This document shows positions 1-64,000 of a stretch of 64,000 nucleotides of DNA, piece after piece; within the stretch, counting starts at the first letter, position 1, and the number at the start of each line of letters is the position of its first letter. This stretch comes from Onthophagus taurus. Its lineage: Eukaryota > Arthropoda > Insecta > Coleoptera > Scarabaeidae. The position numbers were made by a program, and so were the translations under genes. The stretch covers positions 3,596,001 through 3,660,000 of the forward strand of contig NC_091976.1 of the NCBI RefSeq assembly GCF_036711975.1, read 5' to 3'. The notes under the pieces were generated by a model. It was not told where the DNA came from, searched no databases, and worked only from the letters and a program-made list of their open reading frames with translations.

Positions 1-1660
1 TTTCCATAAGAAAATATTTGTGCTGATAAAGTATAGAAATTGACGTGTTTTTGTTCATATTGATATCTCAATCCGTTCAGAAGTTAAAAGGGGGGGGGGG
101 GTTACTTTACGCTAGCACTGTATATATATCTTCGAGCAAGAGGTTTTCCGTCGTAAAGCATCGAATCCAATCTTACGTCAACCAACCATCGCCTTCGTGG
201 AGGTTTCGACCTCGTGGTTTACATTTCCTGAGAGCAGCCATCTTAATTTCCGTTTTCTACGTCCGGTTCCTTCCGAAGAAAGAGAGAGGGATAGGAAGCT
301 GCGCAAAGGGTCTACGCAAGTAAAACATAACCAAACATAACCTTTTGGACGTCGGACGCGTCTTGGCGGTCTTGGCGCAATTCAGGATTAGTAACTATGA
401 GAGAAAGATTTAATTCTTCGTGTTTTTTGATTTAATGATTAATTAATTAATTAATACTTTTTTTGATTAAGAGTCTTCAACTCGATATATATATATATCT
501 TTTTGTTATTATCACCGATTTAAAATTTATTAAGATAGATACTTTTCTTTTAATTTTGTTAACTTATCGCTTGGACGTTACGGGCTTGTTTACTTTTTTT
601 GACACTTATTTTGGGTGTCCCACAATTATATTTACATCAGCTGATGATAATTTATTATGTACTAATTTTACTTTCTTTCAGGATTTTATTATTTGTATTT
701 CATTTTTGGTTTCTCGAATCAAAAGCGATAAGGTTTTTGGAGATTAATTTCATATCCTTACTTCTCATTATTAAAGTACATTATTGGTATAATACTAGAT
801 ATTGTAGTAATATCTACCTACCAGTATTAAGATCTAATTTAAGTAATTAGAATACATTAAAAAATAAAGTCCAGAATACGAAGTTAGGGAGATCAGAAGT
901 ACAACTGTAGAATCATTAGTATCGGAGACCAAAACGTGGTTCTTCTACCTAAAAGAGATAAATTAAATTAATATCAAATAAAAAAACCATGAGTCCAAAT
1001 TAGTTAAATTAAATGAACAGATCAGTATTGAACGAATTAAAAAGAAATAACTTACGGTTTAACGTTTTAATAGAGATTCCTACGAGTAGCCATGTACTTT
1101 GTTCACTGTTTAGATTAAGTTATTGTAATTTTAAGTTCCGTTGTATTGTTAGTAAATTTATTCGTAAACCAGGGTATTTGCCGTTGTTGATTCGTTTAAA
1201 GTTGCGTATTTCCTTTGTAATTTAACTTAGCTAGAGAAACCTCAAAAGCGAAAGACATAACCTCAAATGTCAATTTTTCAATGTATTTATTTTCCAAAAG
1301 AAAACCTTTTAGTAACTAAAAAGAGAAAGATTAGAATACAAATATCATAAATCAAAAGAAAATTCAATGGTGAAAGCTTAGATTGAAGGGGAAATTGGGT
1401 AGTTCGGAGTGAATTTGCCAAATGTCCGAAATGAAGGAGAATTAAAGAAACTCCATTTGCTGGGGTAAAATAAAGTGCGCGAATCAAGAAAGTAGAAAGA
1501 AATGTGAGTAAAATGGTCATTTTATGGAGATTTTTGTGAAAGTTTGGAAAATTTGGTTAGTTCCGAATTTAATCAAGAGATGGCGCTAAAATCGAAATTT
1601 TTGACCAAATTTGGAAAGTTTGATCGGCGAAGGACCAGTTGCCATGGGAATGAGGAAATT
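1..1660. other. AT-rich stretch without a supportable gene
   Basis: Nothing here reads as a gene on either strand. The short open frames are low-complexity and lack any recognisable motif. Visible details are a run of ten G at 91-100, a short AT microsatellite near 485-498 and a TTAA-rich patch near 436-452. The segment may be older repeat DNA. Confidence 0.6.
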
Positions 1661-1682
1661 TTCAGAGGGGGAACACCGAGTC

Positions 1683-1716
1683 TATACATATAAGAGCGAA
1701 GAAAAGTCAGTCTACA
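1683..1716 (+). promoter_or_regulatory. TATA plus initiator, possible LTR promoter
   Basis: A TATA-like run (TATACATATAAG, 1683-1694) is followed about 25 bases later by GTCAGTCT, which matches the arthropod initiator TCAGT. No ORF follows directly. About 950 bases of purine-rich leader lead to a primer-site-like motif at 2671. This fits the U3/R part of a gypsy-type LTR, but the LTR start is not visible, so it is an inference. Confidence 0.3.
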
Positions 1717-2670
1717 GAAGAGTCTACGTAAGTCAGTCGAAGTGGTCAGTTCGTGTATCAAAATTTTTGACATTTAACCTAAAACTACGAAGTATTTAAA
1801 AAAAAAAAAGAAATTAAGAAATTGAAAGAGAAGAAAAGATAATTATCATCAAGAGAAGAAAATTAAAAGAATTTAACTAAGAAGAGAAAAAAAAAATAAA
1901 TAAATAAAACGTCGAGTCAAAATCTACGTACCTGGAAGAAGAAAATTTAATCCCGGAGGAGTTTGAAGAAGAGAAAAAAAATAAAGAAATATTCCCGAGA
2001 GGAGAAGATCCATCTTCGACGAGCTGAAGGAAAGGTCCATATTGACGAGGTGAAGAAATAAAAGGAACCATCCAAAAAAGAAAGACCAGCCAGAGAGGAA
2101 TTGGTTGTTTCGAGTTCAATCCGATAAATCGACATCTGAAAACAGGATTAAAGCTAAGAATTTTCGATTTTTTCTTTCTCATTTGATTATTTAAACAAAT
2201 CACTTACCTTAAATTTAATGATAATTTCACTCATTTTCCACAATTAACAAATTTTTCTGATTGAATTCTGCGGAAACTATTTTTGTTTGTATTCATTCAT
2301 CTCATAACAGAAAGCGAGGTTATGAATCCAATTTAGTATTTTGACAGTTCGATAACTATATTTGATCTAATAATAGAAACCTCTAAATTACTGAATCATT
2401 TTAATTATTTCTGGATAATATTTTAAATTTCAAACATTCATTTACAAACAAAGATAATTGGAGTTTGTGTGTTTCGCTAAGAGAACCGACTAAAATCCCT
2501 GAGCGTAAAATAATTTGAGTCTCGTGCTAGGTTAGAATTTAAAATACATTTTTGTTTGTTATTGTTAATTAAATTTTTTTTAAATATTTATTTTGTTCTC
2601 AAAAAATAAAAAAATTTTATATAGTTTGTTATCAAAAAATCAAATAATTTTTCTTTATTAACGCTACAAA

Positions 2671-2734
2671 TTGGCACCAAAACGTAAGGCCCACCAAAAT
2701 CAACACATAAAATTGTCACCCGAACGTGGGGCAC
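2671..2734 (+). promoter_or_regulatory. Duplicated primer-binding-site-like motif of an LTR element
   Basis: Two related blocks lie 42 bases apart. The first at 2671 begins TTGGCACCAAAACGTAAGG and the second at 2713 begins TTGTCACCCGAACGTGGGG. Gypsy-like retrotransposons often carry TTGGCGCCnAACGTGGGGC right after the 5' LTR as the tRNA primer site. The first block follows ...CTACA, a plausible LTR end (CA). No gag or pol follows, so only a broken 5' end can be present. Confidence 0.35.
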
Positions 2735-3297
2735 AAAAAATTGAAATTATTATACTATATAATATATAGTTTTTATATATATTATAATAATGCGTAACTT
2801 ATAAAAATAATTTTAAAAGTCGCGTTACAAAGGCGAAGTCAAAAATATGTGTGTGTGGTTCGGGTCGAGCCGTAATTCTTAAATTTTTGCTAAATGCCCC
2901 CGCTTGCGCAGCCAGACTTCTATATGAAAATTTTAACCGTTTATACCATCGGGTACAACCTTGAAAAATGTTAGAATGTGTGTTGCACAACAACAATAAC
3001 TTAAACGTTTATACGTAATTAGACGAATATAAACTTGTTATACAATGCAAATAATATATTATGCATTTTATTTTCTCGAATCTTCGCCGCACCTTGATTT
3101 ATTGACAGTGTATGCAAATAGAAATGCAAATGAAAATAGAAATTTAAAATGCAATAAAATAAAGTTGACTATAATACAATGTATGACGTGTTTTAACTGG
3201 TGACACGCGTAAATTTTTAAAAATTCATGCGACGTTATAGAATTAAGATACAATTATTTTCGTAGTATTAAAATACATGTAGCTTTAAAATATTTAT
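2735..3297. other. AT-rich spacer with no gene seen
   Basis: No coding or structural feature that I can support. Near 3070 the sequence TATTTTCTCGAATCTTCGCCGCAC resembles one near 30755, which suggests a fragment of the same dispersed repeat in both places. Confidence 0.5.
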
Positions 3298-3765
3298 TGA
3301 GCGATAAATGGCGCGCGTATAGCTATGGGCGTTCTAAATCAAAATCCCAAAAGATTTAACGTAGGGGTGTCCAAAAGTACTTTTTATCCCCACCACTACC
3401 TCCTTCTGACCACGTACACATTTTAAATTCATCTGATGAGCGATAGATAGCGCGCGTATAGCTATAGGCGTTCTGGACCAAACTCCCATAAGATTTAATA
3501 TAGGGGGGTTCGAAATCACATTTTATCCCCACCACTACCTCCTTCTGGCCACGCCCACATTTTAAATTCAACCAATCAGAGCGCAGCATTCTCCAAGAAC
3601 CCTCCTTTTGGCGGGAAATTTGAATGAGGCTATCTAGATCGACGGGCCTTATCACGATGACGTCATTGTCGATACATGTGGACACAAAGCGTTGAGCGAT
3701 AAATGACGCGCGCTAGGTGGGGGGTGTTGCCTGATGGGCGATAGATGGCGCGCGTAAAAATTTAA
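3298..3765. repeat. Tandem repeat of about 139 bp with GCGATAGATGGCGCGCG core
   Basis: Two diverged units start at about 3299 and 3438. Each has the order GCGATAAATGGCGCGCG, TATAGCTATGGGCGTTCT, then TTTTATCCCCACCACTACC and CACATTTTAAATTC. Partial units of the core recur at about 3692 and 3737. The open frames over this region on the minus strand are by-products of the repeat. It lies just beyond the 3' end of the minus-strand gene arm of the virus-like element and could be flanking satellite DNA or part of the element end. Confidence 0.7.
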
Positions 3766-3927
3766 AATTCAGTTTCATTCAGTTTAAAATTCATGTGATG
3801 CCATCTGGTGGTGGTGGTAAAAGAGAATAAAGATACATATTTTTTAACAAAAATAAATATTAATTTATTGATTAAAACATAAATTTAATAATACAATAGG
3901 AATATTTCTAATAATAATTCAGGCAAC

Positions 3928-4440
3928 TTAAATACAAGTAACTTTATTTTGTTTACATAAAAATTTTTTTAAAATTAAAACATTGTTCTGTGAACATACC
4001 GCTGGACAACAGCCGACGTGGAACCAACATTGATTGGAGGTTGAATTTAATTTAGTTTCATCCTCTTCCGCAAATTCTAACGCAATATCTGTTATTATTG
4101 AATTATTACTATTATGGTTACGTGTTTCCAAAAACTGCTTCTTTTGATTTCCCTTAACAAATATTTGATCGTAGGAGGAAATTAAACCATCAATTACATT
4201 TAGACCTTCCGATTGATTTATCCACCCATCGTTATATATCAACCTGTGATGGTTGCGTTCTAAATATCTTACTGACCTCTGATCTTCAACGTTTAATCGT
4301 TGGAATGGTACGCTCGGCTTTAGGTTTAAATGTATAATGTAGCCGGTGGCGGTAATATCCAGAAGAGTAAATTCTTTAACTTCGAATTTAGAGTTGACGT
4401 AAAACCCTTGAACGTCTACAACCGCACATCTGAACTTCAT
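3928..4440 (-). CDS. 170-aa accessory protein of a Polinton-like element (exonuclease-like?)
   Basis: A complete 170-residue frame, ATG to stop, read on the minus strand as the last gene of the arm. It begins with a hydrophobic strand followed by Asp (RCAVVDVQGFYV). It continues with a lysine/glutamate motif (FEVKEFTLLD), a central HHRLIYNDG segment and a YDQIFVKGNQKKQFLE block. The C-terminus is Cys/His-containing. I have the impression that similar small proteins lie beside PolB and capsid genes in insect elements. The strand-Asp start recalls DEDD/RNase H-fold nucleases, but no full catalytic set can be assigned. An AATAAA lies on the minus strand about 60 bases past the stop. A function as a nuclease is a guess; the frame itself is likely real. 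Confidence 0.6.
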   Translation of the reverse strand: MKFRCAVVDVQGFYVNSKFEVKEFTLLDITATGYIIHLNLKPSVPFQRLNVEDQRSVRYLERNHHRLIYNDGWINQSEGLNVIDGLISSYDQIFVKGNQKKQFLETRNHNSNNSIITDIALEFAEEDETKLNSTSNQCWFHVGCCPAVCSQNNVLILKKFLCKQNKVTCI

Positions 4441-4745
4441 ATTGTAAACTAATATGTGAAATTTAATTTATAAAACTATAGATACCTCCCCACTCAAAGG
4501 TTTTTGTAAAATTATTAAAGAATGTACGTAATGATTATAAATAACTTCTGAGTATTTCGAATTCCAAAGTTATTTATGTTTCAGTAAAATTATGCAGGTA
4601 TGTGTTATGTTACATTATACTTGCATATAAGTTACTTTAAATATATCTACAATATTTCGAGCGCTGTGTGGGAATTTTATTGGATCCAGTACATCTAATT
4701 TACTAAAACGTTATGTTGTTGAGATAGAGTTGTTTACAAACTGAT
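4441..4745. other. Intergenic spacer between two minus-strand viral-like genes
   Basis: About 305 bases, AT-rich, with no clear TATA/Inr pair and no ORF. It may hold the 3' end of the capsid-like transcript and the promoter of the 170-aa gene, but no motif decides this. Confidence 0.4.
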
Positions 4746-5948
4746 CTATATTTGATTAATCATACCAGTTAAAGGAACATATTTGAAAACACGATCGTGT
4801 AAGATTAAACAGTAGAGGGAAGTAGCATTAGGTATCTCTTCACTCGTTTCAAATTCAATGCGAATATCAACGGTTCCAACATTTAAAATATCATTTTGCC
4901 GTGAACAATCAATTACAATAATCGGTGTATGTGCTAAAAATGTATCTCTGTTAAACATTGGTTCTGCAAGTTCTCGATCGTAATAGGTCTTTGCGAAATT
5001 ACAATACATTTCATATAAAACTGCAATTTGACCTGTCTTAAAATTTAAATTTAAAGCTTCATAGGGATATTTCTCACTATTTAAAAACACTTTCATATCT
5101 GTTAAATTACAGTGGTCAAATTGTGATGCAGAACGTAACGGATTATCTTTTCTATTGATTTGAAACCCTAATATAAAGTATCTGGGCTTTTCTAATTGAG
5201 TAGATGTTTTAATTGTCCAAGTGTGTTGTCTATTTTTTGGTAATGATGGGTATTCATGTAAATCAAATGATCTAAATCCCATGTCTAATTCAATTCCTTG
5301 TTCAATGTACTCTAAAAGTTTTAAACGTTCAACATCGGCTACAGAAACATGAGGAACTTTCCATACTATTTTATTAATAGTAATCGTCACATTAGGTAAA
5401 AGACTTTCGATAACATTCTTGTCTGAATTACTGCGTACTAAAACTAATTCTTGACGGAGATTTATCATTATTTTATTATAATCTTCTGCGAACCCAAGAA
5501 AATATTTCAAGGGAACACAAAAATCAAAATCTCCTGTATTTTCATTTACTTTAACATTTGGATATTCGAAACCTGCGTTAGAGGCATGATAGTATTCCGA
5601 TCTTGTTAATGAGCAAAGATTTTTTAATGTGCTAGCTATTCCTGGATTTCTTACTCTGTCAATTACGTTCCCTCCACATTCAAATCGTACTTCACTAAAC
5701 ATATGAGCGATCGGATTTGCTGACAATTTTGAATCTTTATCAACGGTTCCGTCATCTTTCAAGAGTTTCTCTTGTACGTAAATAAAAGATTGACTTGGTA
5801 ACGTGTAAACGTCCTGTTGTTGAATTGCAATACGAATTTCATCGCTATTGTTAAAAGAATTTGATGAGTATGGTAAATGATTATGATACTGAATCCGTAC
5901 GAGTGAATTATCAAATTGTACTTTATCAGAGACGTTTAAGATACTCAT
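4746..5948 (-). CDS. Double-jelly-roll capsid-like protein of a Polinton/adinto-like element
   Basis: An uninterrupted 400-residue frame starting MSILNVSDKVQFDN. It resembles the family annotated in insect genomes as double jelly-roll-like domain proteins. Typical marks are EIRIAIQQQDVYTLPSQSF near residues 37-56, a FECGGNVIDRVRNPGI segment near residues 89-105, and WTIKTSTQLEKPRYFILGFQ near residues 244-263. Such proteins are thought to build the capsid of Polinton-like viruses. The gene is intact although the neighbouring polymerase is broken. It is followed by the 170-aa gene and preceded by a small ORF on the same strand, which suggests one transcription unit whose promoter has been cut away at about 6089. 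The start is the first ATG of the frame, 8 bases after the small ORF. Confidence 0.75.
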   Translation of the reverse strand: MSILNVSDKVQFDNSLVRIQYHNHLPYSSNSFNNSDEIRIAIQQQDVYTLPSQSFIYVQEKLLKDDGTVDKDSKLSANPIAHMFSEVRFECGGNVIDRVRNPGIASTLKNLCSLTRSEYYHASNAGFEYPNVKVNENTGDFDFCVPLKYFLGFAEDYNKIMINLRQELVLVRSNSDKNVIESLLPNVTITINKIVWKVPHVSVADVERLKLLEYIEQGIELDMGFRSFDLHEYPSLPKNRQHTWTIKTSTQLEKPRYFILGFQINRKDNPLRSASQFDHCNLTDMKVFLNSEKYPYEALNLNFKTGQIAVLYEMYCNFAKTYYDRELAEPMFNRDTFLAHTPIIVIDCSRQNDILNVGTVDIRIEFETSEEIPNATSLYCLILHDRVFKYVPLTGMINQI

Positions 5949-5955
5949 ATTGTTA

Positions 5956-6090
5956 TTATTTTATTAATTGTAAACCTAATGATTCAAGAAATTGTTTGTT
6001 TTGAAGTGTTAACTGTTTCACAGTGTGAAGAGAACTAAAAGTATTTGTTTGATTTTGTGGGTTTATATTACCATTTACTTTAAGAACCAT
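5956..6090 (-). CDS. 44-aa small protein upstream of the capsid-like gene
   Basis: A short frame beginning MVLKVNGNINPQNQ and ending in a TVKQLTLQNKQFLESLG motif, 7 bases before the capsid-like start. Short proteins with an LT..N..FL.SLG tail seem to recur next to double-jelly-roll genes, so it is probably real. Its ATG lies exactly at the junction with the 281-bp capsid duplication (6089). The frame stays open to 6162 inside foreign sequence, so the original 5' part and promoter were probably lost. Confidence 0.5.
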   Translation of the reverse strand: MVLKVNGNINPQNQTNTFSSLHTVKQLTLQNKQFLESLGLQLIK

Positions 6091-6369
6091 AATCCTATAT
6101 TTGATAAAATATTTATTAAAGGGATACCTATTGTAGATGATGGTAATAATCTTGTAACACATACCTTTTGTTGTACTATAACGTGGGAATTAGATATAGA
6201 ATGTATACCAAGATCAAATATAACAATTAATCGTTTACAATGGCAAATAATACGTCCGTATTTACAACAATTATATAAAAAAGATGGTACGATAGAACAA
6301 CGGTCTTTATGTCATGATGGTGGATTTGGTATTAAACCATATAATAATGGTTTTAAACGTGCATCTAAA
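6089..6369 (+). repeat. 281-bp duplicate of the parvovirus-like VP 3' region
   Basis: This block matches 11433-11713 with three differences seen by eye (about 99% identity). It encodes an internal part of the VP-like protein. Here the codon that is TGA in the full-length copy is TGG. Identity stops sharply on both sides: on the left at the start codon of the small minus-strand ORF, and on the right where a different Gln/Pro-rich frame starts. It marks the left edge of the NS/VP cassette. Confidence 0.9.
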
Positions 6370-6711
6370 ACCACACACATCACATAGTTACGGCAATAGT
6401 ACAACATATAGACCAGCAACAACACATCAAGCTCAACCAATCGCGGGTCCAAGTGGTGTTCAACAATCTACACAACAAGTAAATCCTGTGGAACAACCAA
6501 ATCAACAAGTAGAACAACCAGGAGGAAGCGCCCATAATACAGGTGGAGCAGTTCAAGGTGAAGCCGGTAATAGACAGATTCAAAAACCAGCACCTCGATT
6601 TGGTGAAATGAGTACTTATGTATTTCATAGTACTAATGAAACTAATATTGATAATTTAGCTGAAATATTAGAGATGACATATCCTAATACTAACATTATA
6701 CAATGTAAATA

Positions 6712-8386
6712 CAGTGAGTAACTTTAATATTCGGTTTTTTTATTACAAACTCTTCTGTCTGAAATTTTCAGAAGAAAATAAGAAAAAAAATTTTTGTTTG
6801 TATCTTGTTCTTTGATACATATATCTATTATTTTAAAATATGTACATTTGTTGTTTCAATCTTATTTCAATAAACCTACAACAAACAATATACATAAAAC
6901 AGTGAAAATTCGCGCAACATTAATATTCGGTTTTCTTTACTGTGAAAAATGGAAACACTTGTTAGCAGTTGAGTTGGCCAAAGAATAACGCTATTTTTTC
7001 TAAATCGCAGTAGGCTACGTTACCTATGACGTTACCCGGCATGCAATTGTCATTTCACTTGATTAAAACGTATAAAACGAAGCGATGGGGCGTAAAAGCA
7101 AAAATTCGTCAATTGAAATTAAAAAACTTGTCATTAAACATTATGTAACACGGAAAACATATAAAAAAATAGCGGAAATTTTAAATATGAAAGTGAGTAC
7201 AGTTGGGGATATAGTACGGCGATACAGAGAGGAAGGCAGGATAGAATACCTCAAGCAAAAAGGGCGACCAAAAAAGTTGTCTGCACGAGAAGAAAAGTAC
7301 ATTGTGCGTAAAATTAAGTGTGAACCGCGTTTAAGTGCGCCAAAACTGGCTGCTGATGTATTTTCTACATACGGTAAGAACGTACACCCCCAAACCATTC
7401 GGCGTGTAATACAATCAGAGGGTTATAACGGACGAGTAGCTAGGAAAAAACCGTTCATTAACGAGCGTACAAGAAAAGCCCGATTGAATTTTGCTAAAGA
7501 GCACATAAAAGAACATGAAACTTGGTGGAATGATGTAATTTTTTTAGATGAAAGCAAATTCAACTTATTTGGTAGCGACGGAAAAGTTATGGTTTGGCGG
7601 AAACCCAATGAGGAGTTGAAACCAAAACATTTGAAACCTACAATAAAACACGGAGGTGGCCATGTGATGGTTTGGGGGTGTATTTCGTCCAAGGGGACGG
7701 GAAATCTGGTGTTTATAGACACCATCATGAACAAAGAAATATATCTAAATATTTTAAAAGAAAATTTGAAGAAGTCAGCTGAAAAAATGGACATTCTACA
7801 GAGTTTTAAGCTGTACCAAGATAATGACCCCAAGCATAAAGCACATATTGTAAGGGAATGGTTGCTTTATAACTGCCCGAAAGTGATCGCCACTCCTCCG
7901 CAATCACCTGACCTTAATCCCATAGAGAATTTGTGGGATGAATTGGAGCGGCGTGTTCGGCAGAAGCCGGCTTCTTCCCATATAGAACTGAAGAAAAGGT
8001 TACAGGAAGAATGGGCAAAAATTGGACAAGACTATACCCAAAAAATAACTGGCAATATGCCAAAACGTCTAAATGATGTTATTAAAAACAATGGGTTCAG
8101 TACGAAATATTAATTTCTTTAAATTTGAACTATTTTTTATAATTATTTTGTAAGTGGGCAGAAAAACCGAATATTAATGTTGCGTAAATTTTTGATTATT
8201 TTGTGTTTTTTTGTTAATTGTAGGTTTAATAAAATATATTTAAACAACAAATGCGCATATTTTGAATTAAAATACATATATCGAAATACTAGTTGCAAGA
8301 AGAAAGGAATTTTTTCTTACTTTTTTTGTGAAAATTTCAGATAAAAGAGTTTGTAATAAAAAACCGAATATTAAAGTTACTCACTG
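6712..8386 (+). mobile_element. Apparently complete Tc1 element with long IR/DR termini
   Basis: The element is bounded by TA at 6710-6711 and 8387-8388 and begins and ends CAGTGAGTAAC...GTTACTCACTG. The TIRs are about 230 bp and imperfect. Each holds two copies of TAATATTCGGTTTT, one terminal and one about 200 bp inside, the IR/DR layout with two transposase-binding sites known from several Tc1 families. It carries one intact transposase gene. It sits inside the parvovirus-like NS frame; with one TA removed the host frame is continuous, so the insertion came later. Confidence 0.92.
7085..8113 (+). CDS. Tc1 transposase, DD34E, intact frame
   Basis: A 342-residue frame with no break. The N-terminal half holds the bipartite helix-turn-helix DNA-binding region (KTYKKIAEILNMKVSTVGDI and the following GRPKK hook). 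The catalytic domain shows FLDESKF, YQDNDPKH and SPDLNPIENLWDELERR; the last Asp and the Glu are 34 residues apart, the DD34E of Tc1 enzymes. A GGGHVMVWG glycine-rich box is present. Transposases of this family cut and paste the element at TA in the nucleus. Length, motifs and TIRs are all in place, so the copy could be active or recently active. Confidence 0.93.
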   Translation: MGRKSKNSSIEIKKLVIKHYVTRKTYKKIAEILNMKVSTVGDIVRRYREEGRIEYLKQKGRPKKLSAREEKYIVRKIKCEPRLSAPKLAADVFSTYGKNVHPQTIRRVIQSEGYNGRVARKKPFINERTRKARLNFAKEHIKEHETWWNDVIFLDESKFNLFGSDGKVMVWRKPNEELKPKHLKPTIKHGGGHVMVWGCISSKGTGNLVFIDTIMNKEIYLNILKENLKKSAEKMDILQSFKLYQDNDPKHKAHIVREWLLYNCPKVIATPPQSPDLNPIENLWDELERRVRQKPASSHIELKKRLQEEWAKIGQDYTQKITGNMPKRLNDVIKNNGFSTKY

Positions 8387-9323
8387 TATATAGAAATTAA
8401 TGGAAAAGATCTTACTGATTGGTTTATACTTTGTTGGGTATCTCCATTTAAAATTGGTTATAAAACTCTTGCACAACGTATTGGTAATAAACATTTACAA
8501 ACATATTGTTTTATGCATCAATTACCTAACTTATATCAAGACAATAAAGATGACGCTAGTGTTAATGAACACATTCAAACATTAATGCGTGTTCGTATTA
8601 TTAATGATGTCGAAATGAGAACTTTAGAGGAGCAAATCGAAATTACTGAAGCTAATAGTAATAAATATAATAAGATTAATAACTTCAATTAACGATGAAG
8701 CTCCACCAAAAAGACGTAAATTATATTCATTATATTGTTGTTTCAGATATGTCACTCCAATCCAGCATGTACGATGAAATTTTCAGTGTTGATCCTCCTT
8801 CAATTGCTGAACATTCTATTATTATTATTGATTCCGATAATTCCCACTATGTTTATCTCCCTCCGGAGTTGGATGCTTCACATCATTCAAAGTTTGCTCA
8901 TATTCCTGTAACAAATGCAGAGACATTAACAAAAAGGTATAACAATTATGTTGCATATAGTTTTGTTATTACTAGCGATAATAGTTCCTATAAAGATAAT
9001 AGCGAACAATTTTGGCTACTATTCATGCAATGTTGAAAGACTTTAATGAACGTGTTTGTTCTAATAAACTAGAACTTTTAACTTCATTAAATTCTCGATT
9101 CCTTGCTGTATTAGAAAAAAAGTAATTTTCGTGGATATCATATGCATATTATTTTATTTTTACAGGATGAAACTAAATCCGTACATGCTAAACAGGATCA
9201 TAGAATGGCAGCTACTGAAGCATACAATGAATTTAATATATATATTTACAACATACTAATAATCATCTTTATGAATTTGAATATTTTCAAATAACTTATG
9301 AATATGTTAAATCTAATGCATCT

Positions 9324-10235
9324 ATGTTTAATTATATTAAGAAAAATCCATTACAAATAATTTTTGATGATTTAGATATTGTGAAAATGTTTTTAAACTT
9401 TAAACGAGAACATATATTTCCTAGTACAAGTGTATCAACCAATCAATTACAAGTATCTACATCTTCTGTTAATTATGTTTGTTATTTCTTTAATAAGTGT
9501 CTTGAAAAAGGATGTATTGATTTTGAACAATGTTTAGCACAACCAGACTCGATTAAAATCATTGGAAATAAAGGTTTACGAGAAATCTTTATGAATTGTC
9601 GTTCAAAATATATGGCTTCTCGTACAATAAATGATGCTATAAATGAATTATTACAAAAATTTGTATCTATGAATTATATGAAACGTTGTTTTTGTTCAAT
9701 TATTGATTGTTGTAAAATTCAATCTATTGATTTTAATGAATTAACTAAATCTGTTGCATATTGGTTAGTTGGTAAAGAACCTTATAAAAAACGATGTACA
9801 TTAATCTTATTAGGTCCTGCCAGTAGTGGCAAAACTGTATTTTGCCAAAATTTACATAGTTTATTCCGATTCGCTAATCGTTTAACTTCTGATGGTATAT
9901 TTACCTTTCAGAATATTATTAATGCTGATGTAGCGTTGCACGAAGAACCATTAATTTCAGTTGATATAGCTCAAACCGCAAAACTTGTCTATGAAGGTAA
10001 TCCAAATGCTACTGTCGCTGTAAAAAATGGTTCTCAACAACGTTTAAATAAACGTATACCTATATTAGTTAGTAGTAATAATGAACTGTATAAATACGTG
10101 TCTTCGGAACGTGACGCATTCGATGCTCGCTGTCACAAATTCTACACACACGTGGATATGACAAAAGTTGAGTTCTGTGTACAAAATAATCATTCTTGTG
10201 ATTTTAACACTAGACTGCACCCGTCGTGCCAATAA
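9324..10235 (+). CDS. Parvovirus-like SF3 helicase (NS1-like C-terminal part)
   Basis: A 303-residue open frame. It has the superfamily 3 helicase motifs in order: Walker A GPASSGKT (about nt 9812), the Walker B region LHEEPLIS (about nt 9942), motif B' around YEGNPNATVAVKNGSQ, and the sensor ILVSSNNEL (about nt 10070). The acidic pair before Pro and the VKNG/SSNN motifs are those of NS1/Rep helicases of parvoviruses and bidnaviruses, which unwind the viral genome for replication. The real start is not 9324, since an upstream frame feeds into it after a frameshift. Downstream it overlaps a short frame and then the VP-like gene. The piece is intact within itself, but the gene as a whole is broken. 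Confidence 0.7.
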   Translation: MFNYIKKNPLQIIFDDLDIVKMFLNFKREHIFPSTSVSTNQLQVSTSSVNYVCYFFNKCLEKGCIDFEQCLAQPDSIKIIGNKGLREIFMNCRSKYMASRTINDAINELLQKFVSMNYMKRCFCSIIDCCKIQSIDFNELTKSVAYWLVGKEPYKKRCTLILLGPASSGKTVFCQNLHSLFRFANRLTSDGIFTFQNIINADVALHEEPLISVDIAQTAKLVYEGNPNATVAVKNGSQQRLNKRIPILVSSNNELYKYVSSERDAFDARCHKFYTHVDMTKVEFCVQNNHSCDFNTRLHPSCQ

Positions 10236-10476
10236 GGACATTACCAGCTCCAGAAATTGGCAAAATAAGCGGCCACGGCTCAATGAAGAAACGGAGGACC
10301 CTCTCCATGTGGATGTCGACGCAACAGATACATTAATTGAATGTAATAAACCTCATCGTTTACGTAAATGTCACATGTTAACGTTTGTCATATACGCACT
10401 TAAACGTTATTTTCCAGAATTAATAACACTTGATTTAAACATTTGTTCCAATTCACATAATGCCGAGTTTCAGTAA
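10168..10476 (+). CDS. Small overlapping ORF with basic motif between helicase and VP-like gene
   Basis: A 102-residue frame overlapping the end of the helicase and the first bases of the VP-like gene. It contains a basic NKRPRLNEETEDP stretch that could be a nuclear localisation signal, and the tail FVIYALKRYFPELITLDLN. It may be the displaced C-terminus of the helicase, a separate NS product, or nothing. I do not recognise it. Confidence 0.3.
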   Translation: MSSVYKIIILVILTLDCTRRANKDITSSRNWQNKRPRLNEETEDPLHVDVDATDTLIECNKPHRLRKCHMLTFVIYALKRYFPELITLDLNICSNSHNAEFQ

Positions 10477-11896
10477 GACACGTATTTTTTATTATAATAA
10501 TGATGCTAATACTTATACCACAACAAGTCAATCTACAGATTTTTATATAAGTAAGATTATACCTGATTCTAATGCGTTTTATTGTGTAGGATTAAAAGCT
10601 GAAAAACATAATTGGCATTTAATACCTACGAATTGTTTAGGATTATATATGACTTTAGCTGATTTGCAAATGGTTGTAGAAAATAGTGATGCTTTTAAAA
10701 TAAATAAATATAAAATAACAATTGGTCATACTATTCCTATCGCTAAATATCCTGGTACTGTTAACACTGTACAATTAAGTTTTAATAATACTATATATTC
10801 AACTATTGTAATTGAAGATTCTAATTACATTGGTGTAAATACAACGTTAAGTGCAGAAGAATTTTATATGTTACGTACATTTGATGGTGTTAGTTCATTA
10901 GATGGTAAATCACGATTAGAATTACCTAAACGTAATATATTTTTTAGAATACCAGCTACTTCTTATACTGATTCTGATGCAGTTGATAATACTACTACGA
11001 AATTATATGGATCATATTCAAATACACCTGGTACTATAACTTCTGAAAATGCTAAATCTTCTAATAACTTGACAACAGCAGATTTGATTAATGCTTATGT
11101 ACCTGAATTATTACAAAATAATGATAAAGTTTTTGCATTATATCCAGGTGAAAATATATATACGCATGAACAAGTAATAGGAGATGTAACAACTAATATT
11201 GAATGTACAGGTCCACATTTTAATGAATTAATATATCATGCAGATCAACGTATACAAGCATTATTAAATACTACTAATATAATTAGATCTCCTGAAAATA
11301 TATTATTAATGCCATTAAGTTTTCAATTAAAAGGTAATCATGAAGATACAGTGTCTTGGATAGATGAAACTGATGCAAATAATTGGAACAGAATGTTTGA
11401 ATTACAAAATAATCGTAGTGTTAATTTAGATTATAATCCTATATTTGATAAAATATTTATTAAAGGGATACCTATTGTAGATGATGGTAATAATCTTGTA
11501 ACACATACCTTTTGTTGTACTATAACGTGAGAATTAGATATAGAATGTATACCAAGATCAAATATAACAATTAATCGTTTACAATGGCAAATAACACGTC
11601 CGTATTTACAACAATTATATAAAAAAGATGGTACGATAGAACAACGGTCTTTATGCCATGATGGTGGATTTGGTATTAAACCATATAATAATGGTTTTAA
11701 ACGTGCATCTAAATTAAAATACTTATTTGATATATGTAAAAAACCAACTAGAACTACTTGGAAACGTAAATATAAAGATGTCCCTATTTTAACTTTTGAT
11801 ACCAACATTGCTTATCCTGATGATACACACCCTGCTAAATTTGGTTCTGCATATCCGTTTGAAGTTTCTACAATAGGTCATCCGAATTTTCAATAA
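10460..11896 (+). pseudogene. Parvovirus/bidnavirus-like capsid protein VP with one premature stop
   Basis: The frame runs 479 codons from ATG at 10460 to TAA at 11896, with one TGA at 11528-11530 at a position that is Trp (TGG) in the duplicate at 6089-6369. The N-terminal third (HNWHLIPTNCLGLYMTL, ITIGHTIPIAKYPGT, VQLSFNNTIY) has the look of the jelly-roll start of parvoviral VPs. A Ser/Thr/Asn-rich middle and a conserved-looking C-terminal part follow. It directly follows the NS1-like helicase, as in parvoviruses. The assignment rests on layout and motif impression, not on a search. The single stop suggests recent decay. Confidence 0.55.
11433..11713 (+). repeat. 281-bp block duplicated at 6089-6369
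   Basis: This is the source-side copy of the direct repeat, inside the VP-like gene. The three differences from the other copy include the base that makes the premature TGA here. Confidence 0.9.
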
Positions 11897-11916
11897 CTTC
11901 CCGTCGCATGAGACAT

Positions 11917-12051
11917 AATGTGACGGGACGTAGTCGAACCGGTCGCAAAAAGAAAAAACAATTGTTATAATTATCAATAAATCTATATTTACTTTCACCT
12001 TGTTGTTTTATTCATGGCCTTCCATTTCTTACTGCGCAGGACCTCCTGCGC
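11917..12051 (+). terminator. 3' end of the VP-like gene: basic mini-frame, AATAAA and a GC palindrome
   Basis: After the VP stop a second frame encodes a very basic tail (about nt 11911-11970, ending TGRSRTGRKKKKQLL). AATAAA lies at 11976-11981, followed by T-rich sequence, a fitting poly(A) signal. At 12034-12051 the palindrome GCGCAGGA-CC-TCCTGCGC has an 8-bp perfect stem. It could be a leftover of a viral terminal hairpin or chance. Confidence 0.4.
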
Positions 12052-12262
12052 TGCGTTAGGCGCAATTGAACGCCGTTTTTGAATATATTAACGATTGTTA
12101 TTACAATTATAACTACTGGCATGTGTATCGTAATGCAAATACTATATTTGTTAATTTTACTGATTATTAAATTTTATGTTTGTTAAATTGCGTATAAACG
12201 TTTAAGTTGTTATTGATTACCGCGCAACTCGCATTCTAAAATGTTTCAAGGTCTTTTCGATG

Positions 12263-12299
12263 GTATATAAACGGTTAAAATTTTCATATGGAACTCAGT
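12263..12299 (+). promoter_or_regulatory. TATA box and TCAGT initiator of the 101-aa gene
   Basis: TATATAAACG at about 12263 is followed about 30 bases downstream by CTCAGTTAC (12293-12301), the arthropod initiator TCAGT. The spacing is ideal for a core promoter. It places the RNA start just after the ATG at 12288, so translation should start at the next ATG, 12363. Confidence 0.65.
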
Positions 12300-12362
12300 T
12301 ACTACCGTTACTACCTTCTATTACTACTCACATCGCTCGCTCACTTTATAAAAGCTATTAGT

Positions 12363-12665
12363 ATGTCACGTTTAAGACAATTAGGTCAGTGTCAATTTTC
12401 CCCAAAGAAAAATATATCCGAATTAGAGGTGAATAAAATGTATGTGATTAAGTCTGCGAAGCGGATTACATCATGCGCATGGCCATCAGTTGTCGTAGAT
12501 TTGGAGGATGGATTCTCCGTTTTCTTACCTAAACGCATCGCGGAGGTGATTACGGATGGTGAAATTACGGAGCTAGGAGGTATGAGCTTAATATTCAAAG
12601 GAGTAAAAGATGTCGGAAAAGGGAATCCAGCCCATCTCATCGATTTTGTAAAAAACGTAAAATAA
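12363..12665 (+). CDS. 101-aa conserved-looking accessory protein of the Polinton-like element
   Basis: The frame begins MSRLRQLGQCQFSP at 12363. The earlier in-frame ATG at 12288 lies upstream of the predicted RNA start and would add a hydrophobic stretch, so I do not use it. The protein has alternating strand-like segments (MYVIKSAKRIT, PSVVVDLEDGFSVFLPKRI, MSLIFKGVKDVGKG) and no Cys. The pattern would fit a small OB-fold single-strand-DNA-binding protein, but no residue proves this. It is undamaged and lies between the VP-like gene and the polymerase gene on the same strand. It probably belongs to the PolB arm of the element. Confidence 0.6.
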   Translation: MSRLRQLGQCQFSPKKNISELEVNKMYVIKSAKRITSCAWPSVVVDLEDGFSVFLPKRIAEVITDGEITELGGMSLIFKGVKDVGKGNPAHLIDFVKNVK

Positions 12666-13358
12666 ATAAATGTTCTTATCGACTATATAAAAAAAAAACG
12701 TTAGAAAGTAAAATGTTAATAAATTTTTTTGTAAAACGTAAAATAAATGTTCTTATCGAGTTTGCAAAAAAACTTTTTACAAACTTAAAATTTATTTATT
12801 TGTTTTCTTTTTTAATTCATCATTGTATTTTGTATTGTCATTATTATTCAAATATTAATTGTTAAAAAATAATATTTTTTGATGGGTGGAATGTTTAGGC
12901 AACCCAAATAACAAACCAAATTTTTTATGTAACCATGACAATTTTGTCGATTTCAAATGTTATAAATAAAACAAGAAGCCATTATTGTATTCGTTATTAA
13001 AACGACGCTTTTTTATTCGATCCTCTGAAGAATTCAACTTAGAACCCCAATTCAAGTAAGAACTTTCCTTTTTTTCTTTCGAACCAACACCTACAATTAT
13101 TCCCGATATTTGTCGCGCGAACAATATCCATAACACGACGTCCATTGAAGAATTCTGTTTAAATAATTTATCGGAAATTAATTTTTATGTGATGGAATAC
13201 TTGGAAATAATAAACTCTACAACAGCTTCTATTTGATCACGTGATCACCGCGTGATATTGACGATTGACCATAACTCTAATCACACGTCTAGCTGCTTAT
13301 CAGTTCAACGTTAGCGGTTGTCGCGCACATTTATACCGGAAATCAATTTTACAATAAG
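12666..13358 (+). promoter_or_regulatory. Spacer with a probable promoter for the zinc-finger/PolB gene
   Basis: The segment is AT-rich up to about 13190, with a near-duplicated TTTGTAAAACGTAAAATAAATG phrase around 12645-12755. At 13236-13258 the sequence TGATCACGTGATCACCGCGTGAT contains the perfect palindrome ATCACGTGAT. TATCAGTTC at about 13298 is an initiator candidate 60 bases before the gene's ATG. No ORF of note is present. Confidence 0.4.
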
Positions 13359-16300
13359 ATGTTTCTTTGCGAAGTGTGTAACGGTGCGTTTACCTTAAAG
13401 CACAATCTTACCCGTCATATACGCGTAAAACACGGTAATGTGCGGGAATCGAACTTTAAATGCCATATCTTTTTCTTTTTTCTTTCTTTTTCTTTTCTTT
13501 CTTTTGTTTTTCTTTTCTTTTGTTTTTCTTTTCTTTTCTGTTTATTCGGTTGGATAGAGCAGATTTTTCTGGATCCCGCCGTTTGTATCTCGATATGGGT
13601 ATATATATGTATATGTTTTTAAATTTTAATTTACCATAACACATTGGGGTATCGTTGTTTTCATTTATTGTTTAAGTTATTATAATTTCAAGATTATGCA
13701 TACATTTATGTACATATTCATTTAGTTATACATTTTGTTGTGTATGTATACATATATATATATATATATATATGTATATATTTCTTTTTTTCTCTATTTG
13801 TTTTATATGGGATACAATAAAGTCATATTATTATTATTATTATTATATCTGTGAAAAAGGTTTTTCAAGATCTGATAAATTAAAACATCATCTAAGAAGC
13901 GTCCATGGATGATTAAATGTTCAACGTTGTGTTGCGCCACCACCACCACCTTTACAAAGCACATCAGCCGGTCCGGTTCAACTTGCGCCATCATCACATC
14001 CACCACCTAAACAGCGGCCCTCCAAACCTTTAAAAAGTACGTCAGCGGGTTCTGTTCAGCATACGTCATCATCATCATCATCATCACCACGTCCTCCACC
14101 TAAACAGCAACCCTCCAATTTATGTCGAATTTGCGGTGTTGACTTTATATCTACCACTCACCTTCGGACTCATCTAAGATTGGAACATGCAACCCCGGTG
14201 GAAGGTGAAGATAACATCGATAGATTGGAATCCTGTTTTAAAGGTAGAGTTTGTACCTATAGAGTCGCAGGCGTGTTACCCGATGATGATATACCATCGT
14301 TCCTAACAAGATCAGAAGGAGCTGTTAAACGGATGATTGAGGTTAGTTTAGATCGATGTGGCCCCTCTATAAAGGTTCAGATTGAGTTTTTTGCGAATTA
14401 TGTTAAAGCCGCGTATGATGAGAATGGGGATGAAGACGTATTAATGTCCGAGAAAAATTTTAATTGTAAATTTCAAGTTGTTTCGGTGGGTACGGATTTG
14501 CATGAGGTGTATGTTGGGATGTGTAGGGAAATTTTAGCTCAAAGCGAAGAATTTCAAGAACGCGACTCTGGGTGGGCCTTCTTCTCCGTATCTCACCTCC
14601 TGCTTAATATTAATAAATTTGAACCTATACCCGGGTCATCGTATATACGTTTACCTCAGGTAATTGCTGAAAAACATGCGTGCGTAAATATTAAAAACTA
14701 TGAGGATGATGCTTGTTTATCGTGGTGTTTGACGGCGGCTCTTCATCCTGCAAATCATAGTCGCGATCGAACTACAAGCTACCCTCATTATAGTCAAGTA
14801 CTTAATTTGCAAGGGATTACATTTCCCATTACTTTAAAAGATATCATTAATGTAGAAAAATTAAATAATTTAAGTATTAATGTTTACGAATTGATAAGTA
14901 GTAGTAGTGGTAAATACACAGTGGAAGGGCCAATTTATTTTACCAGACAAAGACGCGATATTCATATAAATTTGCTTTATCTATACGAAAACGGCAAGGG
15001 GCATTTCGTTTTAATTAAAAATCTTTCAAGGCTAATATCGAGTCAAGTCACGCACCGCGAACATTCTATACACCTTTGTGATGGATGTTTGACGCGGTTT
15101 TCATCCGCAGACAAGTTACTCGCACATCAGCCTTATGATTGTAATCATGTGATGACCGTTTTACCTACAACCGATTTAAAATCTAAATCAAACTTTTTCG
15201 GTTTAAAAACTCCGCAAAATATTTTAGAATTTAACAATTATAAATACACTCAGATGGCTCCCTTTGTCATCTACGCTGACTTTGAATCGCTTTTAAAACC
15301 GATCGATTATTGTAAACAGAGTAGCGCTAAATCTTTTACGGAAAAAATTGAGGAACATCAACCGTACAGTTTTGCTTATTACATTGTTTCCAATATTGAT
15401 AGCAGATTAAATAAATTTGAAACGTATACGGGACCGGATGCGCCTAAAATTTTTATCTCTAAATTAATTGATGATGTTAAATTACTTTACAACAAATACT
15501 TTAAAACTGTAAAACCAATGATACCTTTAACGGCCGATGAGCAATGGCATTTCGAATCGGCCGAAAATTGCATTATTTGTCAAAATCATTTTACTTCAAA
15601 CCAGGTTAAGGTTCGTGATCATTGTCATATTAGCGGCAAATACCGAGGCCCCGCCCATTCAAATTGTAATCTAAATTTAAAACTTCAAAATTTTATTCCG
15701 ATATTTTTTCATAACTTTAGCGGGTATGATTGTCATTTATTTATTAAAGAAATGGGCGATGTAGACAAAGATGGGCTTGATGTATTACCTAATAATAAAG
15801 AGAGATACATTAGTTTCAGTAAAAGATTTTTGGTCGATAAGGTAATTAGCGAAGACAAATCTGTTGGAAATGTTTTCTTTAAATTAAGATTTGTTGATTC
15901 ATTTAGATTTCATCTTCATTAGATTCTTTAGCAGGTAACCTTAATGAGTTTGATTTTATTAGCATGCGTAAATCTTACCCCCACAATGATCATTTTAAAT
16001 TGCTGACCAAAAAGGGAATCTTTCCCTACACCTTTATGTCATCATTTGATAGGCTTAATGCCACATTTTTGCCCCCTAAAGAGACGTTTTTTAATAATTT
16101 AAATTTAGAGGGAATATCTGATGAGCAATATGTTCATGCCCAAACTGTTTGGAAGAAATTTAATTGTCAAACTTTTAAGGATTATTCTGATTTATACTTA
16201 AAGACCGATGTTCTTCTATTAGCTGATGTATTTGAGAAATTTAGACGTGTATGTTTCAAAACCTACGGTTTGGATCCCGCTCATTATTATACGGCACCGG

Positions 16301-17763
16301 GGCTATCTTGGGATGCTATGCTAAAAGTCACTCAAATTAAATTGGAATTGTTGACGGATATTGATCAAGTTCATTTCATTAAAAAAGGTATCCGTGGGGG
16401 CATTTCCCAATGCTCCCTACGTCATGGTAAAGCAAATAATAAATATATGGAAAATTATGATGCTAATGCGCCCTCTAAATTTCTAATGTATTGGGACGCT
16501 AACAATTTGTATGGGTGGGCAATGTCTCAATTTATGCCCGTTTCCAACTTTAAATGGTTGACTGAAAACGAAATTCAAAATTTAGATTTTAATAATATAC
16601 CCGATGATTCCGATTTCGGATATATTTTAGACGTGGATATTGCGTATCCCGAACACTTGCACAACCTACATAATGATCTACCTTTCTTAGCCGAGAATTT
16701 AATCCCCCCTAACTGTAAATGCGAGAGCGATAAACGATTAATTCCAAATTTATTTGATAAGACAAATTATGTAATTCATTACAGAAATTTAAAACAAGCC
16801 GTTGCACACGGATTAACTATAAGAAAAGTTAATAGAGTTTTATCGTTTAAACAATCCCCTTGGTTAAAGTCATATATCGATAAAAATACAGAGTTACGCC
16901 AATCGGCTAAAAATGATTTTGAAAAGGATTTTTTTAAATTAATGAACAACGCAGTTTTCGGTAAAACCATGGAAAATGTTGATAAGCGAGCCGACGTCCG
17001 CTTAGTAACCAGTTGGGACGATATCAGGTCTGGCAAAACCGCAGGTCGACCTAGACTTGGAGCTCGGAGTTTAATCGCTAAATTAAATTTTAAAAGTGTT
17101 AAAGTATTCACAGAAACGTTTTCGGCAATTCAAATGGAGCGTCTTCATGTAGTCTACGATAAGCCTCTATACGTTGGTTTTACAGTTTTAGAACTGTCAA
17201 AATTATTAATGTACGATTTTTATTATGATTTTTTAAAATCTAAATACGGAGAGGACGTTCAGTTGTGTTACATGGATACCGACAGTTTCACCGTACTAAT
17301 TAAGTCTGACGATGTGTATAACGATGTTAAATTAAATTTAGATAAATTTGATACATCTAACTACAGTCCCGATAATCGGTTTGACATCCCCTTGCAAAAT
17401 AAAGCGGTTTTAGGTAAGATGAAAGATGAAAATTGCGGAAACGTAATGGTCGAATTTAATGGTTTAAGATCGAAGGTGTACGCAAATCGGGTCGCGGATG
17501 GGCGAGTTACTAAAAAATCTAAAGGTATTAAGAAAGCTGTGGTTAAACAAAAGCTTTCATTTCAAAATTATTTCGACTGTTTACATTCAAATTCCGTCTT
17601 GTGTAGAAAACAGTTATTATTTAGAAGTTTTAACCACACGGTTTTTACCGTTTTACAAAACAAATTGGCCCTTTCCCCACATGATTCCAAGCGATGTATC
17701 GATGCCGATGGTATTAAAACATTGGCTTGGGGTCATTTTACCACTATTTCGAATAACGTTTAA
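13359..17763 (+). pseudogene. C2H2 zinc-finger / HNH / protein-primed type B DNA polymerase (Polinton-like), broken
   Basis: The gene starts with C2H2 fingers. The first is CEVCNGAFTLKHNLTRHIRV. The second is split by a 380-bp insertion. The third is CRICGVDFISTTHL near 14130. Pro/Ser linkers lie between the second and third. The polymerase follows: Exo I YADFESLL (about nt 15268), an HNH/endonuclease VII-like insert (CIICQNHF... RDHCHISGKYRG), Exo II HNFSGYDCHL, Exo III LKTDVLLLADVFEKF, motif A YWDANNLYGWAMSQ (about nt 16489), motif B LMNNAVFGKTMEN and motif C CYMDTDSF (about nt 17266). The C-terminus is complete. Damage: TGA after finger 2 (about nt 13908), the insertion, and one frameshift at about 15905-15920. 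Catalytic Asp residues are kept. AATAAA at 17889. Such polymerases copy Polintons and adinto- or bidnaviruses. Confidence 0.9.
13471..13850 (+). mobile_element. 380-bp retroposon-like insertion in the second zinc finger, with ATATCT duplication
   Basis: ATATCT occurs at 13465-13470 and again at 13845-13850. Removing the 380 bases joins the two Cys of the finger and restores the frame. The insert is rich in simple sequence: CTTTT-type pyrimidine repeats at its left, TA repeats at about 13750-13775, and a 3' end of AATAAAG followed by (ATT)n directly before the duplicated ATATCT. A 3' microsatellite tail plus a target-site duplication fits a SINE or truncated LINE in plus orientation. A phrase like GTTGGATAGAGCA near 13549 resembles a tRNA A box. 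Confidence 0.65.
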
Positions 17764-18090
17764 ATATATTTAAGTAGTTTAAGTAGAAAATAGTATATCA
17801 TTTTTTTGAGTATGTTTAATTTAAATTTTTAATATATGTATAAACGTTAATTTTTTGTGATTTTCTCTTCCTCCTACCCTCAATCAGTAATAAAGAACCT
17901 ATTTTAAGGTAAGTATTATTATTTCAATTAAGTCATCGCTCCGCGGGGGATTACCTTCCGCTGATAAGCATACGATCGTCGTCGTCGTATTTGTCATCGC
18001 TCCACGGGGGATTAACTTCCGCTGATAAACGTATGAGCGTCGTCGTCATCTCTACTTGAACGTTATTTAAACACTTTAATTCATTTCCTT
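17764..18090 (+). repeat. PolB 3' flank with AATAAA and a 61-bp tandem duplication
   Basis: The poly(A) signal AATAAA is at 17889-17894. At 17932 and 17993 two imperfect copies of a 61-bp unit start GTCATCGCTCCGCGGGGGAT and end with GTCGTCGTC runs. The unit may lie near the right end of the Polinton-like element. I could not find a matching inverted copy at the left. Confidence 0.6.
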
Positions 18091-18126
18091 CGGTAGCCTA
18101 GCGTGCAAGACGCCCGACTCTCAGCC
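18091..18126 (+). mobile_element. tRNA-derived SINE, 5' half (split by the LINE)
   Basis: CGGTAGCCTAGCGTGCAAGA looks like the A-box half of a tRNA. It ends in GACTCTCAGCC, which is duplicated at 21394-21404 on the far side of the LINE. The B-box half continues from 21394. The stems are imperfect, so it is a SINE head and not a working tRNA gene. Confidence 0.6.
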
Positions 18127-18424
18127 CAGTTCCACTCGAGCTCTTGCAGCGAGCGGACGTCTCTCCCACTCTTTCGTAAGCGCTCCTCAGTGAAAAGCAA
18201 TTTTTGTGTTTCCGGGAATTTAAGGCCATTAGCCAGTTCCGAGTAAAAACTAAGTGCCTTCGTTAAGTACTTTCGAGAATCGAACCGAGGTCATCCGGCC
18301 GTAGACAAAGCCCAAGAACAAAGGCTCCGGCTCGGCCGGGCGCGCAGGTACGAGGGGTTTTTACCCGTTTACGTAAAATTCGTCGTTTTTACGACGCAGT
18401 TTCGTTCATTTTATTTAAAACAAA

Positions 18425-19823
18425 ATGACGAAACACAAACAAAAGCCGCCAACACCACCGGTCGAAATCCAATCTGACGCTGAATCCACCGCCACCATCG
18501 CATCAGAGCTTACCCGAAAGCTGATGGAAGTTGAAGAAAAGCTCCAGGCCACCCCCGAGGAAGAAGAACCGCCAACCGGATTTACGAAGGCGAAGAAAAG
18601 AAAAAGGAAGATGAAGTCCACGGAAGACATCACCGTCGAACTCAAAAACCGATATGAACTTCTCCCGGAAGAAGTCGACAATATCGCGAAATCCCTCCCT
18701 GCGGGTAAGAGCGCTACACTTATAATTAACAAACCCAAACCCCCGATAAACCAAACCCAAAAACGGACCAGCCCCCTATAACTATTCATCTAGGTGGTTT
18801 CTGTAATCACCTCAGACTTACCGGCGATCTCACCCAATGGGTGGGATAAGATAACTACACCCTTAGGTATACGGCCAGCGGTTGCACCGTATATGTCAAA
18901 AATCCCGACAACCGAGCAAAAATTATCAAAGAGCTCAAGAAATCGAGCATACCCTTCCACACCCATACCCCAGAGAGGATCGCGAGAAAGCGTTCACCCT
19001 CGACGGCCTCCCCCTGCAAATAACCCCCGAAGAGGTCACAAACGAGATTTTCGACCTGTCGACAATCCAGGCGACCAAATGCTTCCTAATGAAAGGGACT
19101 CGTTATCCCCGTTTTCTAATCACCTTTTCCGACATCAAAAACCTGGATACCCTCCAAAAGCAAATCCCCTTCCTTTTCAACACCCGTGTCTACTGGGGAT
19201 ACGTTAGAAATACCAAACTCCTTATACAGTGTAAGAACTGCCAAGGCTGGGGTCACGCGACCTCAAACTGTTACGCCCGTCCCAAGTGCATTAAGTGCAC
19301 CGGTGATCACAAAACCGCTGATTGCCAAATCACCCGCGACAACGGTCTTCCCATTTCCTGTACCAACTGCAAGGGCAACCACACCGCCAACTCCACCGAA
19401 TGCCCTCGATATCACCAAGAAATTGCGCGTCGCAATATTAAATGGTCAACCACCCAGCCGACCAAGCCCACCACAACACCACCGCGAGCACAAATCGCTC
19501 CAACTTCTTTCCCCCCGATCCGTCCCCTCAATCAACCCTGGAACGCCATCGTGAAAGGGCCCCAACACCAGCAAAACCCCCCAACAGCACCACCCCCTAC
19601 TCAGCCCCCCATTCAATTCAAAGCTCCCCAAGCGAACTCTCTCCCCAACACCTCCGACTTTAACGAGCTCGGAAACCTGATGGCCGAGATTAATTCCCTA
19701 ATTAATCTCCCAAACCTCATCAACGCCCTAAAACAGTTTAGGGATACCCTCCTTATAGACAAAAGTCCCGCCTCGCTCCTGGACGCTACACAGAAACTCT
19801 ATTCCAACCTCCTCAATGTCTAG
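18425..19823 (+). pseudogene. LINE ORF1 (Gag-like) with CCHC knuckles, frameshifted
   Basis: The first part (18425-18781) is charged and proline-rich and ends in a stop. The main part continues in another frame from about 18882 to 19823. It has an RNA-binding-like segment (EKAFTLDGLPLQITPEEVTN) and three zinc knuckles: CKNCQGWGHATSNC, CIKCTGDHKTADC and CTNCKGNHTANSTEC (about nt 19230-19410). A Pro/Gln/Thr-rich C-terminus follows. ORF1 proteins of jockey-type LINEs bind the element RNA. The frame change between about 18780 and 18880 disables it. Confidence 0.85.
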
Positions 19824-21087
19824 CTTAACTCTAGTCCAGTTCAACGCTAACAGTCTTATCCCTAAAATCCCGGAGATAACCGACTTCCTAAAAAGACTAA
19901 ATGTCGACGTCCTCCTAATAAACGAAACCAAACTCATCCCAACCGATTCCGTCTCCTTTCCAGGATACACCATCCTCCGAAAAGACAGAACCCGTCGAGC
20001 CGGCGGTGTTGCTGTTTTGATCAAAAATACCATCCCGCACCAAGTAATCCCCCAACCCAATCACGGCCATCTAGACCTTATCACCATAAAACTAGACAGC
20101 AACCTCTTCGTCACCGCTCTCTATAGCCGCCCCAACGGCCCCCTCACAACCACCGATTTAAACCATCTAATCGGCTCCTACAACAAAACCCTTCTATTCG
20201 GCGACCTCAACGCCTGCCACCCTTACTGGGGATGTAATAGAATAAACAAAAAAGGGCGAACTATATACAATTACACCCAGGCCCACAACGCGTTCGTCCT
20301 CGCCCCTAGAGCGCCCACACATTTCCCCCCAAACGGCTCTACGCCAACAACCATCGACATCGCCCTGATCAAAAACGTCACCGACATCTCCGACCCAGTC
20401 GCTTTAAACGATCTGTCATCCGACTACTCTCCGGTCATCATTAAAATCGGTTCAAACATCCCAAACGAACCACCATCGAAGTCCCCCGATTTCAAAAAAG
20501 CCGACTGGACGACGTTTAAAAACCACATAAACGCCCGTATCCACGTCACCCCCGACATTCAAACAACCCAAGACCTCGACGCGGCCATCGATCTCCTCAC
20601 CAGTACGATCGTGGCCGCCAAAAACAAATCGATCCCCCTCACGCCTAAACCGAACGGCCTCATCCCCAAAACTCCACCGCATATTCTCGTCATAATCCAA
20701 AACAGAAATGCAATACGTAGGCAGTATCAGCGAACCCGCGACCCAATCACACTGACCGAGCTCCGCAAATTAAACAAATCAATTCAGTCCGAGCTCAAAA
20801 AGCACAAGAACGAAACGTGGTCCAAAAAACTTCAATCCCTAAACCCAGATGACAAATCCATCTGGTGCACAATCCGCAAAATCAAAAATCGATTTAAACC
20901 GATCCCCGCCCTAAAGGACCAACACAGCCACATCATTTCAGACAGAGACAAAGCCCTCGCCCTCACAAACTATCTGGCCGCCATTCACACAGCCAAACCT
21001 AACACATCGGCCGAACAAAACAATATCTCCCAAAGAGTTCACAATTTCACTCAATCGCATCTCCGACACTCGTCCGCCCTCAATTAG
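19816..21087 (+). pseudogene. LINE ORF2: AP-like endonuclease domain only
   Basis: A 423-residue frame overlapping ORF1 by 8 bases (ATG inside the ORF1 end), as is common in jockey elements. The endonuclease motifs are visible: QFNANSL, LLINETKL, GDLNACHPYWGC, TTIDIALI and LSSDYSPVI. In the last motif the usual SDH is SDY, so the catalytic His is lost. After a basic linker (about residues 290-400) the frame ends and no RT motif (such as FADD) appears. The product could at best be an inactive endonuclease fragment. Confidence 0.88.
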
Positions 21088-21393
21088 GAGATTCAACCGT
21101 AACCGATTAATTAACTTCCCCCCCAATCGTCTCAGCTATATTGTCACGCGGCTCCCTTGCAACCCCTTGTTATTTGTACATATATTTATCTCTTGTATAT
21201 AGATCGTTGCAACACCCGTAATCACTATTCCGGTTTAACAAGCGCCGCCGCTTCGAAAAAACCGTCGTCGATTCCGTAGTTTTAAGATGTATTATGATAT
21301 CTTAGGTTAATTCTAAGTTAATTTTAAGACGTATTGTAATATTATCTTGTATCAATTATTTTAATGAATAAATTTATATTTGAATTTGAATTT

Positions 21394-21460
21394 GACTCTC
21401 AGCCAGACGGCCCGAGTTCGATCCTGAGCGTTGGCAAGGAAAAAAAAAATTTTACCCGAC
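21394..21460 (+). mobile_element. tRNA-derived SINE, 3' half with B box
   Basis: After the duplicated GACTCTCAGCC the sequence continues AGACGGCCCGAGTTCGATCC, where GAGTTCGATCC is close to the pol III B-box consensus GGTTCGAnnCC. A GTTGGCAAGG-A(n) stretch and SINE-like body sequence follow. Together with 18091-18126 it gives one tRNA-like head of about 75 bases. Confidence 0.6.
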
Positions 21461-21461
21461 C

Positions 21462-21717
21462 GTTAGGGCACTAGAGCGTTACCCCCTATCGTAGGGGGAT
21501 GCTTGGGGTTGATGCGGGTTGCAGGGAGCCATTAGGGCACTAGAACACCATCCCCTATCGTAGGGGGTTGAAAAGACCCATTAGGGCACTAAGATGGGGT
21601 TGAAGGGAGCCATTAGGGCACTAACATGCGGGTGAAGGGAGCCATTAGGGCGCTAAGATGGGGTTGAAGGGGTTGAATGGAGTCATTAGGGCACTAACAT
21701 GGGGTTGAAGGGGTGAT
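21462..21717. repeat. Minisatellite, CCATTAGGGCACTAA...GGGGTTGAAGGG units
   Basis: At least seven variants of a 30-45 bp unit built from CATTAGGGCACTA and GGGGTTGAAGGGAG, some including CCCCTATCGTAGGGGG, a short palindrome. Units are imperfect and of unequal length. The repeat grows out of the SINE body. There are no spacers of constant length as in CRISPR. Confidence 0.85.
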
Positions 21718-21800
21718 ATGAAATAAACACTTACGTGATATTTAATCTTTCAATATTTATTTTGCACGCGGCACTAATTTACGATTGTGCGCACGACACG

Positions 21801-21943
21801 TTTCTTATCTTATCTCTAGAAAACCAGGCGGTAATTACAAGAAGCAATGATTGGCACCGACACCGCCGCCCCTGTCACTAGGCCCCCACCTATAGGACCC
21901 GGTCATGGGAAACCGTCTGGTTTTCTAGAGATAAGATAAGAAA
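21801..21943. repeat. 31-bp inverted repeat with GC-rich 81-base centre
   Basis: The arms 21801-21831 and 21913-21943 pair with one mismatch; the core is TCTTATCTCTAGAAAACCAG. The centre is unusually GC-rich for this window. If the DD41D insertion at 21990-23934 is ignored, the repeat lies about 110 bases upstream of the densovirus NS1 start at 24001. It is therefore a candidate for the viral terminal hairpin. It could equally be a small MITE. Confidence 0.6.
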
Positions 21944-21989
21944 AATATCTATTAAGTGCTCATTAAATAGAGGCGTAATTCTGTTTATA

Positions 21990-23934
21990 CAGGGTGCCCA
22001 TTATGTATGGAATATTGTATATATCTTGGCAAGTATCAACTTTATAAAAAAGCATTTTATACAAAAGTTGGTTAGTATTTTATTTGCCATAATAAGACAC
22101 CATTCAATTGTTTTTATTTCAGAAAACAAATGAGCAACGAATAACATTTAATTTTTTTTAAATGGCAATGTACCCTTTATTAGGCTTATTTGATAGAGAT
22201 TTCTTTTCTCTTTATGATGACGTAAAATTTTTGTACCCTTACATTAGAAAATTTTTGCATAAAATGTAAAAATTGTTTATTAAGAAAATTTAACCAATAA
22301 CATTAATCTAGATATCCGAGATCGTCAACTACCTCGAATTATTACCGTAAATTAAATCTACATACAAAATAAAACAAATAAACTAAAAATTAGTGTAAAT
22401 GAAAATTATTAAACTTTGAAGACAAAACGAAATTAGCACTAAAATGGTTTTCACGACAATAAATGTTCAAAATGTTCACCATTAACTGCAAGGCAGTGGC
22501 CCAATCTATCATAAAAGGCTTGAAAAGAATTTCTTAGCGATCTGGGAGAAATAGTTGCAGCTTCATCTTTTATTCGTTGCTCTAATTCTGTCAGATTTTG
22601 AGGTCGGTTTACATAAACTTTAGATTTTAAATATCCCCAGAAGAAGAAATCGCAAGGTGTAAGATCCGGAGATCGGGGTGGCCACTCTACAGACCCTCTT
22701 CTGCCTATCCAACGGGCCGGAAATACCGTATCTAAATATCGGCGTACATCTAAATGATAGTGGGGCGGTGCCCCATCTTGTTGAAACCAAAGATCATCAA
22801 GATTTTCTTGGCAAGCTGGGATAATTTGCTGTTGCAATAATTGTAAATAACGGTGACCAGTTAGAGTACCTCGAATAAAGAAGGGCCAATTATGTGATCT
22901 GCACAAATTCCCACCCATACGTTTAATTTCTGTGGTGTTTGAGCATGATTTTGAATCATCCAATGGGGATTTTTAGCGGCCCAATATCGAGAATTTTGCG
23001 TATTTACATTACCATTTAAACAAAACGTAGCCTCGTCAGAGAAAACCATATTATTGAGAAAATTTGGATTGCTGTTGATACGCTCCATCATAAATTCACA
23101 AAATTCAACACGTCGACCGTAGTCATCTTCGGATAATTCTTGCAATAAAGTCGGTTTGTACGGATGTAAATTTTCTGCATGTAATATTTTGTGTATTGAA
23201 CCTTTACTTAGAGCATGGTTTAAACATAACTGACGAGTTGAAATGTTTGGATTTTCTTCGATTTCTATGAGAATATCGATCTTTTTATCTTCATCTGTTG
23301 CAGATCTCTGCGGACCAGTCTTTGGCAGATCTTTAACGTTACCAGTTTCCCTAAAACGTTTCGAAGTTTTGCTAACTACTGATTGAGTGATTGGTTCTCG
23401 ATGTGGATAAAGCTCATTGAAAATTTCACATACTTCTAATTGTGTTCGTTTGCGATCCCCATAACCGACCATAATTAAAATTTCTATGCGTTCAGTTTCT
23501 GTTAAATGAACCATTTTTCTTTTTTGATCTACCAACTTATTTAAATAAACAAGATTCTGTCACATTCAATAGCTTACATTCAATAGTTAGGACAAATAAG
23601 ATTTCGGATATCTAGATTCATGTTATTGGCAAAATTAACTTAATAAACTATTTTTACATTTTTTTCAAAAATTTTATAGTATAAGGGTACTAAAATTTTA
23701 CGTCATCGTAAAGAAAAAAAAAATCTCTATCAAATGAGCCTAACGAAAGGGTACATTGCCATTTAAAAAAAATTAAATGTTATTCGTTGCTCATTTGTTT
23801 TCTGAAATAAAAACAATTGAATGGTGTCTTATTATGGCAAATCAAATATTAAACAACTTTTGTATAAAATGTTTTTTTGTAAAGTTGATACTTACCAAGA
23901 TATATACTATATTCCATACATAATGGGCACCCTG
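21990..23934 (-). mobile_element. DD41D mariner (rosa-like) with TIRs of about 333 bp
   Basis: TA at 21988-21989 and 23935-23936 flank CAGGGTGCCCATTATGTATG and its complement. TIRs at 21990-22322 and 23601-23934 are long and about 90% alike. The single transposase gene is on the minus strand and carries a frameshift. It is inserted between the inverted repeat and the NS1 gene of the densovirus relic. Confidence 0.93.
22451..23535 (-). pseudogene. DD41D mariner transposase with one frameshift
   Basis: The N-terminal helix-turn-helix part and first catalytic motif (FSDEATF) lie in the frame 22861-23535. The rest, with WFQQDGAPPHY and RSPDLTPCDFFFWGYLK, lies in the frame 22451-22963. From the Asp of QQDG to the Asp of PCDF there are 41 residues, the DD41D signature of the rosa group. 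The frames join around nt 22865 by a one-base shift. All three catalytic Asp are kept and the C-terminus is complete. Confidence 0.9.
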
Positions 23935-23936
23935 TA

Positions 23937-24000
23937 TAACTCTCGTGCCGTGTGCAATTCATTTAGTATATATTTGAGTTCCTGACGAAATTAATTTAGT
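23937..24000 (+). promoter_or_regulatory. Short leader of the densovirus NS genes
   Basis: TTAGTATATATTTGAGTTCC at about 23961-23980 is a TATA candidate about 25-30 bases before the NS1 ATG. The real promoter may extend to the left of the mariner insertion, in 21944-21989. Confidence 0.35.
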
Positions 24001-25751
24001 ATGAGTTCATCGTCTACAAGTAACTCTTCGTTTGTGCAGCTAAGTATAAAAAGTTTTTTCACCGAAAATGGCAACAGATGCTTTGCGAGAACCAGAGGCG
24101 ATCAGCGACTCCGAGGAAGAAGAAGATGTCCTTCCATCAGCTCAGAATCCAGTCGAAGACCTCAATCAATTAGAGACATTTTTCAACAAGAAGAAAACGG
24201 TGGAAGATGTGGTACTTCAAATCTTTCCGAAATATCCAACAGCATCGAAATTGATGATATTTCTAATGGCATGCTCGACGTTAGCCAATGCCAAGAAGTG
24301 GAATGCCGAGATGCAATGTCTGAAGAACTTGTGGCTTCCGATATCGACAAAATGGAAATCGATTCAGAAAAGGTCGGAAATAACTTCCTGGAAATGTATT
24401 GCCAAAGTGATTCGCGACGGGTGCAAATCCACGATATCGTGCGATCTGCTATCATTGACGAGTACGGAACAATTAGAAACTTTATTACTAGACTACGACA
24501 AACTGAATTCAGAGGTGAGGTCTTCATCTTATCAAAACACGGGGAACACTTCCACATCATACACGACTGCCCGTACTCGGGAAACAGATGCAGATGCGCC
24601 CGCATCGAAATATGCAAGGGATTCCGCAGGAGGACGAGTAGGACGATTATTTGCAAGTCAGAGCTTACCTTCGAGAGAAAACAGTATATCGGAATATATG
24701 TATGCACGGAAGAACGGGAGGTTGTATTCGCTGAAGTGTCAGGCCGACGCTTCGGACGAGTATATCATTCAACTCAAAGTATTCTCGACATCAGAAATCG
24801 CTCGTCTCGATCCCAACCTATGGTGGAAGAAGACGATGTACAGGATGCAAGTAGCATTGCCTTCTTGCAAACCGGAGATTGCGGAAGTAATGTGGGATAT
24901 GATAGCAGACCTCAAGAACAAATTGGAGAACACGGAAGGTGTACAAGCGAACGAGAGCCCGGACTCCTTCAATTCTTAAAAGCGAATCCGTTTTCTCCAA
25001 TTCAACTGGTTTTAGACAGTGAGTTGTGGTTTTCTAGTAAGTACAGATATATAATTGATAGACGAAAATTAGATCCAATGTTTGTAGCCTTTAATCATTT
25101 TTTTTGTAACAAAAATTTGTTTGAAATTTACGAATATGCTATGTCAGTAAATGTTAGGTACGGATATATTACTGAAAACTTAGATTCCATGTACTGCGAT
25201 GTTGAGGAGTCAATTGAAATAATAAAAAAATTATTAATGTATCAATTAGAGGACTTAGAATTAGTTAAACAGTTCATATTAGATTTATATAATGTTTTAG
25301 AGAAAAAAATTTCAAAGTTAAATTCATTATGTATAATATCACCGCCAAGTGCGGGGAAAAATTTTTTTATAGATTTAGTTTAGCGTTTTACTTTAACTAC
25401 GGACAAATTGCTAACTTTAATCGATTTCAACAATTTCATTTGCAAGATTGCGTGAAAAGGCGAATTCTATATTGGAATGAACCTAATTTCGAGCCAAGTT
25501 CAACGGAAACGTTGAAATTGATTTTAGGTGGTGATAATTGTCCAGCAAAAATAAAATATATGGGAGACAAAATAATTACTCGCACGCCTGTAATCATTAC
25601 TAGTAATGAAGACGTTTTCCCAAATACCGATGCTTTTATTTGTAGAATGAAAAGATACTATTGGAAACAAGCGCCATATTTACAAAATTATAAAAAAAAG
25701 CCATATCCATTATGTTTATATCATTTATTCAAATATTATAATATTATCTAA
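24001..25751 (+). pseudogene. NS1: Endogenous densovirus NS1 (HUH nuclease and SF3 helicase), one frameshift
   Basis: The frame from 24001 to 25383 contains the HUH-type nuclease signature GEHFHIIHDC followed by a Cys-rich stretch (about nt 24540-24600), as in ambidensoviruses. It ends just after the Walker A motif PPSAGKNFF. The next frame (25329-25751) continues with RRILYWNEPNF (Walker B), LGGDNCPAKIKYMGDK and PVIITSNED (sensor), and a C-terminal Trp/Tyr-rich end. NS1 nicks the viral origin and unwinds the genome. The break is a single frame change at about nt 25370-25383. TAATAAAG at the stop supplies a poly(A) signal shared in antiparallel with the VP gene. Confidence 0.9.
24068..24979 (+). 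CDS. NS2: Densovirus NS2-like protein in an overlapping frame
   Basis: A 303-codon open frame lying wholly inside NS1 in another frame, starting 67 bases after the NS1 ATG. NS1/NS2 overlap by different frames is the standard layout of ambidensoviruses. The protein starts with an acidic stretch (ISDSEEEEDVLP). It ends with a well-formed C-terminal part (RLYSLKCQADASDEYI, LDPNLWWKKTMYRMQ), the region usually best kept in NS2. Both frames remain open over 900 bases, which suggests a young integration. Confidence 0.75.
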   Translation: MATDALREPEAISDSEEEEDVLPSAQNPVEDLNQLETFFNKKKTVEDVVLQIFPKYPTASKLMIFLMACSTLANAKKWNAEMQCLKNLWLPISTKWKSIQKRSEITSWKCIAKVIRDGCKSTISCDLLSLTSTEQLETLLLDYDKLNSEVRSSSYQNTGNTSTSYTTARTRETDADAPASKYARDSAGGRVGRLFASQSLPSRENSISEYMYARKNGRLYSLKCQADASDEYIIQLKVFSTSEIARLDPNLWWKKTMYRMQVALPSCKPEIAEVMWDMIADLKNKLENTEGVQANESPDSFNS

Positions 25752-26008
25752 TAAAGTACATTTCTATTACGTAATTGTTTTACTTGTAATTTATCTGTTG
25801 GTGTTGTCTTTGTTACTGCTGTAGCGTTTGCTCTAATCCTTCATCCACCTATTGTTTCATCTTTAGCATACTGAGCGCCTGTTGGTTTACAAGTTATTGG
25901 GAAGTTGCTGTTTGTATATGTAATAGCCATGGGCCAAGGTGTATTCCAGTCGACTTCAACTTTACACGATGTAGTACAATGATAATATAATGATGAATTT
26001 TGAATTTC
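25748..26008 (-). pseudogene. VP: Densovirus VP C-terminal fragment, minus strand
   Basis: On the strand opposite to NS1, as expected for ambidensoviruses, a piece reads NSSLYYHCTTSCKVEVDW and on to KPTGAQYAKDETIGG. In another frame a tail ends in VKQLRNRNVLY. The VP stop (25748-25750) overlaps the NS1 stop, and minus-strand AATAAA lies just beyond. Homology ends abruptly at about 26008, so most of VP is missing. The VP assignment rests on position, strand and tail style. Confidence 0.6.
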
Positions 26009-26485
26009 AGTTGTTTCCTTCCCCGGATGATGACACCGGAAGTGGGATGACACTGGAAGTGACGTCATGGGGGATTCACTTCCGCTCCAGAACCGGCATA
26101 TATTATCTACTAGAGTCCCTAGTTATAAATAAAAATGTAAAGTCGTTGTTAGGTTTGCCTAGTTGCTATAAGTTATGATTTATACAAAATATTAATGAAA
26201 TACTGAAATATACAAAAGAAAATATAGGTACATACGGGTGGAGCAGGTATGAGTAGAAAAAATTTGAGGGGTTATAGGTCTCCTCTGTCTGAATAAAAAA
26301 TTCTTATAATGTCCCATTCTTTGCCCTTCTTAAGATATGATACGATAAAGTTAAGGGTTCACAAGTTTGAGTACTACTGGTTAATAAATTATACTAAGCA
26401 GGCTTTGCTTATGTATTGCTTTAATTTGACACATAAACGTCAATCCGAAAAACTATTCAATTATTCCGTATTTTATCTCTTAACA
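26009..26485. other. Flank of the densovirus relic, no gene seen
   Basis: Next to the VP break a 17-base phrase GATGACACCGGAAGTGG is repeated in tandem with one change (26028-26061). The rest is AT-rich. An open frame over 26309-26614 is an artefact; its end overlaps the start of the transposase remnant below. Confidence 0.5.
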
Positions 26486-27392
26486 ATGTTGTATACCAAC
26501 AATGAATACACTGATATGGTCAATGCGATTTCAGCGCTAATGCTGCCAGACTACAATATTGTGCGCAATTTCCTAACCGTCGGTTGTCAAATATACAAAC
26601 GTTTATTAATGTAGTTCAAAAACTTCGAGAAACTGGTTAATTACAACCCAAAATGGAAGAACGCGGTCCTCAAAAAGATTTCACTTATGAAGATGAAATT
26701 TTGGAACGTATTGAAAACAATCCTTCTGTAAGTACCCGGCAAATCAGCAAAACCTTAAATACGTCCCATATGTCTGTTTGGAGAATTTTACATCACAATT
26801 TGTTGTATCCATTCCATCTTACAAAAGTTCAAGAGTTATTATCGGCAGATTATCCTCCAAGGGTTGAGTTTTGTGAATGGTTAACAAAATGTCGTCGATA
26901 ATCAGCTCATCAATAAAATTATATGGACGGATGAGGCATGTTTCTGTCGCCAAGAAATTCAAAATTCCCACAATAATCATATCTGGAGTTATGAAAATTC
27001 ACATTCTATAAAACAACATCGCGGCGGTTTCAACATCAACTTTCTGTAAATGTTTGGGCAGCTATTATTGGTGACGTTTTGTTGGGTCCGTATTGTGTAG
27101 CAAACCGTTTAAATGGAGATGCATATTTACAACACCTACAAGATATTATACCAGATGTTATACCTTTGCAATACAGAAGGAATTTCATATTTATGCATGA
27201 TGGCGCCCCGCCACATTTTAGTAGAAATGTGCGTAATTGGTTAAATGCAGCAATCCCCGGTCGTTGGATAGGACGTCACGGTCCTATAAATTGGCCCGCG
27301 CGAAGCTCAGATTTAAATATGATGGACCTTTTCCTCTGGGGCTACGTACAATCTCTAGTGTACAGCGATAATATTGAAGATAAAACTGATTG
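26486..27392 (+). pseudogene. DD41D mariner transposase remnant
   Basis: It begins MLYTNNEYTDMVNAI. It changes frame into AQFPNRRLSNIQT, has a stop after LRETG, then runs MEERGPQKDFTYEDEILERI to about 26900. Two more frame changes lead to WTDEACF, FMHDGAPPHFS and WIGRHGPINWPARSSDLNMMD. The last two Asp are 41 residues apart. The C-terminus is cut off at 27392, where gypsy sequence begins. No TIRs were found. It is the most decayed of the DD41D copies. Confidence 0.8.
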
Positions 27393-27504
27393 AGGTGTCG
27401 AAGTGGGAGGCGCGTTAATACACGTGATGCCCAATGGCACTGAAAGACCAATTAGTTTCGCGTCAAGAGTGCTATCAACGGCAGAGAAAAATTACTCGGT
27501 AATA
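27393..27504 (+). pseudogene. Gypsy RNase H fragment, left part
   Basis: The frame reads GVEVGGALIHVMPNGTERPI and ASRVLSTAEKNYS, the start of the Ty3/gypsy RNase H domain. It is interrupted at TA 27505 by a DD41D element and resumes beyond it. Confidence 0.8.
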
Positions 27505-27506
27505 TA

Positions 27507-29696
27507 CAGGGTGATTCATAAGTAATGGGCCAAATTGTAAATGTACGTTCAGGAGGCCAAAATAATAATATTTTCATTAACAATAATGGGTCTTAGTCTG
27601 CTCCTTACTGATGTTAACTACTTACTTACAGGATGTTAAAGCGAAAAAAATAAAATAGATTTTTGTTAATAGATCAGCTACTTTTCTACATAATGACTCA
27701 TAGTTGACTTATAGTTTTTGTAAGGGTAAACAATAATGTGTGAGAGGATTTGAGTTAACTCGTAGATGTCGCCACATGCGCCATATGAATTATGAAACGT
27801 CAATGAGCTTTTACGTTTAATGAATAGTTTAAAACATTTTATTGTTAAGTAAACTGATTCATTCTTGTCCTAACATAAATCAAAATGCCGAGACATAATC
27901 ACTTTTCAAACGAAGAAATGAGAGACATGTTATGCGTTTACGCACAAGAACGTTTTTCTGGGCAAGCAGCATCCAGAAAATATCGTGAAATGTACCCTTA
28001 CAGAAGGCAGCCAAACCGGAAGATATTTCTAAATATTTATAATCGATTGGGTGAAACAAGTTCATTTCGTCCAAAATATCATACAGGACGTCCTAAGATT
28101 ATCACTCCGCAGCAAGAAGATGAAATTTTGGTAAGAATTGCGCAAAATTCTGAAATAAGCACTCGTCGATTGTCTGCAGCAACTGAAATAAGCCAACCAT
28201 CCGTGACTAGAATTTTACACAAGGAAAATTTATATCCCTATCATTTTATACCTGTGCAAAATTTACTTCCAACAGATTATCGAATCAGAGTTCAATTTTG
28301 TCAGTGGCTAAAAGGAAAATTGAATAATAATCCAACATTCCTAAATAACATTCTTTTCACGGATGAAGCAACCTTTACCAGACGCGGAGTTTTTAATTGG
28401 CGAAATAGTCATGCCTGGGAAACCGAAAACCCTCGTTTAAAAAAAGATAGACATTTCCAGCACGAGTTTAAAATAAATGTGTGGTGCGGTGTAATAGGCA
28501 ATACATTACTGGGCCCAGTTGAATTACCTCCTAATTTAAATGGAGAGTCATATTTAATTTTTTTTATTAATGACTTAGTCGACCTCTTGGGAGATCTTCC
28601 ATTACAACTAAGAAGAAATATGTGGTTCATGCAAGACGGTGCTCCTCCACATTTTTCACGTGCTGTGCGCGAACATCTGAATGAAACATTCCCTCACCGT
28701 TGGATTGGACGTGGTAGTGAATTTCAGTGGCCACCTCGCAGTCCCGATTTTAATCCACTTGATTTTTACGTGTGGGGTTACATGAAATCAACCATGGTCA
28801 ACCATGGTCAACCATGGTCTATGCTGAACCTACTATAAATACACGAGACGAGTTATGGAATAGAATTCAAGATGCAGCCAATTCAATACGAAATAATCCT
28901 GCTACATTTTTTAAAGTCAGACAATCCTTAACCAAACGGTTAAATGCGTGTATAAATGCTGGTGGTGGTCATGTTGAAAACCTTTTGCAGTAGCTCATAA
29001 TTAAGCTTAAATTTAATTTAACTTCGCACAACATTAACATGTAGGTTTTGATAACAGTTGTCGTAAGTGGTCTTAGTTCAAGTCTGTTCTAATGTTGTAT
29101 TTCGTTTTATTAACTGGCGTACAATAAATTGTTTTATTACGTAATTTTTTTATGGTTTCAGTTTAATATTGTTATCAATTATCAATTACGGTTAGGTAAA
29201 TGTCAACATTCCATGCCATGCTTGTGTCTTAACAGATTAATGCTACGTCGACCACCGTGAAATGTAGTGTAGTGAATTAGTAAAATTCAAATATCTCGAA
29301 AATCGTTAATATTTTCAAGATCAAAGAAGTATAGCTTTTTTCTACAGAAATGATGGGGCTATCCAAATTAAACAAGTATGTTGTAAAATAATGAGCGATA
29401 AAAAATTTGTAGCTGATTTCATCTAATTCATATGGCGCATGTGGCGACATCTACGAGTTAACTCAAATCCTCTCACACATTATTGTTTACCCTTACAAAA
29501 ACTATAAGTCAACTATGAGTCATTATGTAGAAAAGTAGCTGATCTATTAACAAAAATCTATTTTATTTTTTTCGCTTTAACATCCTGTATCTCAGTAAGG
29601 AGCAGACTAAGACCCATTATTGTTAATGAAAATATTATTATTTTGGCCTCCTGAACGTACATTTACAATTTGGCCCATTACTTATGAATCACCCTG
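27507..29696 (+). mobile_element. DD41D mariner with almost identical 270-286 bp TIRs
   Basis: TA at 27505-27506 and 29697-29698 flank CAGGGTGATTCATAAGTAAT and its complement. TIRs at 27507-27792 and 29424-29696 are identical by eye except for a 13-base length difference near the GCTCCTTACTGA phrase. Such similarity points to recent insertion. It splits a gypsy RNase H gene, which sets the order of events. Confidence 0.93.
27885..28993 (+). pseudogene. DD41D transposase, near-complete, broken by a 10-bp triplication
   Basis: A long frame from MPRHNHFSNEEM to WGYMKS has the HTH region, FTDEATF, WFMQDGAPPHFS and RSPDFNPLDFYVWGY, with 41 residues between the last two Asp. At 28791-28820 the 10-base unit ACCATGGTCA occurs three times (third copy with one change). 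Two extra units shift the frame and cause an early stop. The normal C-terminus (TINTRDELWNRI to ENLLQ, stop 28991-28993) is still present in the shifted frame. Apart from this slippage the gene looks intact. Confidence 0.9.
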
Positions 29697-29698
29697 TA

Positions 29699-29940
29699 TA
29701 TTTACTGTTCAGTGAACAAATTTTATCAATAAGTAATGGGTAATGAATTCGTGTTACAATCAGATCATAAGCGTTTACAGACACTGTTTGGAGAAACCAA
29801 AGGTATTTCACAAATGGAAGCTGATTCCTAAGTGATTTTAATTACAAATTAGTGTAATTATATTAAGGGAAAACCTAATGTTCTAGCAGATGGATTGTCA
29901 AGGTTACCAGTAAACCAAGAACAACCTGAAGAGATATGCG
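29699..29940 (+). pseudogene. Gypsy RNase H/connection fragment, right part
   Basis: It continues the fragment at 27393-27504: FVLQSDHKRLQTLFGETKG, then with a frame change GKPNVLADGLSRLPVNQE, the typical end of the RNase H domain. Nothing further of pol is visible. Confidence 0.75.
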
Positions 29941-30331
29941 ATTATATGCGTTTTCGAATTTTTACATTTTAATATCTCTTGAACCATTCAACCGATTGAA
30001 TATTTTTGGTCTTGTTTGAAAAAGCACTTATGCTCTTTTAAAAGATATTTTCAGTAAGACCGTTCGATTTAAAACAAATAAGCTAGAGTGCGTTATCTGC
30101 AGCGATAAGAAAAGGAATTCTAAACAAAAAAATAATAAAATCTGATTTAACAAGAATAACGTTTTTTTGTGTTGTGACACTCTTATCACTGATTGTGTTA
30201 TTTAAATTTGTTTCATGTGGTCTTCTATTAATTAACGATTGTAAATTATAACTGATTCTTTTTAAATGCTTTAATAACTTTAATTTTTATTATTTCTTCC
30301 ATCTTCATCAATGTTCACTAATTTAAATAAA
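29941..30331. other. AT-rich stretch without recognisable features
   Basis: No ORF or repeat that I can support between the gypsy fragment and the foldback. Confidence 0.5.
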
Positions 30332-30622
30332 ATTCTTTGCTTTTATTTACTTAAAATTGATGTTATCATGATTATAATAAATTGAATCATGTTCAGAGGC
30401 TCTAAAAACAATATGATAAAGGAAAATATTAACATTATAAATCATTTATATGGTATGTTGTAATAATAATGTTGTTAACATACTACATAAATGATTTATA
30501 ATGTTAATATTTTCCTTTATTATATTGTTTTTAGAGCGTCTGAAGATGATTGTAATAAATCGAAACATATAAGGCTGCTTTTTAAAAATAAACATCAATT
30601 TTAAGTAAATAAAAGCAAAGAA
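30332..30622. repeat. Foldback element with arms of about 130 bp
   Basis: ATTCTTTGCTTTTATTTACT at 30332 is the complement of the end at 30622. The arms run to about 30458 and from about 30477, leaving a short AT-rich loop. The arms differ by small indels. The right arm holds CTGAAGA...AATCGAAAC, a weak hammerhead-like core. It may be a MITE or an inverted pair of terminal repeats of a Penelope-like element. Confidence 0.8.
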
Positions 30623-31138
30623 TATTATTAAAAAAATCTTTAATAACAGCTTTATTCATTAATTATACCATTATTCTATTACTGTCATATGGTATCCTAC
30701 CTTGAATTACATTTCTTTTAAATGAATTACAAAACCGTAATAACAATAACATATCGTATTTTCTCGAATCTTATCCGCACTCGCATGTAATCCGCACCCC
30801 GATTTTAAAAATGCATAGTGGTAAAAAGATTTAGTTTGCGAATGTAATTCGCATCTTTCTTTGAGCAATTCGACAACACCAAAACGATGCGATGCTTGTT
30901 GTTAACCATAAATATATATTTTTTCCGTTGACTGACGTTGACGCACCTAAAAAAAACCCTGGTTACGACGAATTTTTATTAGACTAGACTTTAAATTTAC
31001 CAAGCCAGAAAAAATTGCAAAAAAAATATAATTTTAAAAATAAATAGTAATGCCTAGCACGAATTCAGTTCATATACTGCCCTCGTAGTAGCTCGAACGT
31101 GGTGTGTGCTTAATTATACATATAACAGCGTAATTATG
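30623..31138. other. Spacer with a dispersed-repeat phrase
   Basis: At about 30754 TATTTTCTCGAATCTTATCC, followed by CGCAC and GTAATCCGCACC phrases, resembles the repeat near 3070. It may be the end of the pogo-like element whose transposase remnant follows. Confidence 0.4.
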
Positions 31139-31600
31139 GAAAAAAAAGCAACAATCGAAGAGGTTCTTCTATACAGCGAACTTTAAAGAGATGTTATTAG
31201 GTTAGCGTTAAAAGAACGAAATAGAAAAGCTGGTACAATTTTTGCCGTTAATGAGAGTAACATTGCGGCTGTTGCGGAAAGACAAGACAGCTATTGCAGA
31301 CTATTAGGCAAAGTGCAAAAAATTTACCGGGCCAAAGAAGAGACGATTTCATGAAATTGACGAGGCAGTTTTCTGGTTCTCTCAAGAAAAACGAAAGGAG
31401 GGACTAATAAATTTTTAATACTAGCAAAGGTTGGACTGTGGGATTTATGCGAAGAATAGGGTTATCGCTGAGGCGCAGAACTACAATTTCCCAAAAGCTC
31501 CTAATGATTTTCAAGAAAATTTCAATTTGTCTCAAATGCCGACGAAATGGCAGTATATCTGGATATGCCTCTAATTACACACTGGAAAGAAGAGGTGTGT
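31139..31600 (+). pseudogene. Pogo/Tigger-like (CENP-B type) transposase remnant
   Basis: Short pieces in changing frames read AVNESNI, then a Trp/Arg/Lys stretch after a frame change, then SKGWTVGFMRRIGLSLRRRT followed by TISQKL. This is the order (psq-type HTH, then CENP-B HTH) found at the N-terminus of pogo/Tigger transposases. No DDE domain follows. Many stops and shifts show it is old. Confidence 0.6.
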
Positions 31601-31985
31601 CGGAAATTTCTTTATAAACGAGTGGTTGCGAAAAATTGCGCATAACATTAATGCTAGCAACCACAAGTGATAGGGAAAAATTGCTGTCGTTATTAATTTT
31701 GAGAAAAAAACCATTCTGAAATTCGAAAGACTTCCCGAATGACGTCTTAATTAGGGCACAACAAAAAGGATGATTAATGGAAAAGCAAAAATAATATTCT
31801 ATGCTTAAAGCAACATTAAATTTGAAACATAACATAGATATAAGTAAATATAATAAACTTATAATGTTTATCAAAAGAAAAAAAGAAGGATACATACCAA
31901 AGTGGTCGAGAAAGAACATACAGGCTGTCCCGTTAAGGGTAAATAGAGGCTGTATCTCGACAACGGTAAGGCCTAAAGATTTGGG
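31601..31985. other. Spacer, no gene supported
   Basis: Only short AT-rich frames with no motif. A segment near 31810-31900 looks lysine-rich in translation but carries no recognisable domain. Confidence 0.5.
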
Positions 31986-32935
31986 AAAAAAATCCTTATA
32001 GGCAAAGTGGGCAAGAGAAATGGCTAGAAATTATTTTGAACTTCGTAATTCGACCGCTAGGGGGCGTAACTGCCATAAAGAAACATTGGTCACAAAAAAT
32101 TTGTGACCAACTCTCCACCAACAGCATGGCATTAAAAATATTGACCGAAGAAACGCGTACCACATTTTTACGCCTAAGGCAGGAATATGAAGGTTCTGGT
32201 TTTGTGGTGGATGAACAGGATATAGTCATCTTGTACGATCCCCCTCATCTCCTAAAGGGACTGAGAAATAACTTGATGAAGTATGATGTCATGTTTGAAA
32301 GCGATGGTGTGAACTACACGGCGTGATATAAACATATTATCAAGTTATATAAAGTAGATGATGGGGACCATGATACCAGAATGTTAAATAATTTAACAAC
32401 AGAACAGAACATTTTTCCCCATAACAGAAAAAAAATGTCTGTGAAACTTGCGGCACAAGTATTATCACGCCGTGTTGGTTCCATGATGGGATGGATAGCC
32501 AGAAATGGTAATTATTTCGTACTTTATTATTAATTTACCATTTCTTCTTCTTCGTTTAGAGCGCTTGTTGTCGTCAGATAACATTGAAAGAAGAGTGGAC
32601 CAAATCATTGTAGATACTGGCGGTTACCCGCGGAGAACTTTACCAACCCCATTGGCTGCCCTTCAACACACGTATATTGCTAGTACCATGGCGAAAAAAA
32701 TGTTGAAAACCATGGATTGCAAGGTTTGCAAAAAAGACCTATTGTCGGAGGTGGTGCTAGTCGATCATGAGCTATTGGAAGCGAGGGCGTATTGTCGGGA
32801 TGGCTTATTGCGACCTAACACAGCTTTTATCAAATTATTTGGAGCTTCCATAGGCATCATCCATCAGATCTTAGTTGCAAATTGCACCACATCTGGTATT
32901 CAACAGTTTTTAGCATTCCAACTGAGCAACTAATT
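31986..32935 (+). pseudogene. P-element/THAP9-like transposase remnant
   Basis: The frame 32036-32326 contains VVDEQDIVILYDPPHLLKGL followed by RNNLMKYD. DPPHLLK..RNNL is a hallmark of P-element and THAP9 transposases. After a stop, further pieces read RKKMSVKLAAQVLSRRVGSM, and from 32590 RRVDQIIVDTGGYPRRTLP, CKVCKKDLLSEVVLVDHELL and LLRPNTAFIKLFG. The N-terminal THAP finger is not visible. Several stops are present. It is a mid-age dead copy. Confidence 0.65.
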
Positions 32936-33003
32936 AACATGTACCCTATATAGATTTTAAAATTATACGTAATTTATTAATAATAATAATATACAGACGT
33001 TTT

Positions 33004-33110
33004 AGTAGAAGAGTGTTGGTCGATAAAGTAATTGACGAAGATAGACGTCTTGAAAGTATTTTTTTAAAATTAAGATTTGCGGATTCATTTAGATTTATGG
33101 TATCTTCATT
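33004..33110 (+). pseudogene. Stray fragment of the Polinton-like PolB gene
   Basis: LVDKVIDEDRRLESIFLKLR and ADSFRFM match the PolB segment at about 15830-15910 (LVDKVISEDKSVGNVFFKLR, VDSFRF) at clearly lower identity than a recent copy. Similarity ends after about 107 bases. It is a remnant of another, diverged element of the same type. Confidence 0.8.
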
Positions 33111-33305
33111 ATCTTCACACGCGCGGACAATTCAAATTTTTGAGCAACGCGCTCACACGCGCGAAGGGAGAGTAATTAAAACTCAAAGTCTCAAGTACAT
33201 TTTACATTTATTTGGTCACACTCCGCTATTTTTTTTTCCTTTATTGTATATATTATAAATAATTATTGTTAACATGTATGTATCGCGTCTTTAATTCCTT
33301 GTATG

Positions 33306-34881
33306 CAGGGTGTAACTTAAGTGACGACTTTAATTACAATGGGTGATTCCTTGTTATATTTCAAGCACAAAAGTTCATATGAACATGGATCCGCAAATGC
33401 TTCGTTTCCAAGATATAGGGTGTCAAAGTTGAGAAAATAAATCGTATTTTCGAAATAAGTTCATGAAATTTCATACACAGGGACTTTTTGGGATGACAAA
33501 TTAAAATTTATCATCAAAAAAAAGGTATACCTAATTGAAGTCTATAGGAGCAACCGTTTTAGGACATGTAAGACATTCTTATTGATGTTAAGATTTAAAA
33601 TAAAAACACATTGTTTTTGTTGACATTGTTGATTTTGAACATTAAAAGTGTCAAGATTACTGTCAGTTAAATATCTGTTCTTTTGCAGTTAACTATGAAT
33701 AACGTTGAATTAGCTGAAATGCATTTAATTTATGGACTAGCAGATGGAAATGCTGCACAAGCCCGTCGACTTTACCAGGAACGATATCCCAATAGACCAC
33801 TTCCAACAGCAAGAACTTTCATAACGCTACATGCTAGAGTGTGCGAAACTGAATCTGTAAATGCTCACGCTGAACGTATTGGTAGACCGAGAACAATAAT
33901 GACACCACAACTAGAAGAAGCAATCTTACAAGAAGTGGAAGCTAATCCGTCAAGTAGTACGCGTAAATTATCTGCACAGTTTAACATCAGTCATCAAAGT
34001 GTTTGGAGGGTTTTGCACAGAAATTTACTTTATCCATACCATATTCAACGCGTGCAACCATTGTTGCCAAGAGATTTTCCTGCACGGTTAGATTATTGTC
34101 GATGGTTTCTCGAAAAACTACGCAGAATCCCAACTTTACGTCTAAAATTCTATTCACAGATGAGGCAAGTTTTTCACGTGATGCCATCAGAAACTTCCAC
34201 AATAATCATTTTTGGGACTATGAAAATCCCCATGCCATTGAAGAACGTGGATTTCAGCAGCAGTTTTCGGTCAATGTGTGGGCCGGAGTTTTTGGTGATC
34301 ATGTCATCGGACCGCATTTTCTTCCTCCTCGACTGAATGGTGAGACTTACAGACAATTTCTAGATGACACATTGCCTGGTCTGTTAGAATATGTACTACT
34401 AGCAACCAGAAATGGCATGTGGTTTATGCACGACGGGGCACCTGCTCATTTTAGTCTTGCTGTTTCTTTTGGGGACATCTGAAATCGCTTGTTTATGCAA
34501 CGCCAGTTGAAGATCATGATTTAAGAAACAGAATTGTAAATTCTTGTAATGTCATACGCAACACTCCAGGAATTTTTGAACGTATGCGACAGTCGATGAG
34601 CAGAAGATTACATGCTTGTATTGAAAATCGCGGCTCTCATTTTGAGCATTTGATTTAATTAAAGTTTGATAAATAAAATATTATTATAATTGTACATTCA
34701 AATAAAAATGCACAAATAAATGTTTTTTTGAAGGTTATATTATTATTTATTTTCTCAACTTTAACACCCTATATCTTGGAAACGAAGCATTTGCGGACCC
34801 ATGTTCGTATGAACTTTTGTGCTTAATATATAACAAGGAATCACCCCTTGAAATTAAAGTCATCACTTAAGTTACACCCTG
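33306..34881 (+). mobile_element. DD41D mariner with internal deletion
   Basis: CAGGGTGTAACTTAAGTGAC at 33306 and its diverged complement ending at 34881 form TIRs of about 145 bp. TA follows at 34882-34883; on the left the flank is TATG, so the left TA is shifted or mutated. The transposase gene inside lacks its third catalytic motif. Confidence 0.88.
33695..34658 (+). pseudogene. DD41D transposase lacking the third catalytic Asp
   Basis: The N-terminal frame (MNNVELAEMHLIYGLADGNA, later WRVLHRNLLYPYHIQRVQP) changes frame at about nt 34120 into ILFTDEASFSRDAIRNFHNN and WFMHDGAPAHFS. Right after this the sequence jumps to the Gly-X-Leu-Lys-Ser tail (KSLVYATPVEDHD to HFEHLI, stop at 34656-34658). 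The region with the third Asp is deleted, so it cannot be active. Confidence 0.88.
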
Positions 34882-35118
34882 TATATTTCTGTAAACCTGT
34901 TTTGTCCAAAATCTGTATAAAAGTATGCCCGTCAGAAAATAAACTCTTTGTTGTCCAGTCTTCATAGTGTTTTATTCTACCACCGAAATCGAGAGACTTG
35001 GAGAAAGTGGTTAAGTAAGACTATTTAATTCAATTTCTTTAAGTAGCAGAATTGCGCGTAAAGTTAGAAACAGTATTGAAATCAAATTTGAGATAATAAT
35101 TTGTATTATAATAACTAT
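34882..35118 (+). promoter_or_regulatory. LTR-like core: TATA, TCAG and AATAAA in close order
   Basis: TATAAAAG at 34916-34923, GTCAGAAAATAAAC at 34931 (initiator-like, with AATAAA at 34938-34943) and TTGTTGTCCAG shortly after are packed as in the R region of a retroviral LTR. No pol is near. It could be a solo LTR cut by the mariner insertion. Confidence 0.35.
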
Positions 35119-35206
35119 ACGTTTCATAATAAATGCAAAGTCGCCAGAGATATGCATTATATGTATATATTCCTAGTGGCCGCACGTGATAGTGGTATCC
35201 ACACAC
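35119..35206 (+). repeat. Direct repeat copy 1 (pair at 36280)
   Basis: ACGTTTCATAATAAATGCAA and about 65 further bases recur at 36280-36367 with about 85% identity. A TATA-like TATTTAAGC follows at about 35231. The repeat may be the promoter region of a small duplicated gene (see 35504). Confidence 0.75.
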
Positions 35207-35503
35207 AAAGGTTCCTTTGATTTGCATTATGTATTTAAGCGTACTGAAGGAAAAAAGCATCATTTCTTCGCGTGTCTTATACTAAATTATAGTAATAATA
35301 ATGGATAATTGTAAGTTTTATTTTATTTATTTTTGTTATAATTATTAATAATATTTATTTTCTAATTTCAGTTTAGGAATTTGCGAGACTTGTATGCAGA
35401 AATTATTCCCCAAACGTAAGATTTTTATTTTATTTTTTTCAATTAATTTTTTTAATTCTTACTTTTTAGCCTATCATAATAAATACTAACTTAGATGTAT
35501 TAA

Positions 35504-35634
35504 CATCTGAAAAATTTGCATGGGGATTACTTAAACGTTTTATATAATGGTGTGTATGATCCAACAGAGGGGGATTACATCATCATATTAGGCATTCCTT
35601 CAAGAATGGAATTTTATGTCACATATGTATTTCG
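35504..35634 (+). CDS. Possible exon of an unrecognised gene (NLHGDYLNVL motif)
   Basis: The open frame encodes NLHGDYLNVLYNGVYDPTEG, then DYIIILGIPSRMEFYV, and ends at a perfect donor GTAAGT (35635). An acceptor-like TTTATAG follows near 35685. A diverged copy at 40604-40692 keeps the frame and differs mostly at third codon positions (NLYGEYLNVLCNGIHNPAVG). That pattern argues for a real protein. I do not recognise the family. Confidence 0.45.
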
Positions 35635-35709
35635 GTAAGTTGTAAATATTAATATTTCTATTAATATTTGAATTTTAATTTATAGACACCATTCCCGAAG
35701 GATTGGAAT

Positions 35710-36279
35710 ATGAGTAACAATGTATCTAATATCTCTTTTTTTCTTAGATCATAACGAAGATCTCTTCTAATGTACTGTTAAATAATAATCTAATGTACTC
35801 TAATAATTTTTTAATACAAAATGGTTTAATAAAAATGATATAATTTAATAAAAATTTCTTTTTTGACATCTTTAACATAAACGATAGTAAAATCATCCTT
35901 AATGTGTTTATTTAATATTCTTTTAATATTTTCTTCTAAATCAACATAACCTTCATTGTAGCTTATGTTTAATAAATTGCGAATTTAGCATTATTCGTAA
36001 TCAATTAATATAATCTCTAAATCGTTATCGATCAATCACACTAAATAACCAAGACGACTTTCTATCTTCTTCATCAAACCACTCATACGTTGTTTGAATT
36101 CTAAAAGTAACCTGTTTACGTAACATAATTTTTTATTTTATACAATCTTCCGGACTGGTATCCGTCTCAACGGTTCATATTGAACGATGTTATCATAAAG
36201 AAGAATGAGACGGTAGGCTACCGTTTCCGAATCAAATGACCTTGTATACTCGATTTTCATAATATGTGAAACACATAGT
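35710..36279. other. AT-rich spacer, no gene supported
   Basis: No supported ORF. An inverted phrase CCGTCTCAACGG / TGAGACGG near 36163 and 36207 may form a small hairpin. Confidence 0.45.
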
Positions 36280-36367
36280 ACGTTTCATAGTAAGTGCAAG
36301 GCCCCAGAGATGTGTATTAGATGTATTATATTCCTAGTGACTGCAAGTGATAGCGGTATCTGCACAC
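36280..36367 (+). repeat. Direct repeat copy 2 (pair at 35119)
   Basis: Begins ACGTTTCATAGTAAGTGCAA. It is followed at once by the TATCGATA cluster instead of the gene-like sequence seen after copy 1. Confidence 0.75.
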
Positions 36368-36387
36368 TAGAGATGGAGAAATATCGA

Positions 36388-36468
36388 TTGTACTATCGAT
36401 AACCATCGATAGTTTTAACTATCAAACTTTATCGATAGTATTGTGAAAGTATCGATAATTTTCGATAG
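36388..36468. promoter_or_regulatory. Cluster of TATCGATA/DRE-like sites
   Basis: Six ATCGAT-type elements lie within about 80 bases, including CTATCGATAACCATCGATAG and two other TATCGATA octamers. TATCGATA is the Drosophila DRE bound by DREF/BEAF. Here the cluster sits directly beside the piggyBac left end and may belong to an older insertion. Confidence 0.5.
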
Positions 36469-36473
36469 TTTAA

Positions 36474-38923
36474 CCACTTAACGTACATACCCGTGTCTGA
36501 CACGGGCGCGCTTAACTGGCAATTTTGCACAAGCCCGTGTGTCGCACGGGCAACCGTATTATCTTACTAAAACAAATTTTATCGGCCGGTGTGGAATATT
36601 ATCGAATTAAAATAAACTATAAATGTTTAGGAACATGAAAATGGATCCCAAATTCGCATATTTTCAAATAGATATTTATTTTTGGTGTACAAAAAAAATG
36701 TTTTGTTTTATTTCTTTCGCGTCTTCATATTTATTTAGTTCCGGCTGTGGTTCCCGCCTATTCGAAGTTTATTTACTACCTGCCTGTTCAAAGATACAAA
36801 TAAGGATGTTTACAAAAATATCGTGTTATATAGCCGATCTCAGCGGCCCTTTAGCGCAGTTTAGAGCAGTGTTTGTGAGTTATAGTTCTTTATACAGTAC
36901 GAGCGTAAAAATTATTTTTGGTTTATATTTTATAAATTCATCATTATAAATACATCATTATAAATACTTGGTAAGAAATATTGTATGTGTCTATTTCATA
37001 TTATTTTGTTACATTTGTTTTTTTGCGTTACTTATTTTAGTAAAACTATATCAAAATGAGTGATAGTAGTAGTAATGATACTGACGTCGAATACGGCAAT
37101 TTAGAAGAAAGTGGATCTGATGAAAGTGAGGAGAGTGATCTTGAATCAGATGAAATCTGTTCCGATGAAGATCATTTTCATTTATCAAGAACTTGGTGTG
37201 CCATTGATACAGATCAGCCACCCCCTGCACCACCTAGATTTTCATTTGTGGGAACCCCAGGTTGCACTTTTCCAATACCTGATGGTCAAGATGTTTTGGC
37301 ATATTACCAATTATTTGTTGATGACTATTTGATAAACCTTCTGGTGACCGAAACGAACAGATTTGCCCAACAACAGCCGGGATCATCAGCGACACCTTGG
37401 GCACCTGTAACTGTTGCAGAAATGCATATCTTCCTTGCCATAAAAATTCTTCAAGGTATTGTGAAGAAACCACAAGAAAGAATGTATTGGTCAACAGCTG
37501 AAGTGTTTCAGACACCTATATTTTCTAAACTTTTCACATACCAACGATTTTATCAAATCCAAAGATATTTACATTTTGCGGATAATGTAACTTACAATAG
37601 TGCTACACACCCACACCCCAAATTGAATAAAATTTGGCCTGTATATGAGAATCTAAATGGCAAGTTTAGTTCTCTATACATTCCTGAGAGGGACGTCAGC
37701 ATTGATGAAAGTTTGATGATGTACAAAGGTCGTCTTAGCTGGATTCAATATCTTCCACTGAAAAGGGCTCGATTTGGCATAAAATTATACCTGTTGTGCG
37801 AATCAAAATCGGGCTATGTACATTCGAGTATAATTTACACAGGAAAGGGAACCCTTATTAGCAATAAATATAAAAATTGGCCTATGTCTTCCCAAATAGT
37901 TTTGTCTTTGATGGAACCGTTACTGAATTTGGGATATTGCGTAACGACAGATAATTTTTACACATCCCCTCAGCTAGCAGATTTTTTAGCACAACGTAAA
38001 ACAGATTCATATGGGACTATGCGAATGAATCGGCAAGAAGTACCCAAAGAAATTCGGGAAAAAAAATTAAAAAAAGGCGAAATTACCGCATTTCAAAGAG
38101 GAAAAGTCATGGTTTTGAAGTGGAGGGATAAAAAAGACGTTTGTATGCTTTCTACTGTCCATAATTCCGCAAGGGAAACTACAAAAAAGAGGGACAAAGA
38201 CGGTGGACTGATAAAAAAACCTAAGGTTATTATTGACTATAATAATACAATGGGGGGCGTTGATCGGCTAGATCAACATTTGCATGATTATCCTATAGCA
38301 AGAAAAAGAGGGAAGAAATATTACAAGAAAATATTTTTCCACTTATTAGACATGTCGCTATGGAATGCTTTTGTCTTATATAATAAAAACGGTGGACAAA
38401 AGAATAATTTACAGTTTCGGCAGGCACTAATTGAGAAGCTTATAGAGAATTTTCATTCAACCTCTTCTACCAGGAAAGGTCGACCTAGCTATCAACCTGG
38501 ACCCTTACGATTGACCGAGCGCCATTTTCCCGAATATGTACCACCAACGAAAAAAAAAGCTGCTCCATGTAGGTACTGCGCTGTGTGTTGCAATAAGAAG
38601 AACAAGGAAGGAAAAAGACCAAGGAAGGAAACTAGGTACTATTGCAAAAGTTGTGATGTAGGATTGTGTGCTGTGCCTTGGTTCATGGAATACCATACAA
38701 AACTGAATTTTTCAATTTCAACTCCGTTTGTTTGAAATATATTGTAAAAAATGTAATATATACTACAAAAAAGATAAACCTGTAAATCTTGTAAATAAAA
38801 CTTGTTATACTACTGAAAATATTTTTTTTTTATTTTAATTATTTATGTGTTCAAAATTTATAAAAGAAGAAAAATGGATAATTTTTTGACAGAAAATTTC
38901 AAATTAATGTGTGCATGAAGTGG
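36474..38923 (+). mobile_element. Apparently complete piggyBac-family element
   Basis: TTAA at 36470-36473 and 38924-38927 bound ends that begin CCACTTAACGTACAT and (complement) CCACTTCATGCACAC, an imperfect TIR of about 15 bp. Inside the left end lie two palindromes, CCCGTGTCTGACACGGG (36490-36506) and CCCGTGTGTCGCACGGG (36535-36551). A full-length transposase gene fills the centre. Confidence 0.92.
37056..38735 (+). CDS. piggyBac transposase, intact
   Basis: A 559-residue frame without breaks. It has an acidic N-terminus (residues 1-45), then the DDE_Tnp_1_7-type domain with VSIDESLMMYKGR (Asp about 217), VTTDNFYTSP (Asp about 299) and NTMGGVDRLDQ (Asp about 402). The C-terminus carries a Cys/His-rich zinc-binding domain (CRYCAVCCNKK to YYCKSCDVGLC). 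These enzymes excise precisely and insert at TTAA. Length and all motifs are normal, so the gene could be functional. Confidence 0.94.
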   Translation: MSDSSSNDTDVEYGNLEESGSDESEESDLESDEICSDEDHFHLSRTWCAIDTDQPPPAPPRFSFVGTPGCTFPIPDGQDVLAYYQLFVDDYLINLLVTETNRFAQQQPGSSATPWAPVTVAEMHIFLAIKILQGIVKKPQERMYWSTAEVFQTPIFSKLFTYQRFYQIQRYLHFADNVTYNSATHPHPKLNKIWPVYENLNGKFSSLYIPERDVSIDESLMMYKGRLSWIQYLPLKRARFGIKLYLLCESKSGYVHSSIIYTGKGTLISNKYKNWPMSSQIVLSLMEPLLNLGYCVTTDNFYTSPQLADFLAQRKTDSYGTMRMNRQEVPKEIREKKLKKGEITAFQRGKVMVLKWRDKKDVCMLSTVHNSARETTKKRDKDGGLIKKPKVIIDYNNTMGGVDRLDQHLHDYPIARKRGKKYYKKIFFHLLDMSLWNAFVLYNKNGGQKNNLQFRQALIEKLIENFHSTSSTRKGRPSYQPGPLRLTERHFPEYVPPTKKKAAPCRYCAVCCNKKNKEGKRPRKETRYYCKSCDVGLCAVPWFMEYHTKLNFSISTPFV

Positions 38924-38927
38924 TTAA

Positions 38928-39854
38928 AAAATTTTATTATTTTATAAAAATGAAATACAAGAAATGCAGATAAGGAATTATGCGTCACAGTGGTCAGTGG
39001 TCAGTAACATTTACAGATTTCTGTAATTATATTACCACCTTTCGGACTCGGCTCCATTAACAGGCGCTGCGCGGCATTCGCTAAAATCGCTAACTAGCTA
39101 ACCTAACCTACAAGATTATGTTCGTGATTACGTTCGGCGTTTTATTTGTCGCATTTTGTTAGTTTCTAATAGAAACTTTCTATTGGTTTGTTAGAACGGG
39201 TGCGATGGATATCTATTGTGAAAATATGGAAATTAATAACAAATAGTTCAGGTAACCAAACCCAATCTGGTCAAATAATAAATGTGACCTGGTCTGGTCT
39301 ATTAAAAGGGACCTATCCTGCGAAATCAAGTTTTTGAGTAAACAGTAAACAGATGAAAAAAGTAAAAATCATTACAACGTGCTAGGTTACGTAGCGGCAA
39401 TATTTTATTTAAATCATTACAATTTATTAATAAAGATAGAAAGTTTCATTCCAAAGAGCGTGTATTCCTCTATCAGTCTATCGGAATCGTCCGTAAACAG
39501 ACCCGATCACAAATAGTAATAAAGATTATGTTCAATGGGGCCGTTACATCTTTTTTTTATTGGCTTATTCAATAGTTTAGCAAAATTGAAGACTTCTATA
39601 ATTTTTTATTTTTTATTCAGAATTTTTAGGATCTGAAAATGTTACCAATGCTTCTTACTTTTACATAGTTTATCGATTTTTTTAAAGACTGCCTTTCTAT
39701 TCAATTGAGATAATGGCCCCATTACATTAATACGTTCAGTGAAATTTGCCATTGCATGCAATAGCATAACCAAATTACGTAGATATCTAACGTAAATTTA
39801 ATTGCTAAATAATTTTTTTAAGCTTGCGCTGGTTAATCAATTGAAAATGATGAA
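38928..39854. other. Spacer, no gene supported
   Basis: AT-rich non-coding DNA with only short frames. CTAACCTAACC near 39098 is two units only and is not a telomeric array. Confidence 0.5.
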
Positions 39855-40140
39855 ACAGTGCGTGAATATAGCGGATCAGATATTGAATCATTTGAATCTG
39901 GTAGCTTAGACACGAAGCGAAATATTGGTAATAAACGCAAAAGAATTTCTGCTGTCTGGAAATATTTCAAAAGATCCAATGACAAAAAATTTACCAAGTG
40001 TGTGACTTGTGGAAAAAATATAAGACCAGTGGCAATACAAGCAATTTAGCTGATCATTTAAAACGGTTTCATCCCATTGTAAATGATTTCGAAGAAACAT
40101 CAACATCAAGTAGCTCAGCCCGTTCCAGCATGGAGTGAAT
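39855..40140 (+). pseudogene. BED zinc-finger remnant (hAT-type N-terminus)
   Basis: SAVWKYFKRSNDKKFTKCVT then C-G-K-N in one frame, followed after a one-base shift by NTSNLADHLKRFHP, gives the W-x-F...C-x2-C...H-x4-H layout of a BED finger. It is followed by a Ser/Thr-rich stretch. BED fingers open many hAT transposases. No catalytic part follows. Confidence 0.75.
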
Positions 40141-40471
40141 TAATACTTATTTTACAAGATCTATTCATTACGATAATAATTCCCAAAAAAAAAGGAATGC
40201 TTGATCGCAGTTTAACATTAATGATTGCTATGGATTTGCAACATCTTGTACTATAAAATAGTATATAAAATATAAAAGATTAATTTTAGTGATTTGAACG
40301 TTAAACAATTATATCTAGCTTAAAAAGGAGCGAGAAACCGAATGTTATGTTTAGGAATAGAAAAAAAATCATATAACGTAAGTTTATTTTATGAGTTAAT
40401 TTTATTTTTATGAAGCTTTAAATAAGAATTATGATATAATCCTAAATTTTCCTTCTTTGTAATTAAATTGG
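40141..40471. other. Spacer, no gene supported
   Basis: AT-rich non-coding DNA. It leads into the hammerhead-like motif and may be part of the same retroelement remnant. Confidence 0.4.
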
Positions 40472-40514
40472 TGGTTTCCTGATGATGGCGTCAAGCCGAA
40501 ACCGGTAGAAACCA
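40472..40514 (+). ncRNA. Hammerhead-ribozyme-like motif (type I, minimal)
   Basis: TGGTTTC (40472-40478) pairs perfectly with GAAACCA (40508-40514) as stem I. Between them lie CTGATGA (40479-40485), a stem II of GGC/GCC with loop GTCAA (one unpaired T before it), GAAA (40498-40501), the self-complementary CCGG (stem III) and TA as the UH cleavage dinucleotide. Core order and spacing match minimal hammerheads known from Penelope-like retroelements. The unpaired T at 40486 may weaken it. Activity is not shown by the sequence. Confidence 0.5.
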
Positions 40515-40603
40515 AAAAATAACAATAAATACTATAATCGTTAAAGTACAACATTTATTTCTCTCCACTTTTATTAAACTTAAATATGTTATTGTATATA
40601 AAA

Positions 40604-40692
40604 AATTTGTATGGGGAATACTTAAATGTGTTATGTAACGGTATACATAACCCGGCGGTTGGTGATTATATCAATCAGGAGCGGTTCTACTA
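40604..40692 (+). pseudogene. Diverged copy of the NLHGDYLNVL exon
   Basis: Reads NLYGEYLNVLCNGIHNPAVG then DYINQ, parallel to 35513-35580. It lacks the downstream part and the donor site. The frame is kept. Confidence 0.5.
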
Positions 40693-41007
40693 AACTTTTC
40701 TTTACTTTACCTACATTTTAATTTTTTTTTTAAATCACAAAGTTAATTTATATGTGTATTTATATTCTGCTTTTTAAAAGAAATGAACCACCCCATAGGA
40801 GTAGGCGAAGAACTTTGAAATTATGTAGAATCAGTTAGTCCATGTAGACAATGATTAAATTTTGACGGTCATCTGCCACAGCTGATAGAAATTATCTGTC
40901 TGTTAGGTCCTGAAATTGCGTGTTGTTGAATAGTATTTTTCGGAGTAGTTAGCCGTTTGTTTATGATTGTTGTCATTGATTGCATTAGTAAAGTTAGTGT
41001 CTCAAAA

Positions 41008-41558
41008 ATGCCACGAGTTCGAAGACGTGCAAATTTTCGCCATCTTAAGCCCTTCGAAAGAGGACGAATTATCGGGATGCATGAGGCTGGTTTAAGCTTT
41101 CGGGAAATTGGCAGACGCATGGGCCGACCTCACTCCACTATCAGACGGGCTTGGATGGATTGGCAGGAAGAACGCTTAGAAACCCGTCGTAGAGGCAGTG
41201 GACGTCCTAGAGTGATAGCAGCACGCGAAGATCAGCTGTTAAGGCGAAGTGCAATATAAGAAGATTCGACGATTTATCGTCGAGTACGCACATTTGGGTT
41301 ACGTTCATATCGTCCGTTCGTTATTTTCGTCTTCCTATGACTCAACAACATAAAGATGCCAGACTGCAGCGGAACCAAAACCGACTACATTGGGAACATG
41401 AATGGGAAACTATCGTCTTCAGCGACGAATCCCGATTTTGCTTATGGAATTCTGACGGACGTTTACGGATCAGACGACCTAGAGGTCAGAAGCAAAATTT
41501 ACAGTTTGTTCAGCGTCGCCACATGGCTCAAACTCCTGGTGTAATGGTACTAGTATGA
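41008..41558 (+). pseudogene. Tc1-like transposase remnant (N-terminal half)
   Basis: MPRVRRRANFRHLKPFERGR starts a homeodomain-like HTH half (LSFREIGRRMGRPHSTIRRA), then GSGRPRVIAAREDQ, a stop at about 41257, TIYRRVRTFGLRSYRP, and in another frame WETIVFSDESRFCLWNSDG and RRHMAQTPGVMV. The first catalytic Asp (SDESRF) is present; the rest of the catalytic domain is missing. No TIRs seen. Confidence 0.8.
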
Positions 41559-41559
41559 T

Positions 41560-42045
41560 ACTATTATGATACTGTTCATCCATTTTCGACGTTTTAAATT
41601 TTGTCAATACGGACCTGCCGTGATTTGTGCCCAGTATATGGCGCAAGGTTATTGAAGGTCGACTTCCCACATCTATCGTACCGACACGGAGTGAGGCTAC
41701 TGCTTGTTATTTTTACTGTGGTAAAACTTTACTTTAAAAGTAGGGCCATCTTCACTGAAGAACGATTTTTAATCGTAGTAGTTGTTTTTTTAACCCTCGT
41801 AAATGAGTCTTAGTAATAATTTAATTTTAGTTTTTAGTTAATACTTTAAAACGTCGTTTTAACTTTGTTTTATTAAATTTTAAGAATAAAATTTTCAAGA
41901 AAATGTCGAGGCAACAGGTAAGTGATTTTTCTTCTCATATTTTTTGTTGGAAAAAAACTTGATAAATGTTGACATTGAAAATCGAATCATCCAAACAGTA
42001 ATGTAAAATACCAACCGGTAACGCACCGACTAAAACAAGATAACC
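41560..42045. other. Spacer, no gene supported
   Basis: No motif on either strand. ATGTCGAGGCAACAG followed by GTAAGTG at 41902 could be a tiny first exon of the fragment that follows. Confidence 0.4.
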
Positions 42046-42293
42046 GTCCATACAAACCACAAATATCGTATGATTTCTATGGAAGATATTTCCGAGAAAA
42101 TTTTGACATAATGTTCGGAATGGCGCGCAAAGACACTTGCAAAACATGTGACATCTTAAATAATAAAAACGAGAATGCAGATACAGAAGAAAATCAAAAT
42201 TTTGAAACGCTGCTTAAAACACACCTCCAACAAGTTGAGTTGTTTTATAGCGATTCTTTAGAAGCAATAGAAAATGAAGAAGTATTACAGTGA
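42046..42293 (+). pseudogene. Fragment of a DUF7869-type transposase-like gene
   Basis: A frame with FDIMFGMARKDTCKTCDILN and a following acidic helix (THLQQVELFYSDSLEAIEN) corresponds to NIGFGSPSTDVCSKCLELRE at about 62360 in the better copy at 61.6-63.5 kb. Only the Cys-motif neighbourhood is kept. Confidence 0.55.
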
Positions 42294-42730
42294 TAGGATG
42301 TTTCTAGAGAAACGTGTTTCAGCCAGAAGAACATTATTATGCCCATTTATTCATCCTATTTCCAACACTAGAATCCCACTACTCTCCCATGGACGGGGAT
42401 AATGAGCCAGGTGAGAATGATCTTGAAATATGCAGGCATGAACGGTGTCTAGCTTTCCTACCAGTTCTGTGAAGCTTGTGAGACATTGCTTCACACAAAA
42501 ACGATGATCGTAGAGACATCAATATATATTATAGACTAACGACAAAGACTCCAAGAATACATCCAGGCTGACCTTGGGGCATCTGAAAATGAAGCAGCAA
42601 TATTGAAAGGTTATTACTTAGTTTTGTTAGGGGAAAAAGATGTATATGAACATAGGTACTTCCTTAATTTATTCTACGCTGCCATTCTACAGAAGAGTCA
42701 TCAGTGTTTTCGATTTAATTAATTGTTAAA

Positions 42731-43030
42731 AATGCTTACGTTAAAAGAGATTGCCGCGGATGTTGTAAATTTGCATTTAGGTAACAGAGTTGATGTTTTG
42801 AAGTTGCATGGAGAAATACCGTAGGAGTTGGTACTGTATCTTTGGAAAAGCTGGTTGGAATGTAACTGGGACGTTTTGAGGACACATTGAAATCATTATT
42901 TGAGCACAATTCCGGATGTCGATAAGGATATATTTAATGAAAAAATGGATCATAGTTTAATATGTGATCAATTTAGGAATTATGAACACTGCTACCAGTT
43001 AACAAATTGTAAACACATATTGAAAGGTTT
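42731..43030 (+). pseudogene. Unrecognised gene fragment, copy 1 (RVDVLKLHGEIP)
   Basis: MLTLKEIAADVVNLHLGNRV-type reading with DVLKLHGEIP, a stop, then LVLYLWKSWLECNWDVL, a second stop, and KMDHSLICDQFRNYE. It parallels a better-kept copy at 43831. The family is unknown to me. It abuts a DD41D fragment at its right. Confidence 0.4.
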
Positions 43031-43061
43031 TTCGCTAAACCGTGTGCTTTAAAAAAGTGTA

Positions 43062-43235
43062 CTTGGATATGTTAGAAAATACTATCAATCCAGTAATTAC
43101 GGAAGCTCTCGAGAATCAGTTGGATAGAGAAGAATATGCCTTACTTGATGAGAGTGAATTACATTTTCAACAAGACGGAGCTCCTCCTCACTATGTTCTC
43201 CCAGTACGACAGTGGTTAGATAATACGTTTCATTT
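43062..43235 (+). pseudogene. DD41D transposase fragment
   Basis: DMLENTINPVITEALEN, then ESELHFQQDGAPPHYVLPVR and QWLDNTF correspond to the second catalytic motif region of the DD41D transposases above. No TIRs or other domains. Confidence 0.7.
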
Positions 43236-43499
43236 ATATATTCAAACAATTTTACTTCAACAAGAAGAATTCAGGTCACACAATGCCTTTAGCAGAAGGT
43301 ATTTTAAATATTACTCGCGTGGGTGAGAACGTATGTATTAGATGTGAAGACTTCCTTGTCGATGGAAATTTGAGAACCTCTTTAATACCTATTGTAATTA
43401 TTATGTCAGAGGTTCATTATATTTTATATTTAGATTGTTTAATTTCATATAGATTAAGAATATTAAATAAATATCATGTTAAAAATCTCATTTAGATAA

Positions 43500-43800
43500 A
43501 TTAAATTTATTTTAATTTAAAATATTTTATTGAAACACAAAAGACGTTGGTTTACAATTTATGTAACAATAATACCTATTATTTATAGGAACATTTTTTT
43601 CTTCTAATAAACCATATCCGATGCTTTATCTCACTATTCTAATAATAAAAACTGTTTAATTTACAATTTATGTGACAATAATACCTATTTCTACCCCTAC
43701 CGCAGTAAACGTGATATATAAAGTAGAAATGCATTTTAAGTTAGTTTTAAAACAACATCATTGGAGTGACATCACATTGGCGTGGTCCAGAACTCTCGTT
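43500..43800. other. Spacer with a short direct repeat
   Basis: TTTACAATTTATGTAACAATAATACC at 43551 recurs with one change at 43657-43683. No gene. Confidence 0.5.
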
Positions 43801-43830
43801 TCTATACTACTGAAATTAAACTTCGAATAC

Positions 43831-44250
43831 AATGGCTCAACTCAATGCATTTTCATTAAAGGATTTAGCCCTTCATAAAATTAATTTAAGTATAAAAACC
43901 CGTGTAGATGTGTTAAGACTCCATCGACAATTACCATGGAATTTACTTTTAGATTTTTGGAAAAAGTGATTCGAAATAAATTGGATTGAATTGGGGACAC
44001 ATATGCACTGCCATGAAAATGTGAGTACAGTGTGCTTTGAGTTTGAAATATTCAAATATAAAATGAATCATAAGATTCAATGTGCCCTTTTCAGGACTAT
44101 TCACTATTAATAAACGTTAAACGGGTTCATCGATTTAATAGAAAATGAAGCTATGTGATGCGCGTTCTGTTTGAAACGTTCAAATTTTAAATTTATTTCA
44201 AGAGGATATTGCTCCGAAGAGGTTCATGAAATTTTAGAGGAAATATTATA
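43831..44250 (+). pseudogene. Unrecognised gene fragment, copy 2 (RVDVLRLHRQLP)
   Basis: It starts MAQLNAFSLKDLALHKINLS and continues IKTRVDVLRLHRQLPWNLLL, DFWKK, a stop, FEINWIELGTHMH, then pieces with CFEFEIFKYKMNHKI and FCLKRSNFKFISRGYC. Copy 1 at 42731 shares the V-L-x-L-H and (F/W)-x-INW patterns. Function unknown. Several stops. Confidence 0.45.
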
Positions 44251-45257
44251 ATAAATATAAACATGTGTCATTTAGGTACTGTAACTTGGGGAGAATTCGA
44301 CCATGTGGGGTAAATTCGAACAACCGAACGCAATTTCAAATAATCCTCCAACAATTCGGACATCTTCGACTTTTATCGTTCTATACTAAAATAAGACAGA
44401 CTCTTTGTGAGATTTCATGGGAGTAGGGTGTTATAGTCTGATAAGTAAAAACCTTGTTCATACTTGAATATTAACGGCTTTTTAAGCACTTTTTTCGATG
44501 ATATCTTTAACAATAAATTCATTTCAAATGAATTTCAATAGCACGAGACCGCTTCCTATTAATTGTTAAACGCTGACATTTTGCAAACAATCTAGAAAAT
44601 GTTGGTGAGGTTAAATTATTTAAAATACGAAAATAATATTTTTTTTTTCATTTGCAGAAAGAAAGGATCGCTGCACGAATTATTCTTCCCTTCCTATTTT
44701 TATGTTTAGTTTATGTGTATTGTCTTATTGGTTGAGCCGCGCGCTAGCCAATAACAACATTCCTAGAGTTAAGAGCGTCCAGCGGGAAAAGGTATAAATA
44801 TTGAGGAAGTAACTTCTAACGTAAATTGAGCCAAATCTAGACGCAAGAGTCGAGTAGTGCCTTGAACAGAGAAGCATCACCTAGAAAAAAGTTGAAGAAA
44901 TCGTCCGACCTGCTGCGAGAGCGAAGGAAGGGGGAAGATTCATGTTCTACCTGGGTGACCTCGTCCAAGCGTAATCCGGAGTAGGTAACTTTCTTTCGAA
45001 ACTGAAAGCGCCCTTTTTAGGGTTTGGTTCCCGCAATGGAAAGAAAAAATGAATTTTCGTCTGCATTTTAATCGGCAGAAATGTCATTTAAAAATGGAAA
45101 AGGCTTGTCCGCGTCGTGTAGAGATTTTAACTTGCAAGCTTAATCGACACACATTTCGTCGACGATAACGGGAAGTTGATTCCCGTTCTTCCAAGCCGTC
45201 CACCTTCCACGTTGAAGACAATAGCGTTCATCGTAATACAATGTCAAAATAGTCTAA
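44251..45257 (+). promoter_or_regulatory. Upstream region of the tandem array with a TATA box
   Basis: GGTATAAATA at about 44791 is a good TATA box. A purine-rich, relatively GC-rich leader follows (about 44820-45200) with a possible donor GTAGGTAAC near 44981. It may be the promoter and 5' UTR exon of the gene whose pieces are triplicated downstream, or an LTR. No ORF. Confidence 0.35.
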
Positions 45258-46575
45258 GTTAAAAGGACAGCTTAGGAATGCAAAAGCTAAGTTGAACTGT
45301 GTAACAAAACTATATAACGAGGACCGATTTGAGTATATCGAAACTACTTTGAGTGCTACGACGAAGGAATGTATTAATTCTCAGTCGTCAAGATGATATT
45401 AGTATCCCCCTAAACATTGTCGCTCAGCTGCTCAGGAGACATGTAATGGACGTGAACGTTCTCTGCGAGAATATTATTAGGAATGGGTTAGATTGCATCT
45501 TAGCCCATTCTGTTGAACCAAATGGAAAGAAACTGCAAACAATTGCTTTCTCCGACATTTACTTAAGAAGATCTCCTCGGCACACTATTTTGTGTGTTGT
45601 TCCCGCTCGTACTCTGCTAGCTTGGAACACGAAATACCTTAAGTGGTGTTCCACCCTAACCGACAACAGTATTGGTGGCGCTGCAAGAATTCATATCTTA
45701 AACACAGCGAAATTATTTCAAACATTTGAGAAGAGGAGACAAGTTTTGAATAAATGGAAGTCAAACGGGGAAGTATTAATTATGAGCTATGAAATGTATA
45801 GAACCATCGTAATATATCCCGATGACTTCAAGGTCTATGGGCCCGTCACTGCTTGGACGGTCCAGGGCCAGACGTTATAATCTACGACAATGGACACCGA
45901 ATCGCGCATCGCCAGGAAGCGAATTGTTCTAAGCGACAAACCGCACGAAAGAAATCGGGCAGATTACTGACCTATGATCGAATTTACTAGGCCAGAATAT
46001 CCACCAGATTTTGTGGAAACAAAATAAAACAATCATTTAAGCGTCATGGTGCAGGAGAAGATAAAAATTCCATGCGATGTAATGAACTCCCCTTTTATAT
46101 ATTAATTGATCTGTATAATGATCTTTAGCCTATGATCGAATTTATCAGCCTAGAATTTCTACCCGAATTTGTGGAAACTGAATGAAAAGCGACTATTTAA
46201 GGGCGTTTAATGTGAATGTAGTAGCACCGGAAACACGTTACATTTTACGACTAAAACCTACAAAAATGTAGCGAATATTTTAGTAAAAGGTCATTTTAAT
46301 ATTTAAAATGGTGTAACATTTGCAGTATTTTGTGTCTTTCAGAACTAAAATAATGGAAGAGAGCCGAGCAAAAATGATTCTAAATATGCTGAAAAATTCT
46401 GAAAAACAAAACGTGCTTTCGTTTTGAATGAATCTCAGAGCAAGCACGGGAATGGTATGTCACTAACTCTCAAGGTACTTTCCATTTCTGGAGCAGCCAT
46501 CAACAAGTCAGGCTATTGCTATAGAATCTTCAAGAACAACTGAAAAACTGAAAATGCATTTTCAACTGACAATAA
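45258..46575 (+). repeat. Tandem unit 1 of 3 (1318 bp)
   Basis: The anchor GTTAAAAGGACAGCTTAGGA occurs at 45258, 46576 and 47891. Unit 1 is the most diverged of the three. Each unit holds one ATRX-like fragment and the same non-coding tail ending in a GCAGCCATCAACAAGTCAGG phrase. Confidence 0.95.
45353..45880 (+). pseudogene. ATRX/SNF2-like helicase fragment, copy 1
   Basis: The 175-residue reading contains DCILAHSV, KLQTIAFSDIYLRR, HTILCVVPARTLLAWNTKYL, WCSTLTDN and VLIMSYEMYRTI. This is the order of SNF2 motifs I to II of ATRX-type chromatin remodellers (GCILAH..GLGKTLQ, VVCP..L..W..E, GYEMYR). The Walker A core GLGKT is replaced by EPNGKK. In the next frame after the stop, IIYDNGHRI stands where DEGH should be. 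It is a non-functional partial copy of a host-type gene. Confidence 0.7.
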
Positions 46576-47890
46576 GTTAAAAGGACAGCTTAGGAATGCA
46601 AAAGGTAAGTTGAACTGTTTAATAAAACTATATAACGAGGGCCGATTTGAATATATCGAAACTACTTTGAGTGCTATGACGAAGGAATGTATTAATTCTC
46701 AGTCGTCAAGATGATATTAGTATCCCCCTAAACATTGTCGCTCAGCTGCTCAGGAGACATGTAATGGACGTGAACGTTCTCTGCGAGAATATTATTAGAA
46801 ATGGGTTAGGTTGCATCTTAGCCCATTCTGTTGGACCAAATGGAAAACTGCAAGCAATTGCTTTCTCCGACATTTACTTAAGAAGATCTTCTCGGCACAC
46901 TATTTTGTGTGTTGTTCCCGCTCGTACTCTGCTAGCTTGGAACACGGAATACCTTAAATGGTGTTCCACCCTAACCGACAACGGTATTGGTGGTGCTGCA
47001 AGAATTCATATCTTAAACACAGCGAAATTATTTCGAACATTTGAGAAGAGGAGACAAGTTTTGAATAAATGGAAGTCAAACGGGGAAGTATTAATTATGA
47101 GCTATGAAATGTATAGAACCATCGTAATATGTCCCGATGACTTCAAGGTCTATGGGCCCGTCACTGCTTGGACGGTTCAGGGCCAGACGTTATAATCTGC
47201 GACAATGGACACCGAATCGCGCACCGCCAGGAAGCGAATTGTTTTAAGCGACAAACCGCACGAAAGAAATCGGGCAGATTACTGACCTATGATCGAATTT
47301 ACTAGGCCAGAATATCCACCAGATTTTGTGGAAACAGAATAAAACAATCATTTAAGCGTCATGGTGCAGGAGAAGATAAAAATTCCATGCGATGTAATGA
47401 ACTCCCCTTTTATATATTAATTGATCTGTATAATGATCTTTAGCCTATGATCGAATTTATCAGCCTAGAATTTCTACCCGAATTTGTGGAAACTGAATGA
47501 AAAGCGACCATTTAAGGGCGTTTAATGTGAATGTAGTAGCACCGGAAACACGTTACATTTTACGACTAAAACCTACAAAAATGTAGCGAATATTTTAGTA
47601 AAAGGTCATTTTAATATTTAAAATGGTGTAACATTTGCAGTATTTTGTGTCTTTCAGAACTAAAATAATGGAAGAGAGCCGAGCAAAAATGATTCTAAAT
47701 ATGCTGAAAAATTCTGAAAAACAAAACGTGCTTTCGTTTTGAATGAATCTCAGAGCAAGCACGGGAATGGTATGTCACTATCTCTCAAGGTACTTTCCAT
47801 TTCTGGAGCAGCCATCAACAAGTCAGGCTATTGCTATAGAATCTTCAAGAACAACTGAAAAACTGAAAATGCATTTTCAACTGACAATAA
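46576..47890 (+). repeat. Tandem unit 2 of 3 (1315 bp)
   Basis: Nearly identical to unit 3 over the shared part and more different from unit 1. Exact unit-length spacing shows unequal crossing-over. Confidence 0.95.
46764..47195 (+). pseudogene. ATRX/SNF2-like helicase fragment, copy 2
   Basis: 143 residues, identical to copy 3. It has NGLGCILAHSVGPNGKLQAI, in which the P-loop is again lost, and VLIMSYEMYRTIVICPDD. IICDNGHRI follows in another frame, with Asn in place of the catalytic Glu. Confidence 0.7.
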
Positions 47891-49078
47891 GTTAAAAGGA
47901 CAGCTTAGGAATGCAAAAGGTAAGTTGAACTGTTTAATAAAACTATATAACGAGGGCCGATTTGAATATATCGAAACTACTTTGAGTGCTATGACGAAGG
48001 AATGTATTAATTCTCAGTCGTCAAGATGATATTAGTATCCCCCTAAACATTGTCGCTCAGCTGCTCAGGAGACATGTAATGGACGTGAACGTTCTCTGCG
48101 AGAATATTATTAGAAATGGGTTAGGTTGCATCTTAGCCCATTCTGTTGGACCAAATGGAAAACTGCAAGCAATTGCTTTCTCCGACATTTACTTAAGAAG
48201 ATCTTCTCGGCACACTATTTTGTGTGTTGTTCCCGCTCGTACTCTGCTAGCTTGGAACACGGAATACCTTAAATGGTGTTCCACCCTAACCGACAACGGT
48301 ATTGGTGGTGCTGCAAGAATTCATATCTTAAACACAGCGAAATTATTTCGAACATTTGAGAAGAGGAGACAAGTTTTGAATAAATGGAAGTCAAACGGGG
48401 AAGTATTAATTATGAGCTATGAAATGTATAGAACCATCGTAATATGTCCCGATGACTTCAAGGTCTATGGGCCCGTCACTGCTTGGACGGTTCAGGGCCA
48501 GACGTTATAATCTGCGACAATGGACACCGAATCGCGCACCGCCAGGAAGCGAATTGTTTTAAGCGACAAACCGCACGAAAGAAATCGGGCAGATTACTGA
48601 CCTATGATCGAATTTACTAGGCCAGAATATCCACCAGATTTTGTGGAAACAGAATAAAACAATCATTTAAGCGTCATGGTGCAGGAGAAGATAAAAATTC
48701 CATGCGATGTAATGAACTCCCCTTTTATATATTAATTGATCTGTATAATGATCTTTAGCCTATGATCGAATTTATCAGCCTAGAATTTCTACCCGAATTT
48801 GTGGAAACTGAATGAAAAGCGACCATTTAAGCGCCTTTAATGTGAATATAATAGTACCGGAAATACGTTACATTTTACGACTAAAACTAGAATTCTAAAT
48901 ATGCTGAAAAATTCTGAAAAACAAAACGAAAGCAGTGCTGAATCTCAGAGCAAGCACGGGAATGGTATGTCACTATCTCTCAAGGTACTTCCATTTCTGG
49001 AGCAGCCATCAACAAGTCAGGTATTGCTATAGAATCTTCAAGAACAACTGAAAAACTGAAAATACATTTTCAACTGAG
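47891..49078 (+). repeat. Tandem unit 3 of 3, with a deletion of about 128 bp
   Basis: Same as unit 2 until about 48830. Then divergence rises, and the stretch between ACGACTAAAAC and ATTCTAAATATGCTG has lost about 128 bases compared with unit 2. Confidence 0.9.
48079..48510 (+). pseudogene. ATRX/SNF2-like helicase fragment, copy 3
   Basis: 143 residues, the same as copy 2. The DNA is the same by eye through the frame, so these two units separated very recently or are kept alike by conversion. Confidence 0.7.
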
Positions 49079-49425
49079 AGTACTGACGTTATTCCAGAGT
49101 TTCTGGTTGAAACAAACCCAAGTAACCCAGTTACAATTCGCATAAAACGAAAGGCCACAGACTTGCCAAATTATCGTATTTCTCCGATTCACGCAAACGA
49201 AAGTAACGTAGACCACACTGATAGCGACCCAAATTAAGATTTAAACAATAAAACTGAAAAAAAAATGTCATGTTCTCAAAAACACAAACACTTATGCTGG
49301 AAATTTGCATCGTAGTAACTCTTCGTCATCCTATACAAGTTCGTCCTCGAGTTCTACAACTTCATCTTCAAGTGAGTCAGAATGTTTAACTAAAGAAAAA
49401 GACAAGAAAGGAAAAAATCGCTCTA
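49079..49425 (+). other. Flank of the array, possible downstream exon remnants
   Basis: STDVIPEFLVETNPSNPVTI followed by RIKRKATDLPNYRISPIH is readable from about 49080, and a Ser-rich stretch from about 49310. They may belong to the parent gene of the array or to the N-terminal side of the hAT remnant. No domain recognised. Confidence 0.35.
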
Positions 49426-49517
49426 TCTAATTTTGTGGAAAATATCCTATGTTTGCCACACTCTTCTGCAAATTGCGAGAGAGTGTTTTCGACCTATAAT
49501 TTGTTAAAAACTAAACC
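49426..49517 (+). pseudogene. Outer hAT transposase dimerisation domain, left part
   Basis: LCLPHSSANCERVFSTYNLL-KTK is the conserved start of the hAT C-terminal dimerisation domain. It is cut by an inner hAT element and resumes at 50998 (NRLETTTISGLLYTKQHMEK). Confidence 0.85.
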
Positions 49518-50997
49518 AGTGGTTCCCAAAGTGGTTCCTACGGACCCCTTAGGGTCCCTGTAAGTTCTCAGATGGTCCGTAGCAAAATAAAATTAATTCG
49601 GGGGTCCATAGGTAGCGTTGGAGGGTCCGCAAAAATTAGGAACGGTAGTCAGTTGTTGTAGTATATGTAAGTCTGTGAAGTGTATTAACAACTAAATTTG
49701 TAAGATTCTATAGCGTATGTTTGGAAACTGATACAAAAGATGAAACTATATTTAAGGAATTAAAAATTTTTTTAAGCAAAAGCTATTCCTTTGTGTAATA
49801 TCATTTGCGTTACTACTGATGGTCCTCCGGCAATGGTAGGACGCCATCGAGGTTTTCTGGCATATTTAAAACAAGCAGTACCGAATGTATTAACAGTACA
49901 TTGTGTCATTCAACGACAACATTTAGTAGCAAAAAATCTTACATCGCTCACTGAATTATGTGATTACAGCAGTTAATAAAATCAAAAAGAATGCCTTAAA
50001 TGAGAGATTATTTACTCAACCTTGCCTGGAGAATGATGATGGTTACAATCGTTTGCTACTTAACACAGAAGTACGTTGGTTGTCTAGAAGTGCATGTTTG
50101 AATAGATTTTACTCACTTTTTGATTAAGTTTTAGAATTCTTTGAAACTGAATACAATGATCTGCGACTTAATTTATTTCATTCAAGAAATGATATGTTTG
50201 CCAAATTTAACGAAATCAATTTGAAGCTGCAAGGCGATCAGTTGAATTTAATAAAAACAAAAAGTGGAATATCTGCATTCGTAAAAAAACTTTTTTTTTC
50301 TATAAAGAAAAGTTAGGAAGAGAAGAATTCTCTTAATTTCACTTAGATTTCAAAAAAAGATTTGAAGACATTCTTCATTTGGTTATTGCCGATTGGGTGT
50401 TGGACCCTTTTACATACAAATCAACTAGCTCTGTGTTTATTCATTAGCAACTTATCAAGCTAAGTACAAACGAAGAATTAAAACCAATGTTTGTTGACGG
50501 ATATGAAAAATATTGGTTACAAAAACAGATACCAACTTTATATCCCGAAGGACACAGCGGAAAAGTTTTTAATAGCTTTTTCGTCTTCATAGTTAATGGA
50601 ACGTAGATTTAGTGCGGTTATGAACCTGATTACGAAAAAAAGAACCCGACTTGATGTTAGTGCTCGTGGTGACTTGCGGTTATTGCTTACAAATATAGAG
50701 CTAAACATAAATAATTTGATCACAACTCATCAGGCTCAGCCATCTCATTAAAAAATGTTTTCTTTAAAACAGGAACATGTTTTTTTTAATGTTGTTTTAA
50801 ATATCAAAATATTTGTTGTATGTATTTATTTTACGTCACAAGTCAGTGACAGGTCATCAATTTTCTAGCCAGCTCACTTTTTACGACCACTGCATTCCGG
50901 TAAAAACAGTTTTAGTAGCACGGCACTGACTAGGGGGTCTACGATCACGTTTTGGCTCAACAAGGGATGCGTAGCCATAATAAGTTTGGGAACCACT
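49518..50997 (+). mobile_element. Inner hAT element with 8-bp target-site duplication
   Basis: Ends CAGTGGTTCCCAAA and TTTGGGAACCACTG form perfect 14-bp TIRs. AACTAAAC flanks both sides (49510-49517 and 50998-51005), the 8-bp duplication typical of hAT. It carries a decayed ZBED5-like transposase. It sits exactly inside the outer hAT dimerisation domain. Confidence 0.93.
49780..50755 (+). pseudogene. ZBED5/SCAND3-like hAT transposase, decayed
   Basis: VTTDGPPAMVGRHRGFLAYL, VLTVHCVIQRQHLVAKNL, then in other frames NKIKKNALNERLFTQ, EVRWLSRSACLNRFYS and FNEINLKLQGDQLNLIKTKS. These follow the order of the hAT catalytic domain in ZBED5-like proteins (DGAPAM, CxxHRQxL, RWLS). Multiple stops and shifts are present; the N-terminal BED finger is missing. 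Confidence 0.85.
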
Positions 50998-51150
50998 GAA
51001 CTAAACAAAGAAACCGTTTAGAAACGACAACAATATCTGGATTGTTATATACAAAACAACATATGGAAAAGTATGTATGTCACAATTTTCCAGTTGAAAA
51101 GGACTTGACAAATAAGATGACTGATACTATATTAAAAGGTAAAAGTTCCT
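50998..51150 (+). pseudogene. Outer hAT dimerisation domain, right part
   Basis: Continuation of 49426-49517, reading NRLETTTISGLLYTKQHMEK and then a short charged tail. Together they show only the C-terminal 70-80 residues of the outer hAT. Confidence 0.8.
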
Positions 51151-51207
51151 ACCAAGTTTTTAGTTAGAAAGTTTTTTGACGAAGAAAAGAATCTGGGAGG
51201 GCTTGCA

Positions 51208-52260
51208 ATGGACGTTAAGAAAGCAGTTCAAAGAACAGCAAAAGCCCTTGGTGTCAGTGTGAGAACGGTAAGAAGAGTCTCTCATGAGTGCATAAGTAAA
51301 GGCACTGTAGAAAATCCAGTGCCAAAATCGGCCAGAAAAAAGATAGAATGTAATAAAGAACTGCAAGGAGTTATAAGAAGACTGGTATTCGATTATTACC
51401 TTGCGAAGAGATTTCCGACTGCTCTTCCACCGTTTTGTATGAAAACATTGTATCGTTGGTTAAGAAACCTCCATTTTGTTTATAAAAAATTAAACAATAA
51501 ACCAATTTTAATGGAACACCCGAATAATGGTGCAGATTTGGGCAGATTTTTTAAACTCTTTGCTAACTTACCGAAACACCGGATGGAGAATCTATTATAT
51601 GGTGTTCAAAAGGTTAATGGCTATAGAAGTGGGATAAAAAGACCATCAGGCGCCGGTCAAAGAATCATTATCTTACACATTGGCAGTGAAGACGGATTTC
51701 TACCGGGTGCAGAAAAATGCTTTATTGGCGAGAAAAAGAAAGCTAAAGCTGATTATCACCAAGAAATGAATCGACAACATTACGAATAGTGGTTCAGACA
51801 TGTATTGCCCATAATACCAGCGAGATCTGTTACCATAATAGACCAAGCCCCATACCATACTATGTTGAATCCTAATTTCAGAAATCCAACTACAGCATGG
51901 AAAAAAGGGGATATCATCAGGTGGCTTCAGGAAAGGAATGTGTCGGTATCTGAAAGTTATACCACATTTTCATCGATGACCAGACCACAGCTTTTACAAC
52001 TGTCACGTCCTTATCATTATCAGAGACCTTATCTGTTAGATTCTTCGGTACAACAAATTAGGGGCGATGAGGTAAAACTGCTTTGGTTACCAGTTGCACA
52101 CTGTGAATTTAACGCAATTGAATTAATATGGGCCTATGATAAAAATAAAGTGACAAGGAACAACAACACCTATAAAATTAACGACGTTCTCAATTTTTTG
52201 TCGCAATGCAATTGCTTCAGCTACGCCACAAATCTGGTAAAATTGCGTCAGACATGTTAA
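51208..52260 (+). pseudogene. IS630/Tc1-superfamily DDE transposase with one in-frame stop
   Basis: N-terminal HTH (AKALGVSVRTVRRVSHECIS), a middle part with KRPSGAGQRIIILHIGSEDG, then VTIIDQAPYHTMLNP with the second Asp and LPVAHCEFNAIELIWAY with the Glu. This is the DDE_3-like arrangement common in arthropod genomes. One TAG at 51787-51789 interrupts the frame; both halves are otherwise in the same frame over 1.05 kb. The first catalytic region (YGVQKVNGYRSG) appears altered. Recent loss is likely. Confidence 0.75.
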
Positions 52261-52330
52261 GAAAACTGAAGATAAATACATAGAAAAACGCCATCTTGTT
52301 GATACCGCCATATACGAGGAATACCTTACT

Positions 52331-52585
52331 ATGGATGAAAGCGATGACAGTTTCTCATCAGACGATCTCTCTGAAACGATGTTTGGTGAAAATGAAGTTT
52401 ATGAGAGAGATGTTCCGTTAATTCCTGATTACTTTTTGGAACAGACAATGAGAGAAGAGATAATAGAAGAAAGAACAGAAATCACTAATATTAATGATGC
52501 CGATGTTCCTGGCACTTATCGGATTAATGATTGTAGCAGATGCAAAGACAATACAGGAAAGATTACGCAAAAGGGACTGAGTTGA
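52331..52585 (+). CDS. Small acidic ORF downstream of the DDE transposase
   Basis: 84 residues starting MDESDDSFSSDDLSETMFGE, rich in Asp/Glu/Ser, with an RCKDN tail. It may be the second half or C-terminal tail of the transposase gene, or unrelated. Not recognised. Confidence 0.3.
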   Translation: MDESDDSFSSDDLSETMFGENEVYERDVPLIPDYFLEQTMREEIIEERTEITNINDADVPGTYRINDCSRCKDNTGKITQKGLS

Positions 52586-52911
52586 ATTTTATTAAGTTTG
52601 TAATTATTATTACCCTATTAGAAGGAAATATACGATCGATAATCGTATACGCTACTCATCGTTTATTTAAATAGTTATCTACTACATGTTACTTGATTGA
52701 TGTACAAATTGATGTATATCTATTAGTAATCTGTACGCATCGAAGAGGGCACTACGGCTTCATTTATGTTACGTAAGGTGCGCCAATAAATCGACTCATT
52801 TTCTGTATAGTGATGGTACAGTAATATTATTGGTATGTCAGATCATCAATATTACCATCGCATCTATCACCGCAAAAAATTACTAGCACTTCTTCAACAC
52901 AAGCAAGCAAA
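52586..52911. other. Spacer, no gene supported
   Basis: AT-rich non-coding DNA with no motif seen. Confidence 0.5.
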
Positions 52912-53970
52912 TACATGAATGCTTACAAATTTCAGGAAGAATTTCGTTCTTGTCAAATGTCAGCAGAAGATGCTCTACTGGTTGAAGCTAAATTAACTAG
53001 ACGTCAATACAACATTATTAGAATGCAAAATCCTGACATATACCCATCCTACAAAGTTGTACAGGAAAAAAAAAGAAATGCTTTCCAAATAAGGAAAGTG
53101 TAAATATCACAACGACTTCAGCAGAAGTTGAATTACAAGCTTTGCTAAATTATACCGTAGAATGTTTGATTACTGTACAAAAGGATGTCATAAATTCACT
53201 AGATGAGAAGGATTTGAGTAAACTTTGTTTAATAACCAAGTGGGGGTTTGATGGCAGCTCCGACCACAGTTTCTATAAACAAGCGATTCATCTGTGTTTA
53301 TAACATCGCTTTGTACCGCTTCGTTTGGTACGCGATAGCTCTGAGATAATTTGGCAAAATCCTCGCCCATCATCTACAAGATTCTGCAGACCTTTAAAAA
53401 TCAACTTTATTAAGGAGTCTTCAAAAGTTTCCATGCTAGAAAAAAATAGAGTTGATAAAGAAATCACAAATATACAGAACAGTGATTTAACTTATAATGG
53501 AAAATTAATTTCAGTTAGTCATAAGCTAATTTTTTCTATGATTGATGGCAAAGTATGCAATTCACTAACTGAAACTTCTTCTACACATAAATGTTATATT
53601 TGTGGCGCAACATCGAAAAGCTTTAATTCTATTGATCAAATGATTAATAGAGAAATAAAATCTAATTACATATATACAATTCGGGATGTCAGTAGTACAT
53701 GGTTGGATTCGATTTTTTGAATGCCTTTTGCATTTATCTTATAAAATCCCCATAAGAAGTGGCAAGTTCGAGGTTCAAAAACTCTTTAGGGACAAATGTG
53801 ATTTAATGGTAAATATACCCAAGCCAGGATTTGGAAATACAAATGATGGTAACACTGCAAGACGTTTCTTTGTTAATCCAGAGCTTTCTCCGGAAATTAC
53901 GAAGGTAGACATTAATTTGATTAAAAGAATGCACGTCATTTTAATAGCTGTATTATCTGGTCTGTTGTGA
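52912..53970 (+). pseudogene. Transib-like (RAG1-related) transposase remnant
   Basis: Pieces in order: RRQYNIIRMQNPDIYPSYK, WGFDGSSDHS (first Asp, after a frame change at about 53250), EIIWQNPRPSSTRFCRPLKI, MIDGKVCNSLTETSSTHKCY followed by ICGATSKSFN (second Asp and the Cys pair), HGWIRFFECLLHLSYKIPIR, and KPGFGNTNDGNTARRFF. This series is that of Transib transposases, relatives of RAG1. At least four frame changes and some stops are present. TIRs not found. Confidence 0.8.
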
Positions 53971-54306
53971 AAATTTGCGCAACATTTTAAACAACGACAG
54001 TAATCTACTAAAAAAATTCACTCAAACGAGAAATATGCCAAGGAATAAAATAATATTATACATTTTTTTATTATATTTGTAAATTGTACTTATGTTGAAA
54101 TTTAAGAAATATATTATGATACTATTTTTATTTTTTATGAAAATTTTTTTTGTTTTATGATTATAAATGATAAGCAGTCTGCTCAAGCTCTGGACAAGTG
54201 GCTAGAAAGGCTACTTGAATCTAAAAACCGTCCAAAATAGATACAGAGAAGTAACGTCAAAGAAACAATTACAGACAGGTAAAATGCAATAAATTGAAAA
54301 AAATCC

Positions 54307-54345
54307 CTGTGTCTACATATAAACTGACTTTATATGTAGACACAG
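54307..54345. repeat. Perfect 17-bp hairpin with 5-base loop
   Basis: CTGTGTCTACATATAAA (54307-54323), loop CTGAC, then its exact complement (54329-54345). It stands alone in non-coding DNA. It may be the centre of a very short foldback or a terminal hairpin of an unknown element. Confidence 0.85.
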
Positions 54346-56564
54346 AACTTTCAACGTCTTTTAACTTGCAACTTCATTTTATTTTATTTATGTTCTTTAA
54401 ATAACAACTGGTATAATGGACTTTGATTATAGTTCAAAATATATAAAGGAGAAAAGGACAAACAAAGATAAGTTATTAGAAATTAACGAATTTATTATTA
54501 CCAAGCCAGAACCGCAATAGATAATAATAAGCCGTCGACAGTCACAGATGGGCCTTATACATCCCAAGAAACGACAATAATTTATATCTGCTACTGTTGA
54601 AAGCATCTCACACTTGGGTGCACCACTTAATTATAAAGCAAACAGGTTGGTGAGCAGAAAAACAACAAAATGCGAGAAATAACAAAGAGCTGTTTTAATT
54701 TGAACATTTTTAGTAAGAAAAACTCCAATATCCAAGTTTGACTTGGAACCATAAGAAAGTAATCTTAATTTTCGACAAAGAATCTGAATCCATTATCGCA
54801 TTTGTAGAAAACCAACCTTTATATTTTATAAGCCGATCTTGGCTCATATCTTGTAATCATAATGGTGAAATTTTATGTCATATTTTGAAATATATCTTGA
54901 AAATATCTCATCTCAACCTCTTTGGCCAAGATGAGTCCTTTTCCAAACAATTATTATGGACATTGAGTATCATGACTTAAGCATGATATAGCATCATGAT
55001 ATTCTTGAAAATTCAAAACATTGCGTGAAAATTAGATTATTAATATTTGGGTTCTTGGTTATAATTTTAAAAATGATGCTTATACAGAAGTTTGAACGAC
55101 TTATAATAATTATGCGGAGAGTTGCATGATATCCAGTACACAGAAAAATAAGCAGAGTTATAAGGATGAATTACATTTTGGGAGTTTTAATAAAACAAAT
55201 GATCAAAAAAGCAGATTCCAAAATGTATAAGTTGCACGTACACATGCGTTCCACAAAGAATTATTCAAACACTCTGGCAATTATTCTTGGTAGAACGCTT
55301 GTGTACCTATCCATAGCACAGCCATAAAAGACTGGTTCCTAAACTACACATCACAAATATGAAATCATTGAGATATATTAACAGCATATTGGGGAAATAA
55401 TACACACATTTATGTTGGTCTGATAATATCCCACATGTGACAAATATTTACTATTAATGTAATGACCCCAGTTTAGTTGCACAATGACTGACCATCTGAA
55501 ATCCATGCAATTCACACACAAGCTGAAACAAAAAGAAAAACATTAATTAATTGAAGAAATCAAACTAAAAGTGTAGTATGTTAAAATTGAATTTTTTCTT
55601 GTATTCCCACCATCTTTATTATGGAAATCAAGCTTATTTGCCATGAATAACATTTAAAAAAAATATCATAGTTAAAATCCTTGCAAAAAAAAGAAGATCC
55701 CAAAATTCATCTCTACTAAAAAGCTGTACTTATTAAGAGGTAAGCTCTAATATCTCATTAATAATATCATAATATCTCACAAATTTATAACACACATAGT
55801 TTAATTGAATAAGTAACACCTTGTAATATACTAATGTTATAAAAAAAATCTACATCACCGTTGAATCTCATTTCTTAATCATTTACTTAAACCAGTTGCA
55901 TAAGAAAAAAATAAGAAGACTGACAGATTCAACTTTACAATTATCTAGTAGTGCTCTAATTAACCCATTTGCATCATACAGAAGAAATTACTAGTTGAGC
56001 AGAAAATGAAACTTTGTAGTAAAACCAATGATAATAAATGGTACCTTGAATCTGAGAGCAATAAAAAACATAGATAAGTCTTCTGGAGAGCAAATAAAAA
56101 TGACTGGATGTCGCAAAATTTTATAATGCAGGTAGCCACAATAGAGACTTTAATGATCCTCACTTAAAACTGGTGTTTTTTCCTCCAAATTATACATCAT
56201 TGATAACTTTTGTAATGGTGGAGAAATAACTAGAGAAGAGCAGTTTCAAGCAACTTGGAAAAAAAAAATAGATTAGCTGTAATTTCTAATGAGAGTCATG
56301 ATGAAATTAATTGTGTGATCCTGATAAGCAGTTTCTATTTATTTTATAATAATAATTATTACAAATATATTTCATATTTTTGTTTTTGACTTAAAACTCG
56401 AAGTTAAATTATTTGTTCATTTCTATTTTTTATTGAATCCAAATTTCAACTATCATAAAATTTTACACCTTAATACTTGATTTCGATATAACAATGATAG
56501 ACATCGCCTTGATTTATGCTAAACACTCAAAACGGGATTTAGTTATGGTTACAACCTAAAAGAC
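54346..56564. other. Long decayed AT-rich region, possibly an old pogo-like element
   Basis: No intact gene in 2.2 kb. The only suggestive phrase is at about 56160-56200, HLKLVFFPPNYTSL, written by the sequence after small shifts. It resembles the LPPNTTS motif before the last Asp of pogo/Tigger transposases. Further 5', fragments with many stops cannot be assigned. Confidence 0.3.
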
Positions 56565-57188
56565 ATGCAAAATATATACAACAATATAAATTATTCTACC
56601 CCCAACTCCAGCATACCGAAAATCCACATCGCCGCCTCACTAACATTAACTCATAAAAGATTATTACTTTATCTTGTTAAAATTAAACTATTACCTGTTA
56701 AACTGAGGAATTGTCTTCAAAAGTTAGACTACAGCAAAACCATAGTGTTAGATATTGAATTACTATATAAACAACGCAAGTTATGGCGAAAGGGTAAGAT
56801 TGTAAAGGTAATAAGTCACTCAACTTATTTAATACAATGTGATAATGACGTAAAATTTGTTCATGTTAATGACATTAGATCTAACCCTTATGGTAGTATT
56901 AATATTGAGACTAGTAATAAGAATGAGATTAATAAAGAGAAGGATGTAACAACATCTAATGAATCATGTTTTAAAGAACTAGGTAATGCAAATGAAAATA
57001 TTATTGTCAACACTCCGATATGTAATGAAACACCAAAGTCACCTATAGCTGATATCGAGAGACCTGTTATAGAAGAACCGACACTTACAACCTAACCGTC
57101 TGTTTTTATTAATAAATCTCCTAAGACAAATAATGTAGTTACTAAGTCGGGAAGAATTGTTAAACCGCCTAAAAAATTAGACTTCTAA
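56565..57188 (+). pseudogene. Gypsy pol C-terminal tail (integrase end)
   Basis: The frame reads KLWRKGKIVKVISHSTYLIQ and CDNDVKFVHVNDIRSNPYG, the chromodomain-like GPY/F-type end of gypsy integrases. After a stop the tail SGRIVKPPKKLDF follows. The upstream part of the integrase is missing or replaced. A polypurine tract ACAGGGGGAGAAA (57201-57213) and the LTR start TGTTGTGAATG come next, the normal gypsy order. Confidence 0.75.
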
Positions 57189-57326
57189 ACTTGTTTTTAA
57201 ACAGGGGGAGAAATGTTGTGAATGTGACTAGACTACCAAATGTACATTAATAAAACAGTTAGACAATAGGTGGCGCGAGATCGATAGCAAGTCACTCAGA
57301 AGCGTCATACAAAATGGTGTGTGTAA

Positions 57327-59081
57327 AGGTAGCCACAGACGTTGTTCTTTTTTGGCAGTTTTAACCGCACGGGTAAAACTGTCGGTGTGTGGCCAAAAAC
57401 CGTCCTCCTTGCCGGCGTTCAAAAATATCTGCTGCAGCTTGATTTTAACCGTCCGTTTTCAAACGTGTTCGTTCAAGTCGGTTCGTGTCTGTGACGACGC
57501 AGTTAAGAAGGACCGGTTTTGTCAGTGTCGACTCTGTCCTCGATTAACCGCAAGTTATTTTGTTGTTGTTTTCACAATGACAGACCTAAGGAGTTACAAC
57601 AAACAATTTATAATTGAGTTCATAGAATTGTATAGAAGCCATCCGTGCCTTTGGAAAATTAAATCTACTGAATATTCTGATAGAGATAAAAAAAATAAAG
57701 CTTACGAAGACATGATAATAAAATTACAAGAAGTAGATAATTCCGCAACGAAAGAATCTGTTAAAAAGAAAATAGACTCTCTACGTGGTTGCTTCCGAAA
57801 GGAGTTAAAAAAAGTAATACAATCTAAGAAATCTGGTTCGGGGACTGATGAGGTGTACAAGCCCCATTTCTGGTACTACGAATATTTATTATTCCTTACA
57901 GACCAGGAAACACCGAGAGAAACAGTATCTAATATTGATGAAGAGACAAATAGCAATCAAGTAAGTAAAATAGTATATTAAGTATCCAGAACGGTAAGTA
58001 CAATTTACCGGTCGACGACAATGTTTGGAGACTGAGCGACGCGTTACGTAACGGAGCGAAGGTACAATATTGTCGGAAACCGGTTAATTGCTCACCGTTC
58101 GTGATGGTGACAACATTTTTTGCACGACCGAAATGAATATAAATAGAAAAATAATTTACTGAAATATATTGACATTTATAATTATTTTGTCAAAATTTGA
58201 ATTAATTACGTTGCCCTGGTTTTATTTACAAATTATTAGTTATTTATTTATTTTAATATTCTAGGTTTCTGACAATGAATTAACTCCTGAGGTGCTAGAA
58301 TCTCCCGGTATCTGTTCACCGCCCACACCTAGTTCATCTACATCACAAACATCTGTACGGCTATCTAAAGCATCGAAAAGATACAACAATAAATGCGACG
58401 AAGTGTTAGACGTGATTGGAAAAAATATATATATAATATATATATTGGAAAAGCATGGGCATCGAAATTAAGAGACCTCGATCCCCAACAAGCTATACAC
58501 GCAGAAAAATTAATAAACGATATATTCTACGAGGCACAGTTGGGAAATTTAAATCGCAATTGTTTTGTACAAACGCAACATGAACTTTATACAAACAACG
58601 TTCAGCCTCCATTCAACACTCGGCAATCACAAACCCATCCTTCATTCAACAACCAAACCTTATTAAACACTCAACTCCCATTTAACACTCAGCAATTATC
58701 ACACACTCAACCCTCATTTAACAATCAGCCTCTATTCAACACTCAGCAATTATTGCACACTTACCCTCATTTAACACTCAATCCTCATTAAACAGCCTCT
58801 ATTCAACACTCAGCAATCAATGCCCACTCAAACTTCATGCACACCTCTCAATAATACGCAACCAAATGAAAAATCGCGAACACCCAATAATCAAACGGCT
58901 GCAACTGCTAACATTGTCGTAGGAACCATCACAGCAGATTAGATGATGATAACGCTACGATTTCAGAAAAACTGAACGAAACAACGCCTAGTGTGTGGAT
59001 ATGGTCGTTGTTCGTGTTTACGCGTACAGTTTTACCCGTGCGGTTAAAACTGTCAAAAAAGAACGACGTCTGTGGCTACCT
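57327..59081 (+). mobile_element. PIF/Harbinger-like element with TAA duplication, no transposase
   Basis: TAA at 57324-57326 and 59082-59084 flank AGGTAGCCACAGACG and its complement. TIRs of about 55 bp share GCAGTTTTAACCGCACGGGT with few changes. A 3-bp TWA duplication is typical for PIF/Harbinger. Only the MADF/BESS accessory gene is inside; the DDE nuclease gene is absent. The copy would need help in trans. Confidence 0.82.
57577..58791 (+). pseudogene. MADF/BESS-domain DNA-binding protein (Harbinger accessory gene), two exons
   Basis: Exon 1 (57577-57960) encodes a MADF domain: FIIEFIELYRSHPCLWKIKS, DRDKKNKAYEDMI, VKKKIDSLRGCFRKELKKV, WYYEYLLFL. It ends at CAA/GTAAGT. The acceptor TTCTAG precedes exon 2 at 58265. 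In exon 2 a TA microsatellite (58424-58448) changes the frame; after it the BESS-like segment WASKLRDLDPQQAIHAEKLI and NDIFYEAQLGNL follows, then Asn/Gln/Thr-rich repeats of the FNTQ type. MADF proteins bind element ends as partners of Harbinger transposases. Confidence 0.8.
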
Positions 59082-59155
59082 TAATAACCGTCCAACTTAC
59101 TAAATAAAATAACTCATTAAACAGTGTTTGTGTCTTATTGAATAGTAATTCAATA

Positions 59156-59215
59156 ATGGAAGTTGATTCCGGAGCGTGTAAGTCTGTTATACATGTAACG
59201 CATTACAAAAAGTAT
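59156..59215 (+). pseudogene. Gypsy protease start fragment
   Basis: ATGGAAGTTGATTCCGGAGC encodes MEVDSGACKSVI, the aspartic-protease active-site motif DSGA. Homology ends at about 59215, where minus-strand integrase sequence begins. The two pieces face each other, a head-on junction. Confidence 0.6.
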
Positions 59216-61375
59216 TTATGATATCTTTTGATAGTTCTTTTCCTCTGTTCATAAAAAGTGATTTTTCCAATCCTTTTTTTACCGTTTGGACACCTCTCTC
59301 GGCCAATCCATTACTTTGTGGATGGTAAGGTGGTGACTTTACCGGCCTCACTCCATTTGATTGACAAAAAGCAACCAATTCTGTTGAGTTAAAAGGTGGA
59401 CCATTGTCCGAAAGAATTTCAACAGGTAAACCAAAAATTGAAAATATTTCCTTAAGTTTTCTAATGGTTTCCTTTGCAGTTGTCCCCTTATTCATCATTT
59501 TCACTTCTATCCACTTAGATTTATTGTCCACCAACAATAGAAAAGTGTACCCATCTTTGTGAAAGAAATCTATATCTACTCTGTAAAAATTTCTTGGTGA
59601 GCTAGACCATGGCAATAAGACACTTCCATTTGAAAAATTTTGAGTTTGCTGACATACATCGCACAATCCAATGAAACGTTCCACTGCCTCATTAATTCCT
59701 GGCCACCAACAGTACGACCTTAACAACATAGTCCCAATATGTTGTTCATGGAAAAGATTCAAAATCACATCTTGTAAAAATGGTGGAATTACAACTCTAT
59801 TTCCCAACAACAAACAGTTGTTTTCTATTGTTAATTCATTTCGTTTTAGAAAATAAGGTTTCAAATTTTCATCCTTCACTGAATTTGGCCATCCTGATCT
59901 TGTATAATCTTTAACCCTGATTAAAGTTACGTCTTTCTCTGTTGCTTGTGCAACATTTCCCACATGAATCGGTAATTCATTCACCAAACAAAAGGAATGT
60001 ATGTAATTCGGTATGTCAGTTTCAGTTTGTACTGGTAATCGTGATAAGCCATCTGCGTTTGCCACTAGTGCTCCTTTCTTGTATTCTATTTCATAGTCAT
60101 ACGCTGATAAAATAATGGCCCATCGTGTGATACGTGCTGCTGCAGTTATCGGAATACCTTTCTTTCTTCCGAACAAGAATTGTAACGGTTGATGGTCTGT
60201 AACCAATACAAATTTTCTGCCATAAATATATTTGTGAAATTTTTTTAAACCAAAAATTAATGCTAATGCTTCTCTTTCTAGATTAGAATAAGATTTTTCA
60301 GCTGCATTCAATGTACTTGAAGCAAACATAATGGGTTTATCCTGTCCATTAATTTTATGACTGAGCACTGCTCCTACTCCATAACCACTGGCATCACATG
60401 TAATGTAAATTGGTAATTTCGGATTGTAATGGGTTAAAACACTACTGGACGTCAATAACATCTTACTGGCTTGAAATGTTTCTTCATGCTCTTTTAACCA
60501 TATAAATTTCGTTTCCGATGGACATAAATTGTATAATGGTTTAAGTTTAGTTGACAACATTGGTATGAACTTTCCGTAATAATTCATTAAACCCAAGTAA
60601 GATTTTAATTGAGTAAGGTTAGTTGGTGAAGGTGCATTTACTAGACAAGCTATTTTATCTTTTGTGGGGTGTGTTCAATCTGTTCATTACTTCATGCACG
60701 TTCTTATAACACTCTTCAATAGTCGATCCATGAATTAAAATGTCGTCTAAATAACATTTTGTTTTAGGTATTCCAGACAAAATAGTATCCATTACGGCTT
60801 GAAATATCCCTGGTGCAGAGCTAATACCATATGTCAATCTGTTGTATCTAAACAATCCCAAATGAGTATTGATTGTTAACAATTCCTTGGAACTATCATT
60901 AATACGCAATTGTTGGTAAGATCCTTTCAAATCGATAACCGTAAATATTTTACTACCCTCCAGGCATGCAAATATGTCGTCTGGTAATGGTAAAACGCAG
61001 TGATCACAATCAAGGATGCGATTCAACGTTTTTTTAAAATCTACACAAATTCTGATTTCATTACTTTGTTTTTTTGGAATTACTACTATAGGACTTGCCC
61101 ATTCACTGTATTTAACTTTAGATAAAATTCCTGTTTCAACCATTTTCGCTATTTCTACTTCTACTTTTGGTTTTAGCGCGTATGGCATTTCATAAGCACG
61201 GTGAAAAATGGGTTTGACATTCTCTTTTAATTTCAATTCAGCTTTAAATTTGTTAATGTATGAATTACTATCTGAATCAAATACTTTATAAAACTTAGAT
61301 TTTAAGTCACTAACTAATTTTTGACATTTTTCATTTTCGGTATCCTCAACACTATATGTTAAATGAGTTGTCTGG
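59210..61375 (-). pseudogene. Ty3/gypsy pol (RT, RNase H, integrase), minus strand, broken
   Basis: RT piece (60655-61236 plus lead-in to 61375): WASPIVVIPKK, VIDLKGSYQQLRI, TYGISSAPGIFQ, CYLDDILIHG. After a short damaged stretch at 60596-60655 the second frame holds LMNYYGKFIP, RNase H (CDASGYGVGAVLSH, VTDHQPLQFLFG), the integrase zinc finger (H...CDVCQQTQ) and the catalytic DDE (LLVDNKSKWIEV, ILSDNGPPFNS, YHPQSNGLAERGVQ). It ends abruptly at KDIINTF. Protease, gag and the integrase tail are missing. The catalytic residues seen are intact. Confidence 0.9.
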
Positions 61376-61595
61376 TTTCAATATCCCCTAAATCCATTTT
61401 TGGGCAAAAATGAGATATATACGCCATCTGTTAGAAAAAGTTGTTTTCTATAAAATACTCGGCGTTTGTGTCGAAAATTTTCTATGTCATCACATTATGG
61501 CGTGTACATAGTTTACTTTTAATTACACCGTCACTACCGTTAGTATTATTGAGTTTCTCGCAATATATTGTAGAAAAATAGGTAAAGATCAAAAA

Positions 61596-63476
61596 ATGTC
61601 TTGTTTGGATATAAAAGAAACGGATTCTAGTCACGCAAGAAAGCGATCGCGGAATCCAGAATGTTGGCAACTCAATATTAACAAAGTGAAGAGGTATTTT
61701 CAGTTTTATGTGTATTATTAAAACTTTCTATTGCTTATTTTTTTTAATTTCAAGGTACTCACCTATTAATTTGCCAGAGTACCCAAAGTGCAATCACTGT
61801 ACAAAGTCTTACAGATGCAGTACTTTAAAAAATGATTATGTTTTAATGTTCCATAAGGCGTTTTATTCTAAATGTAATAAAATTCATCAGGATAATTTCA
61901 TTATAAAATTTACCAACATAAAAAAGCCAAAACGTGTAAGAAACACCAAAGGTGGTCCATCCCGAAAGTATTCAACCACATACTGGGTTCAAACAAAAGA
62001 GAATAAGAGGGTTCCTGTGTGTAAGAGAACCTTTACCAAAATTTTGTGTATAGGTGGAGAGAGGGTAAAAGGAGTATTAAATCGGCACTTTCAAACAGCA
62101 CAAATGGCAACTGAAAGACGAGGTGGTGATAAGAAGAAAAATAAATTTTTGCACATAAGACAAAAAGTTATTGAATTCATTAAGAAGTTTAAGCCGTTAG
62201 AGTCTCATTACTGCAGAGCGAAAATTGCTTGCCGGATTTATCCAGTGATCTAAATATCAGAAAGATGTGGAAGTTGTTTCAAAGGGAAAACACTGACGCT
62301 GAAAATATTAAAGAGAGCTACTTTCGATTTATTTTTAATACTTCCTTCAACATCGGCTTTGGATCTCCTAGCACCGATGTTTGCTCTAAGTGTCTTGAAC
62401 TCCGGGAAAAAATTAAAAATGAAAAGGTTGCATCTATTAAAACAGTGCTAACTACAGAATACCGAATACATAAGCTCAGGGCCAAAGCATTTTTTGAACA
62501 GCTAAAAGAGAAACGGGACGGCCTTCTGACAATTTCTTTTGATTGTCAGAAAAACTTGGTATTGCCCAAAATACCAGATCAAAGTACCTATTATAGTAGA
62601 CAACTGTACATTTACAACTTCACTACTATAGTGGGGCTCTCACATGCTCCGTTAACAAAAGATAATGTTAAAATTTTCACGTGGACTGAAGATGAACATG
62701 CCAAGGGCGCCAACGAAATCGCAAGCTGCGTCTTTTACACTTTAAACAATAGTAACTTAGAGGGAATAGATACACTTCGATTGGTCGCCGATGGATGCGG
62801 CGGCCAAAATAAAAATACCATTATGATATGTATGTTGTTCGAATGGCTAAGCAGTATAAGCAGTTCTATTAGAACAATCGAGCTGGTATTCCCAGTGGTT
62901 GGACACTCCTACATTCCACCTGACAGAGTTTTTGCTACTATCGAAAAAGAAATAAGAAAGAAGAAATTGTAATGCCAGAAGAATACATAAAATTTTCAAG
63001 AACATGCTACTGTTTTTAAACTTGGAAAAGATGTTCCCGATAGTGATTGGAAAGGTGCTGGTCAAAAAATCCTTAAGCCAGTGTCTCAATGGCATTTTAA
63101 ATTTAACCAATGTAAGAGATATATTATACGACGTGGCAACAAAAACGCCATCACCATTCGAGGTAAGTTATCTTACCGTTCAGACACCGGAACATTCAAA
63201 GGAGTTTTTAGGAAAAACCAAACCGCCATGAATATCCAGCCAAAAGAAAGTCCTACCGGAGTGAAACCAAAAGATCTGAAAATGAGAGATGTAAATAACT
63301 TGTTAAGCAAACATTATGGAAAGAACTGGAGAGCGGTAGAAAATTTGGCTTATTATAGAGATGTGTTGGGAAAATTTCAGAACACTAATATTCCTGGCGA
63401 TTCCCGAGAAGACAGTGGGGACGAAGAGCCTAGTTTATGTGATTCAACCGAAAATATACCTGATGTTAGAGTTTAA
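61596..63476 (+). pseudogene. DUF7869-type DDE transposase-like gene, one intron and several frameshifts
   Basis: Exon 1 (61596-61693, MSCLDIKETDSSHARKRS) ends at AG/GTATTT. The 61-base intron ends TTTCAAG and exon 2 keeps the frame. Then come a Cys pair region (KCNHCTKSYRC), a frame change at about 62215-62235, FGSPSTDVCSKCLELRE, TISFDCQKNLVLPK, RLVADGCGGQNKNTIM and VVGHSYIPPDRVFATIEKEI. After another shift (about 62965-63010) a C-terminal part follows to 63476. The spaced SFD, ADG-x-GGQNKN and H-x5-DR-x4-IEK motifs could form an RNase H-like active site. Such genes are common in insect genomes and are probably transposon-derived. Confidence 0.65.
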
Positions 63477-64000
63477 CAGTTTTTTAAGTACAGTTTTTAA
63501 ATAACATATCTTTCAAAAAATAAAGTTTCTTATTATTAGCTACAAAGAGATTTGATTCACTTTCAATTCATGCCTAATCCATTTTGTTCAGATTCAAATG
63601 AACCTTAATCCACAGTTTGGTAGCAAACGCAACCAAACACCATTTTTAAATCCACTTTGTGATTTCTATATCTATTTCAAAAGACGTGGTTATAGAATTT
63701 TTGAAACTTCAGTAAGTCTTCTAATAACAAATAAATTACGTTTAAATTAATAACGCCAAAATCATCCCAAAATACTTTTTTGCCGTTTTCTCAAAATCGA
63801 AAAATTTGGACTTAAGGGTATTTGAAACCAAACAACTCAAAGTTAAGTTGTTATTTGATACCCTAACTTTTGAATCAAGGACATTTTGCCATTTCGGATT
63901 TAACACATTTAGCCAATTACGACCCAACAGCGGTACAAAAGTATTTTTACACTCTATTACTATTAAAGGTAAACCAAAACATTTATTTCTATATTTTACG
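63477..64000. other. 3' flank, no gene supported
   Basis: ATAAAGTTTC near 63522 may be the poly(A) region of the preceding gene. The rest is AT-rich without ORFs of note. Near 63811-63862 the phrases AAGGGTATTTGAAACCAAACAACTC and GTTATTTGATACCCT form a loose inverted repeat. Confidence 0.5.

Follow-up and report, generated by a model that had tools for sequence, protein, structure and literature searches.

The window, a 64,000-nucleotide stretch of the genome of the dung beetle Onthophagus taurus, very probably contains a duplicated, decaying fossil of an endogenous chapparvovirus-like virus, present as a nested insertion within a scrambled Polinton cluster on one chromosome. The original prediction had described a parvovirus-like helicase and VP gene between the capsid arm and the PolB arm of one Polinton-like element. 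The gene set is real, comprising a minus-strand double-jelly-roll capsid-like gene (DJR) and 170-aa gene, an SF3 helicase followed by a VP gene, and a plus-strand small gene with a zinc-finger/endonuclease-VII/PolB module; the single element is unsupported, because each arm has its match in a different Polinton family. Two features had been overlooked, namely a Tc1/mariner transposon that splits the viral segment and a VP piece that is present twice. The features are as follows.

2915..3200 (no strand): inner terminal-repeat piece of a family Y Polinton, 99.3% identical to C1:22365420-22365705
3928..4440 (−): 170-aa Polinton gene (g170), with 150 matches in its own genome
4746..5948 (−): family Y DJR (PF21738, E 1.9e-107)
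6089..6369 (+): displaced 281-bp VP piece, left edge of the viral segment at the Polinton/virus junction, 98.9% identical to 11433-11713
about 6370-6711 and 8388-8692 (+): viral gene upstream of the helicase, split by the mariner, delimited by comparison with copies 2 and 3 (below)
6712..8386 (+): Tc1/mariner transposon with inverted repeats and a transposase ORF at 7085-8113 (PF01498, PF13358); ends placed by eye
8683..10235 (+): NS1 remnants, with N-terminal pieces at 8683-9036 and 9115-9294 and then the SF3 helicase frame, 9237-10235
10460..11969 (+): VP gene, open to 11530 and broken beyond, probably ending at about 11969
11970..12072 (+): GC-rich palindromic stretch 3' of VP, with an 8-bp perfect stem at 12034-12051
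12073..12995 (+): terminal-repeat fragment of a third Polinton family with a 125-aa ORF (g125, 12288-12665); similarity shown for 12073-12724
13124..18126 (+): family X PolB module, with zinc-finger (13359-13622), HNH/PolB N part (14180-15922) and PolB C part (15964-17763)

The capsid arm (2915-6093) is collinear with a family Y copy on C1 at 95.8% identity, and the homology stops where VP sequence begins; at the other side it ends at 2915, where the left terminal repeat is cut. g170 has no Pfam match, and eleven of its genomic matches, the window's included, stand at 97–100%. The DJR is listed at 104 places in the genome, 22 of them full-length at ≥ 96% (window copy included). The C1 copy has a penton-like gene next after the DJR; on C7, a penton-like gene lies between a DJR arm of 99% identity and the PolB arm connected to it. 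Neither Polinton carries an NS/VP cassette, which supports the view that a parvovirus integrated by chance amid Polinton sequences.

The PolB arm resembles C11:10776919-10781346 and C11:11157332-11162002 in collinear fashion (78–79% over 13124-13470, 92–94% from 13846), and this family X has its own DJR, 30% identical to that of the window. The predicted zinc-finger/HNH/PolB content was confirmed by an endonuclease-VII domain in 14180-15922 (E 4.5e-6) and by PF03175 in 15964-17763 (E 5.5e-24), with the PolB frame broken between these two parts. Each arm, taken separately, thus has a collinear Polinton counterpart at another place in the genome, where Polinton relatives include DJR, penton-like, A32 ATPase, rve integrase, PLA2 and PolB genes as well as terminal repeats. 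A single Polinton would hold capsid genes, ATPase, integrase and PolB within one element's terminal repeats; compared with insect Polinton/Maverick elements, the window has no more than a capsid arm from one family and a PolB arm from another, and no ATPase or integrase was found between them among the ORFs scanned.

Sequence of a third family separates virus and PolB, matching L010/L011 at 91% over 12073-12673 and L020 at 87% up to 12724. The 101-aa gene of the original prediction does exist inside the g125 ORF, but that ORF has 151 genomic matches, and a fully read C10 element carries a counterpart in each of its inverted ends.

We considered whether the parvovirus inserted into one recombinant Polinton that already combined, on opposite strands, a Y capsid arm with an X PolB arm, and whose middle was lost in the process; this too would be a nested insertion, though into a single element. 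Polintons whose g170 and PolB lie on different strands do occur, as the original layout implied, at 16 of 73 listed PolB places and on C7, although here the two arms belong to two families. Mosaic Polintons are also known in this genome (C11:4886627-4898889), Y-type capsid genes lie near other-type PolB on C7 and C4 (2.9 kb), and in both copies of the window-type junction Y lies to the left, while a common right flank extends to 13213. However, g170 is divergent in none of the other nine PolB copies listed at 94–95% identity: in eight it lies upstream, oriented like PolB, and for the ninth the 118 matches used include none within 12 kb. Together with the cut left repeat and the third family's unit between virus and PolB, this makes the recombinant-Polinton origin unlikely.

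The viral genes of the window are broken. The SF3 helicase (9324-10235, +) matches PF01057 (E 3.1e-7), as an NS1-type helicase does, and a two-row profile matches AAV Rep40 (E 1.8e-7), with Rep40, Rep68 and NS1 as PDB matches. Between the upstream NS1 pieces and the helicase frame, frame 9115-9294 contains GYHMHIILFL, which we take to be an HUH-like (nickase-like) motif; the piece carrying it has no Pfam or PDB match. An intron at 9122-9166 was considered and rejected, as the diverged copy 3 reads through and the stretch contains this motif.

VP follows the helicase as predicted and remains open for 356 codons (10460-11530, +), against about 500 aa in full homologues; 30 homologues were found (best E 3.0e-86). 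Its best solved relative, though distant, is the capsid of Syngnathus scovelli chapparvovirus (PDB 9NEK, PMC12115719), at E 1.2e-5 with the single sequence and E 1.4e-15 with a profile, the next best chain being B19 parvovirus (E 0.042). The 9NEK chain has 364 aa, whereas the VP homologues mostly have about 500 aa, and many of these lie on contigs longer than the 4.0-kb Syngnathus scaffold (PMC12115719). The VP structure model is only fair (mean pLDDT 69.6). Scans of IMG/VR viral contigs with VP, a VP alignment and DJR returned no relative; a PolB alignment returned two distant elements, and the ORFs scanned in these gave no match to the DJR Pfam domain. VP and PolB homologue lists, linked through equal-sized contigs, gave no match among 120 listed of 7984 PolB matches.

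Judged from sequence, VP and the nickase-like motif point to a chapparvovirus-like parvovirus over a bidnavirus. Descent from, or kinship with, the bidnavirus ancestor, as had also been suggested, is extremely improbable, even though an SF3 helicase, a parvoviral-type VP and a Polinton PolB all lie within 12 kb, recalling the helicase, parvoviral capsid fold and Polinton-type PolB of Bidnaviridae. In addition, 14 of the 30 VP relatives are on contigs of up to 5.6–6.4 kb, near the size reported for one-segment bidnaviruses, roughly 6 kb (PMC9896142). Bidnaviruses, however, have no nickase domain (PMC4061559), unlike the window with its presumed motif. VP matches a chapparvovirus capsid, the insertion looks young, and the window PolB comes from a separate Polinton family with many copies here; being collinear with that family, it does not speak for a PolB encoded by the virus, whose genome is incomplete here.

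At the right edge of the viral segment, the stretch 11970-12090 folds as DNA more stably than its shuffles (z −3.9, 0/200), and the palindrome at 11970-12072 is possibly a remnant of the viral terminus or origin. The left terminus is absent. The 281-bp VP piece at the left edge differs from 11433-11713 at three sites, lies in direct orientation and recurs in copy 2. By eye, Polinton and virus share 2 bp at their junction, with no recognisable target duplication.

Copy 2, 0.39 Mb away on the same chromosome, is a near-identical copy of this junction. The block common to both (family Y sequence, VP piece, NS, VP and right flank) is about 99% identical, with 98.6–99.5% over the Polinton and viral segments except two short ones at 95.1% and 95.7%, the latter being 11970-12084. 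Because the order DJR, VP piece and NS recurs at this second place, an assembly slip at the DJR/VP junction is unlikely. The mariner, inserted at a TA, is confined to the window; copy 2 has the empty site and an uninterrupted upstream viral gene. Copy 3 (C11:4902952-4908068), which matches that gene in two blocks (55% and 68% aa identity), has NS without VP, a hAT-like ORF on the left and only g170 and g125 fragments on the right.

The inverted repeats around the block (2915-3036 and 12170-12296, 78.9% match) and the sharing of the junction by two near-identical copies could suggest a chimeric mobile element or virus, that is, a Polinton with its middle genes swapped for NS1 and VP and moving between these repeats. 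We regard this as very unlikely. Copy 2 runs from 4779, inside the DJR, to 13213 and lacks 12085-12995, and with it the right repeat unit, so it did not arise by end-to-end transposition. The left repeat is incomplete, the two repeats have their best matches in different families, and there is no third chimeric copy, copy 3 having NS without VP. Part of the DJR was copied along with the virus, and hence Polinton and virus did travel together once.

Nor does the predicted gene order recur elsewhere. In the genome the helicase has three clear places, plus a weak match on C7, whereas the listed places number 104 for DJR and 73 for PolB; among the 22 full-length DJR copies only that of the window has a helicase beside it (1/22), the truncated DJR of copy 2 being the other case. 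VP has four matches, all on C11: a gene open for 356 codons, a partial one and two small pieces. A genuine chimeric virus genome finds no support, since the related Polintons that were read lack the cassette. The proposed refutation held in part: the related Polintons read on C1 and C7 are cassette-free, but the genome yielded no NS/VP copy standing alone with parvoviral ends on both sides.

Under the preferred reading, a nested and later duplicated insertion, end joining would have captured rearranged viral DNA in Polinton sequence beside the DJR of a family Y copy. This DNA would have exceeded a single genome unit, an internal deletion having fused the middle of VP to the 5' genes, and its right end abuts sequence upstream of the family X PolB module. 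Block duplication would then have preceded the mariner, and the third-family repeat unit may be a gain of one copy or a loss from the other. Assuming that the VP repeats were identical at insertion, their three differences in 281 sites make the event look young. We think the locus is inert today as a virus or transposon.

Chapparvoviral elements are known in O. taurus, one sharing its site with an ambidensoviral element, and the word “Polinton” is absent from the main text of that report (PMC6631224). The disrupted rep of ChPV.10-12-OntTau (rep only in the table, partial cap in the text) resembles the window in the same species, which differs in its 356-codon open VP and its fusion to a Polinton DJR arm. 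By layout rather than coordinates, ChPV.10, which shares its site with an ambidensoviral NS1 with an overlapping ORF, resembles the copy 3 locus. At three places on C11, ambidensoviral NS1 follows g125 in the same orientation at a distance of 0.8–1.4 kb, and on C3 it adjoins a g125-like stretch; as g125 sits in terminal repeats, this NS1 lies outside the element. Replacement of PolB by NS1 in Polintons was rejected on that ground and because the C6 NS1 copy belongs to an ambisense densovirus arrangement whose 10 kb contain no match to DJR, g170, g125 or PolB.

In the C11 block, 7 of 10 parvoviral places, which are not independent, lie ≤ 3 kb from a listed Polinton gene, above random placement, and chance alone may not account for the association. 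That parvoviral DNA joins Polintons repeatedly and non-randomly, with the 1.85-Mb Polinton-rich C11 block trapping at least two parvovirus lineages and copied junctions serving as raw material for a bidnavirus-like chimera, is a broader and rather doubtful proposal. The placement of these fossils in a Polinton-dense block makes the “hotspot” remark of PMC6631224 testable. The proposed origin of bidnaviruses, a parvovirus integrating into a Polinton, requires that such integrations occur; the window offers what looks like a young case, which the near-identical copy and the mariner place in order with respect to later events, and shows a form of parvovirus–Polinton junction that leads nowhere.

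The genes named in the original prediction were largely found where it placed them, within an assembly of 290.8 Mb in 33 contigs (contigs C1 to C11 below; bare coordinates are window positions). The window corresponds to C11:3596001-3660000 and carries the following genes:

3928-4440, minus strand, 170-aa Polinton gene (g170), no Pfam match
4746-5948, minus strand, double-jelly-roll (DJR) capsid-like gene, PF21738 (E = 1.9e-107)
9324-10235, plus strand, SF3 helicase of the viral segment, PF01057 (E = 3.1e-7)
10460-11530, plus strand, VP gene, no Pfam match, identified from its homologues
12288-12665, plus strand, 125-aa ORF (g125)
13359-13622, plus strand, zinc-finger ORF
14180-15922 and 15964-17763, plus strand, PolB in two pieces, endonuclease-VII domain in the first

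The best protein matches to PolB come from O. taurus itself (up to 98% identity). A Tc1/mariner element with its transposase at 7085-8113 interrupts the viral segment. Positions 6089-6369 and 11433-11713 are direct repeats of one 281-bp stretch of VP, with three differences between them. DJR and g170 are open reading frames, but the left terminal repeat is truncated, PolB is disrupted, and nothing indicates that the locus functions as a virus or an element. Farther right, GC-rich ORFs at 18425-21087 are probably a non-LTR retrotransposon; one of them encodes an endonuclease domain of the endonuclease/reverse-transcriptase type (PF14529, E = 5.9e-13).

A frame at 9115-9294, 5' of the helicase, carries the HUH-like motif GYHMHIILFL, which may be the parvoviral nickase motif; this piece itself found no match in Pfam or PDB searches. 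Bidnaviruses are reported to lack the nickase (HUH) domain (PMC4061559). VP has 30 homologues, the best of them at 46% identity (E = 3.0e-86). One comes from the scarab Popillia japonica, 28 carry the source label lgn and one ena, and for 14 of the 30 the longest contigs measure 5.6-6.4 kb. The helicase search found one homologue among candidates of up to ∼530 aa, a range that may miss full NS1 proteins. Against PDB, a VP profile of 25 rows matched 9NEK (E = 1.4e-15), the capsid of Syngnathus scovelli chapparvovirus (PMC12115719), and B19 parvovirus only at E = 0.042. A GC-rich palindrome lies 3' of VP (12034-12051, fold z -3.9).

The two arms, originally predicted to belong to one Polinton-like element, match different families. 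On the left, 2915-6093 is collinear (95.8%) with an 11.5-kb element at C1:22364212-22375689 (family Y). The inverted ends of this element, of ∼1.5 kb, contain g125-like sequence that is broken, and its genes include DJR, g170, an rve integrase (E = 2.9e-15), an A32 ATPase (E = 9.4e-8) and PLA2 (E = 8.8e-15); PolB gave no match in the 24 kb examined there. Beside its DJR lies a 249-aa gene with no Pfam match, presumably penton-like given its position. Family Y homology ends at 6093 and VP sequence starts at 6089. Another family Y DJR, accompanied by g170 in two separate pieces, lies ∼15 kb left of the window's DJR (C11:3579672-3585235).

On the right, 13124-13470 (78–79%) and 13846-17875/18126 (92–94%) are collinear with two PolB modules of family X, at C11:10776919-10781346 and C11:11157332-11162002; the element holding the first has its own DJR and g170, 30% and 55% identical to those of the window. 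Between virus and family X, a unit from 12073, traceable to 12724, matches the terminal-repeat units of a third family: two stretches elsewhere in the genome (L010 and L011), for instance, are 91% identical over 12073-12673, and a 12.6-kb C10 element with integrase, ATPase and PLA2 carries the unit (87%) at each of its inverted ends. Because left arm, right arm and this unit match different Polintons, the inverted pair 2915-3036/12170-12296 is best read as terminal-repeat pieces from different families and is no proof of one element. Short tandem repeats occur at 17932-18047, where the PolB module ends, and at 21564-21714; the latter type is found just beyond both family X PolB copies and the former beyond one.

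Searching the helicase against its own genome gave six matches, in three clear places and a weak one:

window locus, plus strand, the query itself
C11:3205791-3207231, minus strand, 96–98% (copy 2)
C11:4904264-4905156, plus strand, 66–72% (copy 3)
C7:21096488, weak match (E = 8.5e-4)

Among these places, VP is confined to the window locus and copy 2. Copy 2 (C11:3204270-3210104) aligns to 4779-13213 with the order DJR, VP piece, NS and VP conserved; it lacks ∼11099-11667, 12085-12995 and the mariner, and has an additional internal repeat. It is 98.8% identical to the window across the DJR part, 98.6–99.5% in most viral segments and 98.6% over 12996-13213, with lower stretches at 6370-6705 (95.1%) and 11970-12084 (95.7%). 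Copy 3, at 68–78% DNA identity, runs from about window 6368 (protein match) to 10424 without VP, and has extra ORFs upstream of the genes retained in the window, one with a glycine-rich stretch. A g170 fragment lies 8 bp beyond its end; to its left are an ORF that we take to be hAT-like and, farther left, a separate mosaic Polinton. Window 21985-23939 is a transposon with inverted repeats and a fragment of a Tc3-like transposase; it is absent from the corresponding place at the copy 3 locus.

The original prediction also allowed for a chimeric virus or a relic of the bidnavirus ancestor. The gene order recurs in copy 2, where a truncated DJR lies at an NS1 place. With 104 of 352 candidates scored, at least 22 places including the window carry a full-length DJR at ≥ 96% identity, and none of the other 21 lies at an NS1 place; the 22 full-length copies at 96–100% suggest recent activity of family Y. 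At C7:35763942-35772966, a DJR of 99% identity, accompanied by g170 and the penton-like gene, is joined to an opposite-strand PolB without its N-terminal part, flanked on both sides by terminal-repeat sequence and with no NS/VP match. These results leave the chimeric reading unsupported.

The divergent layout is nevertheless real in this genome, as the C7 example and opposite-strand counts show. For each of 73 listed PolB places, the nearest of 118 g170 rows within 12 kb was taken. An upstream g170 shares the strand of PolB in 31 cases and is on the other strand in 16; a downstream, opposite-strand g170 occurs in 2, and 24 places have none in range. These are lower bounds, as each search scored its best candidates and the list holds full PolB copies of at least 72% identity. 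The window PolB is one of the 24, missing the limit by 33 bp (g170 at 12,033 bp). Eight of nine other listed PolB copies at 94–95% have a same-strand g170 and one has none within 12 kb. Of ten other g170 rows at 97–99%, one, on C4, lies 2.9 kb from a listed PolB; the remaining nine are at least 28 kb from the nearest listed PolB or on a contig that has none.

The window also holds a second, different NS1 at 24001-25751 (plus strand; Parvo_NS1, E = 4.6e-11 in 25329-25751; overlapping ORF 24068-24979), which is ambidensovirus-like and found at nine genome places, seven of them in C11:3.10-4.91 Mb, one of these weak. Elsewhere, C6:31644653-31648893 (stretch L048, 4354-8594) is ambisense densovirus-like with open frames, an NS1 of 632 aa and, on the other strand, Denso_VP4 (E = 1.5e-27) and a PLA2 ORF. 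A diverged ambidensovirus-like NS1 of 638 open codons (L047, C3:7978191-7980104, minus strand) lies < 1 kb from g125-like Polinton sequence.

C11:3.10-4.95 Mb, 0.64% of the genome, holds 27 g125 rows among the matches listed (151 in all). The three clear chapparvovirus-like places all fall inside it, as do seven of the nine ambidensovirus-like NS1 places. Seven of its ten parvoviral places lie ≤ 3 kb from a listed Polinton gene; when places were put at random within the block, the mean was 1.9 and seven was attained in 0.05% of 20,000 trials, a statistic that overstates the case since several places are copies of one another. Grouped by eye from identity into five lineages, four have at least one place near a Polinton gene. 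PMC6631224 reports chapparvoviral and ambidensoviral elements of O. taurus at a common site and suggests integration hotspots; the NS1 at 24001-25751 resembles its ambidensoviral element. Among the papers listed, titles and abstract openings gave no link between such elements and Polintons.

The locus itself preserves the segment order, the repeated VP piece, the junction shared by two copies, the mariner in one of them and the broken frames. Most likely, a rearranged viral DNA comprising more than one unit was captured by end joining; Polinton and VP have 2 bp in common at their junction, and target duplication is not recognisable because the flanks differ. Duplication in inverted orientation would have followed, then mariner insertion, with the 12085-12995 unit gained or lost. 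The locus is best read as an endogenous parvovirus, nested, duplicated and decaying, between pieces of different Polinton families.
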